A DNA stretch of 64,000 nt from Cinnamomum chago. Lineage: Eukaryota > Streptophyta > Magnoliopsida > Laurales > Lauraceae. The translations under genes and the position numbers were made by a program. The notes beneath the pieces were generated by a model. The model was not told where the DNA came from. It made no database searches and saw only the letters and a program-made list of their open reading frames with translations. Where the stretch lies: assembly GCA_038049695.1 (NCBI GenBank), contig CP142456.1, forward strand, positions 71,447,922 to 71,511,921, written 5' to 3'. Numbering within the stretch: position 1 is the stretch's first letter; each line of letters starts with the position of its first letter. Below are positions 1 to 64,000 of the stretch, piece by piece.

Positions 1-308
1 TTGGACAAACTAGAAATGAAGAAGGAAGACTCTATAATCAATTGCATCTCTCAGTATCTTCCCCATTAAAACAAAACTCACCACATAGCATCCCATCAAT
101 TTGTACATGCTTCTTCACTCAATAGGCATACATATCAATCAGCTTGATCAAAGAATAAAAGAAGCAAAAATTGAACGATGAGAAAACCCTAATCTCCAAC
201 AGCACCAAGTCCTCTCCATTTTGAATTTGTTGAAGGCTTTCTTGGTGATCAGTGATCAGATGGTCATTGAGATATTGAGATGTGAAAGATGCACATTTGA
301 GATTTTCC

Positions 309-1211
309 TTAAAAGGGAGCGCGGCCTCCTGTAGCCCAATAAGCCTCTGTAGGGAAGGGCAAGAGAGGCGCTCTAGGATCATGAAGCAGATGTTGTTGGT
401 GGTGCTGGTGCTGGTGCTGGTGCTGTTGCTGATTTAGTTGACCAACCAATTCGGTTGAACCTGAGCCTAGAGGCTCGCCGGCTTGAACAGGGAGCTGTTC
501 ATCGTCATCAAGGGGGAGTCTCTCATAGGTGGCATGACCAAATGTTGCAGCCATTACTATTACGGGGCCTGATGCAATAAGCGCACCCACAGCACTTCCA
601 CCAATCACCTGACCTTGTCCTCCTGCTAAATAGATTGTCAACCCCGTCGCAGCTGCCGGTGCCGGTGAGGGCAAGAATGACCCGGAAAGTGATAAGATTT
701 CAAATCTCCCATCCAAGGCCAGAATTGCACCAGGGCCGCCCGGCAGCTTGATTGTTACATTGGTCACAGTACCGACCCCGCTCAAAACACATATCCCTCG
801 CTGGCGCAGCCTAGAGAAGGCAGTGATGCTCTCGCAGATGTCGCACCCATCGGCTATCTCCATCACGTGAGACCGGAGGGTGTTGGCGCTATCGCGTGTG
901 ATGATGATGGGTGGCTTGGGCCTGTTCTTGGAGCCTGAGGGTCTGCCTCGGGGTCTTCTTGTGAAGACTTCTCCGGTGGCCAGTGCTTCCGTTTGCTTGT
1001 TATCATCCTCATGGTTGCTGTTGTTTTCATCGCGGTCGCGTTTCTTACTGTGGTTAAGACTGCTGTTAGTACTAGGTTCCTCTTCAGAATTCTGGTGTTG
1101 GGGGTTCTGGTATTGGAGGAGGTTAAGGTTATGGTGATGGTGATAGAGGGCGCTGGTGTGGAAAGGAGGGGGTAATGGGTGTCTGTGAGCTGGTGCTGTT
1201 AATGGATCCAT
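309..1211 (-). CDS. AHL: AT-hook motif nuclear-localized (AHL) protein, PPC domain
   Basis: Single-exon gene for a 300-aa nuclear DNA-binding protein. One AT-hook with core RGRP at residues 88-91 is followed by the basic extension [10 protein letters not shown], the type-I AT-hook arrangement. A PPC/DUF296 domain follows at about residues 112-230 and includes [12 protein letters not shown] (168-179), the family's oligomerisation signature. AT-hooks bind the minor groove of AT-rich DNA and PPC domains form trimers that recruit other nuclear factors (family knowledge). Lack of introns plus the type-I hook places it in clade A. The N-terminus is His- and Asn-rich, and the C-terminal tail has an alternating Gln/His run after the PPC domain. 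The start is the first ATG of the open frame, and the MDPL... opening is plausible for the clade. The exact orthologue among clade-A AHLs cannot be decided by eye. The 308 bases downstream show nothing recognisable. Confidence 0.95.
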
Positions 1212-1375
1212 GTTGCTTTATCTTGTCAGCCCTAAACGCCCTCTACAGATTCAAATCCAAGGAGACAGAAATCTTGAAAATGGAACCGCCAGAAAGAAGA
1301 AGGCAAAGAAGAAAATAGACAAGTGAAACGAGAGAAGGCAAGAGAGCCTCCTCTTTGCCCTCTTTTTTTCTACTA

Positions 1376-1437
1376 GCCTCTCTCTGTCTCTCTCTCTCTC
1401 TCTCTGCTATCTATCTCTCTCTATAGAAAGCAAGAGA
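1376..1437. repeat. CT-rich microsatellite upstream of the AHL gene
   Basis: Pyrimidine-rich CT/ATCT run, which reads as GA-rich on the coding strand, about 170-230 bases upstream of the AHL start codon. Such tracts are common in plant 5' leaders and core promoters. I see no clear TATA box next to it. Confidence 0.6.
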
Positions 1438-2879
1438 GATCCCACCCCCACCCTTTTGGCATCACCCACCAAATTTCTAGCTAAATCTGCCATCTTCTCT
1501 CTCTAACCATCCATATATGTTTCCTAGGTATCTGGTCCTTTTTTGCTGTTGTTGAGAAGTAAGTACCAGATCCTTTTTCTAGTGGAGAGGTTAAATGAGA
1601 GGGAGGGGGTTGGGGGGGAGGGACTTTTTCTGGTTAGCATTGGGTTAGGATTTAGTAATGGATGAATAGAGAGGTCTCTCTCTCTCTACTTTTACATAAG
1701 CATACATATGAATTCTCTACTCCAATGAAAGCCTGGTCAACAGTCTTCTTCACTTCTCTCTGAATTACATTTCAAGGTACTCATTATTTGCATTTCATCT
1801 CCAAAACTCTTAAGGCCAGCACTGTGAATCCATCAATGGATGTCCCATATCTGAAATCCAAATTGCATAAAATCATCAGGATCAATATTCTACAAGTGAT
1901 CTTTGAGTACACTTAATTAAGAGTATATTGTCTTGATGATTTATAGATATCCAATCCACAAACTCTTCACAGAGAGTGGAACGCGGATTATCTCATCCAA
2001 TCACAATAAATCTATCAGTGGGGCTCTCTCTTGAAATTCAAATTTCTCAAGCCTAAATACATAATTAAAAGATGAGAGATATGATGATGTGCATAATTCT
2101 AATTGAAGTAAAATTTCCAATTAATAATAGAAAAAAGTGATACAGTGATTTTGAAGGATTTGAATTCCATTCAAAGGTGTAATTGATGGATTTAGAGCAA
2201 TCAAAGAACCCGGACTCTCAAGTCTTAACCCATCCCTCTCTCTCCCTATAATTAAACAAATGCAGGCATTATGGGTAATCTATGGACCACTTTTAAAAAA
2301 CAGCTGCACCCATGTGACTTGCACCATTTTGCCCCCAAGACATGAGTACAATCAAAGTCTACTTTGTTTGCTACTTTGTTTGCAGGCGACCCACCATCTG
2401 GTCCTCATCGAAAGAGGAGGACCAGTCCAAAGGTACATACATACATACTTAATTAATCTTATTACATGGAGGTTTGAGATTATTTTATAAGCTCATCAAC
2501 CGACCAAGCTGAGGCTCCCATGTGATCGATGGCGATCGATTTGGAATCATGCTAGTCTTCCTTCACCTGCCTGCTGATTAGAACAACCACACATCATGAT
2601 GCCGATTAGGGGCCTAGTTTATAATCCAAATATGACCTTGTAATTTAGGGTTTAGGTTGACATTTCATACTTATTTCAATAAATAGATTAGGTTTAGGTT
2701 GAATATGTTCTCAAATGGGACGGGGTTGCAAAAATCCAAACTGCCCTCAACCCGACTAAGGTTGAAATCTTTGTCTATACCAATCCCGAATTCGGGAAAT
2801 TTCTACCAAACCAACACCTAATAGGGACTGATATAAATATATATATGAGGAATATATATGAAAATTTCTATTTATGGAA
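1438..2879. other. Gene-free upstream region of the AHL gene
   Basis: No supportable ORF. The stretch nearest the gene (to about 1.7 kb) is likely promoter. The rest is AT-rich unique-looking DNA with no element ends I could define. Confidence 0.5.
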
Positions 2880-3036
2880 GCATCCCTCACCCTATGGTGA
2901 GGGATGGATGCACTTAAACATTTCATTTATAAAAGCGTCCCTCACCCTATGGTGAGGGATGGATGCACTTAAGCATTTCATTTATAGAAGCGTCCCTCGC
3001 CCTATTGGAGAGGGATGGATGCACTTAAACATTTCC

Positions 3037-3041
<5 letters not shown>
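2880..3041. repeat. 55-bp tandem repeat, about three copies, each with a palindrome
   Basis: Copies start at 2880, 2935 and 2990. Copies 1 and 2 contain the inverted repeat CCTCACCCTATGGTGAGG; copy 3 has diverged within the palindrome (CCTCGCCCTATTGGAGAGG). The array runs directly into a compound AT/GA microsatellite. Confidence 0.9.

Positions 3042-3097
<56 letters not shown>
3036..3097. repeat. Compound (AT)n(AG)n microsatellite
   Basis: An AT-dinucleotide run (3036-3058) passes into an AG-dinucleotide run ending at 3097. It is likely length-polymorphic. Confidence 0.9.
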
Positions 3098-3100
<3 letters not shown>

Positions 3101-4492
3101 GGTTTGTGTTTGTGCCTGCGCTCTCACTCAAACCTATAGAGTAGTCCGAAGGGACTTGAGAGCCTGGCCAAGTTAACTAATAAAAAATGTTTATTGACCT
3201 AACTTTGGTGCGACGGGCCCATATCTATGCCCAAGCCCACTATAAGAGGTTCTATATGAGGGCCAGGTTCGTCTGGATTCAGGCCCATTGCCACCACTAG
3301 TATGACTGTATGAGTCAGTAACAATTTTATTGCAATGTCACCACTGGACAATGATTATACAGGTATGGAATAAAGATGGTTCATCTCCCACACATGGCCT
3401 GTCATGGAGGAACCATATATTTGAACATCCAAGTTGGTGAACCATGGCCTTTCAATGGAGATACATCAACCATCTTATCAAGTCATTCAATTGGCATGGT
3501 GGGAATGACTGTGTGTGAACTGTTTGTCTCATAGTTTAAAACTCATAGAGCCGAGCTCTGAAGCTCCTGGGCCCAATTCGATTGGGAGACGACCGAGTCC
3601 TGACTCAGTCAATGTAGTAAGGCAAATCTGGATTTTTTGAAGAAAAGAAAATTTTCAAAAATGAATTTGGATCCTCTGAGTCCATCCCTTTAAATTCATC
3701 AGCGGGCCCCACCCGACCCTCAAAATCACAATCCCACCGTGTTGGTGGTGGACCAGATTTCAGTCCAGTTGATATTGGGCCCGCCATCAAATTCATCACC
3801 CTTAAAACCCATGATTAGATACACATAATGGTGTGCTAAACTCCAATCAGAGAGATATATAGACCAGTGTTACTGCAAAGGAACAAGATTCTGAGCAGTT
3901 TGGATTTGAAACGGTCCTTCTACGCGTCTAAATAAATGAAGCAATTGATCTAGATCTGGGCCATAGAAAACTATGTAAATATGTCTAATGGTTGGGGCTG
4001 CTGGTTGCAAGTTGTACTGCCATGGTGGAACTGGATCCACTAGCAGTCTTACATAAATGGGACTCTTGGTACCAAAGCAACGGGCCCAGCCCTTACTTTC
4101 AGGCCTTGGTGGCAGATATAATTTTATATATTAGGCCCAAATCTAAGTAGGCCTTATGTGAACTAGCTTCGATCCATCGGTCCAGGTTGTTTGTAACCCT
4201 AAAAGGACGGCCGTGATTAGACGATTCTAATTTCTTATCCTACACTTGACTCAGGCTGGACATATACGGACCCTACCCAATCATGGCTGTCACTATGCTG
4301 CTTTTGGGCTGTATTTTGGAAGCATGGACAGGGCTTATTAAATGGGCTTGTCTGGCCTTCTATACATAAGGCCCTAGGCCCAGTTCGACGATCTTAACAA
4401 GAGGATTGTAAAATTTCAAAATGGGCTTTGATTGTTCTCAGATTCGGGCCTAGTGTGCTTAAAGGCATACATGCCTTGTAAACTGTTAAACT
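3098..4492. other. Gene-free intergenic DNA
   Basis: No coding region recognised. It contains several scattered GGCCC/TAGGCC-type motifs but no clear element boundary. Confidence 0.5.
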
Positions 4493-4640
4493 CCTAGGCC
4501 TTTAAACCAATGGTCATGATCTAACGATCATGCGCCTGTGAGATCAACACCTAATCAGGGGGAGACCTAGGCCTTTAAACCAATGGTCATGATCTAACGA
4601 TCATGCGCCTGTGAGATCAACACCTAATCAGGGGGAGACC
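4493..4640. repeat. Perfect 73-bp tandem duplication
   Basis: 4493-4565 and 4566-4638 are identical base for base, so the duplication is recent or an assembly artefact. Each copy carries the inverted repeat ATGATC-TAAC-GATCAT. There is no coding content. Confidence 0.95.
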
Positions 4641-4739
4641 TTCTAATCCAATCCTACTCCACTGATTGGGGCACTTATTGATGACTAGCAAAAGGGCAAA
4701 CAACACTTATATAAATATAAGAGATATGTTTTGTTTATA

Positions 4740-4960
4740 CATAGGAATTCATGCCAAGTGGTTAAAAATGAAAATAAAAGGTGAATATAAAAAAACGACT
4801 CTAAAAGAATCTCATGTTTTCATGGAAATTAAACCAATAGAAGATGGAAAATGAATACAGTGTCATCACCCTAGTAATCCAATATGTTAAGGTCTCCTCT
4901 ACATCTATACATTATATCATTCACCCTTAACCTCACCTCGTTGATAAGAGTTTTAATGGA
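4740..4960. repeat. Diverged dispersed repeat, copy A
   Basis: This segment shares blocks in the same order with 7075-7290 and 27145-27360: a TGGTTAA-AAATGAA-like part, then a stretch rich in AATGAAAATTAAA, then CATCACC followed by AATCCAA-like and a CCTTCAC/CCCTTAACC-like end. A short fragment also occurs at about 20590-20680. The termini are unclear, and it is probably an old transposon remnant. Confidence 0.45.
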
Positions 4961-7074
4961 TCCCATTTGAACAAGAATTCCCATGCATTCAACTCATGTA
5001 GTTTATTGCAAACAAAGAGGCCCAAAATGTTTGTAAAGAGATTAGCTATGCTGCCCCCACAATCAACTCTTCCATGTAGAAAGGAAGAAAAATTGAATTG
5101 ATTTTTTTCAATGGAGAGGATTTCAACTTCTTATAAATTGGTAGGAATGTAGAATTCTCTCTCTCCAAAAGCAAAGATTTGTTAAGCAGGAAATCCACTA
5201 GTTGAATAAAAAAACATAGTAATGGCACGTTAGAATACTTGCTTTTCCGAAGAAAAAGCGTGGAAAGCGGAAAAATATCTTTGCACTGCAGTAAAAAAAA
5301 AAATCATGTTCGGTGCAACCGCAGAAAATAAAATAAAATAAAAAAGTATAACTGAGTTTTATGTGATTTTGAAAAACTAGCTCCTATTGTATGGGGGTTG
5401 AACTTAGTCATGTTATGCAAAATGCGGAAAACCTTCTATGTGGATCCAGGTTACCACAGCACCGTACAAACGTGCTCTAAAAGACAAAGGAGAAGAGGAA
5501 ATCCGGCCCGCACCCAGACTACAAGTAAAGGTCAAAGGAAATAGCCTAAATCAAGGAACAAGTTAAACTCAGGGTCCTATTTTACCAACTAAATTAGTGG
5601 AACACACTACATGTGTCAAGGAGTTAGGAAAATGGTTTTTGCATAAGTCCATACTAGCACAGTAACCCGTGTACTTGGCTAGGATCCCCTCTCTCTATCT
5701 AACTATTTTTGACATTTTTTTTCTGAAAAATAATTGCATAGTAGGTTAGTTATTTAAAAAGCAATGGGTCATGAGTTCAAATTTTGCAACCCATATAATT
5801 TTAGCCTTTTACCAAGGCTTAATAAAAAGGTCAAACTTAAAAGGAATCAATCAAAATTGAATCCCAAACCCTCGACTTTAATATAATATAATGGGTACAT
5901 TTGTACAACAAGAGAATTATGTTCTTTGCAGATTTCTATTTCTTTAATAGAGAGGAACCTTGTGTTTCTACCCCTCACTTGAGAAATCGAAATCTTCTCT
6001 ATTGAAAAAGAAAATCAACTCATATTTTTGCTTTTAAGCAAGGAAAACCATCGCACCAAATTATCGGAAAAGGGTTTGCACAAAAAATCAAAACAGTTTT
6101 TCTCTCTACCACGGATTCCTCTTTTCACATATACATACCATTAAAAAGTTCATTCAACAATGAGTTTTCATAATTTATTACTAGTTTTCTATATTCTTAT
6201 ATGTATAAAGGTTATGTCGTGGCCTAAAATCTGGAAATTCTCCCCAAATTGGTTGCTTAAAAAACTAAGAAAAGATATCATGTATGAAAAATATAGTTAT
6301 TTTAACAAGCTTTAAAAAAAACATATCCAGTGAATCAACAAATTAATTAAATAAGGGAGTGTTTGTGCAACGTTAGGACTCCGTGCTTTGAGGAAGTTCA
6401 TTTTGGTAAGAGTACGGGGAAAGTAGTTCCAACTTCCAACCCATGCTCCCGTAGGAAAGGGTTTTCACCGAATTAAAGAAAACTAGTTCAATTTTTTCTT
6501 CTTTTTACACATGAAAAAGGTGTACCAAGTTGTAAAAACTTTGCACGTGCAAAAATCAAAGAATTAACCATGACATTGCAAAACGCTTGGAGTGATCAGG
6601 CTATTACATTTTAATGTGCATTTTCTAGAAAATACTAATTTAGTTTTTATTTTATTTTTTGTGTGATAGTGACGATATTTATGTAATTCTGCGTGTTGGG
6701 GGTATTTTGATCTTTTTGTACATAGGTCAAGGGGACGAGCTAGAAAATAGGAGCTGGGGGGGCACTATATAAAAATAGAAAATATTAATTTATTTTCTTT
6801 TCTTTTTCCTTTTTTTAATTTTTTGAGAGGATGGGAACTGTGCAATATAAAGAAATCAAAAAGTGTTGTTTAAAAGATAAGGGATACTTTAGTTGTAATA
6901 ACTCGCAATTTGAAACTAAGATAATGAAATTAAACCGGCAATTAAGATTTTGAACTTAACACAGTCAACACTACAGCATGCTACTATAGAGTATTTTCAC
7001 ATTTCAAGGCAAGCATCATGCATTTGCTTCTTTAAGGGTACATTTGTTTCATGTAATTGAATTCTTACTAATTC
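4961..7074. other. AT-rich intergenic DNA
   Basis: No gene recognised. A weak tRNA-like box A/box B pair at about 5735-5830 (TAGTAGGTTAGTTATT, then GAGTTCAAATTTT) could be a worn SINE. The rest shows nothing I can name. Confidence 0.4.
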
Positions 7075-7290
7075 TAAGACATTATATTTCTTTAAGTGGT
7101 TAATTAAAAATGAATATCAAAGATGAATACGTAAAATAACCTTGAATTAACATCCCCTTTAATGAAAATTAAATCAAGAAAATATCATAAATGAATACCC
7201 AGCCATCACCATAACAATTCAAGTTTTAGGATAGTCATGGTCCCATCTATAGTGCTAAATTAAATCCTTCACTCCTTACCTTTCTAATCA
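7075..7290. repeat. Diverged dispersed repeat, copy B
   Basis: Shares ordered blocks with 4740-4960 and 27145-27360 (AAATGAATATCAAAGATGAATAC-like start, CCATCACCATAACAATTCAA block, CCTTCACTCCTTACC-like end). It is an old remnant with unresolved ends. Confidence 0.45.
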
Positions 7291-8928
7291 TCCACTGATG
7301 TGTGATCCAATACTCAACCCAACTCAAAGAATCAAATCATATCTTTACTATTATTGTATAGTATCCTTTACCATCACTCCACCCCTCACGCAATGGAGAT
7401 CCTCTCAATTTTTTTTTCATAAGAAAAATGTGTTGCACTAAATGATTGAAAAAGGAGCTACAAAAAAAAAATTATAGACAATTTTTCTTTCTCCTACATA
7501 TTTCGCTTGTCATACAAATGCATCCAAAGAGAAAGGTTAATCGGTATTGCAAATGTCGTCAACAAGAAATTCTATTGTAATAGTTTAAGTTTTTTTCTAG
7601 CACGTATTGTTAGGAAAATATTGTAAAAACAAAAAAGTAATTTTTTTTAAATTAACCAAAATAAAAAAAAATATTGCAAAATAATAGCAAAAATAAAGGA
7701 CAACCGGAACAAAGTGACTTTAAAAATGTAAGAAGTGATAGATAGACTCACGACTATTCGGTAAAAACATTTACAATAAAAAATTTCTTAGTTCATTGAT
7801 AAGGGTATTTCCAGATTTCCATCACTACCAATAAATATTGTTTCAACCTATAACATTAGGTGTTGTGTGGGAAGTCTATATCTCGTATCTATTTTACTTA
7901 AGACTGATTCAAATAGATGTTTTGAGTGCTTCACGCTGTTTCACAAAATGTATGATATCTAATTCAATTAGCTTTTTGAAGTTTTGCTTATTTTTCAAAT
8001 AAGTAACAAAAAAAAAGTAACTTTTTCAAATAAACATGTGTCTAAAGCAATAAGATATTTTTTTGCTTTTTTTCTTAACAAGTTTGTCCTAATAACTTCT
8101 ATAATATGACAATATTGCATATACTACTTTATGACAAATTTGCTTATACTACTTTTACTACAAAACAACTTTGTCCATTTAACTTTCACAATATTAATGG
8201 AAGTTTGATTTGTATAATTGAATCAAACAATACCAGACAATCTATTCTTAAGAAGGTCTTATTGAAACAACTCTATTTCAAGCTGATCGATTTCAATCAA
8301 CTTTACTTTAGATGGATAAGACTTGCCAATAAATAGCAATATGACAATAAAATAAATTTGTCACAACAATATCATAATGTTGCAATAAAATTGAAATATC
8401 ACTACGAGAAAATTGAACCCCCTTCACTCTCTGCCTTTCAAGGAATCATTGTAGAAGAGATTTAATTTTAGTAGTGATAAGTTAGATGAAGATCCTCCAA
8501 GAACCAATAAACTTCCGCAATTGAACGTGACCAAATAGTAGCATTTGTTGGTTATTCCAAACAAGGCAATTCAGAGAATGAGTGGGAACATTTAATGAGT
8601 TTCAGTTATATATAGTTCACTTCCACCAGTCTATGGATACAAATTGGATGCCCAAGATTCAGGGACTAGGATGATGGCATCCAAGAATATCGCCCACATG
8701 GATAGAACCTTGGGAGAGGTTTACACAATTACATGATAATTATCCAATGAAATGAATGCAAAATTGCCAACATCATAATCATAGATTATCCATTCCAATT
8801 TCCATAGAATAAATATTGCCTAATCCACCTTCATTGCAAGTTAAAACAAGATATTAAGAGCATACTTATATCAATGAAAATCACTTTAGATTTTCCCAAC
8901 TTAGGTCAGTGTAATCCTACTCTGAGAG
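7291..8928. other. AT-rich intergenic DNA downstream of the LBD gene
   Basis: No supportable gene. It is AT-rich with many short A and T runs. The part nearest 8.9 kb is likely the 3' UTR and terminator region of the LBD gene. Confidence 0.5.
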
Positions 8929-11065
8929 TCATTTGGAGAGGGGAGGCTCCGACGATGGCACAGCGGCAGACCTATGTCTGTGAAGGAGCTCCCTCGCCAG
9001 TGTTTGAAGATCGCCGCCTCCCATTGAGCCGTCGGGTGTGTTTCGATTGCCACTGAGCTGCTGCCGGAGGTCCATCTGCCGTTGTTGAACTAACCATGGA
9101 GGCTGCACTTGTGAGTCAAAGAGCATTGATAGATCGAAGTTGGTGGTTGGTAATGTAGAAGCAGGTGGAAGGTCCGATATTGTTAGAGGTGGTGGAGCTA
9201 GTAGCGGGGGCGGTGGAGGCAGGGGTGGTGGGGATGGGATCTCCAATGAGGCAAGGTGCGCTTGCATGTAGGCTAACTCAGCTTGTAAATTCACCACCTA
9301 CACAATTTTACATTATCATTATCTTCGTATTACTCAATATGTTGTACTAACTAAAATAAATAAGTTATCACATACTAACTATAGTGCCTGAAAGTGAAAT
9401 TATTGTCATGTTCACTTTGGTTTTTTTTTTTTTTTTTTGGTAAGATTTCCTATTCACTTATTAATACATTCTACTCAGAAAACAAGCTATGAGCATATAT
9501 CTTATCTCTACTCGGAGTATATATATTCCTTTGAACATGCACAGCCAAAATAAGTTAAGAACTAGTAACTGAAATGAATTTGATTGCGTGGGTTAATGTG
9601 AATTCAAAACGTCAATGGAAGATGATAGAGTAGAGGAAGCATGAAAGAAACTGCACCATTTGCATTCAACCATCACAAGCTTCTGTGCATGGCCGAAGTC
9701 ATAAACTACAGTCCCAACTTCCAAGAATAGACTATTGACCAAACAAAGGGTTAGGACCATTGAACCAACATGAATTTCGAGCCATTGACCAAATAGTTAT
9801 TATTTTACAATGTGGAGGCCAGTTGGTTGGGAGCCATATCAGATTATCTCGTAATTGCAACTCTCAATGGGGTATCAGAAGACCATGGCCCGCCCAATAG
9901 ATGGTCAGGAACCGTCTGATTAGATGACTAATTTATAAGTGATTGTGGCTTCTTTCCACCTGCCACCACCCCTAGCTCATGAGACTGCAGCTCCATTTTC
10001 TCAAATTCAAAAAAAAATAACAAATTCAGGGAAAGTTCAATTGGCCTAGGATCACGGTTTGCACCCGGAGGGTATAGGTTCCACTGGGGCTAAAAGGGAG
10101 TTTATCCGGCTTTCCTTTGAGCCCGGAGGGATTAAGTCAGCCTAAAGAATTGGGAACCCTCCACTAGCAAAAATAAATAAATAATAAAGTAAATTACCCA
10201 TTTCAGCGGTCAATCGAACTACCACCTAGAAATTATCACGAACAGCCAATTTCAAAATATAATTGATCTTAATCTGATCCGTTTTCCAAAGTCAAAATTA
10301 AATAAAATGTAGAAACATGTGAATATATAACAAATTCATACTTGAAATACCAAATTCTCAAAAGATTAAAAACACAACCATCAATCCCAAGAACACCCAA
10401 AGCAAGCGATTCCAGAAATCCAACAAAGCATATATCCATTCTTTTATAACTTCTGATATCCGGATACTTCTTTTGCTTTTTAATGACACTCAACCTAGTA
10501 CTTAATAGTCCACCGATGCTTTTCTAAGTGCATTTTTGCAGGGACTCCTATTGATTTTCTTCTCAACATAAACATTGTTAGAAAGGAAAAGTAAACAATA
10601 AAATTTCACTAATTTAGAAATCATCCCAAGAAAGAATTAGGATAGTCATTTTTGTACCCACGTTCTTAAAGCTAAAAAAATTCACAGTCTAATTATCTCT
10701 AATCCCCATATCAAAGCTTAAAATATAAAGCACAGAAGGTCGGTTACCTGCTGTTGGAGGGCGAAGACATGAGCGACACAACCATAGACAGGGTCTCGAA
10801 GGCGAGCCTGGGCCTCATAGCAGATGGTGACGACCGCATCGAGTCGCTTGTGAGCAGGTATGTGCAGCAGAAGCTTGGACACGTTGCTCGCCCCGAACAC
10901 CTTGTGCACTGCTGCAAAGTGTCCGGCACCCTGCTCCGAGTCGAAGTAGGGTGCGAATATGCACCCGCTCACGCACTTCCTCCTCAAGAACTTGCAAGCC
11001 CCACAAGGCCCACTACTATTACTGCTGCTACTACCACCACTGCTTGTGCTTCCATTGACGCTCAT
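8929..11065 (-). CDS. LBD: LOB-domain (LBD) transcription factor, class I, two exons
   Basis: Exon 1 is 11065-10748 and exon 2 is 9297-8929. The 1,450-bp intron starts GTAACC and ends TGTGTAG and falls at a codon boundary, giving 228 aa. The LOB domain has the CX2CX6CX3C zinc motif (C21, C24, C31, C35), the Gly-Ala-Ser block ([11 protein letters not shown], 50-60) and the class-I LX6LX3LX6L coil (L103, L110, L114, L121). The coil is split by the intron after residue 106, the usual LBD intron position. The family binds DNA and controls lateral organ, root and vascular programmes. Domain and tail (FDLSMLF..., [15 protein letters not shown]) resemble the LBD16/18/29/30 group by recall; the exact orthologue is unresolved. 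The open frame runs a few codons past the donor, but splicing restores the conserved VVNLQAEL. Confidence 0.95.
9298..10747 (-). other. LBD intron
   Basis: 1,450-bp phase-0 intron with canonical GT...AG ends. It contains a T-homopolymer near 9420-9438 and a SINE-like fragment (see 10040-10150). Nothing in it looks coding. Confidence 0.85.
10040..10150 (+). mobile_element. Possible tRNA-derived SINE fragment in the LBD intron
   Basis: AATTGGCCTAGGATCACGG, a box A-like stretch, is followed by GGTATAGGTTCCACTGG, a box B-like stretch. The same word order (GCAAACCGT-ATCATAGGCC) appears in reverse at 12060-12195. No target duplication was found. Confidence 0.35.
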
Positions 11066-11343
11066 CTTTCAAATCTGGATTTTTCTCTCTCTATCTGTTC
11101 ATTTAGGTTATTTGGTCTGATGGCCTGGGTTTTATTGTGAAGAGATTTTTGGAAGGTGGGGTGTGTTGTTTTGTCTCTTTTTTGTAGTTCTCGGAGACAG
11201 ATTTTGGTGGTGGGTGTTGGGTTCTTGTTTTTTTGAAGGCTTGTTTTGAGTTGAGTCTTTAAAGCCACGGAAGGGCAGCTAAACCCTATGGAAGATTGCG
11301 TGAAGCAAGCATAAGACAGCCCTAGCAACTCTCCAACTTCCAC
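11062..11343 (-). CDS. Upstream ORF (93 codons) overlapping the LBD start codon
   Basis: An ATG at 11343 opens a 93-codon frame ending FER-stop. Its TGA (11064-11062) overlaps the LBD ATG (11065-11063) in an ATGA arrangement. A good TATA box lies upstream at about 11490, so the ORF probably sits in the 5' leader. The peptide resembles no known domain and is Lys/Thr/Ser-rich. If translated it could dampen LBD translation or permit termination-reinitiation. It could equally be chance. Confidence 0.35.
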
Positions 11344-11482
11344 TTCGCTCTTTCTTCCTCTCCCCTCTTTTCTTCCTTCCTCACGTGAAGATAACTTTTT
11401 CTCTCCATCTCTTTCAAAAGTGCATTCTTATAAAGGCCTATCACTATGACATTTACAGCAGTTGAAATGTGAGAAGGATAGA

Positions 11483-11495
11483 GATATATTTATAG
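11483..11495 (-). promoter_or_regulatory. Candidate TATA box for the LBD gene
   Basis: On the minus strand this reads CTATAAATATATC, a strong match to the plant TATA consensus, about 420 bases upstream of the LBD start codon. It implies a leader of about 390 bases that contains the upstream ORF. Confidence 0.5.
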
Positions 11496-12059
11496 TTGTG
11501 TGCGTGCGTGTATTCAGGTGCGTAGAGGGCACAAGACGCCATCCTTTTCAATCAGCCTCTTCTTTTTTTTTTTCTGTAGTTAGCTTAGTTTTATAAGATG
11601 GAAATGCCCCTAGTTTTGATGAAATTGTTTACTGGGCACTTTTTTGGTTTTGGGGTATTTGGCCACATGCTATTATTGTTAATTGTTGCTTGGGATAAAC
11701 ATTTAAGTGACCCCGGTGTGGAACTCTTGCTAGGTTTTAGAGAATGAGAATTGTTATTGTTGTTTACTAGGAGCATGACTTTACTGACTAGAAGTTTGAA
11801 CCTTGGGTTGGGCTTGGGCCTTGGGAAACCCACATGAAATTGGACTTAAAATCTTGGATTACATATAATATATATATTATAATAGGATACATTAATGATT
11901 AGGCTGAGTCGGGTCAAATCTAATCCATATGTACATGTTTATTTTAATTGAGTTGGGTTTTGATTGGAATAATAAGCTACTAATTCTGCCTAAATACGTA
12001 GTCCATACAAAAATAAAGAAATGTAATTATATGCCATATGTTCCACATGCCCATGCCAA
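11496..12059. other. Gene-free upstream flank of the LBD gene
   Basis: AT-rich DNA with no supportable ORF. The part closest to 11.5 kb is presumably LBD promoter. Confidence 0.5.
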
Positions 12060-12195
12060 ATATTTAATTTTATTTTTATTTTTCGTGTAAATTTTCCTAT
12101 AACCCCAGTGTGGTAGTATAGTTTCGAACCTACAACATCTGAGTGCAAACCGTAATCATAGGCCAACGAAGCTACCCATTGGAGTTCGAAAAGTG
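12060..12195 (-). mobile_element. tRNA-derived SINE-like element
   Basis: On the minus strand a box A-like TAGCTTCGTTGGCCTATG is followed by box B-like AGGTTCGAAACT. The element ends in an A-rich tail (CGAAAAATAAAAATAAAATT). The order and spacing fit an RNA polymerase III promoter of a tRNA-derived SINE. No clean target-site duplication was found. Confidence 0.45.
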
Positions 12196-12399
12196 ACTCT
12201 AGATTGCATTTAGGTTGATACTTAAACCAAAAAGATAAAAGAGCCATTTTAGATTAACCCTATACATATTATCATAGTGCTAATTAAACCCAAACCAACT
12301 AAAACTGGCTCTCAAGATCCAGTGCTTAGTAAAGTCTCGAGTTGATGCAATGAAACTCCATGGTAGAGCTAGCTTAAAATAAATAATCTCCCAGTATGT

Positions 12400-12685
12400 G
12401 GGATATATATCTTTAAATTTTATCCAAATAGGAGTTGGTCCCAGGGGATCGACCATCTCACTAAAAAAATATGAATTAGTCACTTTTTATTTTGATCAAA
12501 TGGTCAATCTTACAAAGAGGTCAATCCCACCTTCATTCACATTTTGGAATACCCTATGCATTAGGCTAGGTAAGAACTGTCGGCCTTTAACCACCCACTA
12601 AAGTTCAAACCCTGGACAGTCAGATAAGAACTAATGCTTTGTACATTTGCTTGTTACCACTCGAGTAAGAGGGTCACCTTTTATT
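12400..12685 (-). mobile_element. tRNA-derived SINE-like element, possibly compound
   Basis: On the minus strand ACTCGAGTGGTAAC (box A-like) is followed by CAGGGTTTGAACTTTAG (box B-like). Near the 3' end GATCCCCTGGGACC resembles the 3' part of the SINEs at 17.7 and 19.3 kb. GTTCTTACCT/GTTCTTATCT motifs occur twice, suggesting an internal duplication. The ends are approximate. Confidence 0.4.
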
Positions 12686-12689
12686 TTAA

Positions 12690-13283
12690 TTAATAATGGT
12701 GTATAATAAACTCTTCTTACCAAGAAAAACAAAAGTCAGATAATAAACACTAATATAATTATTCTCATAAATTCACTACAAATAAGGTAATTTGCATAAT
12801 ATAATTTCTACCCACGGAAGATAAACAGCTAACCAAGTTCTATTTTTCAGTACACCAACAAAAAAGCTAACGAGGCGTACAATTAAAGAAGGAAGGTCAA
12901 AGCCGATTGATCTGCCGTTCAAAGTACATCTAAAGGCCCTTCCCCAAATGGAAAAGGGACACGTGTATGCTGCTGATGAAGATGAGAAAAAAATCGGGAC
13001 GGAGCGGCCAGTACGTGGTGACATCATAGCTGTAGGGCCCACCCGCCGTTCATCTCGAAGCGGAAGAAACGTTTCCATTTCCCTGTTCCCGATCCATCTC
13101 ATCGTCCCTCTTCTTAAAAACGATTTTAAAAAACACTACACAGGGAACGGAAGAGGAAGAAGAGATTCGGTGCTGGCGTTTCGTAACGGCGCATCGCCGC
13201 GCCGTCCGGCTCTTGTCCACACTCATGTGTTTTTGAAACAGGTGGCAGATGGTACCCCATACCAACCTTTTTTAACCGACACG
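12690..13283. other. CpG-rich gene-free stretch
   Basis: About 12.94-13.26 kb is noticeably richer in G+C and CpG than its surroundings. It carries ACGT cores (ACACGTGT, TACGTGG) and a TGACATCA motif, as in promoters or 5' leaders. No recognisable protein is encoded in any frame. It abuts the hAT-like MITE at 13284, so it may be a severed promoter or first exon. Confidence 0.3.
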
Positions 13284-13894
13284 TAGCGGTGGCAATGGTG
13301 TCGGGTTGTGCTAACCGGGTCAAATTCATTTATTGAACGGATTATACAAGTGTAACACATATCTCACTCATTTATTAAAACGAATTATACAAGTGTAACA
13401 CATATCTCACCCATTTATTAAATGGTAGGAAACCCCTAACCCACACCAACCACAGGTCAAGCCGACTGGACCCACTTAAATATGTATAATCATTGCGGGT
13501 TATACAGGTCAGGTCGACCCACACCCACAACCATCTAGTGAATCAATTAATTCAACCATCGTTCCTTGCCTAACCAAAACTGACTTTTAATCTCAAATTT
13601 GGTCTAATCTCATTTCAACAATCCTTTAATGTGCATTACCTTATTTTCCAATAATAAAAAGGATGAGGTTGAATTGGTTAAGGTCCATTCATTCTTTTTT
13701 AGCGTATACATTAAAATAATTAAATTCAATTTTAGCTTAAATAAGTGGGTTCTACAAATCAATCATAACCCGATGCGCTTAATTGCGGGTCATGAATACT
13801 TGATCCATGACCGACTTGCTTATCAAGCAGGTCGGGTTAAGGGGGTAATACACGGGTCGGGTCATCTCGGTTGGGTCATATTTTGCCACCTTGA
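13284..13894. mobile_element. hAT-like MITE, about 0.6 kb
   Basis: Left end TAGCGGTGGCAATGGTG and the reverse complement of the right end TCAAGGTGGCAAAATATG share the core GGTGGCAA. Both sides continue into clusters of GGGTCGGGTC/GACCCGACC-type subterminal motifs. This is the layout of a common plant hAT-derived MITE family. The flanking 8 bp do not match cleanly, so the exact ends are uncertain. No transposase is encoded. Confidence 0.6.
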
Positions 13895-14703
13895 CGCACC
13901 CTTGTTGTGCCTACAGCTCGTACGATGCGTAGGATATCTGTTACATGCGAAAACGAAACGTGGCCAGATCTCGGGGTATGTTACGGATTGATCTGCTTCT
14001 TGTTAGTAGAATGGCATGCACAGAATCCATACAGACCCCCAACAGTACTATCGATTGGAAGAGACTACATAAGATTCAGAAGGTGATAACACATGGGTTG
14101 AGAAACAGCAGACACCCTATCACGTACTTCACTTGGGATCTCATCTCATCTCATCTCACACAGGACTTGTACCGTTCACCCATCAAGCAAACAGATTGAA
14201 GACAATCCAAGGATTGATCTAATAAAAATTTTAGTAGTGTCCCCGGTAATTTTTTTCTTATCCAAATCCACTTCTCCCCGCGCAAACTACCACTTGTGTT
14301 TGCTATCTTGGGTCCTAGGCCCGTTGGTTGATTGGGGTAAAGAATAAACATTATCGTATTTGATGGTGTGAGAGTTTGTTTGAATACATTCAAATTATTA
14401 TTGGATCGTTGGCATTAGATTAATTCTTAATCTATTAATCTAGACACTGAGAATATCCAATTAATTTGCTCTTTTTCTAGATTTTATAATGTGGTGACAG
14501 CTCTGCTTAAATGTATAGTAAAGTAAAGTAAAAATCACATCATATAGGGAAGTAAAATTAGAGAGAGAGAGAGAGAAAGTGGTAAAGTAGCTGCTTTGGC
14601 ATTGACTTTGTTTTGCCATCTTTTACTATGCTTTTATGAGGTGGCTTTACTTCGTCACAGTGGTTTTTTCATTCAAAGGTGGTAAGAAGAGATATTTGAC
14701 TTG
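13895..14703. other. Gene-free intergenic DNA
   Basis: No gene recognised. It includes a short GA microsatellite near 14561-14576. Confidence 0.5.
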
Positions 14704-14827
14704 GGAAATTCTATATGCACCCCTTTTTTTTCATACCACACCCACCTTTTTTTATAAAAAAAATTCATTGTTCATAAAGGAATTTGGATATGCTAAGCAA
14801 AATATGTGGGTGCATATAGAATTTTCC
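14704..14827. mobile_element. Short MITE with about 20-bp terminal inverted repeats
   Basis: GGAAATTCTATATGCACCC at the left end matches the reverse complement of the right end (GGAAAATTCTATATGCACCC) over about 19 bases with one indel. The element is 124 bp with an A/T-rich interior and no coding capacity. No convincing target duplication was found, so the superfamily is unassigned. Confidence 0.65.
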
Positions 14828-17459
14828 TTTCACTATGAGTTGAGCTTTACTTTACCGGTTGTTGGACAAACATGACTTCAAATGTACTAAAGTAGTTTCA
14901 TATCCAGTCATTTCAAGCTGTGATTATGTATCCATTGTCAACTTCATTCATGATTGAAAGTAAGATAGATCCTAAATTCATTTTCTGACAATGATATAAT
15001 GTCTGTCCCTTGAGATTTTTAGATGAAAGCCTTTTTTTTTTTTTTTTTTATTAGAATTCTGAAGTCCAACCACTTAAAAATTCAAAAATAACATTTGCAA
15101 TCCTCAAAAATTCTCAACTTCCTAGCATTTCTGGATGCTCCCGTGGAAAGGAGGATTTTGGAATTCTACTCAGGAGACACCTTTTTGTTAAAGAAACAAA
15201 CCCCCAAAAGAATTAATAGAATTTGATAAGGTATGAAAGTGTCGGGACATTTATTTTGAACAGTTTAAATTTATAAAAAAAATAAATCATCGAGCCACAG
15301 TGGATCAATCGAGACTCAATCATGAGAGCGGGTTGCAAGATCAATCAAATCCCTCCATGACCTACCTCAAAACTGCTTGAATCCTAACTATTTTGACAAA
15401 GTTCCACAAATACCAAATTAGAGAGTATATATAATGAAGCCAAGGGTCATACGGACTTCTTCACAAAACTCGAATCATTCCAAACTAATTCAGTAGTGCA
15501 TGGAGAGTGAAAGATACTCAAGTCTAAAAGCGACGCAGGCAGGATGGATGTAACACTTTTTTAGTCGTTTATCAAAGGTGGGACCCACCGATATCGGCCC
15601 CCCCTTCCCTCGTGCGGTCAGCGCATAGGAATCACGAATTCTAGGTATGGAAGCATTGAAAAAAAAGGGGGGTTTGCGGATTTTCCGTGGATTGGAATCC
15701 ATTTTAAATGACATGTTGCCTCCTTGAGACATGGCAAAGAAAGGTTTTAAAAGCAAAAGAACATTTTATTAAGAACAAGACTAGTCAAAGGGAAGAAATC
15801 AAACCTTCCTGTGCATGAAATCAATGCATCCCCCTCAAAATCCCTAGTAAAAGTCATTCCGCGTCTTTGAAAATATTGTCATTAAGCATCGATTTGTGTG
15901 TGATGGGAAAGTGATTAAGGTCATAATCAAGGCTCACCAAATTACATATCCCACTTGCAAATGGATGTTTAATATCATTGTTAGTAGTTGTGTGTTTGTT
16001 TTATTATATAATATATATCCTAGGTACATGTTTATTTAATTAGGGTTTTCTTGAAATTTTCTAAAAGACTTTGTCCGTGCAAATCTTACATAGGAAAGTG
16101 GTTTAGTTGAATCTTGAATAATTGTTGGAATTAAAATATGTTAAGCAGGGGTAGGGAAGAAAACTCACAAAGACAACCCTAGGGCTTCTTTAGTGGAATT
16201 TCTGCTAGGAATTCACCATGTCTAGGAAATGTGATAAGTTGTCTCCTGAAATTTCTGAATCTCATGTTTCTTCAATAGCATTTCTAGATTTCGGCCACTG
16301 GAAATTTCTCTTTTGACCTTTGAGAATTCAAGAATTTCACTCCCTTTGCATTTTGGTGGAATTCCTGGATGCTCAAGCCCAAAGAAAATCTAAAAATTCC
16401 CCAAACAGGAATTCCGAAAATTCCAGCAGGCTCTAAATATTTGGGATAAGTTTTTTGTTGGCACCCAAGTTGACAGTCCCATCTCCACAAACGTAGCATT
16501 TGAACCCATATCTCTCTACCTTGTCTTGATGGGTTAAACCTTTGGTTTGTAAAGTCAGCTCATGAGTTCAAGATATGGCACCAACAAAGAGTAGCAGTGG
16601 AACACTTGAAAAAAGTTTTTGAAAAAAAATTATCAGATAAAAAAAAGATAACAGTATAATTGAGATCATGTCAGAAAACACTTTTTAGGAATATTTGTTA
16701 TTGGGATTTTAGTATTTCTTCCTAGTATTTTCTTATAATATTCTATAAAGAGCAGAATGCATACTGTCCCAAATGTGGGTCTAGCTCATGGGACACATCA
16801 AGACACATCCCTATCAGTGAGGGCAAAGTCATGTTGGGTTGAGAGTACTCTTGACTGTAATTCCTGACAAAACTGTAGTTACTGTCCTTGGAAATCGTAA
16901 ATCCTCTGTTTGAATTGGTTTGAGAATGGTGAGAATAAGCTAATCTCACCATGAAAAATGTGATTTTTTACTGCTACTTTACCGTGAGCATTTTAAATTT
17001 TCACTTTGGAGACGGCATATGAAATTCTCCAAATGCCCCAAGACATTTTAGATAATCAAGTATGTATGATCTTATACCTAATTGAGCTACCACTTGTTCC
17101 AAAATTAATTGGTAATGGAAACGGCACAATAATGGTTTTATTGTGAGGGCAAGGGCTCGACCACAATTATGACCCTCATCAGTGAATTTGGATGTTGAAC
17201 TCAACAAAGTACATACATTTTCATTAGTATACACACCTATTACTCCTCACATGCCAACATCCTTATCATTGTCATTTGTGTCAGAACACATGAGGCATCC
17301 ATCTTTCAGCCATAGCCTTCTCTTTACCAGTCAATGTTAATATGAACTAGTGCCAATTACTCCAACTATCATATCTGAAAGAAATCCTCCATTTTTCAAT
17401 AATTATGGCCATCCTTGACTATCAAGCCTTAGTTTAAAGACCCATCACATTAGACTATT
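14828..17459. other. Gene-free intergenic DNA
   Basis: No coding region recognised. A pair of loosely matching ends at 16188 and 16436 (GGGCTTCTTTAGTGGAATTT versus GAGCCTGCTGGAATTTT) may mark an old MITE. A T-run occurs near 15028-15049. Confidence 0.4.
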
Positions 17460-17674
17460 AGAGGCGTAAAGGGGTAGCCATGGGTCAGGTCAAGTGTAGG
17501 GTCATTTATGGACTGGGTCAGGTGGATTGAAACTTGTCCTAGCCTCGTGGTTTAGTTACTGGGCCAATATTCAAGCCCAGGTCCAGCCAACAGTCGTGAA
17601 AGTCAGTCACAGGTCCATCCCCATTGCAAATATATAAACCTCTCCGTGTAAAATGTGTTGGAATGGTCTAGGTC

Positions 17675-17845
17675 TTTTTTTTTTTTTTTTTTTGTTAACC
17701 CATCCAAGGGGTTGGGATCCAATTGAGAGCCCGCACACACAAGGAACACAACCCACGTGGGAAGAGGTGGCGTACCCAAGATTCGAATCTTGGGCAGTCA
17801 GGTAAGAACTGCCACTCCTTACCACTCAGCTAAGGTGCTGTTCTC
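17675..17845 (-). mobile_element. tRNA-derived SINE with target-site duplication
   Basis: 171-bp SINE read on the minus strand: 5' TTAGCTGAGTGGTAAGG (box A), then AGATTCGAATCTTGGG (box B), then a body ending CCCCTTGGATGGGTTAAC and a poly(A) tail (T-run 17675-17693 on the plus strand). It is flanked by GGAATGGTCTAGGTC at 17660-17674 and GGGATGGTCTAGGTC at 17846-17860, a 15-bp target duplication with one mismatch. It needs LINE machinery in trans for mobility. It is the best-preserved SINE here and serves as reference for the copies at 18.5 and 19.3 kb. Confidence 0.88.
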
Positions 17846-17860
17846 GGGATGGTCTAGGTC

Positions 17861-18459
17861 CTTAAGAATATGTATAGGCCTAGACCAGTGCCCTTAACTA
17901 TTGGGCTAAAATAGGCCTAGATCCGGCCCACACACCTAAGAACTCAAGCCAAATCCAGTCAAAATGCAGGCCATGAGCACCTTAAACCAAATTTCACGAA
18001 CAATCCTACTCCAAGTCAACCAAAATCCAGTCAAATTGGGACCATGGCACCCTCAACCCTACCCATGAGCATGAATAGTGATCAAGTCAGAGTCTAGCTC
18101 CCACCCAAACTCCCATTTATTGATTGGGTGCTAATGTCAACCCATAACTTCATAAATCAGGTTAGTGTAAGGTTGGCTGATTGAAGTACAATAAGTCAGG
18201 TTGGGTCAAGGTTTGGGTTGGATAGGCAGGTTGAGTAGAATCTGTGGCCTCGACCCAAACCCGCTCTATTAATTAACAGGGTATGTAGTTTGGAAATGTT
18301 AAACCTGGAACCCATAAGTACAGTGTTAGGGTTTGGGCCGAGCTTGTAATTGCAACTCCTAAATGCAGCACCCTTTATTTTTCTTTTTATTTGATTTTAA
18401 CCCTTTTTAGTTCTGGTCCATTTTATTTTATTCTCATCTTTCCTTTTAGATACGGAGTT
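17861..18459. other. Gene-free DNA around the SINE insertion
   Basis: Rich in GGGTCAGGT/GACCCAAACC-type words, which also occur on the other side of the SINE from about 17460. The SINE therefore probably landed in an older hAT-like MITE of roughly 17460-18290. Clear termini were not found. Confidence 0.35.
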
Positions 18460-18666
18460 GGGGTTCAAACTCCAAAATAACTATTGGCGGCGGTTCTCAT
18501 CTAGCTGTCTAAGGTTTGAACCCTGAGTACGATGTCACATCTTCACACTTGTGTGGGTTTTCTTTCCGATTGTATGGGCCTTCTTCCCACTTGTGCTTGT
18601 TGTCTTCCCCTATGTGTGTAGTCTCTCTCTTGGGTCCAGCTCCCTTGGCTGGGTTACCAAAAAAGA
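18460..18666 (+). mobile_element. SINE, same family as 17675-17845, opposite strand
   Basis: Plus-strand copy: GGCGGTTCTCATCTAGCTGTC leads into box B-like AAGGTTTGAACCCTGA. The body has the CACTTGTGTGGG word and ends CCTTGGCTGGGTTACC plus an A-run, matching the 3' end of the intact SINE. The box A region is degraded. Confidence 0.6.
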
Positions 18667-19203
18667 ATCAGTGGAGATTAAGTTCTCTGTAATTACTGAT
18701 CTCCACTGAGTTGAACAGCGATCCAATGCATATGGTGACCTGCAGAGAGAGAAGCAACAAAGAAAGAGCTAGAAAAATGAGAAATCAAGAGCATAGCCCA
18801 CTGGGCCAGCCAAAAGACTTGAGCAACTATAGAGATTATACAAAGCCTAACAGGCCCAAAATCAATATCGATTTTCAGATCTTAGCCTATGGAAAATGTC
18901 ATCAGATTTTTGTTTGCTTATGATATGGACATCCCAATCTCTGAAATTCTTGAGAATTGACACACACTTTTGAATCAAACTCCTTAGCTTTAATATGAGT
19001 TTTGGCGATTCGAAATCCAAGAGAAGCCGCAGCCAGGCAGACATAAGTGTGATGAGAGCAAGCAGAGCCCCTGAAGATAACAAAATTGATCAAGCTCATT
19101 GGGAGAACTTGAAAGGAAAGGGAATTTCAATGAATTTGCAGTTTTCCTTGAACGACAAACTCTCTAGCAATTTGAGAACTCTTTATTGCAAAAGAATGCA
19201 ACG

Positions 19204-19408
19204 TTTTTTTTTTTTCGATCCACCCAACCAAGGGGGATCGGTCTCAAGAGAGAGCATGCACACGTGGGAAATGAAGCTCGCATATGTGAGAACAAAAGCC
19301 CACACACGTGGAAAAAGAAGCCTGCCCACACAATAAAAGTGGCATATCAAGGGTTCAAACCCCATACAATCAGACGAGAACTGCCGCTGCTTATCACCTG
19401 GATTGAGG
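19204..19408 (-). mobile_element. SINE, same family as 17675-17845
   Basis: On the minus strand: CCAGGTGATAAGCAGCGGC (box A-like), GGGGTTTGAACCCTTG (box B-like), ACGTGG-containing body, CCCCTTGGTTGGGTGG and an A-tail (T-run 19205-19215 on the plus strand). It is older or longer than the 17.7-kb copy, and no target duplication was recognised. Confidence 0.6.
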
Positions 19409-21423
19409 CTTGGACTACTAACAATGGGGAAGGAATTAACCTGAGGAGGAGGAAGTTTGAGCTCCCAATTTAAGCTCTAACCACTTAATTAACCCACAAG
19501 GCAGACCAAGTAGAAGACTGATTGAAGTCACACCTCCCTTCCCAGCCAACAAGTGGACTGGGAGCCTCAAAGGAGCCCAAAGAGAGCATTTTAATATGAC
19601 AAAACATTTGGTCCACCAGTCCAGAGTTTTAGAACATGCTTAGTACTGCACCAAGGTCGGTTATTTGCACTCTCATTTACATATGTAAATGTTAGTTATA
19701 CGGGTGAAAATCACGCATTTACGCACAATCCCCCAGCTGAACAATGCTCCTCTCGGTCGCGAAAACCAATCCATAACGTGATTTGTTTTCATTTGTGATT
19801 TGTGAACTCTGCAATGAACAGTGGAAAGTACAACCATCCATTCTGCTAAAATTCACAAACCAGTTGTGCTTTGGATAACCTCCAAACGCACCAAGACATC
19901 ACAATAACTGACCCTCTTCTTGAACTCACTTGGGGATGTTCATGTTTTGATGTGGATGTTCATGCACTTTCTGTTAGTGATTTTTTTTTTTTTTTTCAGA
20001 GAGAGATTGGTAACTGGGCTGAGCATTTCATAGGGTGAGGGGGTCGGTGGGCTCAGAATTTTATAGGGGTCAAAAAGTAAGACTTGGATCAAACCTAATT
20101 AGAGCGATGCACCTTAGGCGGGTCGAATCACGTATTGGCCTCATGCCAGCCCAAGTCCTGGACTAAGACTGGGTCACTGTCCTGGCCCAAATTGTAGCCC
20201 TAGTCATGCATCAGGAATAGGGTTCTCACTGGGTCAGACTCATATGAGCTTGAGCTCAAGATTTTTATTTGTACACACTCCAGGACAAACCACAAGTCCA
20301 AGAACTTAGTAAGCCTTGGGCTTAGACTGCTCATCTATAAAAACTTGGTACCCTAGCCCATCCATTAGACCATTATGGCTTTAGATTATAGAAAAAATAA
20401 ATTGGGATCTCTGTTAACTGAGAATATTAAAAAAAAAAAAAAATGGATATCTCATGATGATGATAAGTTAGTGTTAAATTATGATTAGAAGTTTGGTTTA
20501 CATTAGAATTTTATTGAACTTTCAAAGTATCTAAAAGAATGACTTGCTATCAAAGAAGCTAAAATCAAAGAAGCAGAGGTATCAAGTGGCCACCAAATGG
20601 TCTATCATTTTGTGGTAAATGATTACCCACCATCACCCTAATAAATCAAATCCTAAGCTTGTTGGGTTCATTCTTCACCTCTTTACAGCCTGTTCGTTTG
20701 GTAGTTATTAAATTCTTGGCAATTTATAATAAAGTGAGCTCTAAGAAAAGGAGCTTACATTTTGGTTTTGAATCAAATAAATTCTGGCCCAAAATCATGT
20801 GTAGCAAGGCAACTTTCATTACAGATATGACGAACTATGGATTTTTATGATGTGGTCCACAGTCCACACATTTCATTCATATAAACCTTTCTCTCCACTG
20901 AAAGGCTACAACATCCCTGACTGCAGCAATAGCAGATTTCTTTCTTTTTGTTTTTTTTTTTTTGGTAAATGAAGCAATAGTAACTTTTACTTTTAGACGT
21001 AACATGTGTTTTCACACACACACGCACACACAAAAAAAAAAAAAAAAAAAAAAAACTTTCATTTCATTTCATTTTTCAAAATTAGTAGTGTGTTTTTGTG
21101 TTCTCTCTATGGGATAAATGATTTAGGGCCTTTTTGCCTGCATGATATTGAACCACTAGAAATTCAAAGAAATGTATTTCTTAACTTGGCTGAAGGAATA
21201 AATGTGAATACCCATACAAGGGCAAGTTTGTTTACATGAAATTGAACTCTAAGAATTTTTAAATTTGTACTTGAAAAATGGCTAAAATTGAATGAATAAA
21301 GGTTAATATTCACAAATGTTGGCCTATTTTTTTTCATTTAAGGAGGGGTTATTTGAAGTCCATTTGTGAATATTCACCTTTATTTATTCAATTAGTTTGC
21401 TAAGTACTATTTATTCAATTGAA
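19409..21423. other. Gene-free intergenic DNA
   Basis: No gene recognised. It holds T-runs near 19980, a CA microsatellite with poly(A) at about 21013-21054, and a fragment at about 20590-20680 resembling the dispersed repeat of 4740 and 7075. Confidence 0.45.
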
Positions 21424-21745
21424 GAATTTTCAAAAAAGTCCTTAACTTTCAGGTGATTTTCAAAAGGGGGTCAAAAGAATTCAATATTTCACAAACGTAT
21501 GAAAGCTTTCATGATTTATTTTAATCAAGTCCCATCCGGCAATCCATACCCATCGCTGCTAACTCTTTATAAAACAAAAAATCAAAAGGATGAAAATGCC
21601 CTTAGTGAGTAGTGAATAGGTAAAAATGAAAATTTTAAAACAATTCTAAACTTTTTAGGTGGTTTCAGAAAATGACCAAGGAATTGAATATTTCAAAAGG
21701 GTATGAAAGTTTTCAAAAATCCTTTCAATTAGGTTATGTTTGGAG
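21424..21745. repeat. Dispersed repeat, inverted relative to 23.8 and 29.2 kb
   Basis: The sequence from the GGTGATTTTCAAAAGG word to CTTTCAATTAGGTTATG is clearly the reverse complement of 23813-24110 and of 29206-29500. Shared words include AAACTTTTTAGGTGG and ATGCCCTTAGTGAG. The mates lie about 2.1 kb and 7.5 kb away. Confidence 0.75.
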
Positions 21746-22499
21746 ATCTCTATCCATTGTTGGCAACTTTTTTTTTTTTTAATTCAAAATGGTAAAAAAG
21801 CCATTTGATTTCATTCATTCTCCAAAATGTTGTGGACCAACTATAAGATCACTTTGCGTGTTCCAAGTCACTTATATAACAAAGTGCCTTGATTGCACTA
21901 AAATTTTATTTAATAATTAGAGTGCCCAAATATTGAATTGATCATGATGTGAAAACTGAAAGTAACCATTGACTAGGTTATTTATTAACTTTAATCGATT
22001 CAATTGTACACTTGTTTCAAACAGAATGAATTTTAGAGTACATTTTCATGGGAGAGTTGTAATATAAATGACTTGAATCAACTAAGATGCCCTCTATAAA
22101 TTCACAGAAGGTGAAAACATGAAAAATTCTTGATGTACAACCTAGATCATTTTTTTCTATTTAATACATTAATGGTTGGAGTTTCCTATATATAAAGTTT
22201 AAGCTGTGCTTCAACAAACTAGTAGGTACTACTTTTTTTTTCACAAAATGCTACTTAACCAAGAAACAACCATTCCATTCATCTAGCTAGCACTCAACAT
22301 TCTTGTTAAAATAAATTGGGCCAAACATTTGGAGTTTATTGCTAGATGAAAGACATTACAATTGTGATGATGGAGAATAACAAAAATACATATTTTCTTC
22401 CACCATTCCCTTTCCGTGCAAACTATGATCATGTAGACTTATCACACCCATCGCATGGTTCAATTCAACATTCTCGATCCTTTTTTAAATTCAGTAGTG
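21746..22499. other. Gene-free intergenic DNA
   Basis: AT-rich, no supportable ORF or element boundary. Confidence 0.5.
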
Positions 22500-22624
22500 C
22501 TACCTGGACAAACTTTTTTGCCAGAATTTTGAACAACCCCTATGATATCCCTTGAATATTCTTATGATATTCAAGGGATATCATAGGAGTTGTCCAAAAT
22601 TCTGACCAAAAAGTTGTCCTAGTA
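22500..22624. repeat. Foldback (near-perfect inverted repeat), about 125 bp
   Basis: The two arms, about 60 nt each, meet near 22560 with almost no loop. The arms read CTACCTGGACAA... and, in reverse complement, CTACTAGGACAA..., and the central arm TATGATATCCCTTGAATAT is perfectly paired. Transcribed, it would form a long hairpin. It is probably a foldback MITE. Confidence 0.85.
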
Positions 22625-23053
22625 GACTTTTTATTTTAAAATTTGGAGTTTGTTATGAGATGGAAGACATCACAAGTGAAAAATATGAGGAAGCATACAG
22701 CCAAACTGAAATCCGACAAAATTAAAATGCAAGACCTATACCAAACCTAAATTCAACCTAGACCCATCTGACTCTGATTCATTTCCAGCCCTGTTTCAAA
22801 ATATGACATCCATTAGTCAAGATCTCATCTCATACTAGCTTTGGATGACATCCATGTTACATGCACTAGGTATCAGGCACAATATGACCAAAATCTTAAA
22901 TGATAGCCACTCTCAAAAACTAAGAATCATAATCTGAGTTATAAAAAATGTAAGTGCACACTCCAAATAACACACACTAAGTGTTTTGGGGAAAATCGCC
23001 ATATCCTATATCCAAAGCTCACACTTAATGCACCGATATCCACAAGCAACTTT
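22625..23053. other. Gene-free intergenic DNA
   Basis: Nothing recognised. Confidence 0.5.
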
Positions 23054-23365
23054 GGGCTTGTTTGGCAATTCTACTTGTAGAGTCAAATAAGGTAAAGCCT
23101 CATTTCTCAAAAAAAAAAAAAAATTCCTCACCAAAAGCACTTTAATTTAAATTTCCCACTATATTTCTCAAAAAAAGTCAAAAAGTAACCTCATTTCTCC
23201 ACTAAAAGACAAAAAAACTTCATTTTTCAATTAAAAAAAAGTTAAAAAGATTCCGTCACAAACAACTAAAAATAAAATACAATCATAACTCACTTATATT
23301 TTATTATTTCTTTAAAATAACATTTACTCCACTCAACTCTACAAGTAAAACCCCCAAACAGGCTT
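23054..23365. mobile_element. MITE with about 30-bp terminal inverted repeats
   Basis: The left end GGGCTTGTTTGGCA...TACTTGTAGAGT matches the reverse complement of the right end AAGCCTGTTTGGGG...TACTTGTAGAGT. The 312-bp interior is A-rich with no coding capacity. GGGCNTGTTTGG termini are common in PIF/Harbinger- and hAT-type MITEs. The target duplication was not clear. Confidence 0.7.
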
Positions 23366-23410
23366 AATATACCTAAAACACAATTATAAAGCCAATCATC
23401 TCCTTAGAAG

Positions 23411-24351
23411 AAAAAATGTCATATTCAATATATGAAATTAACTTTAGTAATTTATTTGCAATATTATGTCCATGACAATGCCAATAAATTCATTTCATTT
23501 GCAAAATCTTAATGAAAAAGAGAAAAAATGGCGTCTTCATAACAACTCTAGCTGCAGAAATATGTGTGATTGGTGGGTCACTTTTGGCTTCTCAAATGTA
23601 CTACATTTGAAGACGTATTGACTTATATCTTCAGAAAAATGAGTCTCTGCATGTGCAACCATCTATCAAGCAAAAGTAGATAGTTAGCAATATAGTGTTA
23701 GTGTTTTATTGTGTGGTATAAATGTGAAATATGAAATTTATGAAAGTCCATGTATTTGTACCAGCGGTGATATAAATGCGCAATATGAAAATTTATGGTG
23801 CAACAGAACCTAATTGAAAGAAGTCTTGAAAACTTTCATACCTTTTTTTAAAATTGAAATATTCAATTCCTTGATCCTTTTTTGAAAACCACCTAAAAAG
23901 TTTAGGGCTGTTTTGAAAATTTAATGTTTACCTTATACTCACTAAGGGCATTTTCGGCCTTTTTTATTTTCTCTTCATAAGAAGTTATGGCGGTGGGTAT
24001 GGATTGCGGGATTGGACTTGATTGAAATAAATCATGAAAACATTCATACGTTTCTGAAATATTGAATTTTTTGACCTTTTTATGAAATCACCCCAGAGTA
24101 AAAAGACTCTTTTGAAAGTTTCCCCATTCAATTTTAGTCACTCTTAAGAATGCTTTTTTTTTTTTAACACTGTACCCACCAATACATATGTAACTAGCAC
24201 ATTTCAATTACCATCTCAGCTCATCACCTTCTAATGCATGGCCATGTCCTTCGTATTTTAATTCCAATCACGCGCGCGATCATCTCTCTTCTCTCTTCTC
24301 TCTTCTCTCTTCTCTCTCTCTCTCTCATGGCTTTTGGAATTTAAACTCAAA
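23411..24351. repeat. Tandem duplication, unit 1 (about 941 bp)
   Basis: Matches unit 2 (24352-24568 continued at 29022-29753) along its length with scattered substitutions and short indels. It runs from the ATATTCAATATATGAAATTA word to the CT-rich tract ending CTCTCATGGCTTTT. It contains the inverted mate of 21424-21745. The uninterrupted position 23627/23628 corresponds to the Helitron insertion point in unit 2. Confidence 0.85.
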
Positions 24352-24568
24352 AAAAAATGCCATATTCAATATATGAAATTAACTTTGGTAATTTATTTTC
24401 AATATTATGTCCATGATAATGCCAATAAACTCATTTCATTTGCAAAATCCTTATGAAAAATAGAAAAAATGGCGTCTTAATAACAACTCTAGCTGCAGAA
24501 ATGTGTGTGATTGGTGGGTCACTTTTGGCTTCTCAAATGTACTACATTTGAAGACGTATTGACTTATA

Positions 24569-26345
24569 TCTACTCTTATAAAAGAGAAGAAAATGCACTT
24601 TGCTTTCACTACACACCTGGCCCACTTAAGAACAAATGACATAACTTGTGTGGGCCCCACTCATATAATATAATATAATATATATATATATATCTATTCT
24701 ATACATCTATACACTAGATTATAAAAGAGGAAATGTTGCATAGTTTTTTCACTACACCATTGTGGGGCTCACACCAAAATATTATAATAAAATATCATAA
24801 TATATTATTATTATTATACACCTGGCCCACTTAAGAACAAATGACATAACTTGTGTGGGCCCCACTCATATAATATAATATATATATATATATATATATC
24901 TATTCTATACATCTATACACTATCTATACACTAGATTATAAAAGAGGGAATGTTGCATAGTTTTTTCACTACATCATTGTGGAGCTCACACCAAAATATT
25001 ATAATAAAATATCATAATATATTATTATTAGTATTATCTACTATATGCTATACTTCTATCTATTTATCTATCTACTATTTTATAAAAGAGGAGATATTGC
25101 AAACTTTTTCACTACACCATTGTGGGGCCCACCCCCAAATATTATAATGCAAACTTTTTCACTACACCTTTGTGGGGCTCACCTCCAAATATTATAATGC
25201 AAACTTTTTCACTACACCATTGTAGGGCCCACCCCCAAATATTATAATATAATATAATAATATATTATTATAAGAAATTGCAAACTTTTTCACTACACCA
25301 TTATGGGGCCCTCCCCAAATACTATAATATAATATAACAATATATTATTATGAGAAATTACAAACTTTTTCACTACACTTATGTGGGGCCCACCCCCAAA
25401 TATTATAATATAATATAATATCTATACCCTTATTATAAAAGAGAAGAACGGTTGCATACTTTTTCACTACACCTTTGTGGGCCCCCCTAAATATTATAAT
25501 ATAATTTAATAATATATTATTATTATTATATTATGATAATAATAATATAATATCTATACCCTTATTATAAAAGAGAAGAAAGTGTTATGCTTTTTCTTTA
25601 CACATCTGTGACCACCACTTAGTATTATTATATTATATATATAAAATCAAATAGAACTACACATATGTGGGCCCCAATGAAAGAGAAGAACTTGTCATGA
25701 TTTTTCTCTACACATCTGTTGGCCTCACTTAGTATTATGATATTATATATATATATATAGATAAAATAAAAGAGAACTGCACATCTGTGGGCCCCACTTA
25801 GTAGAAGAACTTGTCATGTTTTTTCTCTACATCTACACAAATGTAAGCCCTACTTAGTATTATTATATTATATATATAATACAAGAAACCTACACATCTG
25901 TGGACCCCACTTAGTATTATTATATTATATATGTATCAAATAAAAGAGTACTACACATCTGTGAGCCCCACTTAGTATTATTATATTATACCACTTAGTA
26001 GAAGAACTTGTCATGCTTTTTCTCTACACATCTATAGGCCCCACTTAGTATTATTATTATTATATATATATATAATAAAAGAGAACTACATATCTATGGG
26101 CCCCACTTAGTAGAAGAACTTGTCATGTTTTTTCTATACATCTACACATCTGTGGGCCCCACTTAGTATTATTATATTATATATAATAAAAGAGAACTTC
26201 ACATTTGTGGGCCCCACTTAGTAGAAGAACTTGTCATGCTTTTTCTCTACAAATATGTGGGCCCCACTCAGTATTATTATATTATATTATAAATATAATC
26301 AAAGAGAACAACACATCTGTGGGCCCCACTTAGTATTATTATATT
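24569..26345 (+). repeat. Iterated Helitron 5'-end-like modules and minisatellite arrays
   Basis: The word TTATAAAAGAG recurs near 24576, 24720, 24940, 25081, 25435 and 25566. In most cases it follows CTATAC-like sequence and is itself followed by TTTTTCACTACACC and GTGGGGCCCAC, so each looks like a fresh copy of the element's 5' terminus. From about 25.6 kb a second family alternates GTGGGCCCCACTTAGTA, GAAGAACTTGTCATG and CTACACATCTG with ATTATTATATTATATA spacers. A 200-bp block with ACACCTGGCCCACTTAAG is also duplicated (about 24610 and 24817). Confidence 0.85.
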
Positions 26346-28989
26346 TCGATGAAATGCTTAGCACAAATGTTCATGCAAAAGGGTTGTGTTTGAAGATTTT
26401 GTACATTCACTGCAAGAACTCAAATGAAAATTTTCAATTGAGATTTTCATGTGTAGAAAATTTCAACTTCGATCTCAATGCCTGTAAAGACACGATTTGC
26501 TTGTCAGAGAAAGATATGAGAATGCCAAAGATTGCTTGGAATCCTTGTGATTTGTTGTTGATCCATTTAAAGCTATGAGTTGGGTACTATTCTGGTTGGT
26601 TGGTATTTTGTTTCATTGAATTTTCAATGCTAAAAATGAAATATGTGAAATAGAATTGTGACATTTTAAACATTTAGTGCTCCAACAACATTCGACAAAG
26701 TGAACTTTGTGACAATAGAAACTCTATTTTTAATGTTGAGCCTTTTTTTTATGTTACTGAAATAGTGAAGTTTATTTTAAATTTTTATAAGCCGTTAAAA
26801 ATGAAGAAAAGTTGAATATTCAAAAATGACCAACAATGTTAGAAATGAAATAGAATTTTAACATTCAGGGGAGGTAGTGACCAGTTGGGATTTTTTTTTT
26901 TTTTTGTGTTGTATTAGCCAGCTTGGTGGATTGGTTATCTTGTATGTCATCTTTGACATTAGTGGTTTTGGCAGAAGGTTTGGTCCATTTATGATTGTTT
27001 TTTAATCTTTTAATGTGTTCCCCTCTTTCTGGAAAAAAAAAAAGAAAAAGAAAAAATAATTGTAACATGTTACACATTGTAGTGCATCAAACTTTATAAG
27101 GAATGACAAAAAATCGTTCATGTAGTTCCTAAGAGTTATAGGGCTTCAGATTTTCATTAGTGGTTGAAATGTAAAATCATACATGAATATTAAACAATGA
27201 CAATCAAATAACCTCTCTTTTAATGGAAACTGATTTGAGGAAAAATGAGAGATGAATGCTCATACATCACCCTGAAACTCAAATCCCACGATGGTTAAGT
27301 TCCCTTTTGCATCCATAACCTCGTGTTTCTCACCCCTCACTTCTTTAGTAATCTTTCAACAAAGCTTATTTCACTATAAAATTCTGTATATGCTAGTAAA
27401 TATGTTAGGGTGCAGTAGAAATCCGCAATCGATACAAAAAAACTATGCAAGAGTAGATCTAACCAAATAGTCACTCTAAAAAATATAGAAAAATATTTTA
27501 TGTGGTTTGATAGTATGCTTGTGTCAGATCAGAAAAAGAAATACTGGACATATATATATATATCCCATTTACTAAGGAAGTATGGTGTTTTCATGCTTAG
27601 TGATGAGGACTTAGGTGACATTAATGGGTTGAAATGAGGAAGATATTTAATTGATGTGTGGGTGCACTAGCCAAAGATACAGAGATGCTGTGGAGAGGCT
27701 TAAGGTCTATTTAGATGCTTCATTTTCTTAGTAGCCAGATAATCGAGGTGTCATGAAAGTTTTTTTTTTTTTTTAATATGCAAGCATTTGCAGATTTTTG
27801 TCATCTAAGCCTTTTCTTGATTTCTTCATTACATGTAACTTGGTTTTCTTTTAAATTTTATTACTATATATCAAATCAACATCCAATGCAAGTGACTAAT
27901 GGCTTGTCTTATTATTTCTTAAATTATGATAAGGTGTTTTATTCTTCCTTTCAAGTTTTTACGAGTATGATGCAATGGAACCCATCAATTTGATATGCTG
28001 ACTCATGTTTTTAGACCCACCCTCTTATGTTGATTTGAAGAGATTGCTTTAGGGCCCCTGTTTTTTTTTTTTTTAAGCAATTCTGGCAACATGCCTTCCT
28101 TCATTATCATTCTACGTGCTAAACTGTGTTTAAGGCTGCTGATTGTCTTTCTTTATGATTTTGCATGCTTCATCCAATGCATCATCTTAGGTTGAACCAG
28201 TAATTCTCTTAGACTTGATTCTTGTCTAACATTGCAACCACATTACTATAATGCTAGGATAATGAATTTTCTATTAAATTTTCTTAAGAAGTTTGAATGA
28301 AGTAGTTGTGCCCACCCTGAGAGTGCCTGATAATGCATGCCTAAAGATCTCTTTGTAGTTGGTTCTCTTGCTCCAAATTATGATATTTGTTTCAAAAAGT
28401 CACTTACTACAAAATTAGAATGTAACAGAACTGATTTATGATACATAAAAAGCTAACAGAAGTGCCACAAATGTACATGATTCAAAATTTGGTAGTGGTG
28501 TCATCTTAATTCAAGAAAGCTTTTTAAGTTATTGCTCTAGCCCTCATCTTGACATATCAATCTTGTTTCTTTCCATGATATTCAAATTTCTTTGTATTGG
28601 TATTACTATCATTCGGTGCTTCTCAACATGAATTTTGTATGTATTTAGCGCTAGGTTTTAAACAAATTTTAATGGGAAATAGGCCGGACTATCGATCTAT
28701 ATTGAAATTGGTGAGTGTTTTGCCTAATCATGTATGGCCATAAAAGGTTGGTTTTCAACTTTTTTTCGGTTAGTTTCCTTCCATGTATCTTGTTATTCCA
28801 TCTTCTTCTTACTTTTTTCTATTGAAGCTTCTACTGAATTTCGTAAGAACAATTAGTGATTCTAAATTGCTTAATTTGCCAAAAAAATGAGCTATATGTA
28901 AACTGGTCATTCTCCATTGGGATTGTTAATATTGAGTTTTTCAATGATTTTATTTTTCCAGATTATCACACTGAAAGATTGTGTTCTTT
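26346..28989 (+). other. Unique interior of the Helitron
   Basis: No recognisable protein. A 74-codon open stretch ending at 26578 (...WNPCDLLLIHLKL) matches nothing I know. Helitron interiors often hold captured host fragments, but I cannot identify one here. A diverged dispersed-repeat copy lies at 27145-27360. Confidence 0.5.
27145..27360. repeat. Diverged dispersed repeat, copy C, inside the Helitron
   Basis: Shares ordered blocks with 4740-4960 and 7075-7290, including GAGATGAATGC, CATCACCCTGAAACTCAAATCC and CACCCCTCACTTCTTTAG-like words. It is an old fragment carried by the Helitron. Confidence 0.4.
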
Positions 28990-29008
28990 GCACGTGCATT
29001 GCACGTGC
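28990..29008 (+). other. Helitron 3' terminal palindrome
   Basis: GCACGTGCATTGCACGTGC, a 19-nt palindrome of two GCACGTGC halves, ends 13 bases before the insertion boundary. It is the expected hairpin that signals the end of rolling-circle transfer. Confidence 0.85.
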
Positions 29009-29753
29009 AGGGCTCCACTAGTCTTCAGAAAAATGAGTCTCTACATGTGCAACCATCTATCAAGCAAAAGTAGATAGTTAACAATATAGTGTTAGTGTGA
29101 TATAAATGTGAAATATGAAATTTATGAAAGTCCATGTATTTATACAAGTGGCGATATAAATGCGCAATATGAAAATTTATGGTGAAACATAACCTAATTG
29201 AAAGAAGTCTTGAAAACTTTCATACCTTTTTTGAAAATTGAAATATTCAATTCCTTGATCCTTTTTTGAAAACCACCTAAAAAGTTTAGGGCTGTTTTGA
29301 AATTTTAATATTTACCTTATACTCACTAAGGGCATTTGTGGCCTTTTTTATTTTCTCTTCATAAAAAGTTACGATAGTGGGTATGGATTGTGGGATTGAA
29401 CTTGATTGAAATAAATCATGAAAACATCCATACGTTTCTGAAATATTGAATTCTTTTGACCTTTTTATGAAATCACCCCAGAGTAAAAAGACTCTTTTGA
29501 AAGTTTCCCCATTCAATTTTAGTCACTCTTAAGAATCCTTTTTTTTTTATGACACTAAACCCACCAATACATATGTAACTAGCACATTTCAATTACCAGC
29601 TCAACTCATCACATTCTAATGCATGGCCATGTCCTTCGTATTTTAATTCCAATCACGCGCGCGATCATCTCTCTTCTCTCCTCTCTTTCAGTGCTATGCT
29701 CTTAAGCATGCATGACTCTCTCTCTCTCTCTCTCTCATGGCTTTTAGAATTCT

Positions 29754-30757
29754 TCAAGCTTCCGGGTTCCAACTTTTAAGGGTCATTTGTTTACTTCATT
29801 TATGTGTGTAAATGTTATACATGCATAATTTTTACTTATGTACCTGTTTATTTGGGGAAATGTTCACCTACGAGCAAACTACATATAATTTTTAGGTAGT
29901 CAAGTCCATCCAGTACATGGGGCCGCTAGAAAAAAAAAAACCATGCACCTATTCAGATAAATTTGAAGTCAAACAAACCTTAATTTCAGACTTGACAAAT
30001 TCGCCGAGATAAAACAAAAATAGTAGGATAATCTTATGTATTATATAGTTGATTGTCCACTAAACCAATCATATAGAAAGATTGCTTATATGAGCAATGA
30101 AAACAATCACACCTTGTAAGAACCGAAACACTCTCGAAAGAGCTTAAACATTACGAAACAGGCAGTAGACAGAGACCCTAATTAATGATGATTGAGATGC
30201 TCTTGTGATTTCTACTTAAACAATCTTCCTCTTGAATCAACCTTCATTTTCAACATGCATAGGCATATTCCACAGGATCCTGCACCTAATTAGAATGGTT
30301 ATCATTTCTGAATAATTGATCCCCTCGTCTTTCTGGAGATGAGTTTGTGTGATTGGCGTTAAGGCCATAATGAGATATGATTACACACTAATCTATGATA
30401 GTTAGGTAGAACTACAAGAGGATAGAAAGTTGTTATATGCCGGCCTCTCGAGACTAAACACCGAACCTATGGCCTGCAAGTGACTGATGCGAAAAGGGGA
30501 GTCCGGATCCACTGATTATCTCATGTGATTCGTGTTGATCACGCTACTAATTGTATACAAAGGGTCTATTTGGCAAGTCTAGTTTGTTTAAAATAGATTT
30601 GCTTTAAATAGACTTGTTTGGTATAGATCTGTTCCAAATTAACCCTTCTATATTTGTTCCATGGGGCACATTCAATTTGTTGTTGCTAATAAAACTATTA
30701 ACCTTCAAATTTCTACCGTAGCCTAGATCAAGAATTGCAATTTCCCCATAACAACAG
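29754..30757. other. Gene-free intergenic DNA
   Basis: Nothing recognised apart from short inverted words around 30560-30640 (GGGTCTATTTGGCAAG with AATAGACTTGTTTGG), perhaps a worn MITE. Confidence 0.45.
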
Positions 30758-30765
30758 TCCACAAG

Positions 30766-31305
30766 TATGGGTTGCAAAGGGGACCGGCTCCGTATCGAAA
30801 TCATAATGGACCCGGACCAGTTTTAAAATAACGGTCTCGGATCCGGATTGAATCGGATCCTATTTTGTTAGTTTCAGACCCGATTTCAATAGCAAAACTC
30901 AAATTTGTTTCTAGAACTGAGTCCACCTAGAGGACTCGAATCTAGTTTCAAAAGCAATTCTATTTTCTCTTTATTCTTCATTTTTTTGTTAAAATGGGCA
31001 TGCATTCGACTTATGGCAGTGCATTAAGTCTACTTACTACCTTCAATATTATATATAAAAATGCCCAAAAATAGTTAGTTTTAAAGTATAATTTACAATA
31101 TCAAAGACTCATATGCCGGGTCCCAAGTCCACAGGTCGGAACCTATATGGATCCGGAACCGAACATGTTTATTAATCGGAACCTAAATTAGATTTTGGAC
31201 CCAGACCAGGACTCGTCTATGAATAAGAACCTAAAACAGGTTTCAGATCCAATTTTTTTACGAGTCGAAACTTTCGGATAATCATATATCTATTTACAAC
31301 CCTAT
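30766..31305. mobile_element. Non-autonomous hAT element with perfect 8-bp TSD
   Basis: 540-bp element. Left end TATGGGTTGCAAAGG and reverse-complemented right end TAGGGTTGTAAATAG form the terminal repeats. It is flanked by TCCACAAG at 30758-30765 and 31306-31313, an exact 8-bp target duplication as made by hAT transposases. The interior is rich in GATCCGG/GGAACC-type words near both ends, resembling hAT subterminal binding sites. There is no coding capacity. Confidence 0.85.
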
Positions 31306-31313
31306 CCACAAGC

Positions 31314-32782
31314 CTCCTACAAAACAACCATGGGTAAAACTAGAACCCTCGACAAAATTTCCACCACGTGGAACAGTCAAAAATGATTTCAGATCCCAAA
31401 AGGAGTAGTTTTTAATGTACTTGGTTGTCACCCATTCAGCCCAGAGAGATTATTTTTTCGTGCCAGCAATGAATTACCAATTCAATTACATGAAACAAGC
31501 TCTAACATCTGCCCCATATCATATATACTCTTAAAAATACAGCACGTGCACAACAAAAGTAGTATAGCATCCGCATCATTGTCACAACCACCCCAACTCA
31601 CAGAGAGTCCTTATATGGAGTTGATCGCACGCAAAGTGCGAGAAGCAGACGTGGCTTTCAAGCTGGAAAGCCGTACCACATCAGTACCACTGCGAAGAGA
31701 CCCGAAACCAGAAGATATTAAGCTGAGGTTGGAATGTGAACGAGTCGGTTTCGGTTCAGGTCCATGGTGGTTCCGGAACCTGAACCATTATGAAAAAACT
31801 GCACCGAAACTATTTAGGAGCCAGTTTCTTTGTTGTGAATCTATTAAGAAGAAAGTGCATCGGAACTATTTAGGAGCCGATTCCTTTGTTTCGAAATCGA
31901 AACCATTAATGAGAAGATGTAATGAGAACTCAAATGGTACATAGGACGGACCAAGGTGGACCCATACTGTACCCTTTTTTTTAACGGAGCCTAAATAGCA
32001 ATATAACTGGATCTTTGATTCTCTAATTACCCGTAGGTTTTGACCCGCTAAAAACCGAGTCTGAATCATTATTTAGACCCTAATAAGTAAATGGGTCTGC
32101 GTTCGATTCCACCTTCGTTCGAACCCATGGATCCACGATCCAACATATTACTTCAATTTTTAAAAATCTCTCATAAAAATCATATTCTTTAATAGCATTT
32201 TCTACCTAGACCAGGACCTGGATCCATACCCGTCCCATATATGGTTTTGGTTACGAATCTAGAGCCAAAAACCGATTCTGAAACGATTTCACCTTCTCCT
32301 TAACCACTCCAATTCTTGGTATATTATCGACCAAATCGAAACTAATTTATTTACGACCCTAAATTTAAATAAGGACCTAAATCTGATTTTTAACATGTAA
32401 AAAAAAAAAAAAAAAAAAAAGACCCATTTGCATTCCCGTTGCCCGCGGTAGTTAAGTTTGGTTGGAGAATAGCTGGCAGGTAGGTCAATCTCAGTTACTA
32501 GAGTCCTCCAGTTGAGTCGGACCCGGGTCCCTCCAATCACGCCTTTACGTATGGTGTCGGTTTTCGAATTTCAAATATATAACTAAGGAACGGTAAGTCC
32601 AAAAAGAAGCGATAACGCGCAAGAGAAGTTTCGGGCGATTTTTGCAGAGCTTGGAACCGCTTCCATGTCGATTCCATCGATGATCGAAGCGTAATTTGAG
32701 CAATCAAGGCCATCCGGCATTGTTTTTCTCTGAGTTTATACAATGTTCTCTCCTCTTTTGTTCGTAGCTTGAATAAGGAAAC
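31314..32782. other. Intergenic DNA with hAT-like remnants, upstream of the ACR8-type gene
   Basis: Between about 31.7 and 32.35 kb the sequence repeats words typical of the 30766-31305 element (CGGTTTCGGTTC, GGATCC, CCGATTC, ACGACCCTAAA), so it is probably a second, decayed relative. A direct repeat occurs at about 31798-31896 (GAAACTATTTAGGAGCC versus GGAACTATTTAGGAGCC). A poly(A) run lies at 32399-32420. The last few hundred bases are the ACR promoter. Confidence 0.4.
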
Positions 32783-32790
32783 TATATAAG
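32783..32790 (+). promoter_or_regulatory. TATA box of the ACR8-type gene
   Basis: TATATAAG within ACTATATAAGG, 57-64 bases upstream of the start codon at 32847. This predicts a transcription start near 32815 and a short leader of about 30 nt. Confidence 0.7.
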
Positions 32791-32846
32791 GTTGGAAGCG
32801 GAGTGTAAGAAATTCGAAGTTTTTCTTCTGATCTGAGGAGAAGAAG

Positions 32847-35800
32847 ATGGAATGGATGGGGAATTTGAATGAATACGAGAAGCTCGTGATACGGATGAAT
32901 ACTCCGAGGTTTGTTTTCTGGAATTTGGTGATTGTTGTGTTTCTCTCTTTCTTCTTCTTTGAATCTGCTGTTGTTTGTTCGGTTTTTACTTTGATGTTGG
33001 TTTATTTTGGAGATCTGATCATACTTTCAGTGATTTCTGTTACCGATCTATGTTTCAGATGTGATTTTTCAGGAAGATCAACCTGTCGCTTCTTTTTGTT
33101 TTTCTTTTAGGTTTGATTAGGCTCTAGATATATTTTTCATGTTTCTTCTGCTGATTTCTTTCAATTACATACATGAACTTCGATCTTCTTTTCTCTCAAT
33201 TTTCCATGGATTTCTGACTTCCTTCCCAAATGCTCTGCTTCTTCTTCAAGCTTTTCTCCGGATTCTCCTCCTTTCCATGAATTGTTTGGTGTTTCCTGAA
33301 TCTCTCTTTCAACTTCTCAATTACAGAAAGTCGCCTACTGATATTTTTTTGTTTAAATTTCTTGTCTTTGGCTACTTCACAGGGTCGTCATCGACAATGC
33401 TGTGTGCGCGAACGCGACTCTGGTTAAGGTAAGAACTCCTCAAAAACCCTAGGAATGCAGAAAGCGTGGACCCTAACTACAATGTAGAAATCAGATCCTC
33501 CGTTTGGATGTGAAGAAAGTTATATAAATTGAACTGTGGATAGTTTTCTTTGCATCATAGTAGGACCTAAGAAAGCAAAGGAGATTGAATTCCCTGCCTC
33601 TGTTTTGTTCATTTCAGAAAGCAGAGGACCTAACCACAATGTAGAAATCAGATCCACTGTTTTGGACTGGAAGAAAAGGATATAAATTCAACTGTGGACA
33701 GTTTTCTCTGCATCTAAACAGAACATAAGAAAGCAAAGAGATTGAATTTCCTGCCTCTGTTTTGTTCGTTTCAGATCGACAGTGCAAGGAAGCATGAGAT
33801 CTTATTGGAGGCCATACAGGTCCTGACTGATCTCAACCTCACCATAAAAAAGGCATACATCTCCTCAGATGGAAGATGGTTCATGGATGGTAAGGCCCTT
33901 TACTAACGCGCGCTGCCCCTGCCCTTACCCACTTATCCTGCACACCACAGAATTCCCCTCATCTTCTTGTTTTCTGTATTCTTTTTGCAGTCTTTCATGT
34001 GACTGACCAAAATGGAAACAAGCTAACTGATGAGAGTGTTCTCAGTTACATCAAACAGGTAATTAAGAAGAATTTAGAACAATTCAAGTTCATCTAGCCC
34101 TTTTTTAATTTAATTTTAATCTGATTAGTGAACAGGTCAGTGATTAAGAGGAATTTAGAACAATCCAAGTTTATTTAGCCCCTTTTTTCTCTAATTTATT
34201 TTGAATTTTAGTATTGTTAATCTAATCATAATCATCTGTTTTTAACATCTCAGTCCCTAGCAACTAACAATGCTCCAAAATCAAATGGTTTCAAAGGACT
34301 AACGGCGTTAGAATTAACGGGACCAGACCGGCAGGGGCTCCTCTCAGAAGTGTTTGCAGTCCTCTCTGACTTTCAGTGCAATGTCGTGGAAGCTAAGGTG
34401 TGGACGCACCGCAGCAGGATGGCTTCATTGATCTATGTCAAGGACGAGGATTCCGGTTCTGCCATTGAAGATGCCCACAAGATCAACCAGATTGAAGGGC
34501 GACTGAAGAATGTGTTGAAGTGCGATGACAGTATCAGGACTGCCAAGACCACTGCTTCCATGGTGGTAACCCATACTGAGCGGCGACTCCACCAGATGAT
34601 GTTTGCAGATCATGAATGTGAGAGGACTAGTTATAGTGTGGAGGAGGCTACAACACCCTCTGTATCTGTTCAAAATTGGTTGGAGAAAGGGTACTCTGTT
34701 GTCTATGTGCATAGCAGAGATCGACCCAAGCTGCTGTTTGATATCGTTTGTGTCCTGACAGATATGGGATACATCATCTTCCATGCTACTATTGATTCGA
34801 ATTTTGGCAAATCTAATCAGGTTCTTGAGATATTTTCTTTTCAGACAGATTTATTTGCCTTCCATTGTTCTGCTTTTTTATTTGGTATTGACTGTGGATT
34901 GTATGGATGCAGGAATTTCACATCAGGCACATGGGAGGAAGCCCCATCAGTTCGGAAGCCGAAAGGCAGCGGGTTATTTGGTGCTTGCAAACTGCCATTG
35001 AAAGAAGAGCATCCGGGGTATTTTATTCCTATTGTTTTTCTGTGCATAGTAGCTTTGTTTTTTATTCTCTGAAAGAAAAAATTGCATCTGATTCTTGACC
35101 GTGTATGAACTTTTATAACAGTTACACCCATACACATGGAATTTTTTTTATGGATATAAATTTTTTTTCTATTTTGTGTTTTGGTGGCAACAATTTATAG
35201 GATTGTTATTTCTAGGATGAAGACTTTCTATGGTACAAGTAAATTGAGCGTTTCAGGTTCTCTTTAGCTTTTGGGCTCATATGGATCTTCAGACATAACT
35301 CGATTTATGCATGAATCAAGGTCCATGAGATTGGATAACCCTAAAGTTACCCATAAATGAGAGTTTTTGTTTTCCTTATTCCATGACCAATTAAAGGTAA
35401 ATAGAGTTCCAGCTAAGTATATTTGTAGGTAAACTGAGTGCGGCCTTTCTCAAGTTCCAATGATCCAATCAGGTCCTTTAGATTGGTTGTTTTCCATGCA
35501 ATCGAAAAAAAAATTCCATGGAAGTGTTCCCAGATAACCAAACCTGAAAACAATTTATTTTATGGAAAGTGTTGCAAGACAAATTAGGCCTTCAGCAGTC
35601 GTCTTCTTGGAAAGTGGTTCAATGCACCAAAGTGAACACTAAAGGGGAAGTGTTTCCAGATAACTCGGTTTAAGTGCATATGAAGCTTCATTCCTTTGCA
35701 TAACTGATTACCTGGGAAGCTACATTTTTTATTTTCTTCATCATTAGGGGATTAGCCAAATTTTAGTAACAACAGGAACATATAATTAAGAGCTACAATA

Positions 35801-36266
35801 ATCTCAGTGCAGGGAAACAAAGATCCAAGGATCCAAACGGTTACCTGCACTTGGTAATATTGTTGTTAAATACTGTTATGTCTCAGATTATATATTGTCC
35901 GCTTGATTGCAGGGCATAAGGCTGGAGCTATGCACAGCGGACCGACATGGTCTATTATCAGATGTGACCCGAACATTTAGAGAGAATGGCCTCTCTATTA
36001 CAAGGGCAGAAATCTCCACATCAGGAAAAATGGCTGAGAATGTGTTTTATGTGACCGATGTTGCCGGTGAACCAGTTGATCCCAAGATCATCAAGGCTCT
36101 CCAGCAGAAAATTGGGTTGAGCAATCTTAAAGTGAAGGAACCTTTGATGTTCTGGCAGGGGTCTAGCACAAGGGAAGAGAGCACCGGCAGCATCAATCTC
36201 TTCTCCCTGGGAAGCATTGTTAAAAGGAATCTGTACAATTTGGGGCTGATCAGATCCTGTTCTTAG
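32847..36266 (+). CDS. ACR8: ACT domain repeat protein, ACR8 type
   Basis: Seven exons by consensus GT-AG sites: 32847-32908, 33383-33428, 33775-33889, 33991-34058, 34254-34820, 34913-35017 and 35913-36266. They join in frame to 438 aa, normal for the family. Four ACT domains: about residues 33-97 ([15 protein letters not shown]), 114-175 ([17 protein letters not shown]), 243-315 ([17 protein letters not shown]) and 322-385 ([18 protein letters not shown]). ACT domains bind small ligands, usually amino acids. Plant ACRs are regulatory proteins without a fused enzyme, proposed to sense amino acids or nitrogen. The N-terminus MEW...[18 protein letters not shown] and C-terminus [19 protein letters not shown] match ACR8 by recall. 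It has a TATA box and short leader. Intron 2 has a duplicated 3' end. Confidence 0.93.
33458..33774 (+). repeat. Tandem duplication inside ACR intron 2, duplicating its 3' splice site
   Basis: 33458-33614 and 33615-33774 are about 157-160 bp copies. Each contains CAATGTAGAAATCAGATCC and AACTGTGGA, and each ends in CCTGCCTCTGTTTTGTTC plus a TTTCAG acceptor. The second acceptor (33774) is the one that joins exon 3 in frame. The first (33616-33617) is a near-identical decoy. Confidence 0.9.
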
Positions 36267-36823
36267 TAATGACAGCATGAAGGATCTGCAATCTGGAGCA
36301 TATACCTTGCTTCTTCTAGTAAGTGTTTGTACATAGAGAAAAGTAGAAAGAAAAGAAAGATACCTGATAGTTGTTAATGGATAATAGATAGATTGTAGGA
36401 AAAGGAAGGAAAGATATTCTAGTTGCTATGTGCATAGATATTTACCAAAAACAAAAAAGATGTGCTTAGATAGTTTTGGTTAGATGGTGAGGTCCCACAC
36501 TTGATAAGTTATAAAGAAAAGAAGATAGGGAAAAAATACGAAACAAAAAAAAGGGGAAGAGGTTGATTTAGTGTAGGAGCTTTTGGTGTGTTTGCTGGTA
36601 AAGCAGTAGTCTTGTGGGTTGGATGGTGGTGGGGTTTGTTACTATTTTGTAACATTGCCAGGTAGACTGTATGTTTTATCACACATGTACATAAAGAATT
36701 TAATTCATACTTGACCTGATTTGGTTTCAGCTCTCTCTATATATACTAATGCTTGGTTTTCTTGTTTGGCTTTGTTTCTGTTGTATGAATCTTGATCTTT
36801 TAATATGATTCTACCATTACTGT

Positions 36824-36860
<37 letters not shown>

Positions 36861-38137
36861 TGTGATCTTCTCTATTAGGCCTACAAAATTGAAAATTGAT
36901 TTACTTAAATTAATCCCCCCGTCTTCTCCAGAAAACAAGAACGGCAGATTGGTAGGGAAAGGAGGTTTTGGTTCGGTGGTTTTCTGTCAATGTGGGGGGA
37001 AGCTCACATGTTCATATCGTTTTTTTTATCCTCTCTATTCATGGGAGTTGAAGCTGCTGTTAAGTACAAAAGGTTCCTTCACAACAATTTGGAGGATGAA
37101 ATCTAGTTGGTTAGTGTCCACAAGATAGATTCTCTAGTCCAAGCCAAACCAAAGATCCTGTGATTACTATCACCTAAACCAAGGATCCTGTGACTTCAAT
37201 CACATTGTCTCTATTTGAACATGTACACGGAGAATATAAAAAAATTAATGCTAATTAAATATATGGTTATAAAGACATGAGCCAGTAAGAAAATTATAGA
37301 TGCAAATAGGATTGAGAAAGTAGAACTCACAAATTGACTTCTTCCACAATGATAGTGGTTGTGGTGGTCCAGGTAGATTGTTGGGGTATTCTTGGTAGAA
37401 CGTTGCCAACAGTGGAAACAGAAAATGGGAAAAAAGAGAAAGAAATCAACCGGTGCTACCATAACCAATGATCTCCACCATCAAATTTATACCCAACTGA
37501 TGGATGGTAGACAGAGAAATGGGCAATTGTCCAATGAATAGGTGTGTCCGAAATAGTAGGATTATTGGGCAACAATCCTCTTGTAGCTGGGTCTTTGATT
37601 TGTTTTTCTTGTTATCTCAACTGTTCTGGACTGATTCTTGTGAGGGTTCATTTGTGCAACTAGAGGAATCCGCACTGGAGAGGAAATTGCTATGAATTTC
37701 CATGAAGCTCCCTTTTCAGCCGTTTGGTGCGATGCATTTTCCTTGTAAAAAAAGAAAGAGATGAATTGATTTTCCTCAATAGAGAGGATTTCCTATGTGA
37801 AGGGTTGGAATGCAGGATTTCCCTTGAAGTGGAAATCCATGGTTAAAGCATACGCGGCTGACAACGATGGTACAACAGGAACTCAATTGCTACCATGTCA
37901 TCTTATATATCATTTTTAATAACATATATGAGATTATGTTATATTATTTGGGAAGTTATGCCAACATACATACTGGGAGAATTGCTTAATTAGGTGACGC
38001 AGCTGAGCTGGCAAACACTTACTAAATTAGTCTCAGTCAACTCCATGATTCCTATGTTGATCAGTGATTGACATGCATCCAAGTGAGTCTCACAGAGGGC
38101 TTAGATGTTTACCTCTCATAGAAGCCGCGAGAGGTAC
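36267..38137. other. 3' flank of the ACR gene and gene-free DNA
   Basis: 36267 to about 36.7 kb is likely 3' UTR and terminator region. An AT microsatellite lies at about 36825-36858. A piece at 37.75-37.85 kb (TGAATTGATTTTCCTCAATAG) resembles 5096-5116. No intact gene. Confidence 0.45.
36898..37130 (+). pseudogene. Possible protein-kinase fragment
   Basis: One frame reads SSPENKNGRLVGKGGFGSVV, which contains a protein-kinase glycine-rich loop (GxGxFGxV) with the usual upstream context. About 25 codons on, in another frame, EAAVKYKRFLHNNLEDEI could be the VAIK-lysine region with part of helix C, then a stop. The frame change, the short span and the absence of any other kinase subdomain make it a broken fragment at most. 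It could be chance similarity. Confidence 0.3.
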
Positions 38138-38388
38138 CTCTAGAGCATAGTTACCTAATTCGTTCCATTGAGATCCGAATTTCGTGCAGCACGAAGCGAA
38201 CAAATCGCTGTTTGATTCGTTGAAATCCGGCTCTTGAAAAATTCTTAGTTCAGTACAATTCGAGACAGCCCTATTCAAAAAAACTAGAAAGTCTCTTCTG
38301 TATGTAAATGGGAAGTGGGGTCTTCTAAAGAAATTAAAAAAACAAAGATACAGAAAGTTCAATCTGAAGAGGAAACAAAAACAATAGC

Positions 38389-38446
38389 TTTTAGAAATAG
38401 AGTAGAACTCAAATCATCTTTTAGAAATAGAGTAGAACTCAAATCT
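38389..38446. repeat. 30-bp direct repeat, two copies
   Basis: Two near-identical copies, period 30, of a unit containing TTTTAGAAATAGAGTAGAAC in the left end of the hAT-like element. Confidence 0.8.
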
Positions 38447-38449
38447 AGA

Positions 38450-38769
38450 CATAGCTTAATAAACTCATTCGCTTCCTCAAAAAATCTGCACAGTGGGAGA
38501 ATCCATATTTCAGATCACCGTTCACAAGCTCGTCGCGACTCGCAATCTCTCCTGTAGTGAGGTGCTTTGATTGCAGGTATGATGCTTCCTTTCTTTCTTC
38601 CATAGAGTCTCATTAAGATATAAGAAGGGAAAGGCTTGCAGAGAGATGGGAAAGGTGGATGGTAGAAGTGGAGGTAGGAGAAAAGACGTCCAATAAGTCA
38701 ACTTTCCCAGTTCTCTAGGATTTAATTTATTATTCTTTCCTTTATACTCTCCAAGCCTCCCTCAACTTC
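38450..38769 (+). other. Left interior of the hAT-like element, possible 5' exon
   Basis: The stretch ending TTTGATTGCAG|GTATGATGC (donor at 38577) looks like a non-coding first exon. This would fit a transposase gene whose coding exons lie 10 kb downstream, with later insertions expanding the first intron. No transcript evidence is available. The last bases (ACTTC, 38765-38769) are the target duplication of the solo LTR. Confidence 0.3.
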
Positions 38770-41700
38770 TGTAACGCCCCAATTCCGAATACCGATAAAG
38801 TCGTTCGAATACCCGAAGTTGGCGCGTTACTTCCCGGAAAATCCGAAAACTTCCAAGATCGTAGGCCCGCAGTGAGGTCCAATTTAAAACTTTTGACCAA
38901 TATAAACTCAATGGTTAAATGTGCGGAAGCATAATATATAAAGCGGAAGCATTTGGTATCAATATATAAGTAAAGTGTGAGCAGAACTACAGTCTAGTTA
39001 AAAGTATCAATTGTTAATCAAAAGTTAATACATTTTTCCATAACTACCCGGCTCACCTACAAAATTCTCTCAAAACCCAAACTAAGATAAGACTCTCAAA
39101 ACCCAGGTAAATCATCTCCGCCCTCCAGCTCGACATCCGGGTCGGCCGGGCCCCATCCGTAATCTCCGACGATCGGCACCTCTACTAGGGCAAGCGCATC
39201 CTCTGGGATCTTTGGGTCAAGGCCTAAGCACCAAAGATGGGTCAGATCTAAAAGATCTGGCAAGTCACAGCATACTACTAACATAGGACATATATATCAA
39301 ATGAATAGAGACAGGTAAATAAATTAAAGAATAACAAGGTAATGAACTAGGCAGTCGAGTAGTATAATCATAAGGAATCAGGATAATATAAAACATCTAA
39401 TCTACTACGAAATGACACATTCACACGAGCTGGAATACCGCGGGATATTATGCCGCGGCCCTCACATACTGAACACAGTTGCGGTGGGGAAATCTCACCA
39501 ATGCTGGGAATTACTAATCCCGCAAACCACTCATCATCTCATCATACTCATCACTCAAGATCGGACACGGTATCACACCGTCCATCTTAACCATACAGCT
39601 CATCATGATAGCTCCTCAACACTCATAATAGCTCCTACCGGGGATGATCGTCCACAGGCTGAGCTTAAATCAACCGAGTGAATGTCTATGCCGACTCAAG
39701 AATAACTTTAAGGATCTGTGTCTGTCTAGACTTTGCCTTGCGTGAACAAGGTCATAACCAAGTCTCTAAGAGGTCTATACATCAAATCAGTCTATGAATT
39801 ATATTCCAAGTCCAAGCCCACTCGTTGGATCCATACCAAGGCCCATCAATACATGGCCTGGTCTAAATCAGTCCAAACAAGGCAATATATCCATTTATAT
39901 TGATAAACAGTTCATTCTAATCCATCATGACTTAAAAGCCCAATATAAACTACCTCTTCCAACTTAAAGGTACACATCTCCACACTTAGGCCCAATAATG
40001 CCCGCCTAGACACAGACACGGGTCAATGTTCTCTAAATCATACCAACGGGTCACCTCTAAGATATCCTAGGTTCAGGTCCTCCATTTATATTTAATTAAC
40101 AGTTAACAGCTATACTAAGGATATAAGAGTAACAGTAAATAATAGAAGTGAAGTATGAACTTCAATGAGAGAATCAACGGGAATAACAACAGTCCAATCC
40201 TAGGTAATGGACCACATTCAGGTTCAGATCCATCTCCGGTAATTTGATCTCTAAACGAAGTCACTGATGCCATATGATACTGTGTTGGTGCTTAGGAGGT
40301 TACGGGCATCATTGACAACTCTTAGAGGTCAAATCATCTTAGATTAACAACCAAAATCCTAATCAGTGGTCCCCACGAGTCAAGGTTGAGCCACACCGTT
40401 GACTCGGGCTTAGAACATCGATAAACGTTCATTTGGATGGTCAATGGGCCCCACAACTGATCACAACTTCTAAATGTTGAAAACTGGAAAATCAGGGTTT
40501 CCCAGGGTGCTGGGTCGACCTGGTACGGGCTGGGTCGACCTGGCACACTAGGGGATTGACCCCCAAGTGGACTTGATGTGTAGTGTGCTCGGTTGACCTC
40601 CTGGCCTGGTGGATCAACCGAGTGCACTGAATAATCTGGATCAGGCCTCCTAGAGGTTTAAGTTTGTTTTCAAAGGTTCCCAATGTGTCCGGTCAACCTC
40701 CTGGCCTGGGTGGTTGACCGCATACACCAAAAATCATGAAAATAGTGATGTCCCAGCTTTAAACATTTTTACTGCTAATCCTATGTATTAGGTCGAACTG
40801 AACATAGAGTGTCTGAATTTCAGGTGAAAAACCAACTTTCAGTCAATTCCCACAAAATAGTGTACCCGGGTCAACCTGGGCAAGGCCGGGTCAACCTGGC
40901 TAACTGAAATGGATCTCTGCAGGAAAAATTAACTGAGGGCCAGTTTTTCCCAAAAATACAGTGTCTGCAACAATGGAAATCAATCTGCAGAGCATCTCCA
41001 ACTGGGAGCTAAGTTTCTCAGAAATGCAATGTTCCCGGTCGACCTGGCCCTGCAGGCCGGTCGACCCGGATAACTGAGACAGATCTCTGCAGAAAAATAA
41101 CTGGGAGTTGTCTTCTCCTAGTTGCAGTGTGGCCGGTCAACCGAGCTCTGTAGGCCGATCGACCGGGTACACTGTAGGTGGACTCCCAGGTCAACCTCGT
41201 GCACGAAAACTGGGAAAAACACAGTTTCAGCAGATTTTCCATTTTTGCTCGTTTTTCCTCCAAACCACTTCCAATCCGTCCCAAACTTCACCAAATCATC
41301 ACAAAACATAGAATCACTCCAATGCCCATTAATCAACATCATTTGGACCCATTGATCTTCCAAATGAGGGTGAAACCCCCATCCATCAATGTCCAACCAT
41401 CCAACAAACAACTAAGCTCCATGGTAGTTCTAACAAAATGAAATTAACTGAACTGAAAACAAACGAATCAATGCACAGAACATACAACCTAAGTTAAGAG
41501 TATGATGCACTTGCCTTTTGCTTGGGAGAGAAGGTTTGCAGAGGAAGATATGGAGAGAGATAGAGAAATCCCAATGCAAGAAGAAGAAGAAAAAGTGGCT
41601 GCAGCTCCTAGTATTCTCCCAGCACAACAGTCCCAGTACTTAGCTCAAAGAAGAAGAAATGAGAGAGAGGAAGAAGAGAGGAAAATGAGGAAGGAATAGT

Positions 41701-42100
41701 TGCTAGGGTTTTGGGGATTTGTGCTTATTTATAGATTGGGGGAGGTGGCTAAAGACTGAAAAGCCCTTTAGGGTTTCATAGGATTAGGGTTAGGGTTAGG
41801 GGCTCTTTGGTCTTTAGGTTAGAAGGTTCTAGAGGATGCCTTTTTGCAATAACCCCCCTTTAGTAAACCCTATTAACTAGCTAAGGCCTCCACTCACTAA
41901 TAAACCCTAGAATTACACTAGACACCCTACAAACTCAATTACCCACTCAACTAAACTAGTCTAACTACAACTTAGGGAAAATCTATCTAATTACCCTGAT
42001 TAACTCCTAATTAGCATAATTAGCTATTAATTAGCAATAATTAGTATTAATTAGCATTTAAAATATAAATTAGAGGGCCCACAAAGGGTGGGGCCTCACA
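38770..42100. mobile_element. Solo LTR, 3,331 bp, Ty3/gypsy-like
   Basis: Begins TGTAACGCCCC and ends GGGGCCTCACA (TG...CA) with the 5-bp target duplication ACTTC on both sides (38765-38769 and 42101-42105). No gag, protease, RT or integrase coding is present and no second LTR, so it is a solo LTR left by recombination. TGTAACGCCCC starts and multi-kilobase length fit plant gypsy LTRs by general knowledge; the lineage is unassigned. A TATA-like TTATTTATAG lies near 41726. A short GGATTAGGGTTAGGGTTAGGG tract at 41780-41800 is telomere-like by chance or descent. Confidence 0.88.
40505..41180. repeat. Diverged GGTCGACC/GGTCAACC palindromic blocks in the LTR
   Basis: Five or six blocks (near 40509, 40590, 40690, 40866, 41036, 41130) each contain a pair of GGTCRACC-type words around a GC-rich centre such as CCTGGCCTGG or CCCTGCAGGCC. 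Several are spaced about 170 bp apart. Two are followed by AACTGA-rich text with ATCTCTGCAG. They lie upstream of the TATA-like motif, where a U3 enhancer would be expected. Confidence 0.7.
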
Positions 42101-42105
42101 ACTTC

Positions 42106-43109
42106 AATCCAATCTCATCCTCAATACAAATCGTGAAAATCCCAAATCAAATCACCTATTTAAATCTAAATCGTGCAAAATAAGCATCTTACCGGTTTAT
42201 AGGATATGTATGTAATATTCATTAATCAGAGTTTCATCTACCGTTAGCTTGTCATTCAGATGAAAAATGTGATGATAATAATGTTTGTTTATCAAGCAGT
42301 CAATCAATGGTTGAATGAACTCAGATTGATGTAAGATTTGAGGATACCCTTCGTAAGTATATGGTATGAATTTTGTACAGTTCAGATTTTAGTAGATGGG
42401 CCCGACTTTAGAGTTACACTCCTTTAACACATGAGTTCTCTAAGTTAAAATCATAGAGTATCCTCATTCATACATGTCAATTGAAAGCTTATCCTTTCTC
42501 TCTCCTTATGCACATGTTTTGACAACTCACTGTACAACCAACTGACCTTTCTTGATACTATTTAAAAGCCTGTCTAACCTTTTTTTTTTTTTTATGTTTT
42601 TATTGTTTACCTTTAGACTTATCTAAGAATCTGTAAGTGGGCCAATGAGAAATCCTAACCGATGTAAATAGCTTACTCCCAAGATTAATCAAGTTCCACT
42701 CTAAAATAAATTAAATAAACAGTAAGATTAAACACTTACCAGATTTATGAATAAAATATTATAGCAGAATTCACTTAGTTATATTAAATAAATCAACGGT
42801 TAATCCTGACTACTTTATATTTTTTATATATGTGCCCCACTTTAAGTAGCACAAGTATTGTATGATACATTGAGAAAATTTGAAATTTTAGATTAATACA
42901 TTGAGAAAATTCACAATTTTAGATAATAAGGGAGAAGTAAAATAGTAAAAAAGGAAGAGGAGGCTCTTTTCTCTCCCCTTCCATTTTTTTATGGATTTAG
43001 TCATTTTTTTTAAAAATAAAAAATAATAAGATATATTAATTATATAACATTTAAATAAGGGAGGGCCTCTCCTCAGCTCATGCTGAGGAGAAGGTCCGCT
43101 CACCACGTG
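42106..43109. other. hAT-like element interior between the solo LTR and the FAR1-related gene
   Basis: AT-rich, no gene. An inverted repeat CCTCAGCTCATGCTGAGG occurs at about 43070-43087, close to where the CpG-rich leader of the FAR1-related gene begins. Confidence 0.45.
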
Positions 43110-43514
43110 TGGGTCAAATACAATGAAGACTTTTCATCAAAGGAAGCCCGCCCAATTTCTGATGAAATTATATGACTGTCCCCGCCCAACGCTTGAAACC
43201 CATTTTCCATCCCAACCTTTCTCTCTATCCCTTCCATCCGAAGTCCTCTCTCCGCCAGCACCGGAACTCCGTGCGCGGCCAGAAATCGACCCGACCCCAG
43301 GCTCTCTCCCGCGACTGCCGATCGTCCCCCAGGTTTCGTCTCTCTTCCGCGACTGCGACCGTCGATCGTCCCCAGGCTTCGTCTCTCTCCCGCGACTGCC
43401 GATCGTCCCCCATGTTTCGTCTCTCTTCCGCGACTGCGACCGTCGATCGTCCCCAGGCTTGGTCTCTCTCCCGCGATCGTCTCTCTCTCTCTCTCTCTCT
43501 CTCGCGACCGCTAG
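43110..43514 (+). other. Putative 5' non-coding exon of the FAR1-related gene
   Basis: CpG-rich, pyrimidine-rich segment ending in a CT run and a strong donor (GACCGCTAG|GTAAGG at 43514/43515), about 1 kb upstream of the FAR1-related coding region. The open frame through it encodes only low-complexity Ser/Arg/Pro sequence made by an 81-bp tandem repeat, so I read it as leader, not protein. Confidence 0.45.
43302..43470. repeat. 81-bp tandem repeat, about two copies
   Basis: GCGACTGCCGATCGTCCCC recurs at 43311 and 43392, and GACTGCGACCGTCGATCGTC likewise. The period of 81 bp is a multiple of three, which is why a frame stays open through it. Confidence 0.9.
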
Positions 43515-44550
43515 GTAAGGGATCCGCCCTCCCTCTCTCTGCTTTTCAGTTTTTTCGTTAAATGCACTGCAACCAGTTGAAATGGAATGTGGGTTTTTTT
43601 TTTAATTTCTTTTATGTGCAAGTTCTGGGTTTTGTTAGATTTGACAGATTCAGTTTGAGATTCTATGGTTTGTGGTGGGGATTTGAGTGTAGGGATTTTA
43701 AGGTTTTGGGTTTTTTTACCTTTGAATTCCTAGTGAATTTGTGATGTACTAAGAGAATGACAACATTTTGTATTTTCCTCTTCCAAAGTAATGTCAACCT
43801 AAATCTTGTGATTCAATTGGCCACATTTGTTTTTGGACTCAAGAGGCTGTAAGCATCTTTGAACTTACATTGACGTATTTTGGGAATTCTCTGAAACTTA
43901 ATAATCTCTCCTCTGATTTAGGAATTCAGTAAACAACAATGGTATTTGCATTTTTAGTATTCATCTTACAGATTTTCAATGTACTCTTTTTTATAATGTT
44001 TTTTTTTCTATGTGCATCAGGTAATTATGGCAACACTGACCTCCTTCCTCAGTGTTGCTTTTTCATAAATATCATTCTCTCCTGTAAAACTTTTTTCTGT
44101 CATCAAAAACAAAATGTGTCCAAGCCCTCTTACTAAAACAATTTTCACTAAGTCATAGCAACTATCAACTTTGATCACCAGACATAAATTAGTCATTCAG
44201 ATACAATTCCTATGAACCCAATCATTCATGTGAAGTCATGCCATATTTCTTTTCTTTTATGGCTACCTTCTTCGTCAATGATCCTCATAAAGGTAATATT
44301 CATCACTATCAGCTGTATATAATTTTTTTTAAAGATTACAAGCAACTTCTCAGATGCTGTGCCTACAGGTGCAGCTCATCAAATCTAACTAAAGATTGCA
44401 ATAATCATAGTTTAAAGATTACAAATTATTTTTTGTATTGCTGATGTCTATGACACGCAGGAATGTCTTCCGTTTCTGTCATTCTTTGTATATCCTTTTT
44501 TTATGTGTTTATAGGAGCAATCACGTTTTTTTATGTATTACAGTTTCAAG

Positions 44551-46864
44551 ATGGATATAACATCCTCATCAACAACACGTTTGCACTATCCAGATGTCGG
44601 AGAGGATATGACCCCAAAAGTGGGGATGAAGTTTGATAATTTAACGGAGGTGTATGATTTTTATAATGCTTACGCGAAGCTTGCTGGGTTTAGTGTAAGA
44701 AAAGATTCAACTCGTACTAAGGATGGGGAGGTACTTTGGAAGCGATATTTTTGTTCAAAGGAGGGTAAAACAGATGAGAAACATTGGAAAGATAAGGAAT
44801 GTGTTCAAAGGCGTCGAATGGAAACAAGAGAAAACTGTAAGGCTCAGTTGCAAATTAAAAAAGATCAAGCAGGTTGTTATATAGTGTCCAAGTTTATCCC
44901 GAGCATTCCCCATGCCCTCACCACTCCTCATAAGAGATTCATGTTGAGATCACATCGAGGGGTGCCGGAATCAAAGAAACAATTAATAAATACACTTGAT
45001 TCTGCCAATATTCGAAGCACCCAACAAATGGTAGTGTTCGGAAAGCAGTCGGGGGGACTTGAGACGATTGAATTTACAGATAAAGATGCTGAAAATCATC
45101 GTAGAAATGAAAAGGAAAAGAAAAAGGGACTAGATGGGGATATGTTGTTTCAACATTTTGAGAATCGGAAAGAAATGAGTAATGGCTTTATTTATAATAT
45201 AGAGAGAGATGGAGATAACAAAGTCACACATGTTTTTTGGGCAAACCACACATTCCGTACAGCATACAGTGTCTTTGGTGATGTTGTAACATTCGACACA
45301 ACGTATAAGACGAATTGTTATGGATTAATTTTTGGTGCGTTCGTAGGTTGCAATCACCATGGTCAAACAACACTATTTGGCTGTGCGTTCCTCCCAAATG
45401 AAAAGGCTGAGTCATTTGAGTGGCTATTTAATAAATGGCTTGAAGCAATGTTGGGTGGTCCACCAAAAGGAATTATAACCGATCAGGATTTGGCTATGAC
45501 AAAGGCCATTCAAAAAGTAATGCCGAACACTACTCATCAATATTGCTTATGGCACATTATGGACAAACTACCAACAAATTTAAGAGGGGTTTCTATTCAA
45601 AATGAAGGTTTGATTGATAGTATAAAGAAATGTGTGCATAATTCTGACTCTCCTGCTGATTTTGAATGTGAATGGAAATGGATCATGACAGAATATAAGG
45701 TTGGGGACAATGAATGGTTGACACAAATATTCAACATTCGGGATATGTGGGTACCAGCCTTTTTAAAAGATAGTTTCTTTGTCGGTATGTCAACTACTCA
45801 GAGAAGTGAAAGTATGAATGCCTTTGTGAAGCACTATGTAGAATACAAGAACACACTTCTTGATTTTATATTGCGTTTCGAGCAAGGCGTTGAACGGTTA
45901 AGATATCTTGAAAAGAAAGAGGACTACGAGTCAAGCAATGGGAGACCGAAGCTGAAGGCATATTCTTCAATGGAAAAGCAAATGGCGGATATATATACGA
46001 GAATTTTTTTTTATAAGTTTCAAGATGAGCTTTTCATGACTATGTCAATCGTTCCATTACTTGTGAATGAAGATGATGTTAGGTATGTCTTTACCGTGAA
46101 AGATTTGACGGATGAAAACGAAAGAGAAAGAGATGTTTTGTGGAAGAAAGAGGAGAAGCTTGCTTTTTGTTCATGCAAAAAGTTTGAGTTCGAAGGCATC
46201 CCATGTCGTCATGTATTGTCTGTCATGAGGCAGTTTTGTATCAGATATTTGCCGGGGCATTACATTTTGAGGCGATGGACAAAGAAGGCTAGAGTTGGAA
46301 CATTTGTTGATAAAGATGGAGTTGAGATAGGATCTCATTGTTCTGACTCATTTATGGCAAGACATAATCATCTATCTTGTATTTTCAATGCACTAATTGA
46401 AGAAGCCAGCTCATCCAAAGAATGTTATGATGTCTTGGTTAGTAAGCATGCGGAGTTACAATTGAGCGTAAGAGAAGCCAAATCAAAAGATGCATCCGAA
46501 AGAAGTGTGTGCGATGAGCGAGAAATTATAGGCAGCAATGTCATAGAATATCATGATCCGCCACATGTTACTACAAAAGGACGGGCTAAGAGGCTAAAAT
46601 CCTCAAAAGAGAAAGCAACAACGGGACGTCTTTGTCGTGGTTGCAACAAACGTGGCGTATCACATGACAAGCGCAATTGCCCGGTACTATTGAATAGGTA
46701 AAAAGAAAACGTCCTAATTGCATTTATCATCTATTTTCATTTTATGTTCTAATGAATTTATAACACATTAATTCAGATTACGAAGCGAAGATGAACACAA
46801 TGATCCAGATCTTAATCTTCATAGTAACGAGAGTTCGGACGGCTCTGATTCAGGCATTCAGTGA
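44551..46864 (+). CDS. FRS: FAR1-related sequence (FRS) protein, MULE-transposase derived
   Basis: Main exon is open from 44533. I prefer the start at 44551 (MDITSSS) over the in-frame ATG six codons upstream. A donor at 46698 (AATAG|GTAAAAAG) and acceptor TTCAG at 46776 add an acidic 28-residue tail ending at 46864, for about 744 aa. Unspliced it stops at 46701. Numbering from 44533: FAR1 DNA-binding region 34-130; MULE transposase core with D255 (FDTTYKTN), D317 (ITDQD), CLWH and RSESMNAF; SWIM finger about 546-560 (CSCKKFEFEGIPCRH); C-terminal knuckle CRGCNKRGVSHDKRNC. FRS proteins are domesticated transposases acting as transcription factors. The first His of the N-terminal HxH zinc motif is missing. 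It lies inside the 13-kb hAT-like element. Confidence 0.88.
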
Positions 46865-48496
46865 ACTATAATGGTATTTGCCTTATGTCTTTTAAATACT
46901 TGCAATGTAATTGCATTGTTCAGCAGGATGTGCTAGCAATTGACTACTAGACATGATAGTGGTTTCATTGTTTAGTGGTGTTTTGTTGCACCTTCTTAGT
47001 TGCGTTGGACTTCTTGGTTGCAGCTTCTTGTTTGGATCCGGTGTGCTATCCACGGCATCCATCCTATTGCTATTATGTTCGAATTTCCATTCCTTGGTTT
47101 TGGTAGTCGGGACTATTTTCTATGTAACTTCAAATGCAGGACTTGACTGTTGTGAACTTAACTTGTTTATTCTTTTAAATGTTATGTAGGATTTCCTTAT
47201 TTTAGTATTGTTGTCATTGATGATTGGTCATGCTTATTTATGGCATATTTGGTAAGCATCCACTGGTGCAGCTGTTCTCTGTTATTTAGGTCATGTTTAG
47301 TTGCAGCTGAAATCTTACACCCATGTCAAAGTCTTGTTCTTTGTTTCTTTGTTTTTTTTTAATGAATGGTCTCATTGAAGTTTTGTAGGGCAGCTTCCTC
47401 AAACTACAAGCTCTCATCCTTATCCCCTTGTTTTATCTTTTCTACCTCAAGAGGAGGGGATCCTCTGCCCCCCACATGCACCAAAGCAGCTTGAACAGAG
47501 CCACTATCACCACCACAGCCCTTTCTTTGGTAAATTCTTAGAGCATCATCTTTTCTTATTTCTAGCTTCAACACTCTTCAGTAAATGTTTTTTTTTCTTT
47601 AATTCTTGAATTTCATATTTTCTCTATGGTCATTAAAATTATCTTGTAGACAAGTAATTTATGTCTTGTACTTGTAATTATAGTGAAAAAATGGAACATG
47701 TCCCATCTGATGCTGGATTCCCTTTGTATCATTGTAGTTGCCCCTTTGATGTTGTTGTTTTAGAATTTGGAGCCACCTCCAACACCCAAGGGACTAATGT
47801 CCCCTCTGCTTCAAATTCCAAACAACCCACAATTTGGGGTGTATCCAACATGCCTGGAAAATTAGAACTGCTCTTTATTTTTTATTTTTCTCTTTTTATG
47901 GGTGTGTTGAAACACTTACTATCACATCCTGCCAGTAGTTGTAAATTGTAATATGAATATATGAATCTGATTTAAATCATCATCATCATCCTATCTATTA
48001 TGGGTCATCTGATCAATCTTTTTTTTTTTTTATGTGTATTGCTAATTATCAGCCTTTTGAGATGGGCATGAAGAACGACCTTAAGGAGATACTCCCAGTA
48101 GTCACCTTTGATGAGGATTTGAGGGAAAGAGACCACTCAATGAATATATATTAGAGAAAGATCATTTATCTCTACTCAATGAATCTGATGGTGTGACCAT
48201 TTCTTATTAGAGTGAGTTTAAATTTATACCATTGTCAACAAAAAGAAACTTATAAATATTTACAAGCCATCAAAATTTTAATAGCAGGCTCATTGTTAGG
48301 CCCAATAGAAAAAATTATAAATTCATAACAATGGAAAAAATAGGAGATTTGAAAATATTTTTCATTAGAATGCAGTCTGGAAGGGCTCAATTATGACTTA
48401 GAAATGCACACTTTCAAATAACTAGAGGTAGAATTGCAATATTGATTATGTATTAAAATTACATTATTCTTAATATCTTGAAATTTATGCATCATA
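46865..48496. other. DNA between the FRS gene and the hAT transposase relic
   Basis: The first few hundred bases are likely FRS 3' UTR. The rest has no recognised coding region. It probably includes the original intron or leader of the hAT transposase. Confidence 0.45.
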
Positions 48497-50735
48497 ATGT
48501 TTAGTGGACAAAGAAAAAGAAAGCAACAAGAAGATGATAATGTCATTTCTATTGATGAAGAAGTCGAACACGACATCGATGAGAAGAGTGATGAAGATAT
48601 CGATGATAATCAAAATAATATTCCTTCAGGAAAAGAAAGTCTTTTTAAAGGAAAGCTCCTATGGGATGAAGTGAAGATATTGGGGGATGCGAAAACTGGT
48701 AAATTATGGCTTTGTCCACACTGTAAGCGTGAGTTCAAAAGTTCCTACACAAGAATTCACCAACACTTTTTTGGGCCAGGGCCAAATAAAAAATCAGCTA
48801 TTACCTGATGTCAAGCATTGCTTAAGCAACCTAAAGGTCCTCAATTATTACAAGAAATTATTGATAGGGTAAAGAAAGCGGAGAAATTCGGAGTTCATTC
48901 ACAGTTAAAGCACTCAACACTTCTCCCACTACAACAAGTTAAGCAAAAGAACCCAATTATGGAGTCCTTTAAGAAGGTAGAAAGAGATTTTGTTGACAGT
49001 GCAATAGTGAGATGGTTATGTGCTTGTGGAGTGCCCTTCAATATATTGCGGTCCCCATTTTTTCATGAAATGATTTCAGCTGTAAATAAAGCACTGAAGG
49101 ATATAAAGCGCCTTCATTTGAAAAGGTTAGAACATCTTTGTTAGATGAGGAGAAAAGAAAAGTGGAGAATGAAATTGCAGTAATTAAAGATACATGGCAT
49201 ATGCATGGTGTATCTATCATCTCTGATGGATGGACCAACATAAAGAATCAGCCACTGATTAATGTGCTTGCAGCAAATAAGGATGGGGCGATGTTTTTGT
49301 ATGCGGTAGAGTGCTCTGGTGTTGAAAAGACTGGATCTTATATAAAATCCTTATTGATAGATGCAATTGAGGAGGTAGGTCCATCTAATATTGTTCAAAT
49401 AATCACAGACAATGCAACCAATTGCAAGCTGGCAGGTAAGGAAGATTTATAGTCATATATTTTGGTCTCCTTGCGCCTGTCACACAATTAATTTGATCTT
49501 TAAAGATTTGTCAAAGCATTGGCCATCATATGAAGAATATTATACCATGTGCAAGACAATTGTGACATATATTATCAATCATACACATGCATTGGCAATA
49601 TTTAGAAGTCATTCTAGATTAGAACTTCTAAAAGTTACAAAGACTCGATTTGCTTCATATTATGTAATGATGAAGCGACTCTTAGATGTGAGACAGGCCC
49701 TTAAATCAACCGTTGTTCTTGATGACTGGAAAGAATGGGCAAAACATGGCGATGAAAAAATGCAAGAGATAGCAGAAAACATAAAGCGATGGGTGACCGA
49801 TGATGAGGATACTTTTTGGACAAATGTGAGGCAAATGGTAAAAATTACCAAACCCATTTTCAAAATGATTAAATTTTGTGATCAAGATGGACCATTGATG
49901 GGGGAGGTATATGAAGGAATGGACAATATGCTTGGTAAAATAAAAGATAGTCTCAATGGTGTGCAAATTTTAAGGAGATTTATGAGATGATGGAAAATAT
50001 TGTAATAAAAAGGTGGAAAATGATGCATAGCCCATTACATTGTCTTGGATTTGCACTCACACGTCGGTTTTATGATTCATCATATCTTACTAAATTAGCA
50101 CATGGTGGTGAGAAAAGAAAGCCCCCAAATCAAGATAAGGAGGTCATAACGGGAGTGATGGAAGCATTTGAAAGACTAACTAATGTAAGCATCTTCAATT
50201 TAAATTTTTATAGATATTTCATTTATTATGTTTTTAATATGTACCTAACACATTCAATATTATCAATTTGTTTTTTCATTAGGACACTGAAGCTGAGGCT
50301 AAATTGAGGGCTCAATATGCCATATTTCATTCTAAAGATGGCATTTTTGGGCTTCCTGCAGTAAAGGTGGATGCAGTCACTATGTCACCAATAAAATGGT
50401 GGTCAACATATGGATCAGAGACACCAGAGCTAGCGGAGATAGCTATAAATGTTCTTGCACAACCCGTAAGCTCATCGTCTGCAGAGAGGAATTGGAGTAC
50501 GTATTCATTTATCAATAATGTCAAAAGAAACAGGCTTAACGCAAAATGTGCAGATAAACTTGTTTTTATTCATTCAAATCTTCGCCTTTTATCACGCATG
50601 AAGGAGGGATATAATGAAGGACCATTTAGAAAATGGGACATTGATCCTGAGCCAGATGTTATTGAATATTCAAGTACACATTTAGAAGACCTAAGATGGA
50701 AAGCACTAGACAATGATGATGAGCCTCAACTTTAA
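48497..50735 (+). pseudogene. hAT transposase, decayed
   Basis: Reads in order: acidic N-terminus; BED-type zinc finger (LWLCPHCKREFKSSYTRIHQH); an in-frame TGA at 48806 followed at once by CQALLKQPKGPQLL; a DUF659-like part (SIISDGWTNIKNQPLINVLA, IITDNATNCK); FWSPCACHTINLI; TRFASYYVMMKRL; and the C-terminal dimerisation domain (PVSSSSAERNWSTYSFI). Frame changes occur near 49096 (before GYKAPSFEKVRTS), 49438 and 49970. A 98-bp intron (50185-50282) splits the last part. With one premature stop and three frameshifts it cannot make transposase. The match of family with the 8-bp duplication and subterminal repeats supports it as the element's own gene. Confidence 0.9.
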
Positions 50736-51239
50736 AATCGTAATGACAGTAGAGTGGAGTCCCGACTAGGTGGTACAACAAATGTTGCAGTCACCCAATC
50801 CTCTTTACAATCACGTCCACCTAGTAGACAAAGAAGTATTTCATCATATGGATGCGGTTTGCCATCTTCTCATGACAAAGGGAAAAAGCAATGGAAATGA
50901 AGACTTTTATTTCATACTCCTATTTCTGATGAATTTTTATTTTATACCTTACTTTTTATTTATGTTTTGGTATTTGATATTTTTTATCATTTTTATTTGG
51001 TGTTTAGGATTTAATTTATTTTATATGGATAGTTAAATGATTGAAGTTTATTGATTAATAAAAGAAAAAGGTTATGGAATGTTTTTAAACATTTATTTTC
51101 TCATAGTTTATTGATTTAATGCTTTTAACCATTTATTTTCTCATACTTATTAAAGCATCAAATGACTAAAAAAAATATTTATGCATATATTGAATGGACA
51201 TACGAATTATATCAAACTATATCAAATTATATATTCGAA

Positions 51240-51398
51240 TTAACTTAGCGAATTCATCGAACTAGAACTGCGAATCAAGCGAATTGAAAACCGAATTAAC
51301 TCAGCCTACCCCATTGAATTTTCGAATTTAGGTAACTGTCGAATTGCGAACTGCGAATTCGAATCCAAATTGGTAGAACTGCGAATCAGGTAACTATG
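51240..51398. repeat. Subterminal CGAATT/GAATTCG cluster at the hAT right end
   Basis: About ten CGAATT, GAATTCG, GCGAATC or TTCGAAT words occur within 160 bp next to the terminal repeat, in both orientations. This is the arrangement that hAT transposases bind. Confidence 0.75.
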
Positions 51399-51518
51399 CT
51401 CTAGAGTGATGTAGATCAGTAGATGTATCTATGACTTATTAGAAGGTCTTAAACTTTCACAGGAAAGGTAACATAGAAGACATTTAAATCAGAAAAGGGC
51501 AAGTGGAAACATTAGTAT

Positions 51519-51603
51519 TTGGCACTTTTGTTCCTAAATGAAAATCTTCTAGGTTAACTTTTTTACAACACAGAAGATTTTCACTTAGGAACAAAAGTGG
51601 CAA
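51519..51603. repeat. 32-bp stem, 21-nt loop inverted repeat
   Basis: Arm 51519-51550 pairs with arm 51572-51603 with two mismatches in 32 bases (core CACTTTTGTTCCTAA). It is just outside the hAT-like element. It could be a foldback MITE or a small-RNA-generating hairpin; no known miRNA is recognised. Confidence 0.8.
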
Positions 51604-51920
51604 AACAGAGCATAGATGACTGGTGGTTTTTGTCTTACAATGTGATACTAGACCAATCCAAATAAGTTTTCAAGAGAATTGATTAATGCTGAAACAAGTA
51701 CGGGTGAATTTCAATGTCTTACTCCTGGAAGAGAAGAATCTCAAGAACCCGCAATCATAAACATCACAAAAGTTGTAATCTATTTGTCCAATCTTAAAAT
51801 TGGGATGTGTTTTTGAACTCACACTGTACATAACACATCCACCTCTAAATTATATTCCCTTGCAAATACAAATGGTACTATTCATTGTGGCACAACAGCC
51901 TGAAAAATGTGGATAAAGAA

Positions 51921-52133
51921 TGTTACAGCAGTATCTCCTGTCTTGTAAGCTCTTTTAGATTCTGGCTTTATATGTTACTACAGTATCTCTTCTGTCTTGT
52001 AAGCTCTTTAAGATTCTGGCTTTATATGTTATAGCAGTATCTCTTCTGTCTTGTAAGCTCTTTAAGAATCTGGCTTTATGTGTTACAGCAGTATCTCCCG
52101 TCTTGTAAGCTCTTTAAGAAGCTGGCTTTATGG
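51921..52133. repeat. 52-54-bp tandem repeat, four copies
   Basis: Copies start at 51921, 51973, 52027 and 52081, each with CAGTATCTC, GTCTTGTAAGCTCTTT and CTGGCTTTAT. They have diverged slightly from one another. Confidence 0.9.
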
Positions 52134-53517
52134 ATCTTGAAGCATATGACTGACTTGAGCAATACAGACACTTGGAACTATGCCTCTAAGCCCAACCCCA
52201 ACAGATGTAATTACCATTACAGCAGACCCCGCCGTGAACCTTGCAATCATACTAGATGCTGCTAGCCTAGTGTCACAGGCTATGATCTTTGGCTACAAAT
52301 CCTTGCTTGATATTTTCAGCAAATTTCATTTTTATTTCACATGCTACAAACCCAACTACAAAAAGAACAGAGAATCTAATTATATAAATATAGTAATACT
52401 CCTAACAAGACTAAACTAGACATTCCAAGACCAGCAGTTGACAATACCGTAACTGAGTTTTCCATGATTTGAGGCTTCTTAAATCTTAATGCCCCCCCTA
52501 CAATGAAACTTTATTAATATATTAGAATCATTAGTCTCGTAAGAAACCATATATCAACCCAAAAGCTTAAGCTGATAAGTGGAAGGCCCGTACAGATATA
52601 TTAATATATGTCAAGCCTATTACTTAGGCGATGTCGGATGTAGGACTTCTCAACACTCTCCCTCATATACAGGCCCAACAGATTTTATAGAAGGACATAT
52701 CACGTGGCCTACACAAGAATAATGGGATCGGAACCCGCTTTAATACCAAGTTTTTGGGTTGGTAAATGGTTTGTTACAAGTCTTTTATTATATTAGATGT
52801 TTATTTGGACATATCCCAAATCGCAATTGGTTTGAAATTTCCAACTCTCAAGTGATTTCTTTTCCATTATAACAAAATGCTAGAGACAGAACCATCTTGT
52901 GAATTTTGGTACATACCAAAGTAACCAAACAAACCTATACTTGGAAAGACATGAAAGCTACCTATAAGAAACAAGTGCCCGGCTTAGATCCAACAAGAAT
53001 GCACATGAATTTGGGTTCCTAATTTGTACCAAACCATTCTCATGATAACACTCAAAAAAAAAAAATCTCTGAAGTAATGGAAGATTTCTCCAAATTCTCA
53101 TGCTCTGTGTCTTCTCTTCATAGATCTCTGTGTCAATTTAATGAAAAAAGAGTGAGATGCAAATAAATACATAGATATTTACTCTCATTGGCTTTGACTA
53201 CCTAGTCATAACTCTTAAATAAAAAAAACTTTTTAAATTAGTGCAAAATAGAAGCATATAAATATAAAGGCCTAGTTTCAGATTCTTGCAAAAACAACAA
53301 GAGAAGAAATCAGGACAAAATATTGTGGGGCATTCGGCGATGAGTCCCTGAACATTTCACTTTATTGCCTTAAATCCACAATCTTTTTTCATAGTGTGAT
53401 ATGTCATTTTTTCAAATTTGAAGACCTAAAATGTTTAATTTACCATTTCTTCAAAATCATATCCCACAATTAGTGGGATAAGCCATTAATAATAGTCAAC
53501 TACCATTTAATTGACCA
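52134..53517. other. Gene-free intergenic DNA
   Basis: No gene recognised. About 52540-52770 (CAACCCAAAAGCTTAAGCTGAT..., CTCTCCCTCATATACAGGCCC, TAATACCAAG) resembles widely dispersed repetitive sequence of plant genomes, but I cannot define its ends. Confidence 0.4.
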
Positions 53518-54020
53518 AATAAATTTCAAAAGATCCAAATAAATTTCAAAAAATGTAAATAAATTTCAAAAGATGAAAATCAATTTCAAAAGATCAAAAT
53601 AAATTTCAAAAGACGAAAATAAATTTCAAAAAATGTAAATAAATTTCAAAAGACGAAAATAAATTTCAAAAGATGTAAATAAAATAAAAAAACAAAAATA
53701 AACTCTAAAAAAACAAAAACAAATTTCAAAAAATACAAATAAATTCGAAATAAAGAAAATAAATTTTAGAAAATGCTATAATATCAAAAGAACATAGAGA
53801 AATTTAAAAAGACGAAAATAAATTTCAAAAAATCTAAACAAAATTCAAAATATATAAATAAATTCCAAAATATAAAAATCAATTTAAAAAGACACAAATA
53901 AATTTCAAAAGCTGAAAATCAATTTCAAAAGATACAAATAAATTTCAAAAAATGTAAAAAAATCTCAAAAGACTCAAATAAATTTCAAATGATGTAAATA
54001 AAATTAAAAAAAAAATAAAT
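53518..54020. repeat. 20-bp minisatellite, about 24 copies
   Basis: A regular 20-bp unit of the form AAATTTCAAAAGATGNAAAT, strongly A-rich on the plus strand, varying mainly at the GATG/GACG/AATG position. Confidence 0.9.
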
Positions 54021-54346
54021 TTAGAAAAACGCAAATACATTTGCCACAAATTCGGATTAATTTGTCCACACTCAGATAAATTTGTCTCATAACTCAGATA
54101 AATTAGCCAAAACTCAGATAGATTTGTCCAGAACCTAGAGAAATTTATTTCAGAACTCAAATAAATTTGCATAAAACTCAAATAAATTTGATAAAAAATG
54201 AAAAACTCAGATAAATTTGACAGAAACTCATATAAATTTGCTAAAACAAAGATAAACTTGAAAAAAAATTAGATAAATTTTACAAACACTTAGATAAATT
54301 TCATTAAAACTCATATAGATTTGTCAAAAGACTCAAATAAATTTTT
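54021..54346. repeat. Second, diverged array of about 18-22 bp units
   Basis: Repeats of ACTCAGATAAATTTG with variable spacers continue directly from the 20-bp array, sharing the ATAAATTT core. It abuts the ATL pseudogene, whose stop codon falls in the array. Confidence 0.8.
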
Positions 54347-54950
54347 CAGGAGTTAGGTCAACCTGGGCTTGACCCAAACTGGACTGGTTGGCTACTGGGC
54401 TTTTTCTGCAAACGGGTCGGGCTTGATCCGACCTGACCTGCGCTGGAACCGACCCATCAGGGTCTTCTTCCTCCTCTGTTTCTCTACAACAGGAACCAGA
54501 ATCGTTTCTCTTCCAGTCTTCTTCTCCTTCGACGGTAACGGCGCAGCATTGCTTGTTCTCCGACGACACGCAGCGGCGGCAGCGAAGACGCCGGAGGTGG
54601 GGCCCAGCGAAACCCGGCACGAGATCCGCTACAGTCGAGGCTTGAGCCTCCGTATCGGAACCCGGCACGAGATCCATGCGGCAGATGGGGCATGTCGTGT
54701 GAGACAAAAGCCACATGTCGATGCAGTCGGGATGGAACACGTGGCTGCGTTTGGGGAGGAGTCGGAGGGTTTCGTCGTCTTCGAACTCGCACAAGCAGAC
54801 GACGCATTCTAGCATGCTCTTGCTGAGCTTGAGTCCCTTGACAACGGAGTATTCGAGGACGGGGAAGGTCTCGATGACGGCGGGATCGAGGCCTCTGGGC
54901 CTGCAGGATCGGGCGCAGAGATTTGATCTGTGATGAAGACGATCTTTGGT
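54333..54950 (-). pseudogene. 5'-truncated ATL-type RING-H2 E3 ligase
   Basis: The minus-strand open frame begins after a stop at 54951-54953. From about 54932 it carries ATL sequence: RSNLCARSCRPRGLDPAVIE, the GLD signature, then the RING-H2 finger CVVCLCEFEDDETLRLLPKR...HVFHPDCIDMWL...CPICR. ATL proteins are membrane-anchored ubiquitin ligases; the N-terminal hydrophobic segment that should precede GLD is absent, and no ATG lies upstream of the conserved region. The third RING cysteine is Arg (PKRSHVFH for the usual PKCSHVFH), so zinc binding is compromised. The C-terminal tail runs into the minisatellite. The first in-frame ATG (54815) would omit the GLD region. I read it as a truncated pseudogene. 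Confidence 0.8.
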
Positions 54951-55747
54951 TCAGACTTTACCTAGAAATGAGGAGGGGAAAAGGAAGATTTGAAATTTTG
55001 AAATTTCAAAAATTTATGCCTAAAATGGTTGAAAGGGTAAATCAGTCATGAGAATTGTATCCAGTGACCTCCGGCTGCAAACAGTCTAACTGCTTGGACC
55101 AGAGCCCTTAAAAAGAATTCGTCTGGACTGAAGGCAGGAAACATTCAATTCTAGGGACCTTTGGCTAATTATCTCAAATATTTTCTCACAAAAACATGTA
55201 AGCCCAATGATCCATTTTCAAATTCATATGAAAAAAAAAGGAAGGAAAAAAAAAACCCTCCTCTTTTGAACTCATTTTTTGTTTCCATATCTTGCCTTCA
55301 GAATTGCGGCACCCACATCACCAGACAAATGGGTGAAGCTGTTTACTATTTTTTTTTGTGGGCTTGGGATGAGAAGCTTTGCCGCCTTGTTGAATGGGGC
55401 ATATTTGGGTAAGTCCGGCCCAATAAATGACGTCTTTTTTTTCATTTTGAGTAAAAGTGGATTCTACTCCAAATATTAACATCACACAAGGCACTTGAAC
55501 TGAGTGAAGTGAAGTACTCTACTTTAACTTCAACCTACTTCTCATCTACTTCACTCCTCATGTAAAATTCACTTCATTTCACTCCAATCTTCATTTATCC
55601 AAACAAAAAACACAGGAAAAGGGGGAAAGGGGTTCATTACATACACATAACCCCACTTTTCAAACATAGAAACTCAGGTAAAGAGAGATATGTAGTAAAT
55701 TATTGGAGCATTTGCATTTCAAATCATCTTACTAAAATACCAACTTC
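54951..55747. other. Gene-free intergenic DNA
   Basis: Nothing recognised; no upstream part of the ATL gene was found here. Confidence 0.5.
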
Positions 55748-55761
55748 AAGTGCAGTGACAC

Positions 55762-57369
55762 CAAGGCCTCTTCCTTCCTCTCTCCAAGGTCCCCTCCACC
55801 CCCTGCCATCTGCTGTATGCTGATGACATTCTCATCTTCATGAAAGGGGCTGCCTCTAGTGTTTCAATTCTTCAGGACCTCCTGGAGACGTATCAGTCAG
55901 CTGCAGGTCAATTCTTTAATATGCAGAAGAGCCAACTGTTCATTGGTAAATGCAGCTCGAGAAGAAAGAGAAGAATCAGCTCCACTCTAGGCATTCAAGA
56001 AGTTTCTACTCACCTTAAATATCTGGGTACCCCAATCTGTTTTGGGACTCCTATAAGGAGACACTTCCTCCCTCTGTTGGATGTTGTTCAGTCCAAGCTC
56101 TCTGCTTGGAAAGCCAAAACTTTGTCCTTTGCAGGCCGGTTAACTTTTATCAAGCATGTTATTTCTAGCCTTCCTGTTCACCTTGCTGCTATCATTCCCC
56201 TGCCTGCTTCAGTATGCAAAGAGATCGAGAGACTTATGAGGCATTTCCTCTGGTCTGGAAATGCCCCCAATCACAAGATCAACTATGTCAGTTGGGCTAC
56301 TGTCACTCTCCCAAAGGTTGAAGGTGGCTTGGGAATTAGGAAAATTGCAGACGTTAACACAGCTTCCTTCATCAAGCTTGGATGGCAAGCTTCCACCTCT
56401 CACTCCCTCTGGTCCATATGGTTTAAGAATCGTTATTTTAAATTCCGTTCCATTTGGAGCTCAGAGAATACTAGCTATGGCTCTTGCATCTGGAAGAAAA
56501 TCCGCAGATTAGCTCCTATCATTCACCAAGGAAGCTCCTGGATATTTGGCAATGGCCAGAGCATTAACGTCTGGCACGACTCCTGGTCTGCAAGTGAACC
56601 TATTTCTACTTGCTTCCCTGGACATCCTTTTCCTAGAGACCAACGACTCTCTTCCCTTTACCAGTTTGGGACCTGGGCTACTCCAGTTCTCCTGCCTTCA
56701 TATATTCAACAGCACCTCCTTCTTCTCCTCAAGGATCTTTCTCCAAACCTTGTCATCAGTGATTCCCTCAGCTGGAGAGACTCCCCTGATGTAAAGCTCT
56801 CCTTGAGCTCTGCGTGGCAGAGAATCAGACATAGAGCTCCTCTTCTCCCCTGGCCTAAGCTGATATGGAACATCCTCTCACCCCTCAGAGTCAATTGCTT
56901 CGGCTGCCGTTTGATGCACAACAGACTCCCCACAGACACTTGGCTGAAGCGGCTGGGCTTTTCCCTTGCCTCCAGGTGTATTTTTTGTAGAGCAGCAAAA
57001 GACTCAGTGGGTCACCTTTTCTTCTACTATGATCAAGCTAAAGCAACTTGGTCCTGGTTTCTTCATGCGGCAGGGGCTCCTCCTCCTCCTTCCAGCTACT
57101 CAGCATCTTCACTTTGGTCGACCCTCTCTAAAGATACTGACGCCAAAGGCTTCAAATTCATGGTTGTCATCTTCATCTCAGTTCTATACCAACTATGGAA
57201 GGCTCGTAATGAAGCAATTTTTGATAACTGCATGCCCTCTCTCCACTCCATCCAAGCTCAACTAACTGAAGCCATCTCTTACTCCCTGAAGCAGATGACT
57301 TCCCCTTTCGTCAGTCTCCATCTCAGCGCCCTCTTCGTCTCTACGAGAATTCCTCCAGTGCCTAACTAG
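55762..57369 (+). pseudogene. LINE ORF2 C-terminal part (reverse transcriptase, zf-RVT)
   Basis: An open frame of about 535 codons starts at the truncation with no own start. It includes the RT catalytic motif as LLYADDILIF (near 55815-55839), thumb/connection sequence (LKYLGTPICFG, LSAWKAKTLSFAGRL), the GGLGIRK motif, and a C-terminal zf-RVT region (WPKLIWNILSPLRVNCFGCR, CIFCRAAKDSVGHLFFYYDQA). In zf-RVT domains a Cys usually sits where this has Tyr (FFYYDQA), so one zinc ligand is probably lost. The endonuclease and N-terminal RT are missing. No frameshift or stop has accumulated, so the insertion is young. Confidence 0.92.
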
Positions 57370-57529
57370 CAGAGTTAATGGCGTGCTCTGCTTTCTTTGG
57401 CTGTGGTGTATTGGTTTCATTTTTGCTCTTTGTTTTTTGGGGGTCAAATCTTTGACCCTTGTATTCTTCTTTCTTCTTCCCCCCTTCCTTTTTAATATAA
57501 TTTACCCTTACAGTAAAAAAAAAAAAAAA
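55762..57529 (+). mobile_element. 5'-truncated L1-type LINE with poly(A) and TSD
   Basis: Bounded by AAGTGCAGTGACAC (55748-55761) and AAGTGCAGTGATAC (57530-57543), a 14-bp target duplication with one mismatch. It ends in a run of A after TTTACCCTTACAGT. It is truncated within the reverse transcriptase, as expected of target-primed reverse transcription that stopped early. Confidence 0.95.
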
Positions 57530-57543
57530 AAGTGCAGTGATAC

Positions 57544-58339
57544 AGATACTCTCAACATGATGACTACTTTGAGCAATTGCAATAACATGAAAAAGGTAAA
57601 ACCAAAGGACGATTCTATGGGGACCTGATTTTGTGTCTAAATGTTTTGAAGAACAAAATACGTTACTTGAGTAAATGGGTGAAAGTAAACACCTCTGTCT
57701 TGATTGATTGGTGTTGGTACTTTGGTGTCACAAGCATGTGTTCATGAATCAAACCCTCGGTATTAAATTTAAAATATCACTCCTAACTGGTAGCCCAACT
57801 TAGAAAAAAATTAATGAAAACAACTCTATAGAACTCACCACTTTGAATCTACTATTATGACTTTTGAAATGAAAGTAGTTTCTTCTGGATACCTAAAATT
57901 AGTCATGGCACTTATTTCAAAAATATCCTTGCATTCATTAGCATGAGGTTGACACTTTATAGCATGTTCCGATTGGGCAATGATCCGTTGGATCAGGACA
58001 TGCCTTTGCATTTTGTGAATCCCATGAGGATACCATTAGGAGAAAACACACACATATGGGGAAATTATTCCACGCACGAGGTGCATATTGTGCACCCCTG
58101 GTGTACCCCACCTGATGATCCATCCAAGTGGACCACTCCCCCATCCCATGGTCACAATCCCAGTAGGTTTACACCAATCTGATTGGGCTAGACCCTTGGA
58201 TTGACTACACTCCTTGTTTGAATTGATTGAACTTACGCGCCCTGGATGGAGTTAGGATCATCGGACTGATTTTTTTTCATAAAAGAGGAGCTCATGCAGA
58301 TTTTCAAATTCCCCCAAGTCCCATCTCAAGGTGGTGTTA
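57544..58339. other. Gene-free DNA, partly copia leader
   Basis: No intact gene. From about 58.2 kb to the primer-binding site it may be the internal leader of the copia fragment (minus strand). Confidence 0.4.
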
Positions 58340-58668
58340 GGGCCTGATACCATTTTGTTGTGTCGTGCGTGTGAAATAGCGAAATTTGCGATTGATCAAC
58401 CATGCCACACAAGAGAGACTAGAGGATTTATGTGATTCGGCAAAACCATCTATGGTCACGGCAAAATAGAAACAACTTACATCTTCACTCTCTTGAGAGT
58501 CTAGGGTTATAAATTACATTTATATATAATCTCCGCTTTCTTAGCCCCTAAGAAAGCCCCAGTACAATGGCTAAAATTCCCTTGACTCTAAACCCGATCA
58601 TTGTCTAACTCAATGCATTAATTCAGTAAATCCGAAATACAAAACACAAATCCAACAATCTCCACCTT
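58340..58668 (-). mobile_element. Ty1/copia LTR fragment in PPT-LTR-PBS order
   Basis: LTR at 58356-58657 (302 bp) begins TGTTG and ends CAACA. On the minus strand it is preceded by AAGGTGGAGAT (polypurine tract, just right of 58657). It is followed by TGGTATCAGGCCC, an initiator-methionine tRNA primer-binding site (left of 58356, about 58340-58353). Internal sequences thus flank one LTR on both sides, in the reverse of normal order. The flanks out to about 58250 and 58800 are probably internal too. No gag-pol domain survives in the window. Confidence 0.7.
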
Positions 58669-60050
58669 ACTTGAATTCCGTACAACTCTGGTAAGCAGAA
58701 AATAACCAACACTCTTCCTATACCATGCCGACTGGTACGTAATCTCTTCAACACTTTGATAGACAGCAATTCAAGACATGTATGAAGGGTTCAGGGTCAA
58801 ACGTTGAGTGCGCTGATGAGTTCACAAAAGAGACATTTTCATAATATTATTTTATGAGTTTTCAAAGATAAAAGAACTCAAAACACTATTTTTAGTAGAA
58901 AAATAATAAATTTCCTCTCTATTATGCTTTGCTCATATCTTTCCATTATAGATAGTCATTTGTATGCATTTATATGAGTTTCAATTGCCTTCATACAAAA
59001 TATGTTCAAATTAATCTTCAATTAACACATATTCCCTAATTCTGAGCATTCTGAGTAAAAAAAAAAACTGACCTACACAAGTTAATAAAAAAGTAAGGTT
59101 TCCACAAGGGTGTGCTTTCTCTAAAAATCAATAAAGATAATTCCTAACCGCTCAAATTCATTATTCTAGCTTCTTCTCTTTTTGGGGGTAAAGCATTATT
59201 CTAGCTTTTTATCAACACTCGAATTTTTGGTTGTGATCACACTTATAATCCACAGGAATCACGCATTCTAAATGTGACCTATCTGACTCTGGTCATAATT
59301 CTGAGCAGAATGAAATTCTGTTTTTGTGACGGTGATGTTGAGGGTTATGAACTTCAAAGGTGACCCCTCTCTCTTCAAATTTCCAAGCCCCACCCCTTAT
59401 CACTACATCTTAACCATCTTTTTAGTAGTGGTGAACCCAAATCATCACAAGATTCTCTCTCAAGTCCAGATTCCTTGAGTACTGTGCTGCGCTTCATATA
59501 AAACTCACTATCCCCCCTTCCTCCTCTAAAATTAAAAATGACAGGATCATATCAAAAGTACAATATTTTAAAATTTAAAGTCAAAAATATTTTATACCAA
59601 ACAATTAAAAACAAAACCCCATCATGATATCTTATATCTTATTATATTTTATTCTTTCTTGATTTGATTCTTTACCTCACCATACTTCAACTCACACTTT
59701 GCAGGTTCAAACAAATGAACATGTGGTCCATCCACTTTGCTTCCATTCAACAAATCAATTATATGCAATCCAAGGCCCACCTAATAAACCACTTGGATCC
59801 CACACACGTGTGGTCCATCCCACATGAGCCATTCATCTTCCTAAACCCTACATCTCAACATGAAAATCAAACAAAAGACTCAGTCTCTTTCTCCCTCTCA
59901 ACGGCCCCTCCCCCTCCCTTCCCTCAATACACCAGAGACCACAATGTTTCCACGTCGACAACACCACCTTCGCCTCTCTCTCTCCTCCAAACCTCCTCCT
60001 TCTTCATCTACTTCAAACACCACTCTCTGAACAGGAAAAAAAGGGATTCC
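58669..60050. other. Upstream region of the PPR gene
   Basis: The first 150 bases are probably copia 3' internal sequence. The rest holds no gene. The PPR frame is open from 59664 without a stop, so 59664-60050 is either leader or an N-terminal extension. Confidence 0.5.
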
Positions 60051-62684
60051 ATGTCCCTCCGTCCTATGGATTTCAGAGCTCCCGCACCCGTACACGCCAT
60101 TACCACCAAGCTCCTCTCCATCTCTCGCTTCCTGTCCTTATCCTGCGCACCATCTTCATCCTCATCCTCTCATCATCAAAAGGCTCAATCTCAGCCGTCC
60201 AATCATGACCCCAATCAGATCAATCTTCTCAAGAAGGCGCTAACCCTAATCCTCTCCAAACCCTCTCTCAACATCCCCAAATCCAAAGAAACCCTAGCCC
60301 TCCTCTCCCCCGACCTCTTCGACCGCCTCCTCTTCGAAATCCAACCGTCCATCAACCCCAAAACCGCCCTCCACTTCTTCACCCTCGCGTCCGACGCCTC
60401 CCATTTCAACTTCACCCTCAGATCCTACGCCATCCTCATCCGCCTCCTCCTCCGCTCCGATCTCGCTCCCCCCGCCCGCCTCCTCCTCATCCGTCTGATC
60501 GACCTGAAGCTCCCCGTGCTGTTCGAGAACCCTTCGGCGGCTCATCTGGAGATCGCGCGGTCGCTCGTCGACTCGCCCGCATCGGGTTATTCCACGTCGG
60601 CAGCTGAGGTGGTGGCGGCTATCGACCTGCTGATCCATGTCTACTGCTCCCAGTTCAGGTCCCGGGGATTGGAGCTCGGGTTCGATGTGTTTCGCGCAAT
60701 GGCGGGTGAGTGCCTGTTTCCCTCGCGCAAGACTTGTAATTTCCTGTTGAATTCGCTCGTGAAGGCGGGCGAATTCCAGCGGTGCCGCGAGGCCTTTGCA
60801 ACCATGTGCCGGGGCGTGTCGCCGGATGTATACTCGTTTGGCGCCGCGATTAATGGGCTTTGCAAGGGAGGGGATGTCAATGGTGCACTTGAATTGCTTT
60901 CCAAGATGGAAGCTTTAGGGATGTCGCCGGGGACTGTTGTTTATAATACTGTTATTGATGGGCTTTGCAAGAAAGGCAATTTGGATGAAGCATTTAGGTT
61001 TAAAGAGAAGATGATTAGCAATGGTTTGAACCCTAGTCTTATTACTTACAGTGTTATTATAAATGGCTTGGTTAAATTGGGGAGATTTGATGATGTGGGC
61101 TGTGTTTTGAATGAGATGTCAAAGAAGGGGATTGCGCCGAATGTGGTTGTTTGTAACACCCTGATCGATGGGTATTGTAAAGTTGGGAATTTCACGGAGG
61201 CATCGAAAGTATGGGATGAGATGGAGCGTAAAGGGATCGGTCCTAATTCTGTTACGTATAATTCGTTTATGCAGGGTCTATGCAAATGGGGTCAGATGGA
61301 AAGGGCGGAGTATTTTTTAGAGGAGATGTTATCGGGAGGGATCATTGTTAATGTTCATGCATTTAATTCAATTATACATTGGCAATGTATGAAATCTAAC
61401 TTGGATTCTGCCATTCGTCTTTTTAAGGAAATGATGTTGAGGAATCTACGGCCCAACGATGCGGTGTTGACAATGCTTGTTGACAGGCTTTGTAAAGAGG
61501 GTAGGCATCAAGAGGGAATGGAGATTTCGTCTAAGATGTCAGAAAAAGGATTTGTTGTAAACACGACAACTTCAAATGCTTTAATTCACGGGCTCTGCAA
61601 GATAGGCAATATGCAAGAGGCGGTTAGGCTGCTCAAGGATATGCTTGAGAGGGGTCTGGCATTGGATTCTATCACGTACAATACACTTATCTTGGGATGT
61701 TGCAGAGAGGGAAAGGTGGAGGAAGGGTTTAAGCTGAAGGAGGATATGGTTAAACGTGGAATTCAACCAGATATTTATACTTACCATGCTCTTATGCGTG
61801 GGCTATGTAATATGGGTAAGATGGAGGAGGCTGTTGTGGTTTGGAATGAGAGCAAGATAAATGGCTTGGTGACCGATGCTTTTATTTATAGCACAATGAT
61901 TGATGGATATTGTAAGGCTAGTAGGTTTGCTGAAGCAGAATATCTTTTCAAGGAATTGATTGCTCAGGAGATAGAGCCTAATGATGTTGTCTATAACACT
62001 CTCATTGCTGGTTGCTGTAAAAGTGGAAATATAACAGAGGCTATGAGACTTTTTGATCAAATGAGAATAAAAAAAATTGCACAAACTGTTGTGACATATT
62101 CTACCATTATACATGGGATGTGTAGTGTTGGTCATGTTGTAGAGGCGGCTAATTTTCTGATTGATATGAGAAAGGAGGGTTTGAAGCCTGACGTTGTCTG
62201 TTATACTGCACTTATTGGTGGTTACTGTAAGCAGGGTCAGATGGAGGACGCAAGAAATGTCTTGAGGGAAATGTGTGAGAACGGCACAGCTCCAAATAAG
62301 GTTACATACACGGTCATAATTGGTGGGTACTGTAAGATGGGTAATCTGAAACAAGCGGTTAAGCTTCTAGATGAAATGGTGGAGATTGGTATTGTTCCGG
62401 ATGTTGTTACTTATAACACATTAATTAATGGATTTTGCAAGGAAAGGAATTTGGAGGAGGCTTTTGAAATATGTGATCAGATGTCTAAAAGAGGCTTGGT
62501 GTTGGATGAAATTTCATATACGACGCTGGTCAATGGGCTCTGTAGTTCTGGGTGTTCAAGAGAAGCTAGTTTAATAGCCGAGAATCTTATCAAGCAAGGA
62601 TTGGCCCCTTCACATATTAAGTCATTTTCACCCACTGTTGAGCTTTCCAAGCTTCAACAGCCATCTTCAGGGATCGATAACTAG
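60051..62684 (+). CDS. P-class pentatricopeptide repeat protein, At4g19440-like
   Basis: Intronless gene, 877 aa from the ATG at 60051 (MSLRPMDFRAP). The frame stays open 129 codons further up, but that part is compositionally unlike a protein and I take it as leader. The N-terminus, rich in Ser, Arg and Leu with few acidic residues, looks like an organelle transit peptide. From about residue 224 to 850 there are 18 consecutive 35-residue P-type PPR motifs (e.g. VVTYNTLINGFCKERNLEEA), with no E, DYW or SMR domain. Such proteins bind single-stranded RNA, one base per repeat, in plastids or mitochondria. Repeat order and wording match the Arabidopsis At4g19440 group by recall. No frameshift. 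Confidence 0.93.
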   Translation: MSLRPMDFRAPAPVHAITTKLLSISRFLSLSCAPSSSSSSHHQKAQSQPSNHDPNQINLLKKALTLILSKPSLNIPKSKETLALLSPDLFDRLLFEIQPSINPKTALHFFTLASDASHFNFTLRSYAILIRLLLRSDLAPPARLLLIRLIDLKLPVLFENPSAAHLEIARSLVDSPASGYSTSAAEVVAAIDLLIHVYCSQFRSRGLELGFDVFRAMAGECLFPSRKTCNFLLNSLVKAGEFQRCREAFATMCRGVSPDVYSFGAAINGLCKGGDVNGALELLSKMEALGMSPGTVVYNTVIDGLCKKGNLDEAFRFKEKMISNGLNPSLITYSVIINGLVKLGRFDDVGCVLNEMSKKGIAPNVVVCNTLIDGYCKVGNFTEASKVWDEMERKGIGPNSVTYNSFMQGLCKWGQMERAEYFLEEMLSGGIIVNVHAFNSIIHWQCMKSNLDSAIRLFKEMMLRNLRPNDAVLTMLVDRLCKEGRHQEGMEISSKMSEKGFVVNTTTSNALIHGLCKIGNMQEAVRLLKDMLERGLALDSITYNTLILGCCREGKVEEGFKLKEDMVKRGIQPDIYTYHALMRGLCNMGKMEEAVVVWNESKINGLVTDAFIYSTMIDGYCKASRFAEAEYLFKELIAQEIEPNDVVYNTLIAGCCKSGNITEAMRLFDQMRIKKIAQTVVTYSTIIHGMCSVGHVVEAANFLIDMRKEGLKPDVVCYTALIGGYCKQGQMEDARNVLREMCENGTAPNKVTYTVIIGGYCKMGNLKQAVKLLDEMVEIGIVPDVVTYNTLINGFCKERNLEEAFEICDQMSKRGLVLDEISYTTLVNGLCSSGCSREASLIAENLIKQGLAPSHIKSFSPTVELSKLQQPSSGIDN

Positions 62685-64000
62685 TGAGAAACACTGATGT
62701 GCTGGGAATGTTTTTTTTTATGTAATGTTGTTCCTAATGGCTCAGGAGACGTGACCTGAAAACTATAACCTCATTCTGCTCGCATTGAAATGGGTTTCAT
62801 CTGCAGCAGAGGAGCTGAATTATTATGAGACAATCGAAGATGCTGACAGGTTAGAATACTTGGAACCATTAAAAGGAAAAAAGCTTACAATTCTTGCAAT
62901 TTGTACATGCCTACAAGTTGTTGGGAATTTAAATTTAGCTCCAGATAGGGTTCTTAGATATTTTTTTTTCTAAAAAAAAATTTTTGGAAATTTTTTTACT
63001 TTCTGATACATGAACTGTGTTATTTAGTTTTTTTTTCCTTTTTTTAAAAAAACTTGTCTTCTTAAAAAAAATTGTATGCTATATTTTTACGTACTTCTGC
63101 CTTATCTTTCTGCAGGCCTTCTTTTGGACAACCTTTATGCGACTTTAGGACTTGAAATGAGGTATTCGGTGTTCTACATTTGACACACCATTTACTTGGG
63201 TTTTTTTTTGCCGGCGGGGCACATAAAAGATTAAAAAAATGGAGGGAGAAAATCTCTAGTATCTCCGAATAACCCTCTGTCTTGCTCAATCTTCAGCCAA
63301 TTAGTTTGCCACTGCATTTTCCTCCCTTTCAATATGACCAAAGTTCCTTAGGGTTCATTTGTTTGCACCCATTTACATATGTACTCGAAGAACATGCATA
63401 ATAGTTACACCTCAGTCATGTTTGTCCTCACTCATTTACGCATGTGATGCGTTGTAAAAATGGGCTGGACCCAGGATTTTCGTCTGGGTGGGGCTAAACT
63501 TTGCTTGACTTTGTTAGACTTTTTTTTTTACATTAACAAAAGCAAAAGAGAAAATGTATTGCATTTAAATAGACACAAAATATTTAACTGCATAAATTAA
63601 TATACATTTCTCTCATTAAAACTCATCTCAACTCTAAAACAAACTATTTACAATTGCCCTCGATGGTTCTTTATGTTTTGAAAGCATTTCATGATTGTCT
63701 CATTGTCAATGCTATTAAATATGTCATTCTTGATATATGCAAGCAAACAATCATTATCCACTCATCTTACATTCGAATGTGCGGTCGATTCTTCACGATT
63801 TTCATTGCAAAAAATACCCTTTTAATAATAGCAGTCGCAACTGGTAAGGTTAACAGTAATTTGAAAAGTAAATAAATTAAAAGGATATAAAATGTCCTAT
63901 TCAATTATGCATATAGAATCCTATTTAGGAAAATGTTGAGGTTCAAATCTATATTGATATATTTTCAATCAGAACTAGGATGGACTACACAAGCAAGCCA
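62685..64000. other. 3' flank of the PPR gene and gene-free DNA
   Basis: The first 200-300 bases are likely 3' UTR. Further on are T-rich stretches and no recognised gene or element to the end of the window. Confidence 0.5.

Follow-up and report, generated by a model that had tools for sequence, protein, structure and literature searches.

How did a 13-kb unit bounded by hAT-type ends in the genome of Cinnamomum chago come to hold a FAR1-type (FRS) gene? The initial annotation of the 64,000-nucleotide stretch analysed here (the window) proposed either that a MULE or FRS gene had inserted into a hAT element or that the hAT element had acquired a host transcription-factor gene as cargo. In this study, we conclude with high confidence that the unit is a nested transposon consisting of a 4.87-kb hAT element, a solo LTR and a Mutator element (MULE) without its right end. 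The FRS-type gene encodes the transposase of this MULE, which is MuTAnT-like; as the gene thus belongs to one of the inserted elements, the arrangement is ordinary transposon nesting.

The outer hAT element and its genomic copies

The outer element has the 8-bp target duplication, the short terminal inverted repeats (TIRs) and the transposase with a dimerisation domain that characterize the hAT superfamily. Its parts, and the two segments that interrupt it, are as follows (strand + or, where none is assigned, unstranded).

38138..38145, unstranded: left copy of the 8-bp target duplication CTCTAGAG; 8-bp duplications also flank other copies
38146..38769, +: hAT left arm, starting with the TIR CATAGTTACCTAATTCG; 94.7-96.1% identical to three other genomic copies
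38770..42100, unstranded: solo LTR of 3,331 bp, TGTAACG...CTCACA, with ACTTC at 38765-38769 and 42101-42105; absent from the three other hAT copies
42101..43058, +: hAT interior between both insertions; 96.5-97.6% to the three other copies
43059..48142, +: MULE fragment that keeps its left end and transposase but has no right end; absent from the three other hAT copies, its family found elsewhere
48143..51398, +: hAT right part, right TIR at 51382-51398; 96.1-97.4% to the three other copies
48500..50899, +: hAT transposase gene, broken up into several frames (DUF659, hAT dimerisation domain)
51399..51406, unstranded: right copy of CTCTAGAG, pairing with the left copy

The matching 17-bp ends and 8-bp flanks reported earlier are present: with their flanks (38138-38162 and 51382-51406) the ends are complementary at 24 of 25 bases (96%), and the TIR itself agrees with its partner at 16 of 17 positions. 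The transposase relic was likewise recovered, as DUF659 (PF04937) and the hAT dimerisation domain (PF05699) spread over several broken frames. The subterminal AATTCG clusters were found as well, with AATTCG/CGAATT occurring nine times in 51203-51361 at the right end, only three times in 38157-38262 at the left end, and 33 times in the whole window.

This scarcity at the left end would suit a reading in which the two ends stem from different elements, making the 13-kb unit illusory. Moreover, CTCTAGAG is a perfect palindrome and is ambiguous on its own, so that at this locus a target duplication looks the same as a longer inverted repeat. However, three further near-complete hAT copies in the same genome (4,867-4,878 bp, 95-98% identical to the window unit) each combine the two ends in the same order and have the same TIRs as well as 8-bp duplications; two of these duplications, GTCAAGTA and ATTAGGAC, are exact and non-palindromic, and the third, CATCACGG/CACCACGG, matches at 7 of 8 positions. 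Because both ends are present in three other copies, their pairing is beyond chance, and because these copies carry non-palindromic duplications, we read the 8-bp flank as a target duplication. Two unrelated ends are refuted by these single copies, and we give that reading practically no weight.

The search of the genome for other hAT copies also separates the layers of the unit. The three copies align to the window as three blocks and continue uninterrupted across both the LTR site and the site of the FRS segment, apart from a local duplication of 45 bp that one of them shows at the former. Absent from all three are the solo LTR and segment 43059-48142 (5,084 bp), which contains the FRS gene, and among the near-complete copies found in the genome none but the window's bears an FRS gene. 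The 13-kb unit is therefore a 4.87-kb hAT element plus two insertions, and the size balance (13,253 - 3,336 - 5,084 = 4,833 bp) is in keeping with it. One of the copies, C5, has hAT transposase frames of 603 and 211 residues. The solo LTR, whose sequence is high-copy in the genome, lies where the initial annotation had seen one, in the left part between two ACTTC; it had been taken there as a sign of the unit's age, which is plausible. The hAT element inserted first, duplicating CTCTAGAG, and an LTR retrotransposon afterwards entered its left part, of which only a solo LTR is left.

The FAR1-type gene and its family

The right-hand insertion contains the following features.

43059..44116, +: MULE left end and CpG-rich leader; first 50 bases 85-89% identical to family termini
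44551..46701, +: main open frame, FAR1-type MULE transposase (FAR1, MULE, SWIM); from 44515 if counted from stop to stop
46777-46864, +: short last exon, a probable splice partner of the main frame judging by sequence
48133-48142: junction sequence, the final ~10 bases of the MULE fragment

The gene had been described as intact, and its frame is indeed open, with the domains in the order FAR1, MULE and SWIM (MULE transposase domain PF10551, E 2.1e-30); the FAR1 domain, however, has lost a conserved His through two compensating 1-bp changes that set the window frame apart from 19 of 19 relatives. The protein found no match up to E 0.1 among solved structures, and the gene none in a plasmid collection, the latter result being uninformative.

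The open frame and the domain set, which are those of FRS proteins, would fit a hAT element that took up an intact host FRS transcription-factor gene and carries it as cargo. The distribution of the sequence in the genome speaks against this. Among 553 candidate places, 40 were scored, and the FRS sequence proved to be a dispersed repeat with 39 places besides the window (49 rows, from which the window and nine secondary pieces were left out). Convergent family ends bracket 10 of the 19 best copies. Seen from the ends, 40 TIR rows gave 17 convergent pairs within 50 kb, the two other arrangements yielding one pair each, and an FRS match is located inside 10 of these 17. When the 39 other FRS places were compared with the 48 other hAT left-end rows, no two were as close as 50 kb. 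Neither mark of a host FRS gene, a lack of transposon ends and a position outside dispersed repeats, was thus observed. FRS-free hAT copies and the dispersed MULE repeat largely refute uptake of a host gene, which we regard as extremely unlikely; the terms "domesticated transposase" and "unusual", used of this locus before, do not hold for a multi-copy gene that elsewhere lies between its own inverted MULE ends. The other option, insertion of a MULE into the hAT element, is borne out by the same two lines of evidence.

The family has the inverted ends and the target sites of a MULE. TA runs of 10 bp or more adjoin 20 of 26 usable ends, vs 0.66% of 45-base pieces drawn at random from the window. 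The 26 remain from 29 end rows (raw count 21 of 29) after removal of the window row, L023 (same end as L046) and C11a, which is misanchored, although a TA tract is visible in that element too; twenty of the end sequences were taken from 10 of the 17 TIR pairs. Outside TA tracts, two family elements carry exact 9-bp duplications, ATTAAGTAA and TCTAAATTA. Complete elements measure ~7.9 kb (L019, with an inverted repeat of ~430 bp) and ~10.5 kb (L020).

The MULE fragment in the window

The left boundary of the FRS segment coincides with the MULE terminus itself. The "own CpG-rich leader" credited to the gene is MULE end sequence: besides its match to family termini, 43185-44116 reappears in inverted orientation, split into two pieces, in the right arm of both L018 and L020. 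One point against the nested reading is that the left end differs in type from those of L018-L020, the closest relatives, and comes nearest to that of an element on C11 (77-78%). A 42-bp direct repeat at 43911 and 46843 was equalled by none of 60 shuffles; its 46843 copy also has an inverted match within the right arm of L020, and the repeat is therefore a motif common to the MULE end and the 3' region.

Within the window alone, the best inverted match had a score of 32, equalled by 4 of 60 shuffles, and no MULE TIR is visible because the right end is missing. At the junction a target duplication and a right TIR were looked for, and neither was found. The target stretch in the hAT element is A+T-rich, but the longest TA run near the junction measures only 6 bp, which speaks against a (TA)n target, and ACTCAATGAAT at the right junction is found again 40 bp away in the hAT element.

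A junction of this kind might also have arisen if a MULE piece had been copied into the hAT element during break repair, by template switching or abortive gap repair, which amounts to capture of transposon DNA. The missing duplication and right TIR would agree with such an event, and the second ACTCAATGAAT could be a sign of end-joining repair. Loss of the right end by a subsequent deletion would account for these signs equally well, however, and repair would land on the MULE terminus at the left boundary only by chance. We therefore consider capture by repair unlikely and favor nested insertion by transposition, although, with no duplication at the junction in the window, we can only infer that the MULE inserted and then lost its right end. 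A (TA)n-targeting MULE would have entered the A+T-rich stretch by its own transposition, the FAR1 domain presumably binding the MULE ends and the MULE domain cutting and joining them, by analogy with MULEs; the right end would subsequently have been deleted and the break sealed by end-joining. Having no right end, the window copy is expected to have lost the ability to move as a unit.

Implications and comparison with known systems

Annotation would label as FRS/FAR1 a gene that is here a multi-copy MULE transposase, which calls for caution. Such FRS-like transposases bear on FAR1-family gene counts in plants, which in one survey stand at 18,744 genes from 80 species (PMC8599713). Copies with both ends and open frames exist in the family, which could therefore serve to study how MULE ends are recognized by FAR1 domains. 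It would be a long shot to see in this recently spread, FAR1-type, (TA)n-targeting family a mobile sister, still alive, of the FHY3/FAR1 factors, and an early step toward a host gene in the window copy, which sits immobile in a dead hAT element and combines an open frame with a changed FAR1 domain.

Foreign coding sequence within a hAT element is also described for Pseudocercospora fijiensis, in which a hAT element captured histone H3 (PMC6710886), and for Pack-TYPE hATs (PMC8903248); in those accounts a host gene is amplified or shuffled, whereas here only the window hAT element was found with the segment. The order of the FAR1, MULE and SWIM domains is that of FHY3/FAR1/FRS proteins, but these host genes are said to have lost transposition (PMC13306707), while the C. 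chago sequence is a dispersed element whose relatives have ends and target duplications. SaTars, microsatellite-bound MULEs of guayule and rice (PMC5907723), share MULE ends within microsatellites and target duplications in some copies, but differ in being mainly short and non-autonomous, with 10-bp duplications. MuTAnT and AutoMuTAnT are (TA)n-targeting MULEs of Medicago truncatula (PMC4486113). The complete C. chago elements, at 7.9-10.5 kb, are larger than AutoMuTAnT (4,873 bp), which is described as Jittery-like (PMC4486113), whereas the C. chago protein is recognized by its FAR1, MULE and SWIM domains. The likeness drawn here is one of features, and it comprises (TA)n insertion, 9-bp duplications at non-TA sites, foldback-type TIRs, a complete element with a MULE transposase, and many copies without part of a TIR (PMC4486113).

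The outer hAT element and its interruptions

In this analysis, we show that the 13-kb unit in the window (G000:C6:71447922-71511921) is a hAT element containing a solo LTR and a right-truncated FAR1-type Mutator-like element (MULE) of a (TA)n-targeting kind. Its parts are as follows.

Components of the unit (window positions)
38146-51398: hAT-like element
38138-38162 and 51382-51406: its inverted ends with CTCTAGAG outside, complementary at 24 of 25 bases
38770-42100: first interruption, a solo LTR of 3,331 bp flanked by two ACTTC
43059-48142: second interruption, containing the FAR1-type (FRS) gene

Because the flank CTCTAGAG is palindromic, a target duplication and a longer inverted repeat are inseparable at this locus alone. 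When the element's first 300 bases were searched against the assembly (1.06 Gb, 14 contigs), 49 rows were obtained (34 candidates, every one scored); window aside, three matches span all or nearly all of the query (298-300 bases, 93-94% identity), the remaining ones being shorter or at 72-89% identity. These three loci are complete elements of 4,867, 4,874 and 4,878 bp, and their flanks (GTCAAGTA/GTCAAGTA, CATCACGG/CACCACGG and ATTAGGAC/ATTAGGAC) establish both an 8-bp duplication and the start point of the terminal inverted repeat (TIR). The initial annotation was correct in proposing a hAT-like unit with an 8-bp flank, which is well bounded, and the solo LTR it placed in the left part is present. 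The window aligns with all three copies over three stretches (roughly 38145-38769, 42099-43058 and 48143-51399; 94.7-97.6% identity), and the copies cross both interruptions unbroken, except that in C6b 45 bp are locally duplicated where the LTR lies in the window. Subtracting 3,336 and 5,084 from 13,253 bp leaves 4,833 bp, in agreement with the lengths of the copies. The window transposase, with DUF659 and hAT dimerisation domains, is broken, and the copy on C5 retains open frames 603 and 211 residues long. That copy (L013, G000:C5:18122934-18127811) has an exact 8-bp duplication and is the best preserved of the three compared. A 500-base piece close to the solo LTR start has 3,033 candidate genomic places, of which the best 40 show 93-100% identity.

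Elsewhere in the window, direct repeats at 23628-24341 and 29022-29751 (91% identity, about 5.4 kb apart) lie around tandem arrays and may be the two LTRs of a further element (23408-29751). A dense tandem array occupies 53516-54345, mostly inside a 1-kb interval of 23% G+C, and 55759-57369 holds what is left of a LINE-type reverse transcriptase frame (zf-RVT, partial RVT_1 match).

The FRS segment as a member of a dispersed MULE family

The FRS gene had been regarded as a domesticated gene housed in the hAT element, a reading which the genome does not bear out. Searching with 43100-47200 gave 553 candidates, of which the best 40 were scored (49 rows, nine secondary pieces set aside), placing FRS sequence at 39 or more sites outside the window; among the matches listed, four have 98% identity over 44033-47200. 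In the closest relatives, L018, L019 and L020, homology to the window reaches 48132, nearly the insert end, and the three remain similar to one another past the point where the window stops. With adjoining sequence, L019 and L020 form elements of about 7.9 and 10.5 kb, respectively, each bounded by inverted ends and flanked by TA tracts left and right; the right end of L018 is degenerate and also adjoins a TA tract. Moreover, 200 bases of the L019 left end (152 candidates, best 40 scored, 40 rows) yielded at least 17 convergent pairs within 50 kb, versus one pair in each of two other arrangements. An FRS match lies inside 10 of these pairs, and the copies so enclosed are 10 of the top 19 (L017-L035). 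Since only the best matches were scored in each search (40 of 553 and 40 of 152), these counts are lower bounds.

Capture of a host gene by a hAT element has been reported (PMC6710886), and acquisition of the FRS gene as cargo had been considered for this unit. Of the 48 hAT left-end rows (window aside), not one has any of the 39 other listed FRS places within 50 kb, so there is no sign of the hAT family carrying the gene as cargo, and each of the three full-length hAT copies runs through the site of the FRS segment. The arrangement is ordinary transposon nesting.

The CpG-rich leader, initially assigned to the gene itself, is MULE end sequence: 43066-43112 matches the termini of L018-L020 at 85-89%, and the right arms of L018 and L020 each contain 43185-44116 in reverse orientation, split into two pieces (95-98% identity). 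Those right arms (with L037 and L039; L038 and L040) belong to elements whose left ends are of another type. A related left end on C11 (matching 43031-43732, 78%) adjoins a TA tract. The window element thus combines one end type with a body closest to elements having a different left-end type, and ends may have been exchanged within the family.

At the left junction, ATTTAAATAA is followed directly by the MULE terminus GGGAGGGCC; on the right, MULE homology stops at 48132 and, after about 10 bases, hAT sequence resumes from AATATATATT. The junctions show no duplication. Deletion of the right MULE end followed by templated end-joining would fit a second occurrence of ACTCAATGAAT, the right-junction motif, in the hAT element 40 bp off. 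It is also possible that the hAT element captured a MULE piece through repair.

The FAR1-type protein

The window frame is open and encodes FAR1, MULE and SWIM domains. It differs from all 19 relatives by single bases near 44896 and 44908 (44896-44910), two changes that compensate each other and keep the frame open. The stretch between them reads VPEHSHA in L017 and L020, VPKHSHA in L019 and IPSIPHA in the window, so one conserved His of the His-x-His in the FAR1 domain is gone, presumably a zinc-binding residue. It may be that binding was lost, a suggestion only, because the window Pfam FAR1 score (65.7 bits) is just slightly below those of L019 (67.3) and L020 (72.0). The FAR1 domain is described as a C2H2 zinc finger (PMC13306707). 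The longest open frame reaches at least 728 codons in three of the 19 relatives (L019, L020 and, with an altered end, L017) and is shorter in 16. Pairwise dN/dS between the window and relatives (0.25 to 0.99, n = 19; at most 0.59 in 18) fits past constraint across the transposase family and is hardly informative for the window copy in particular.

Target preference of the MULE family

Twenty-nine end rows were examined, 20 from 10 of the 17 TIR pairs and nine others including the window's own; dropping the window row, one duplicate and one mis-anchored row left 26 ends. In 20 of the 26, a TA run 10 bp or longer lies no more than 45 bp outside the end core, against 0.66% of 5,000 45-base pieces drawn at random from the window. 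Of the six ends lacking such a run, four come from two elements that are flanked by perfect 9-bp duplications, ATTAAGTAA in one and TCTAAATTA in the other.

For MuTAnT, a (TA)n-targeting MULE family of Medicago, 9-bp duplications are reported at the few non-microsatellite sites, and part of a TIR is missing in about a quarter of copies (PMC4486113). Microsatellite-bound MULEs have also been described in guayule and rice (PMC5907723). The family described here behaves as reported for MuTAnT, with insertion at TA tracts and 9-bp duplications elsewhere (PMC4486113).
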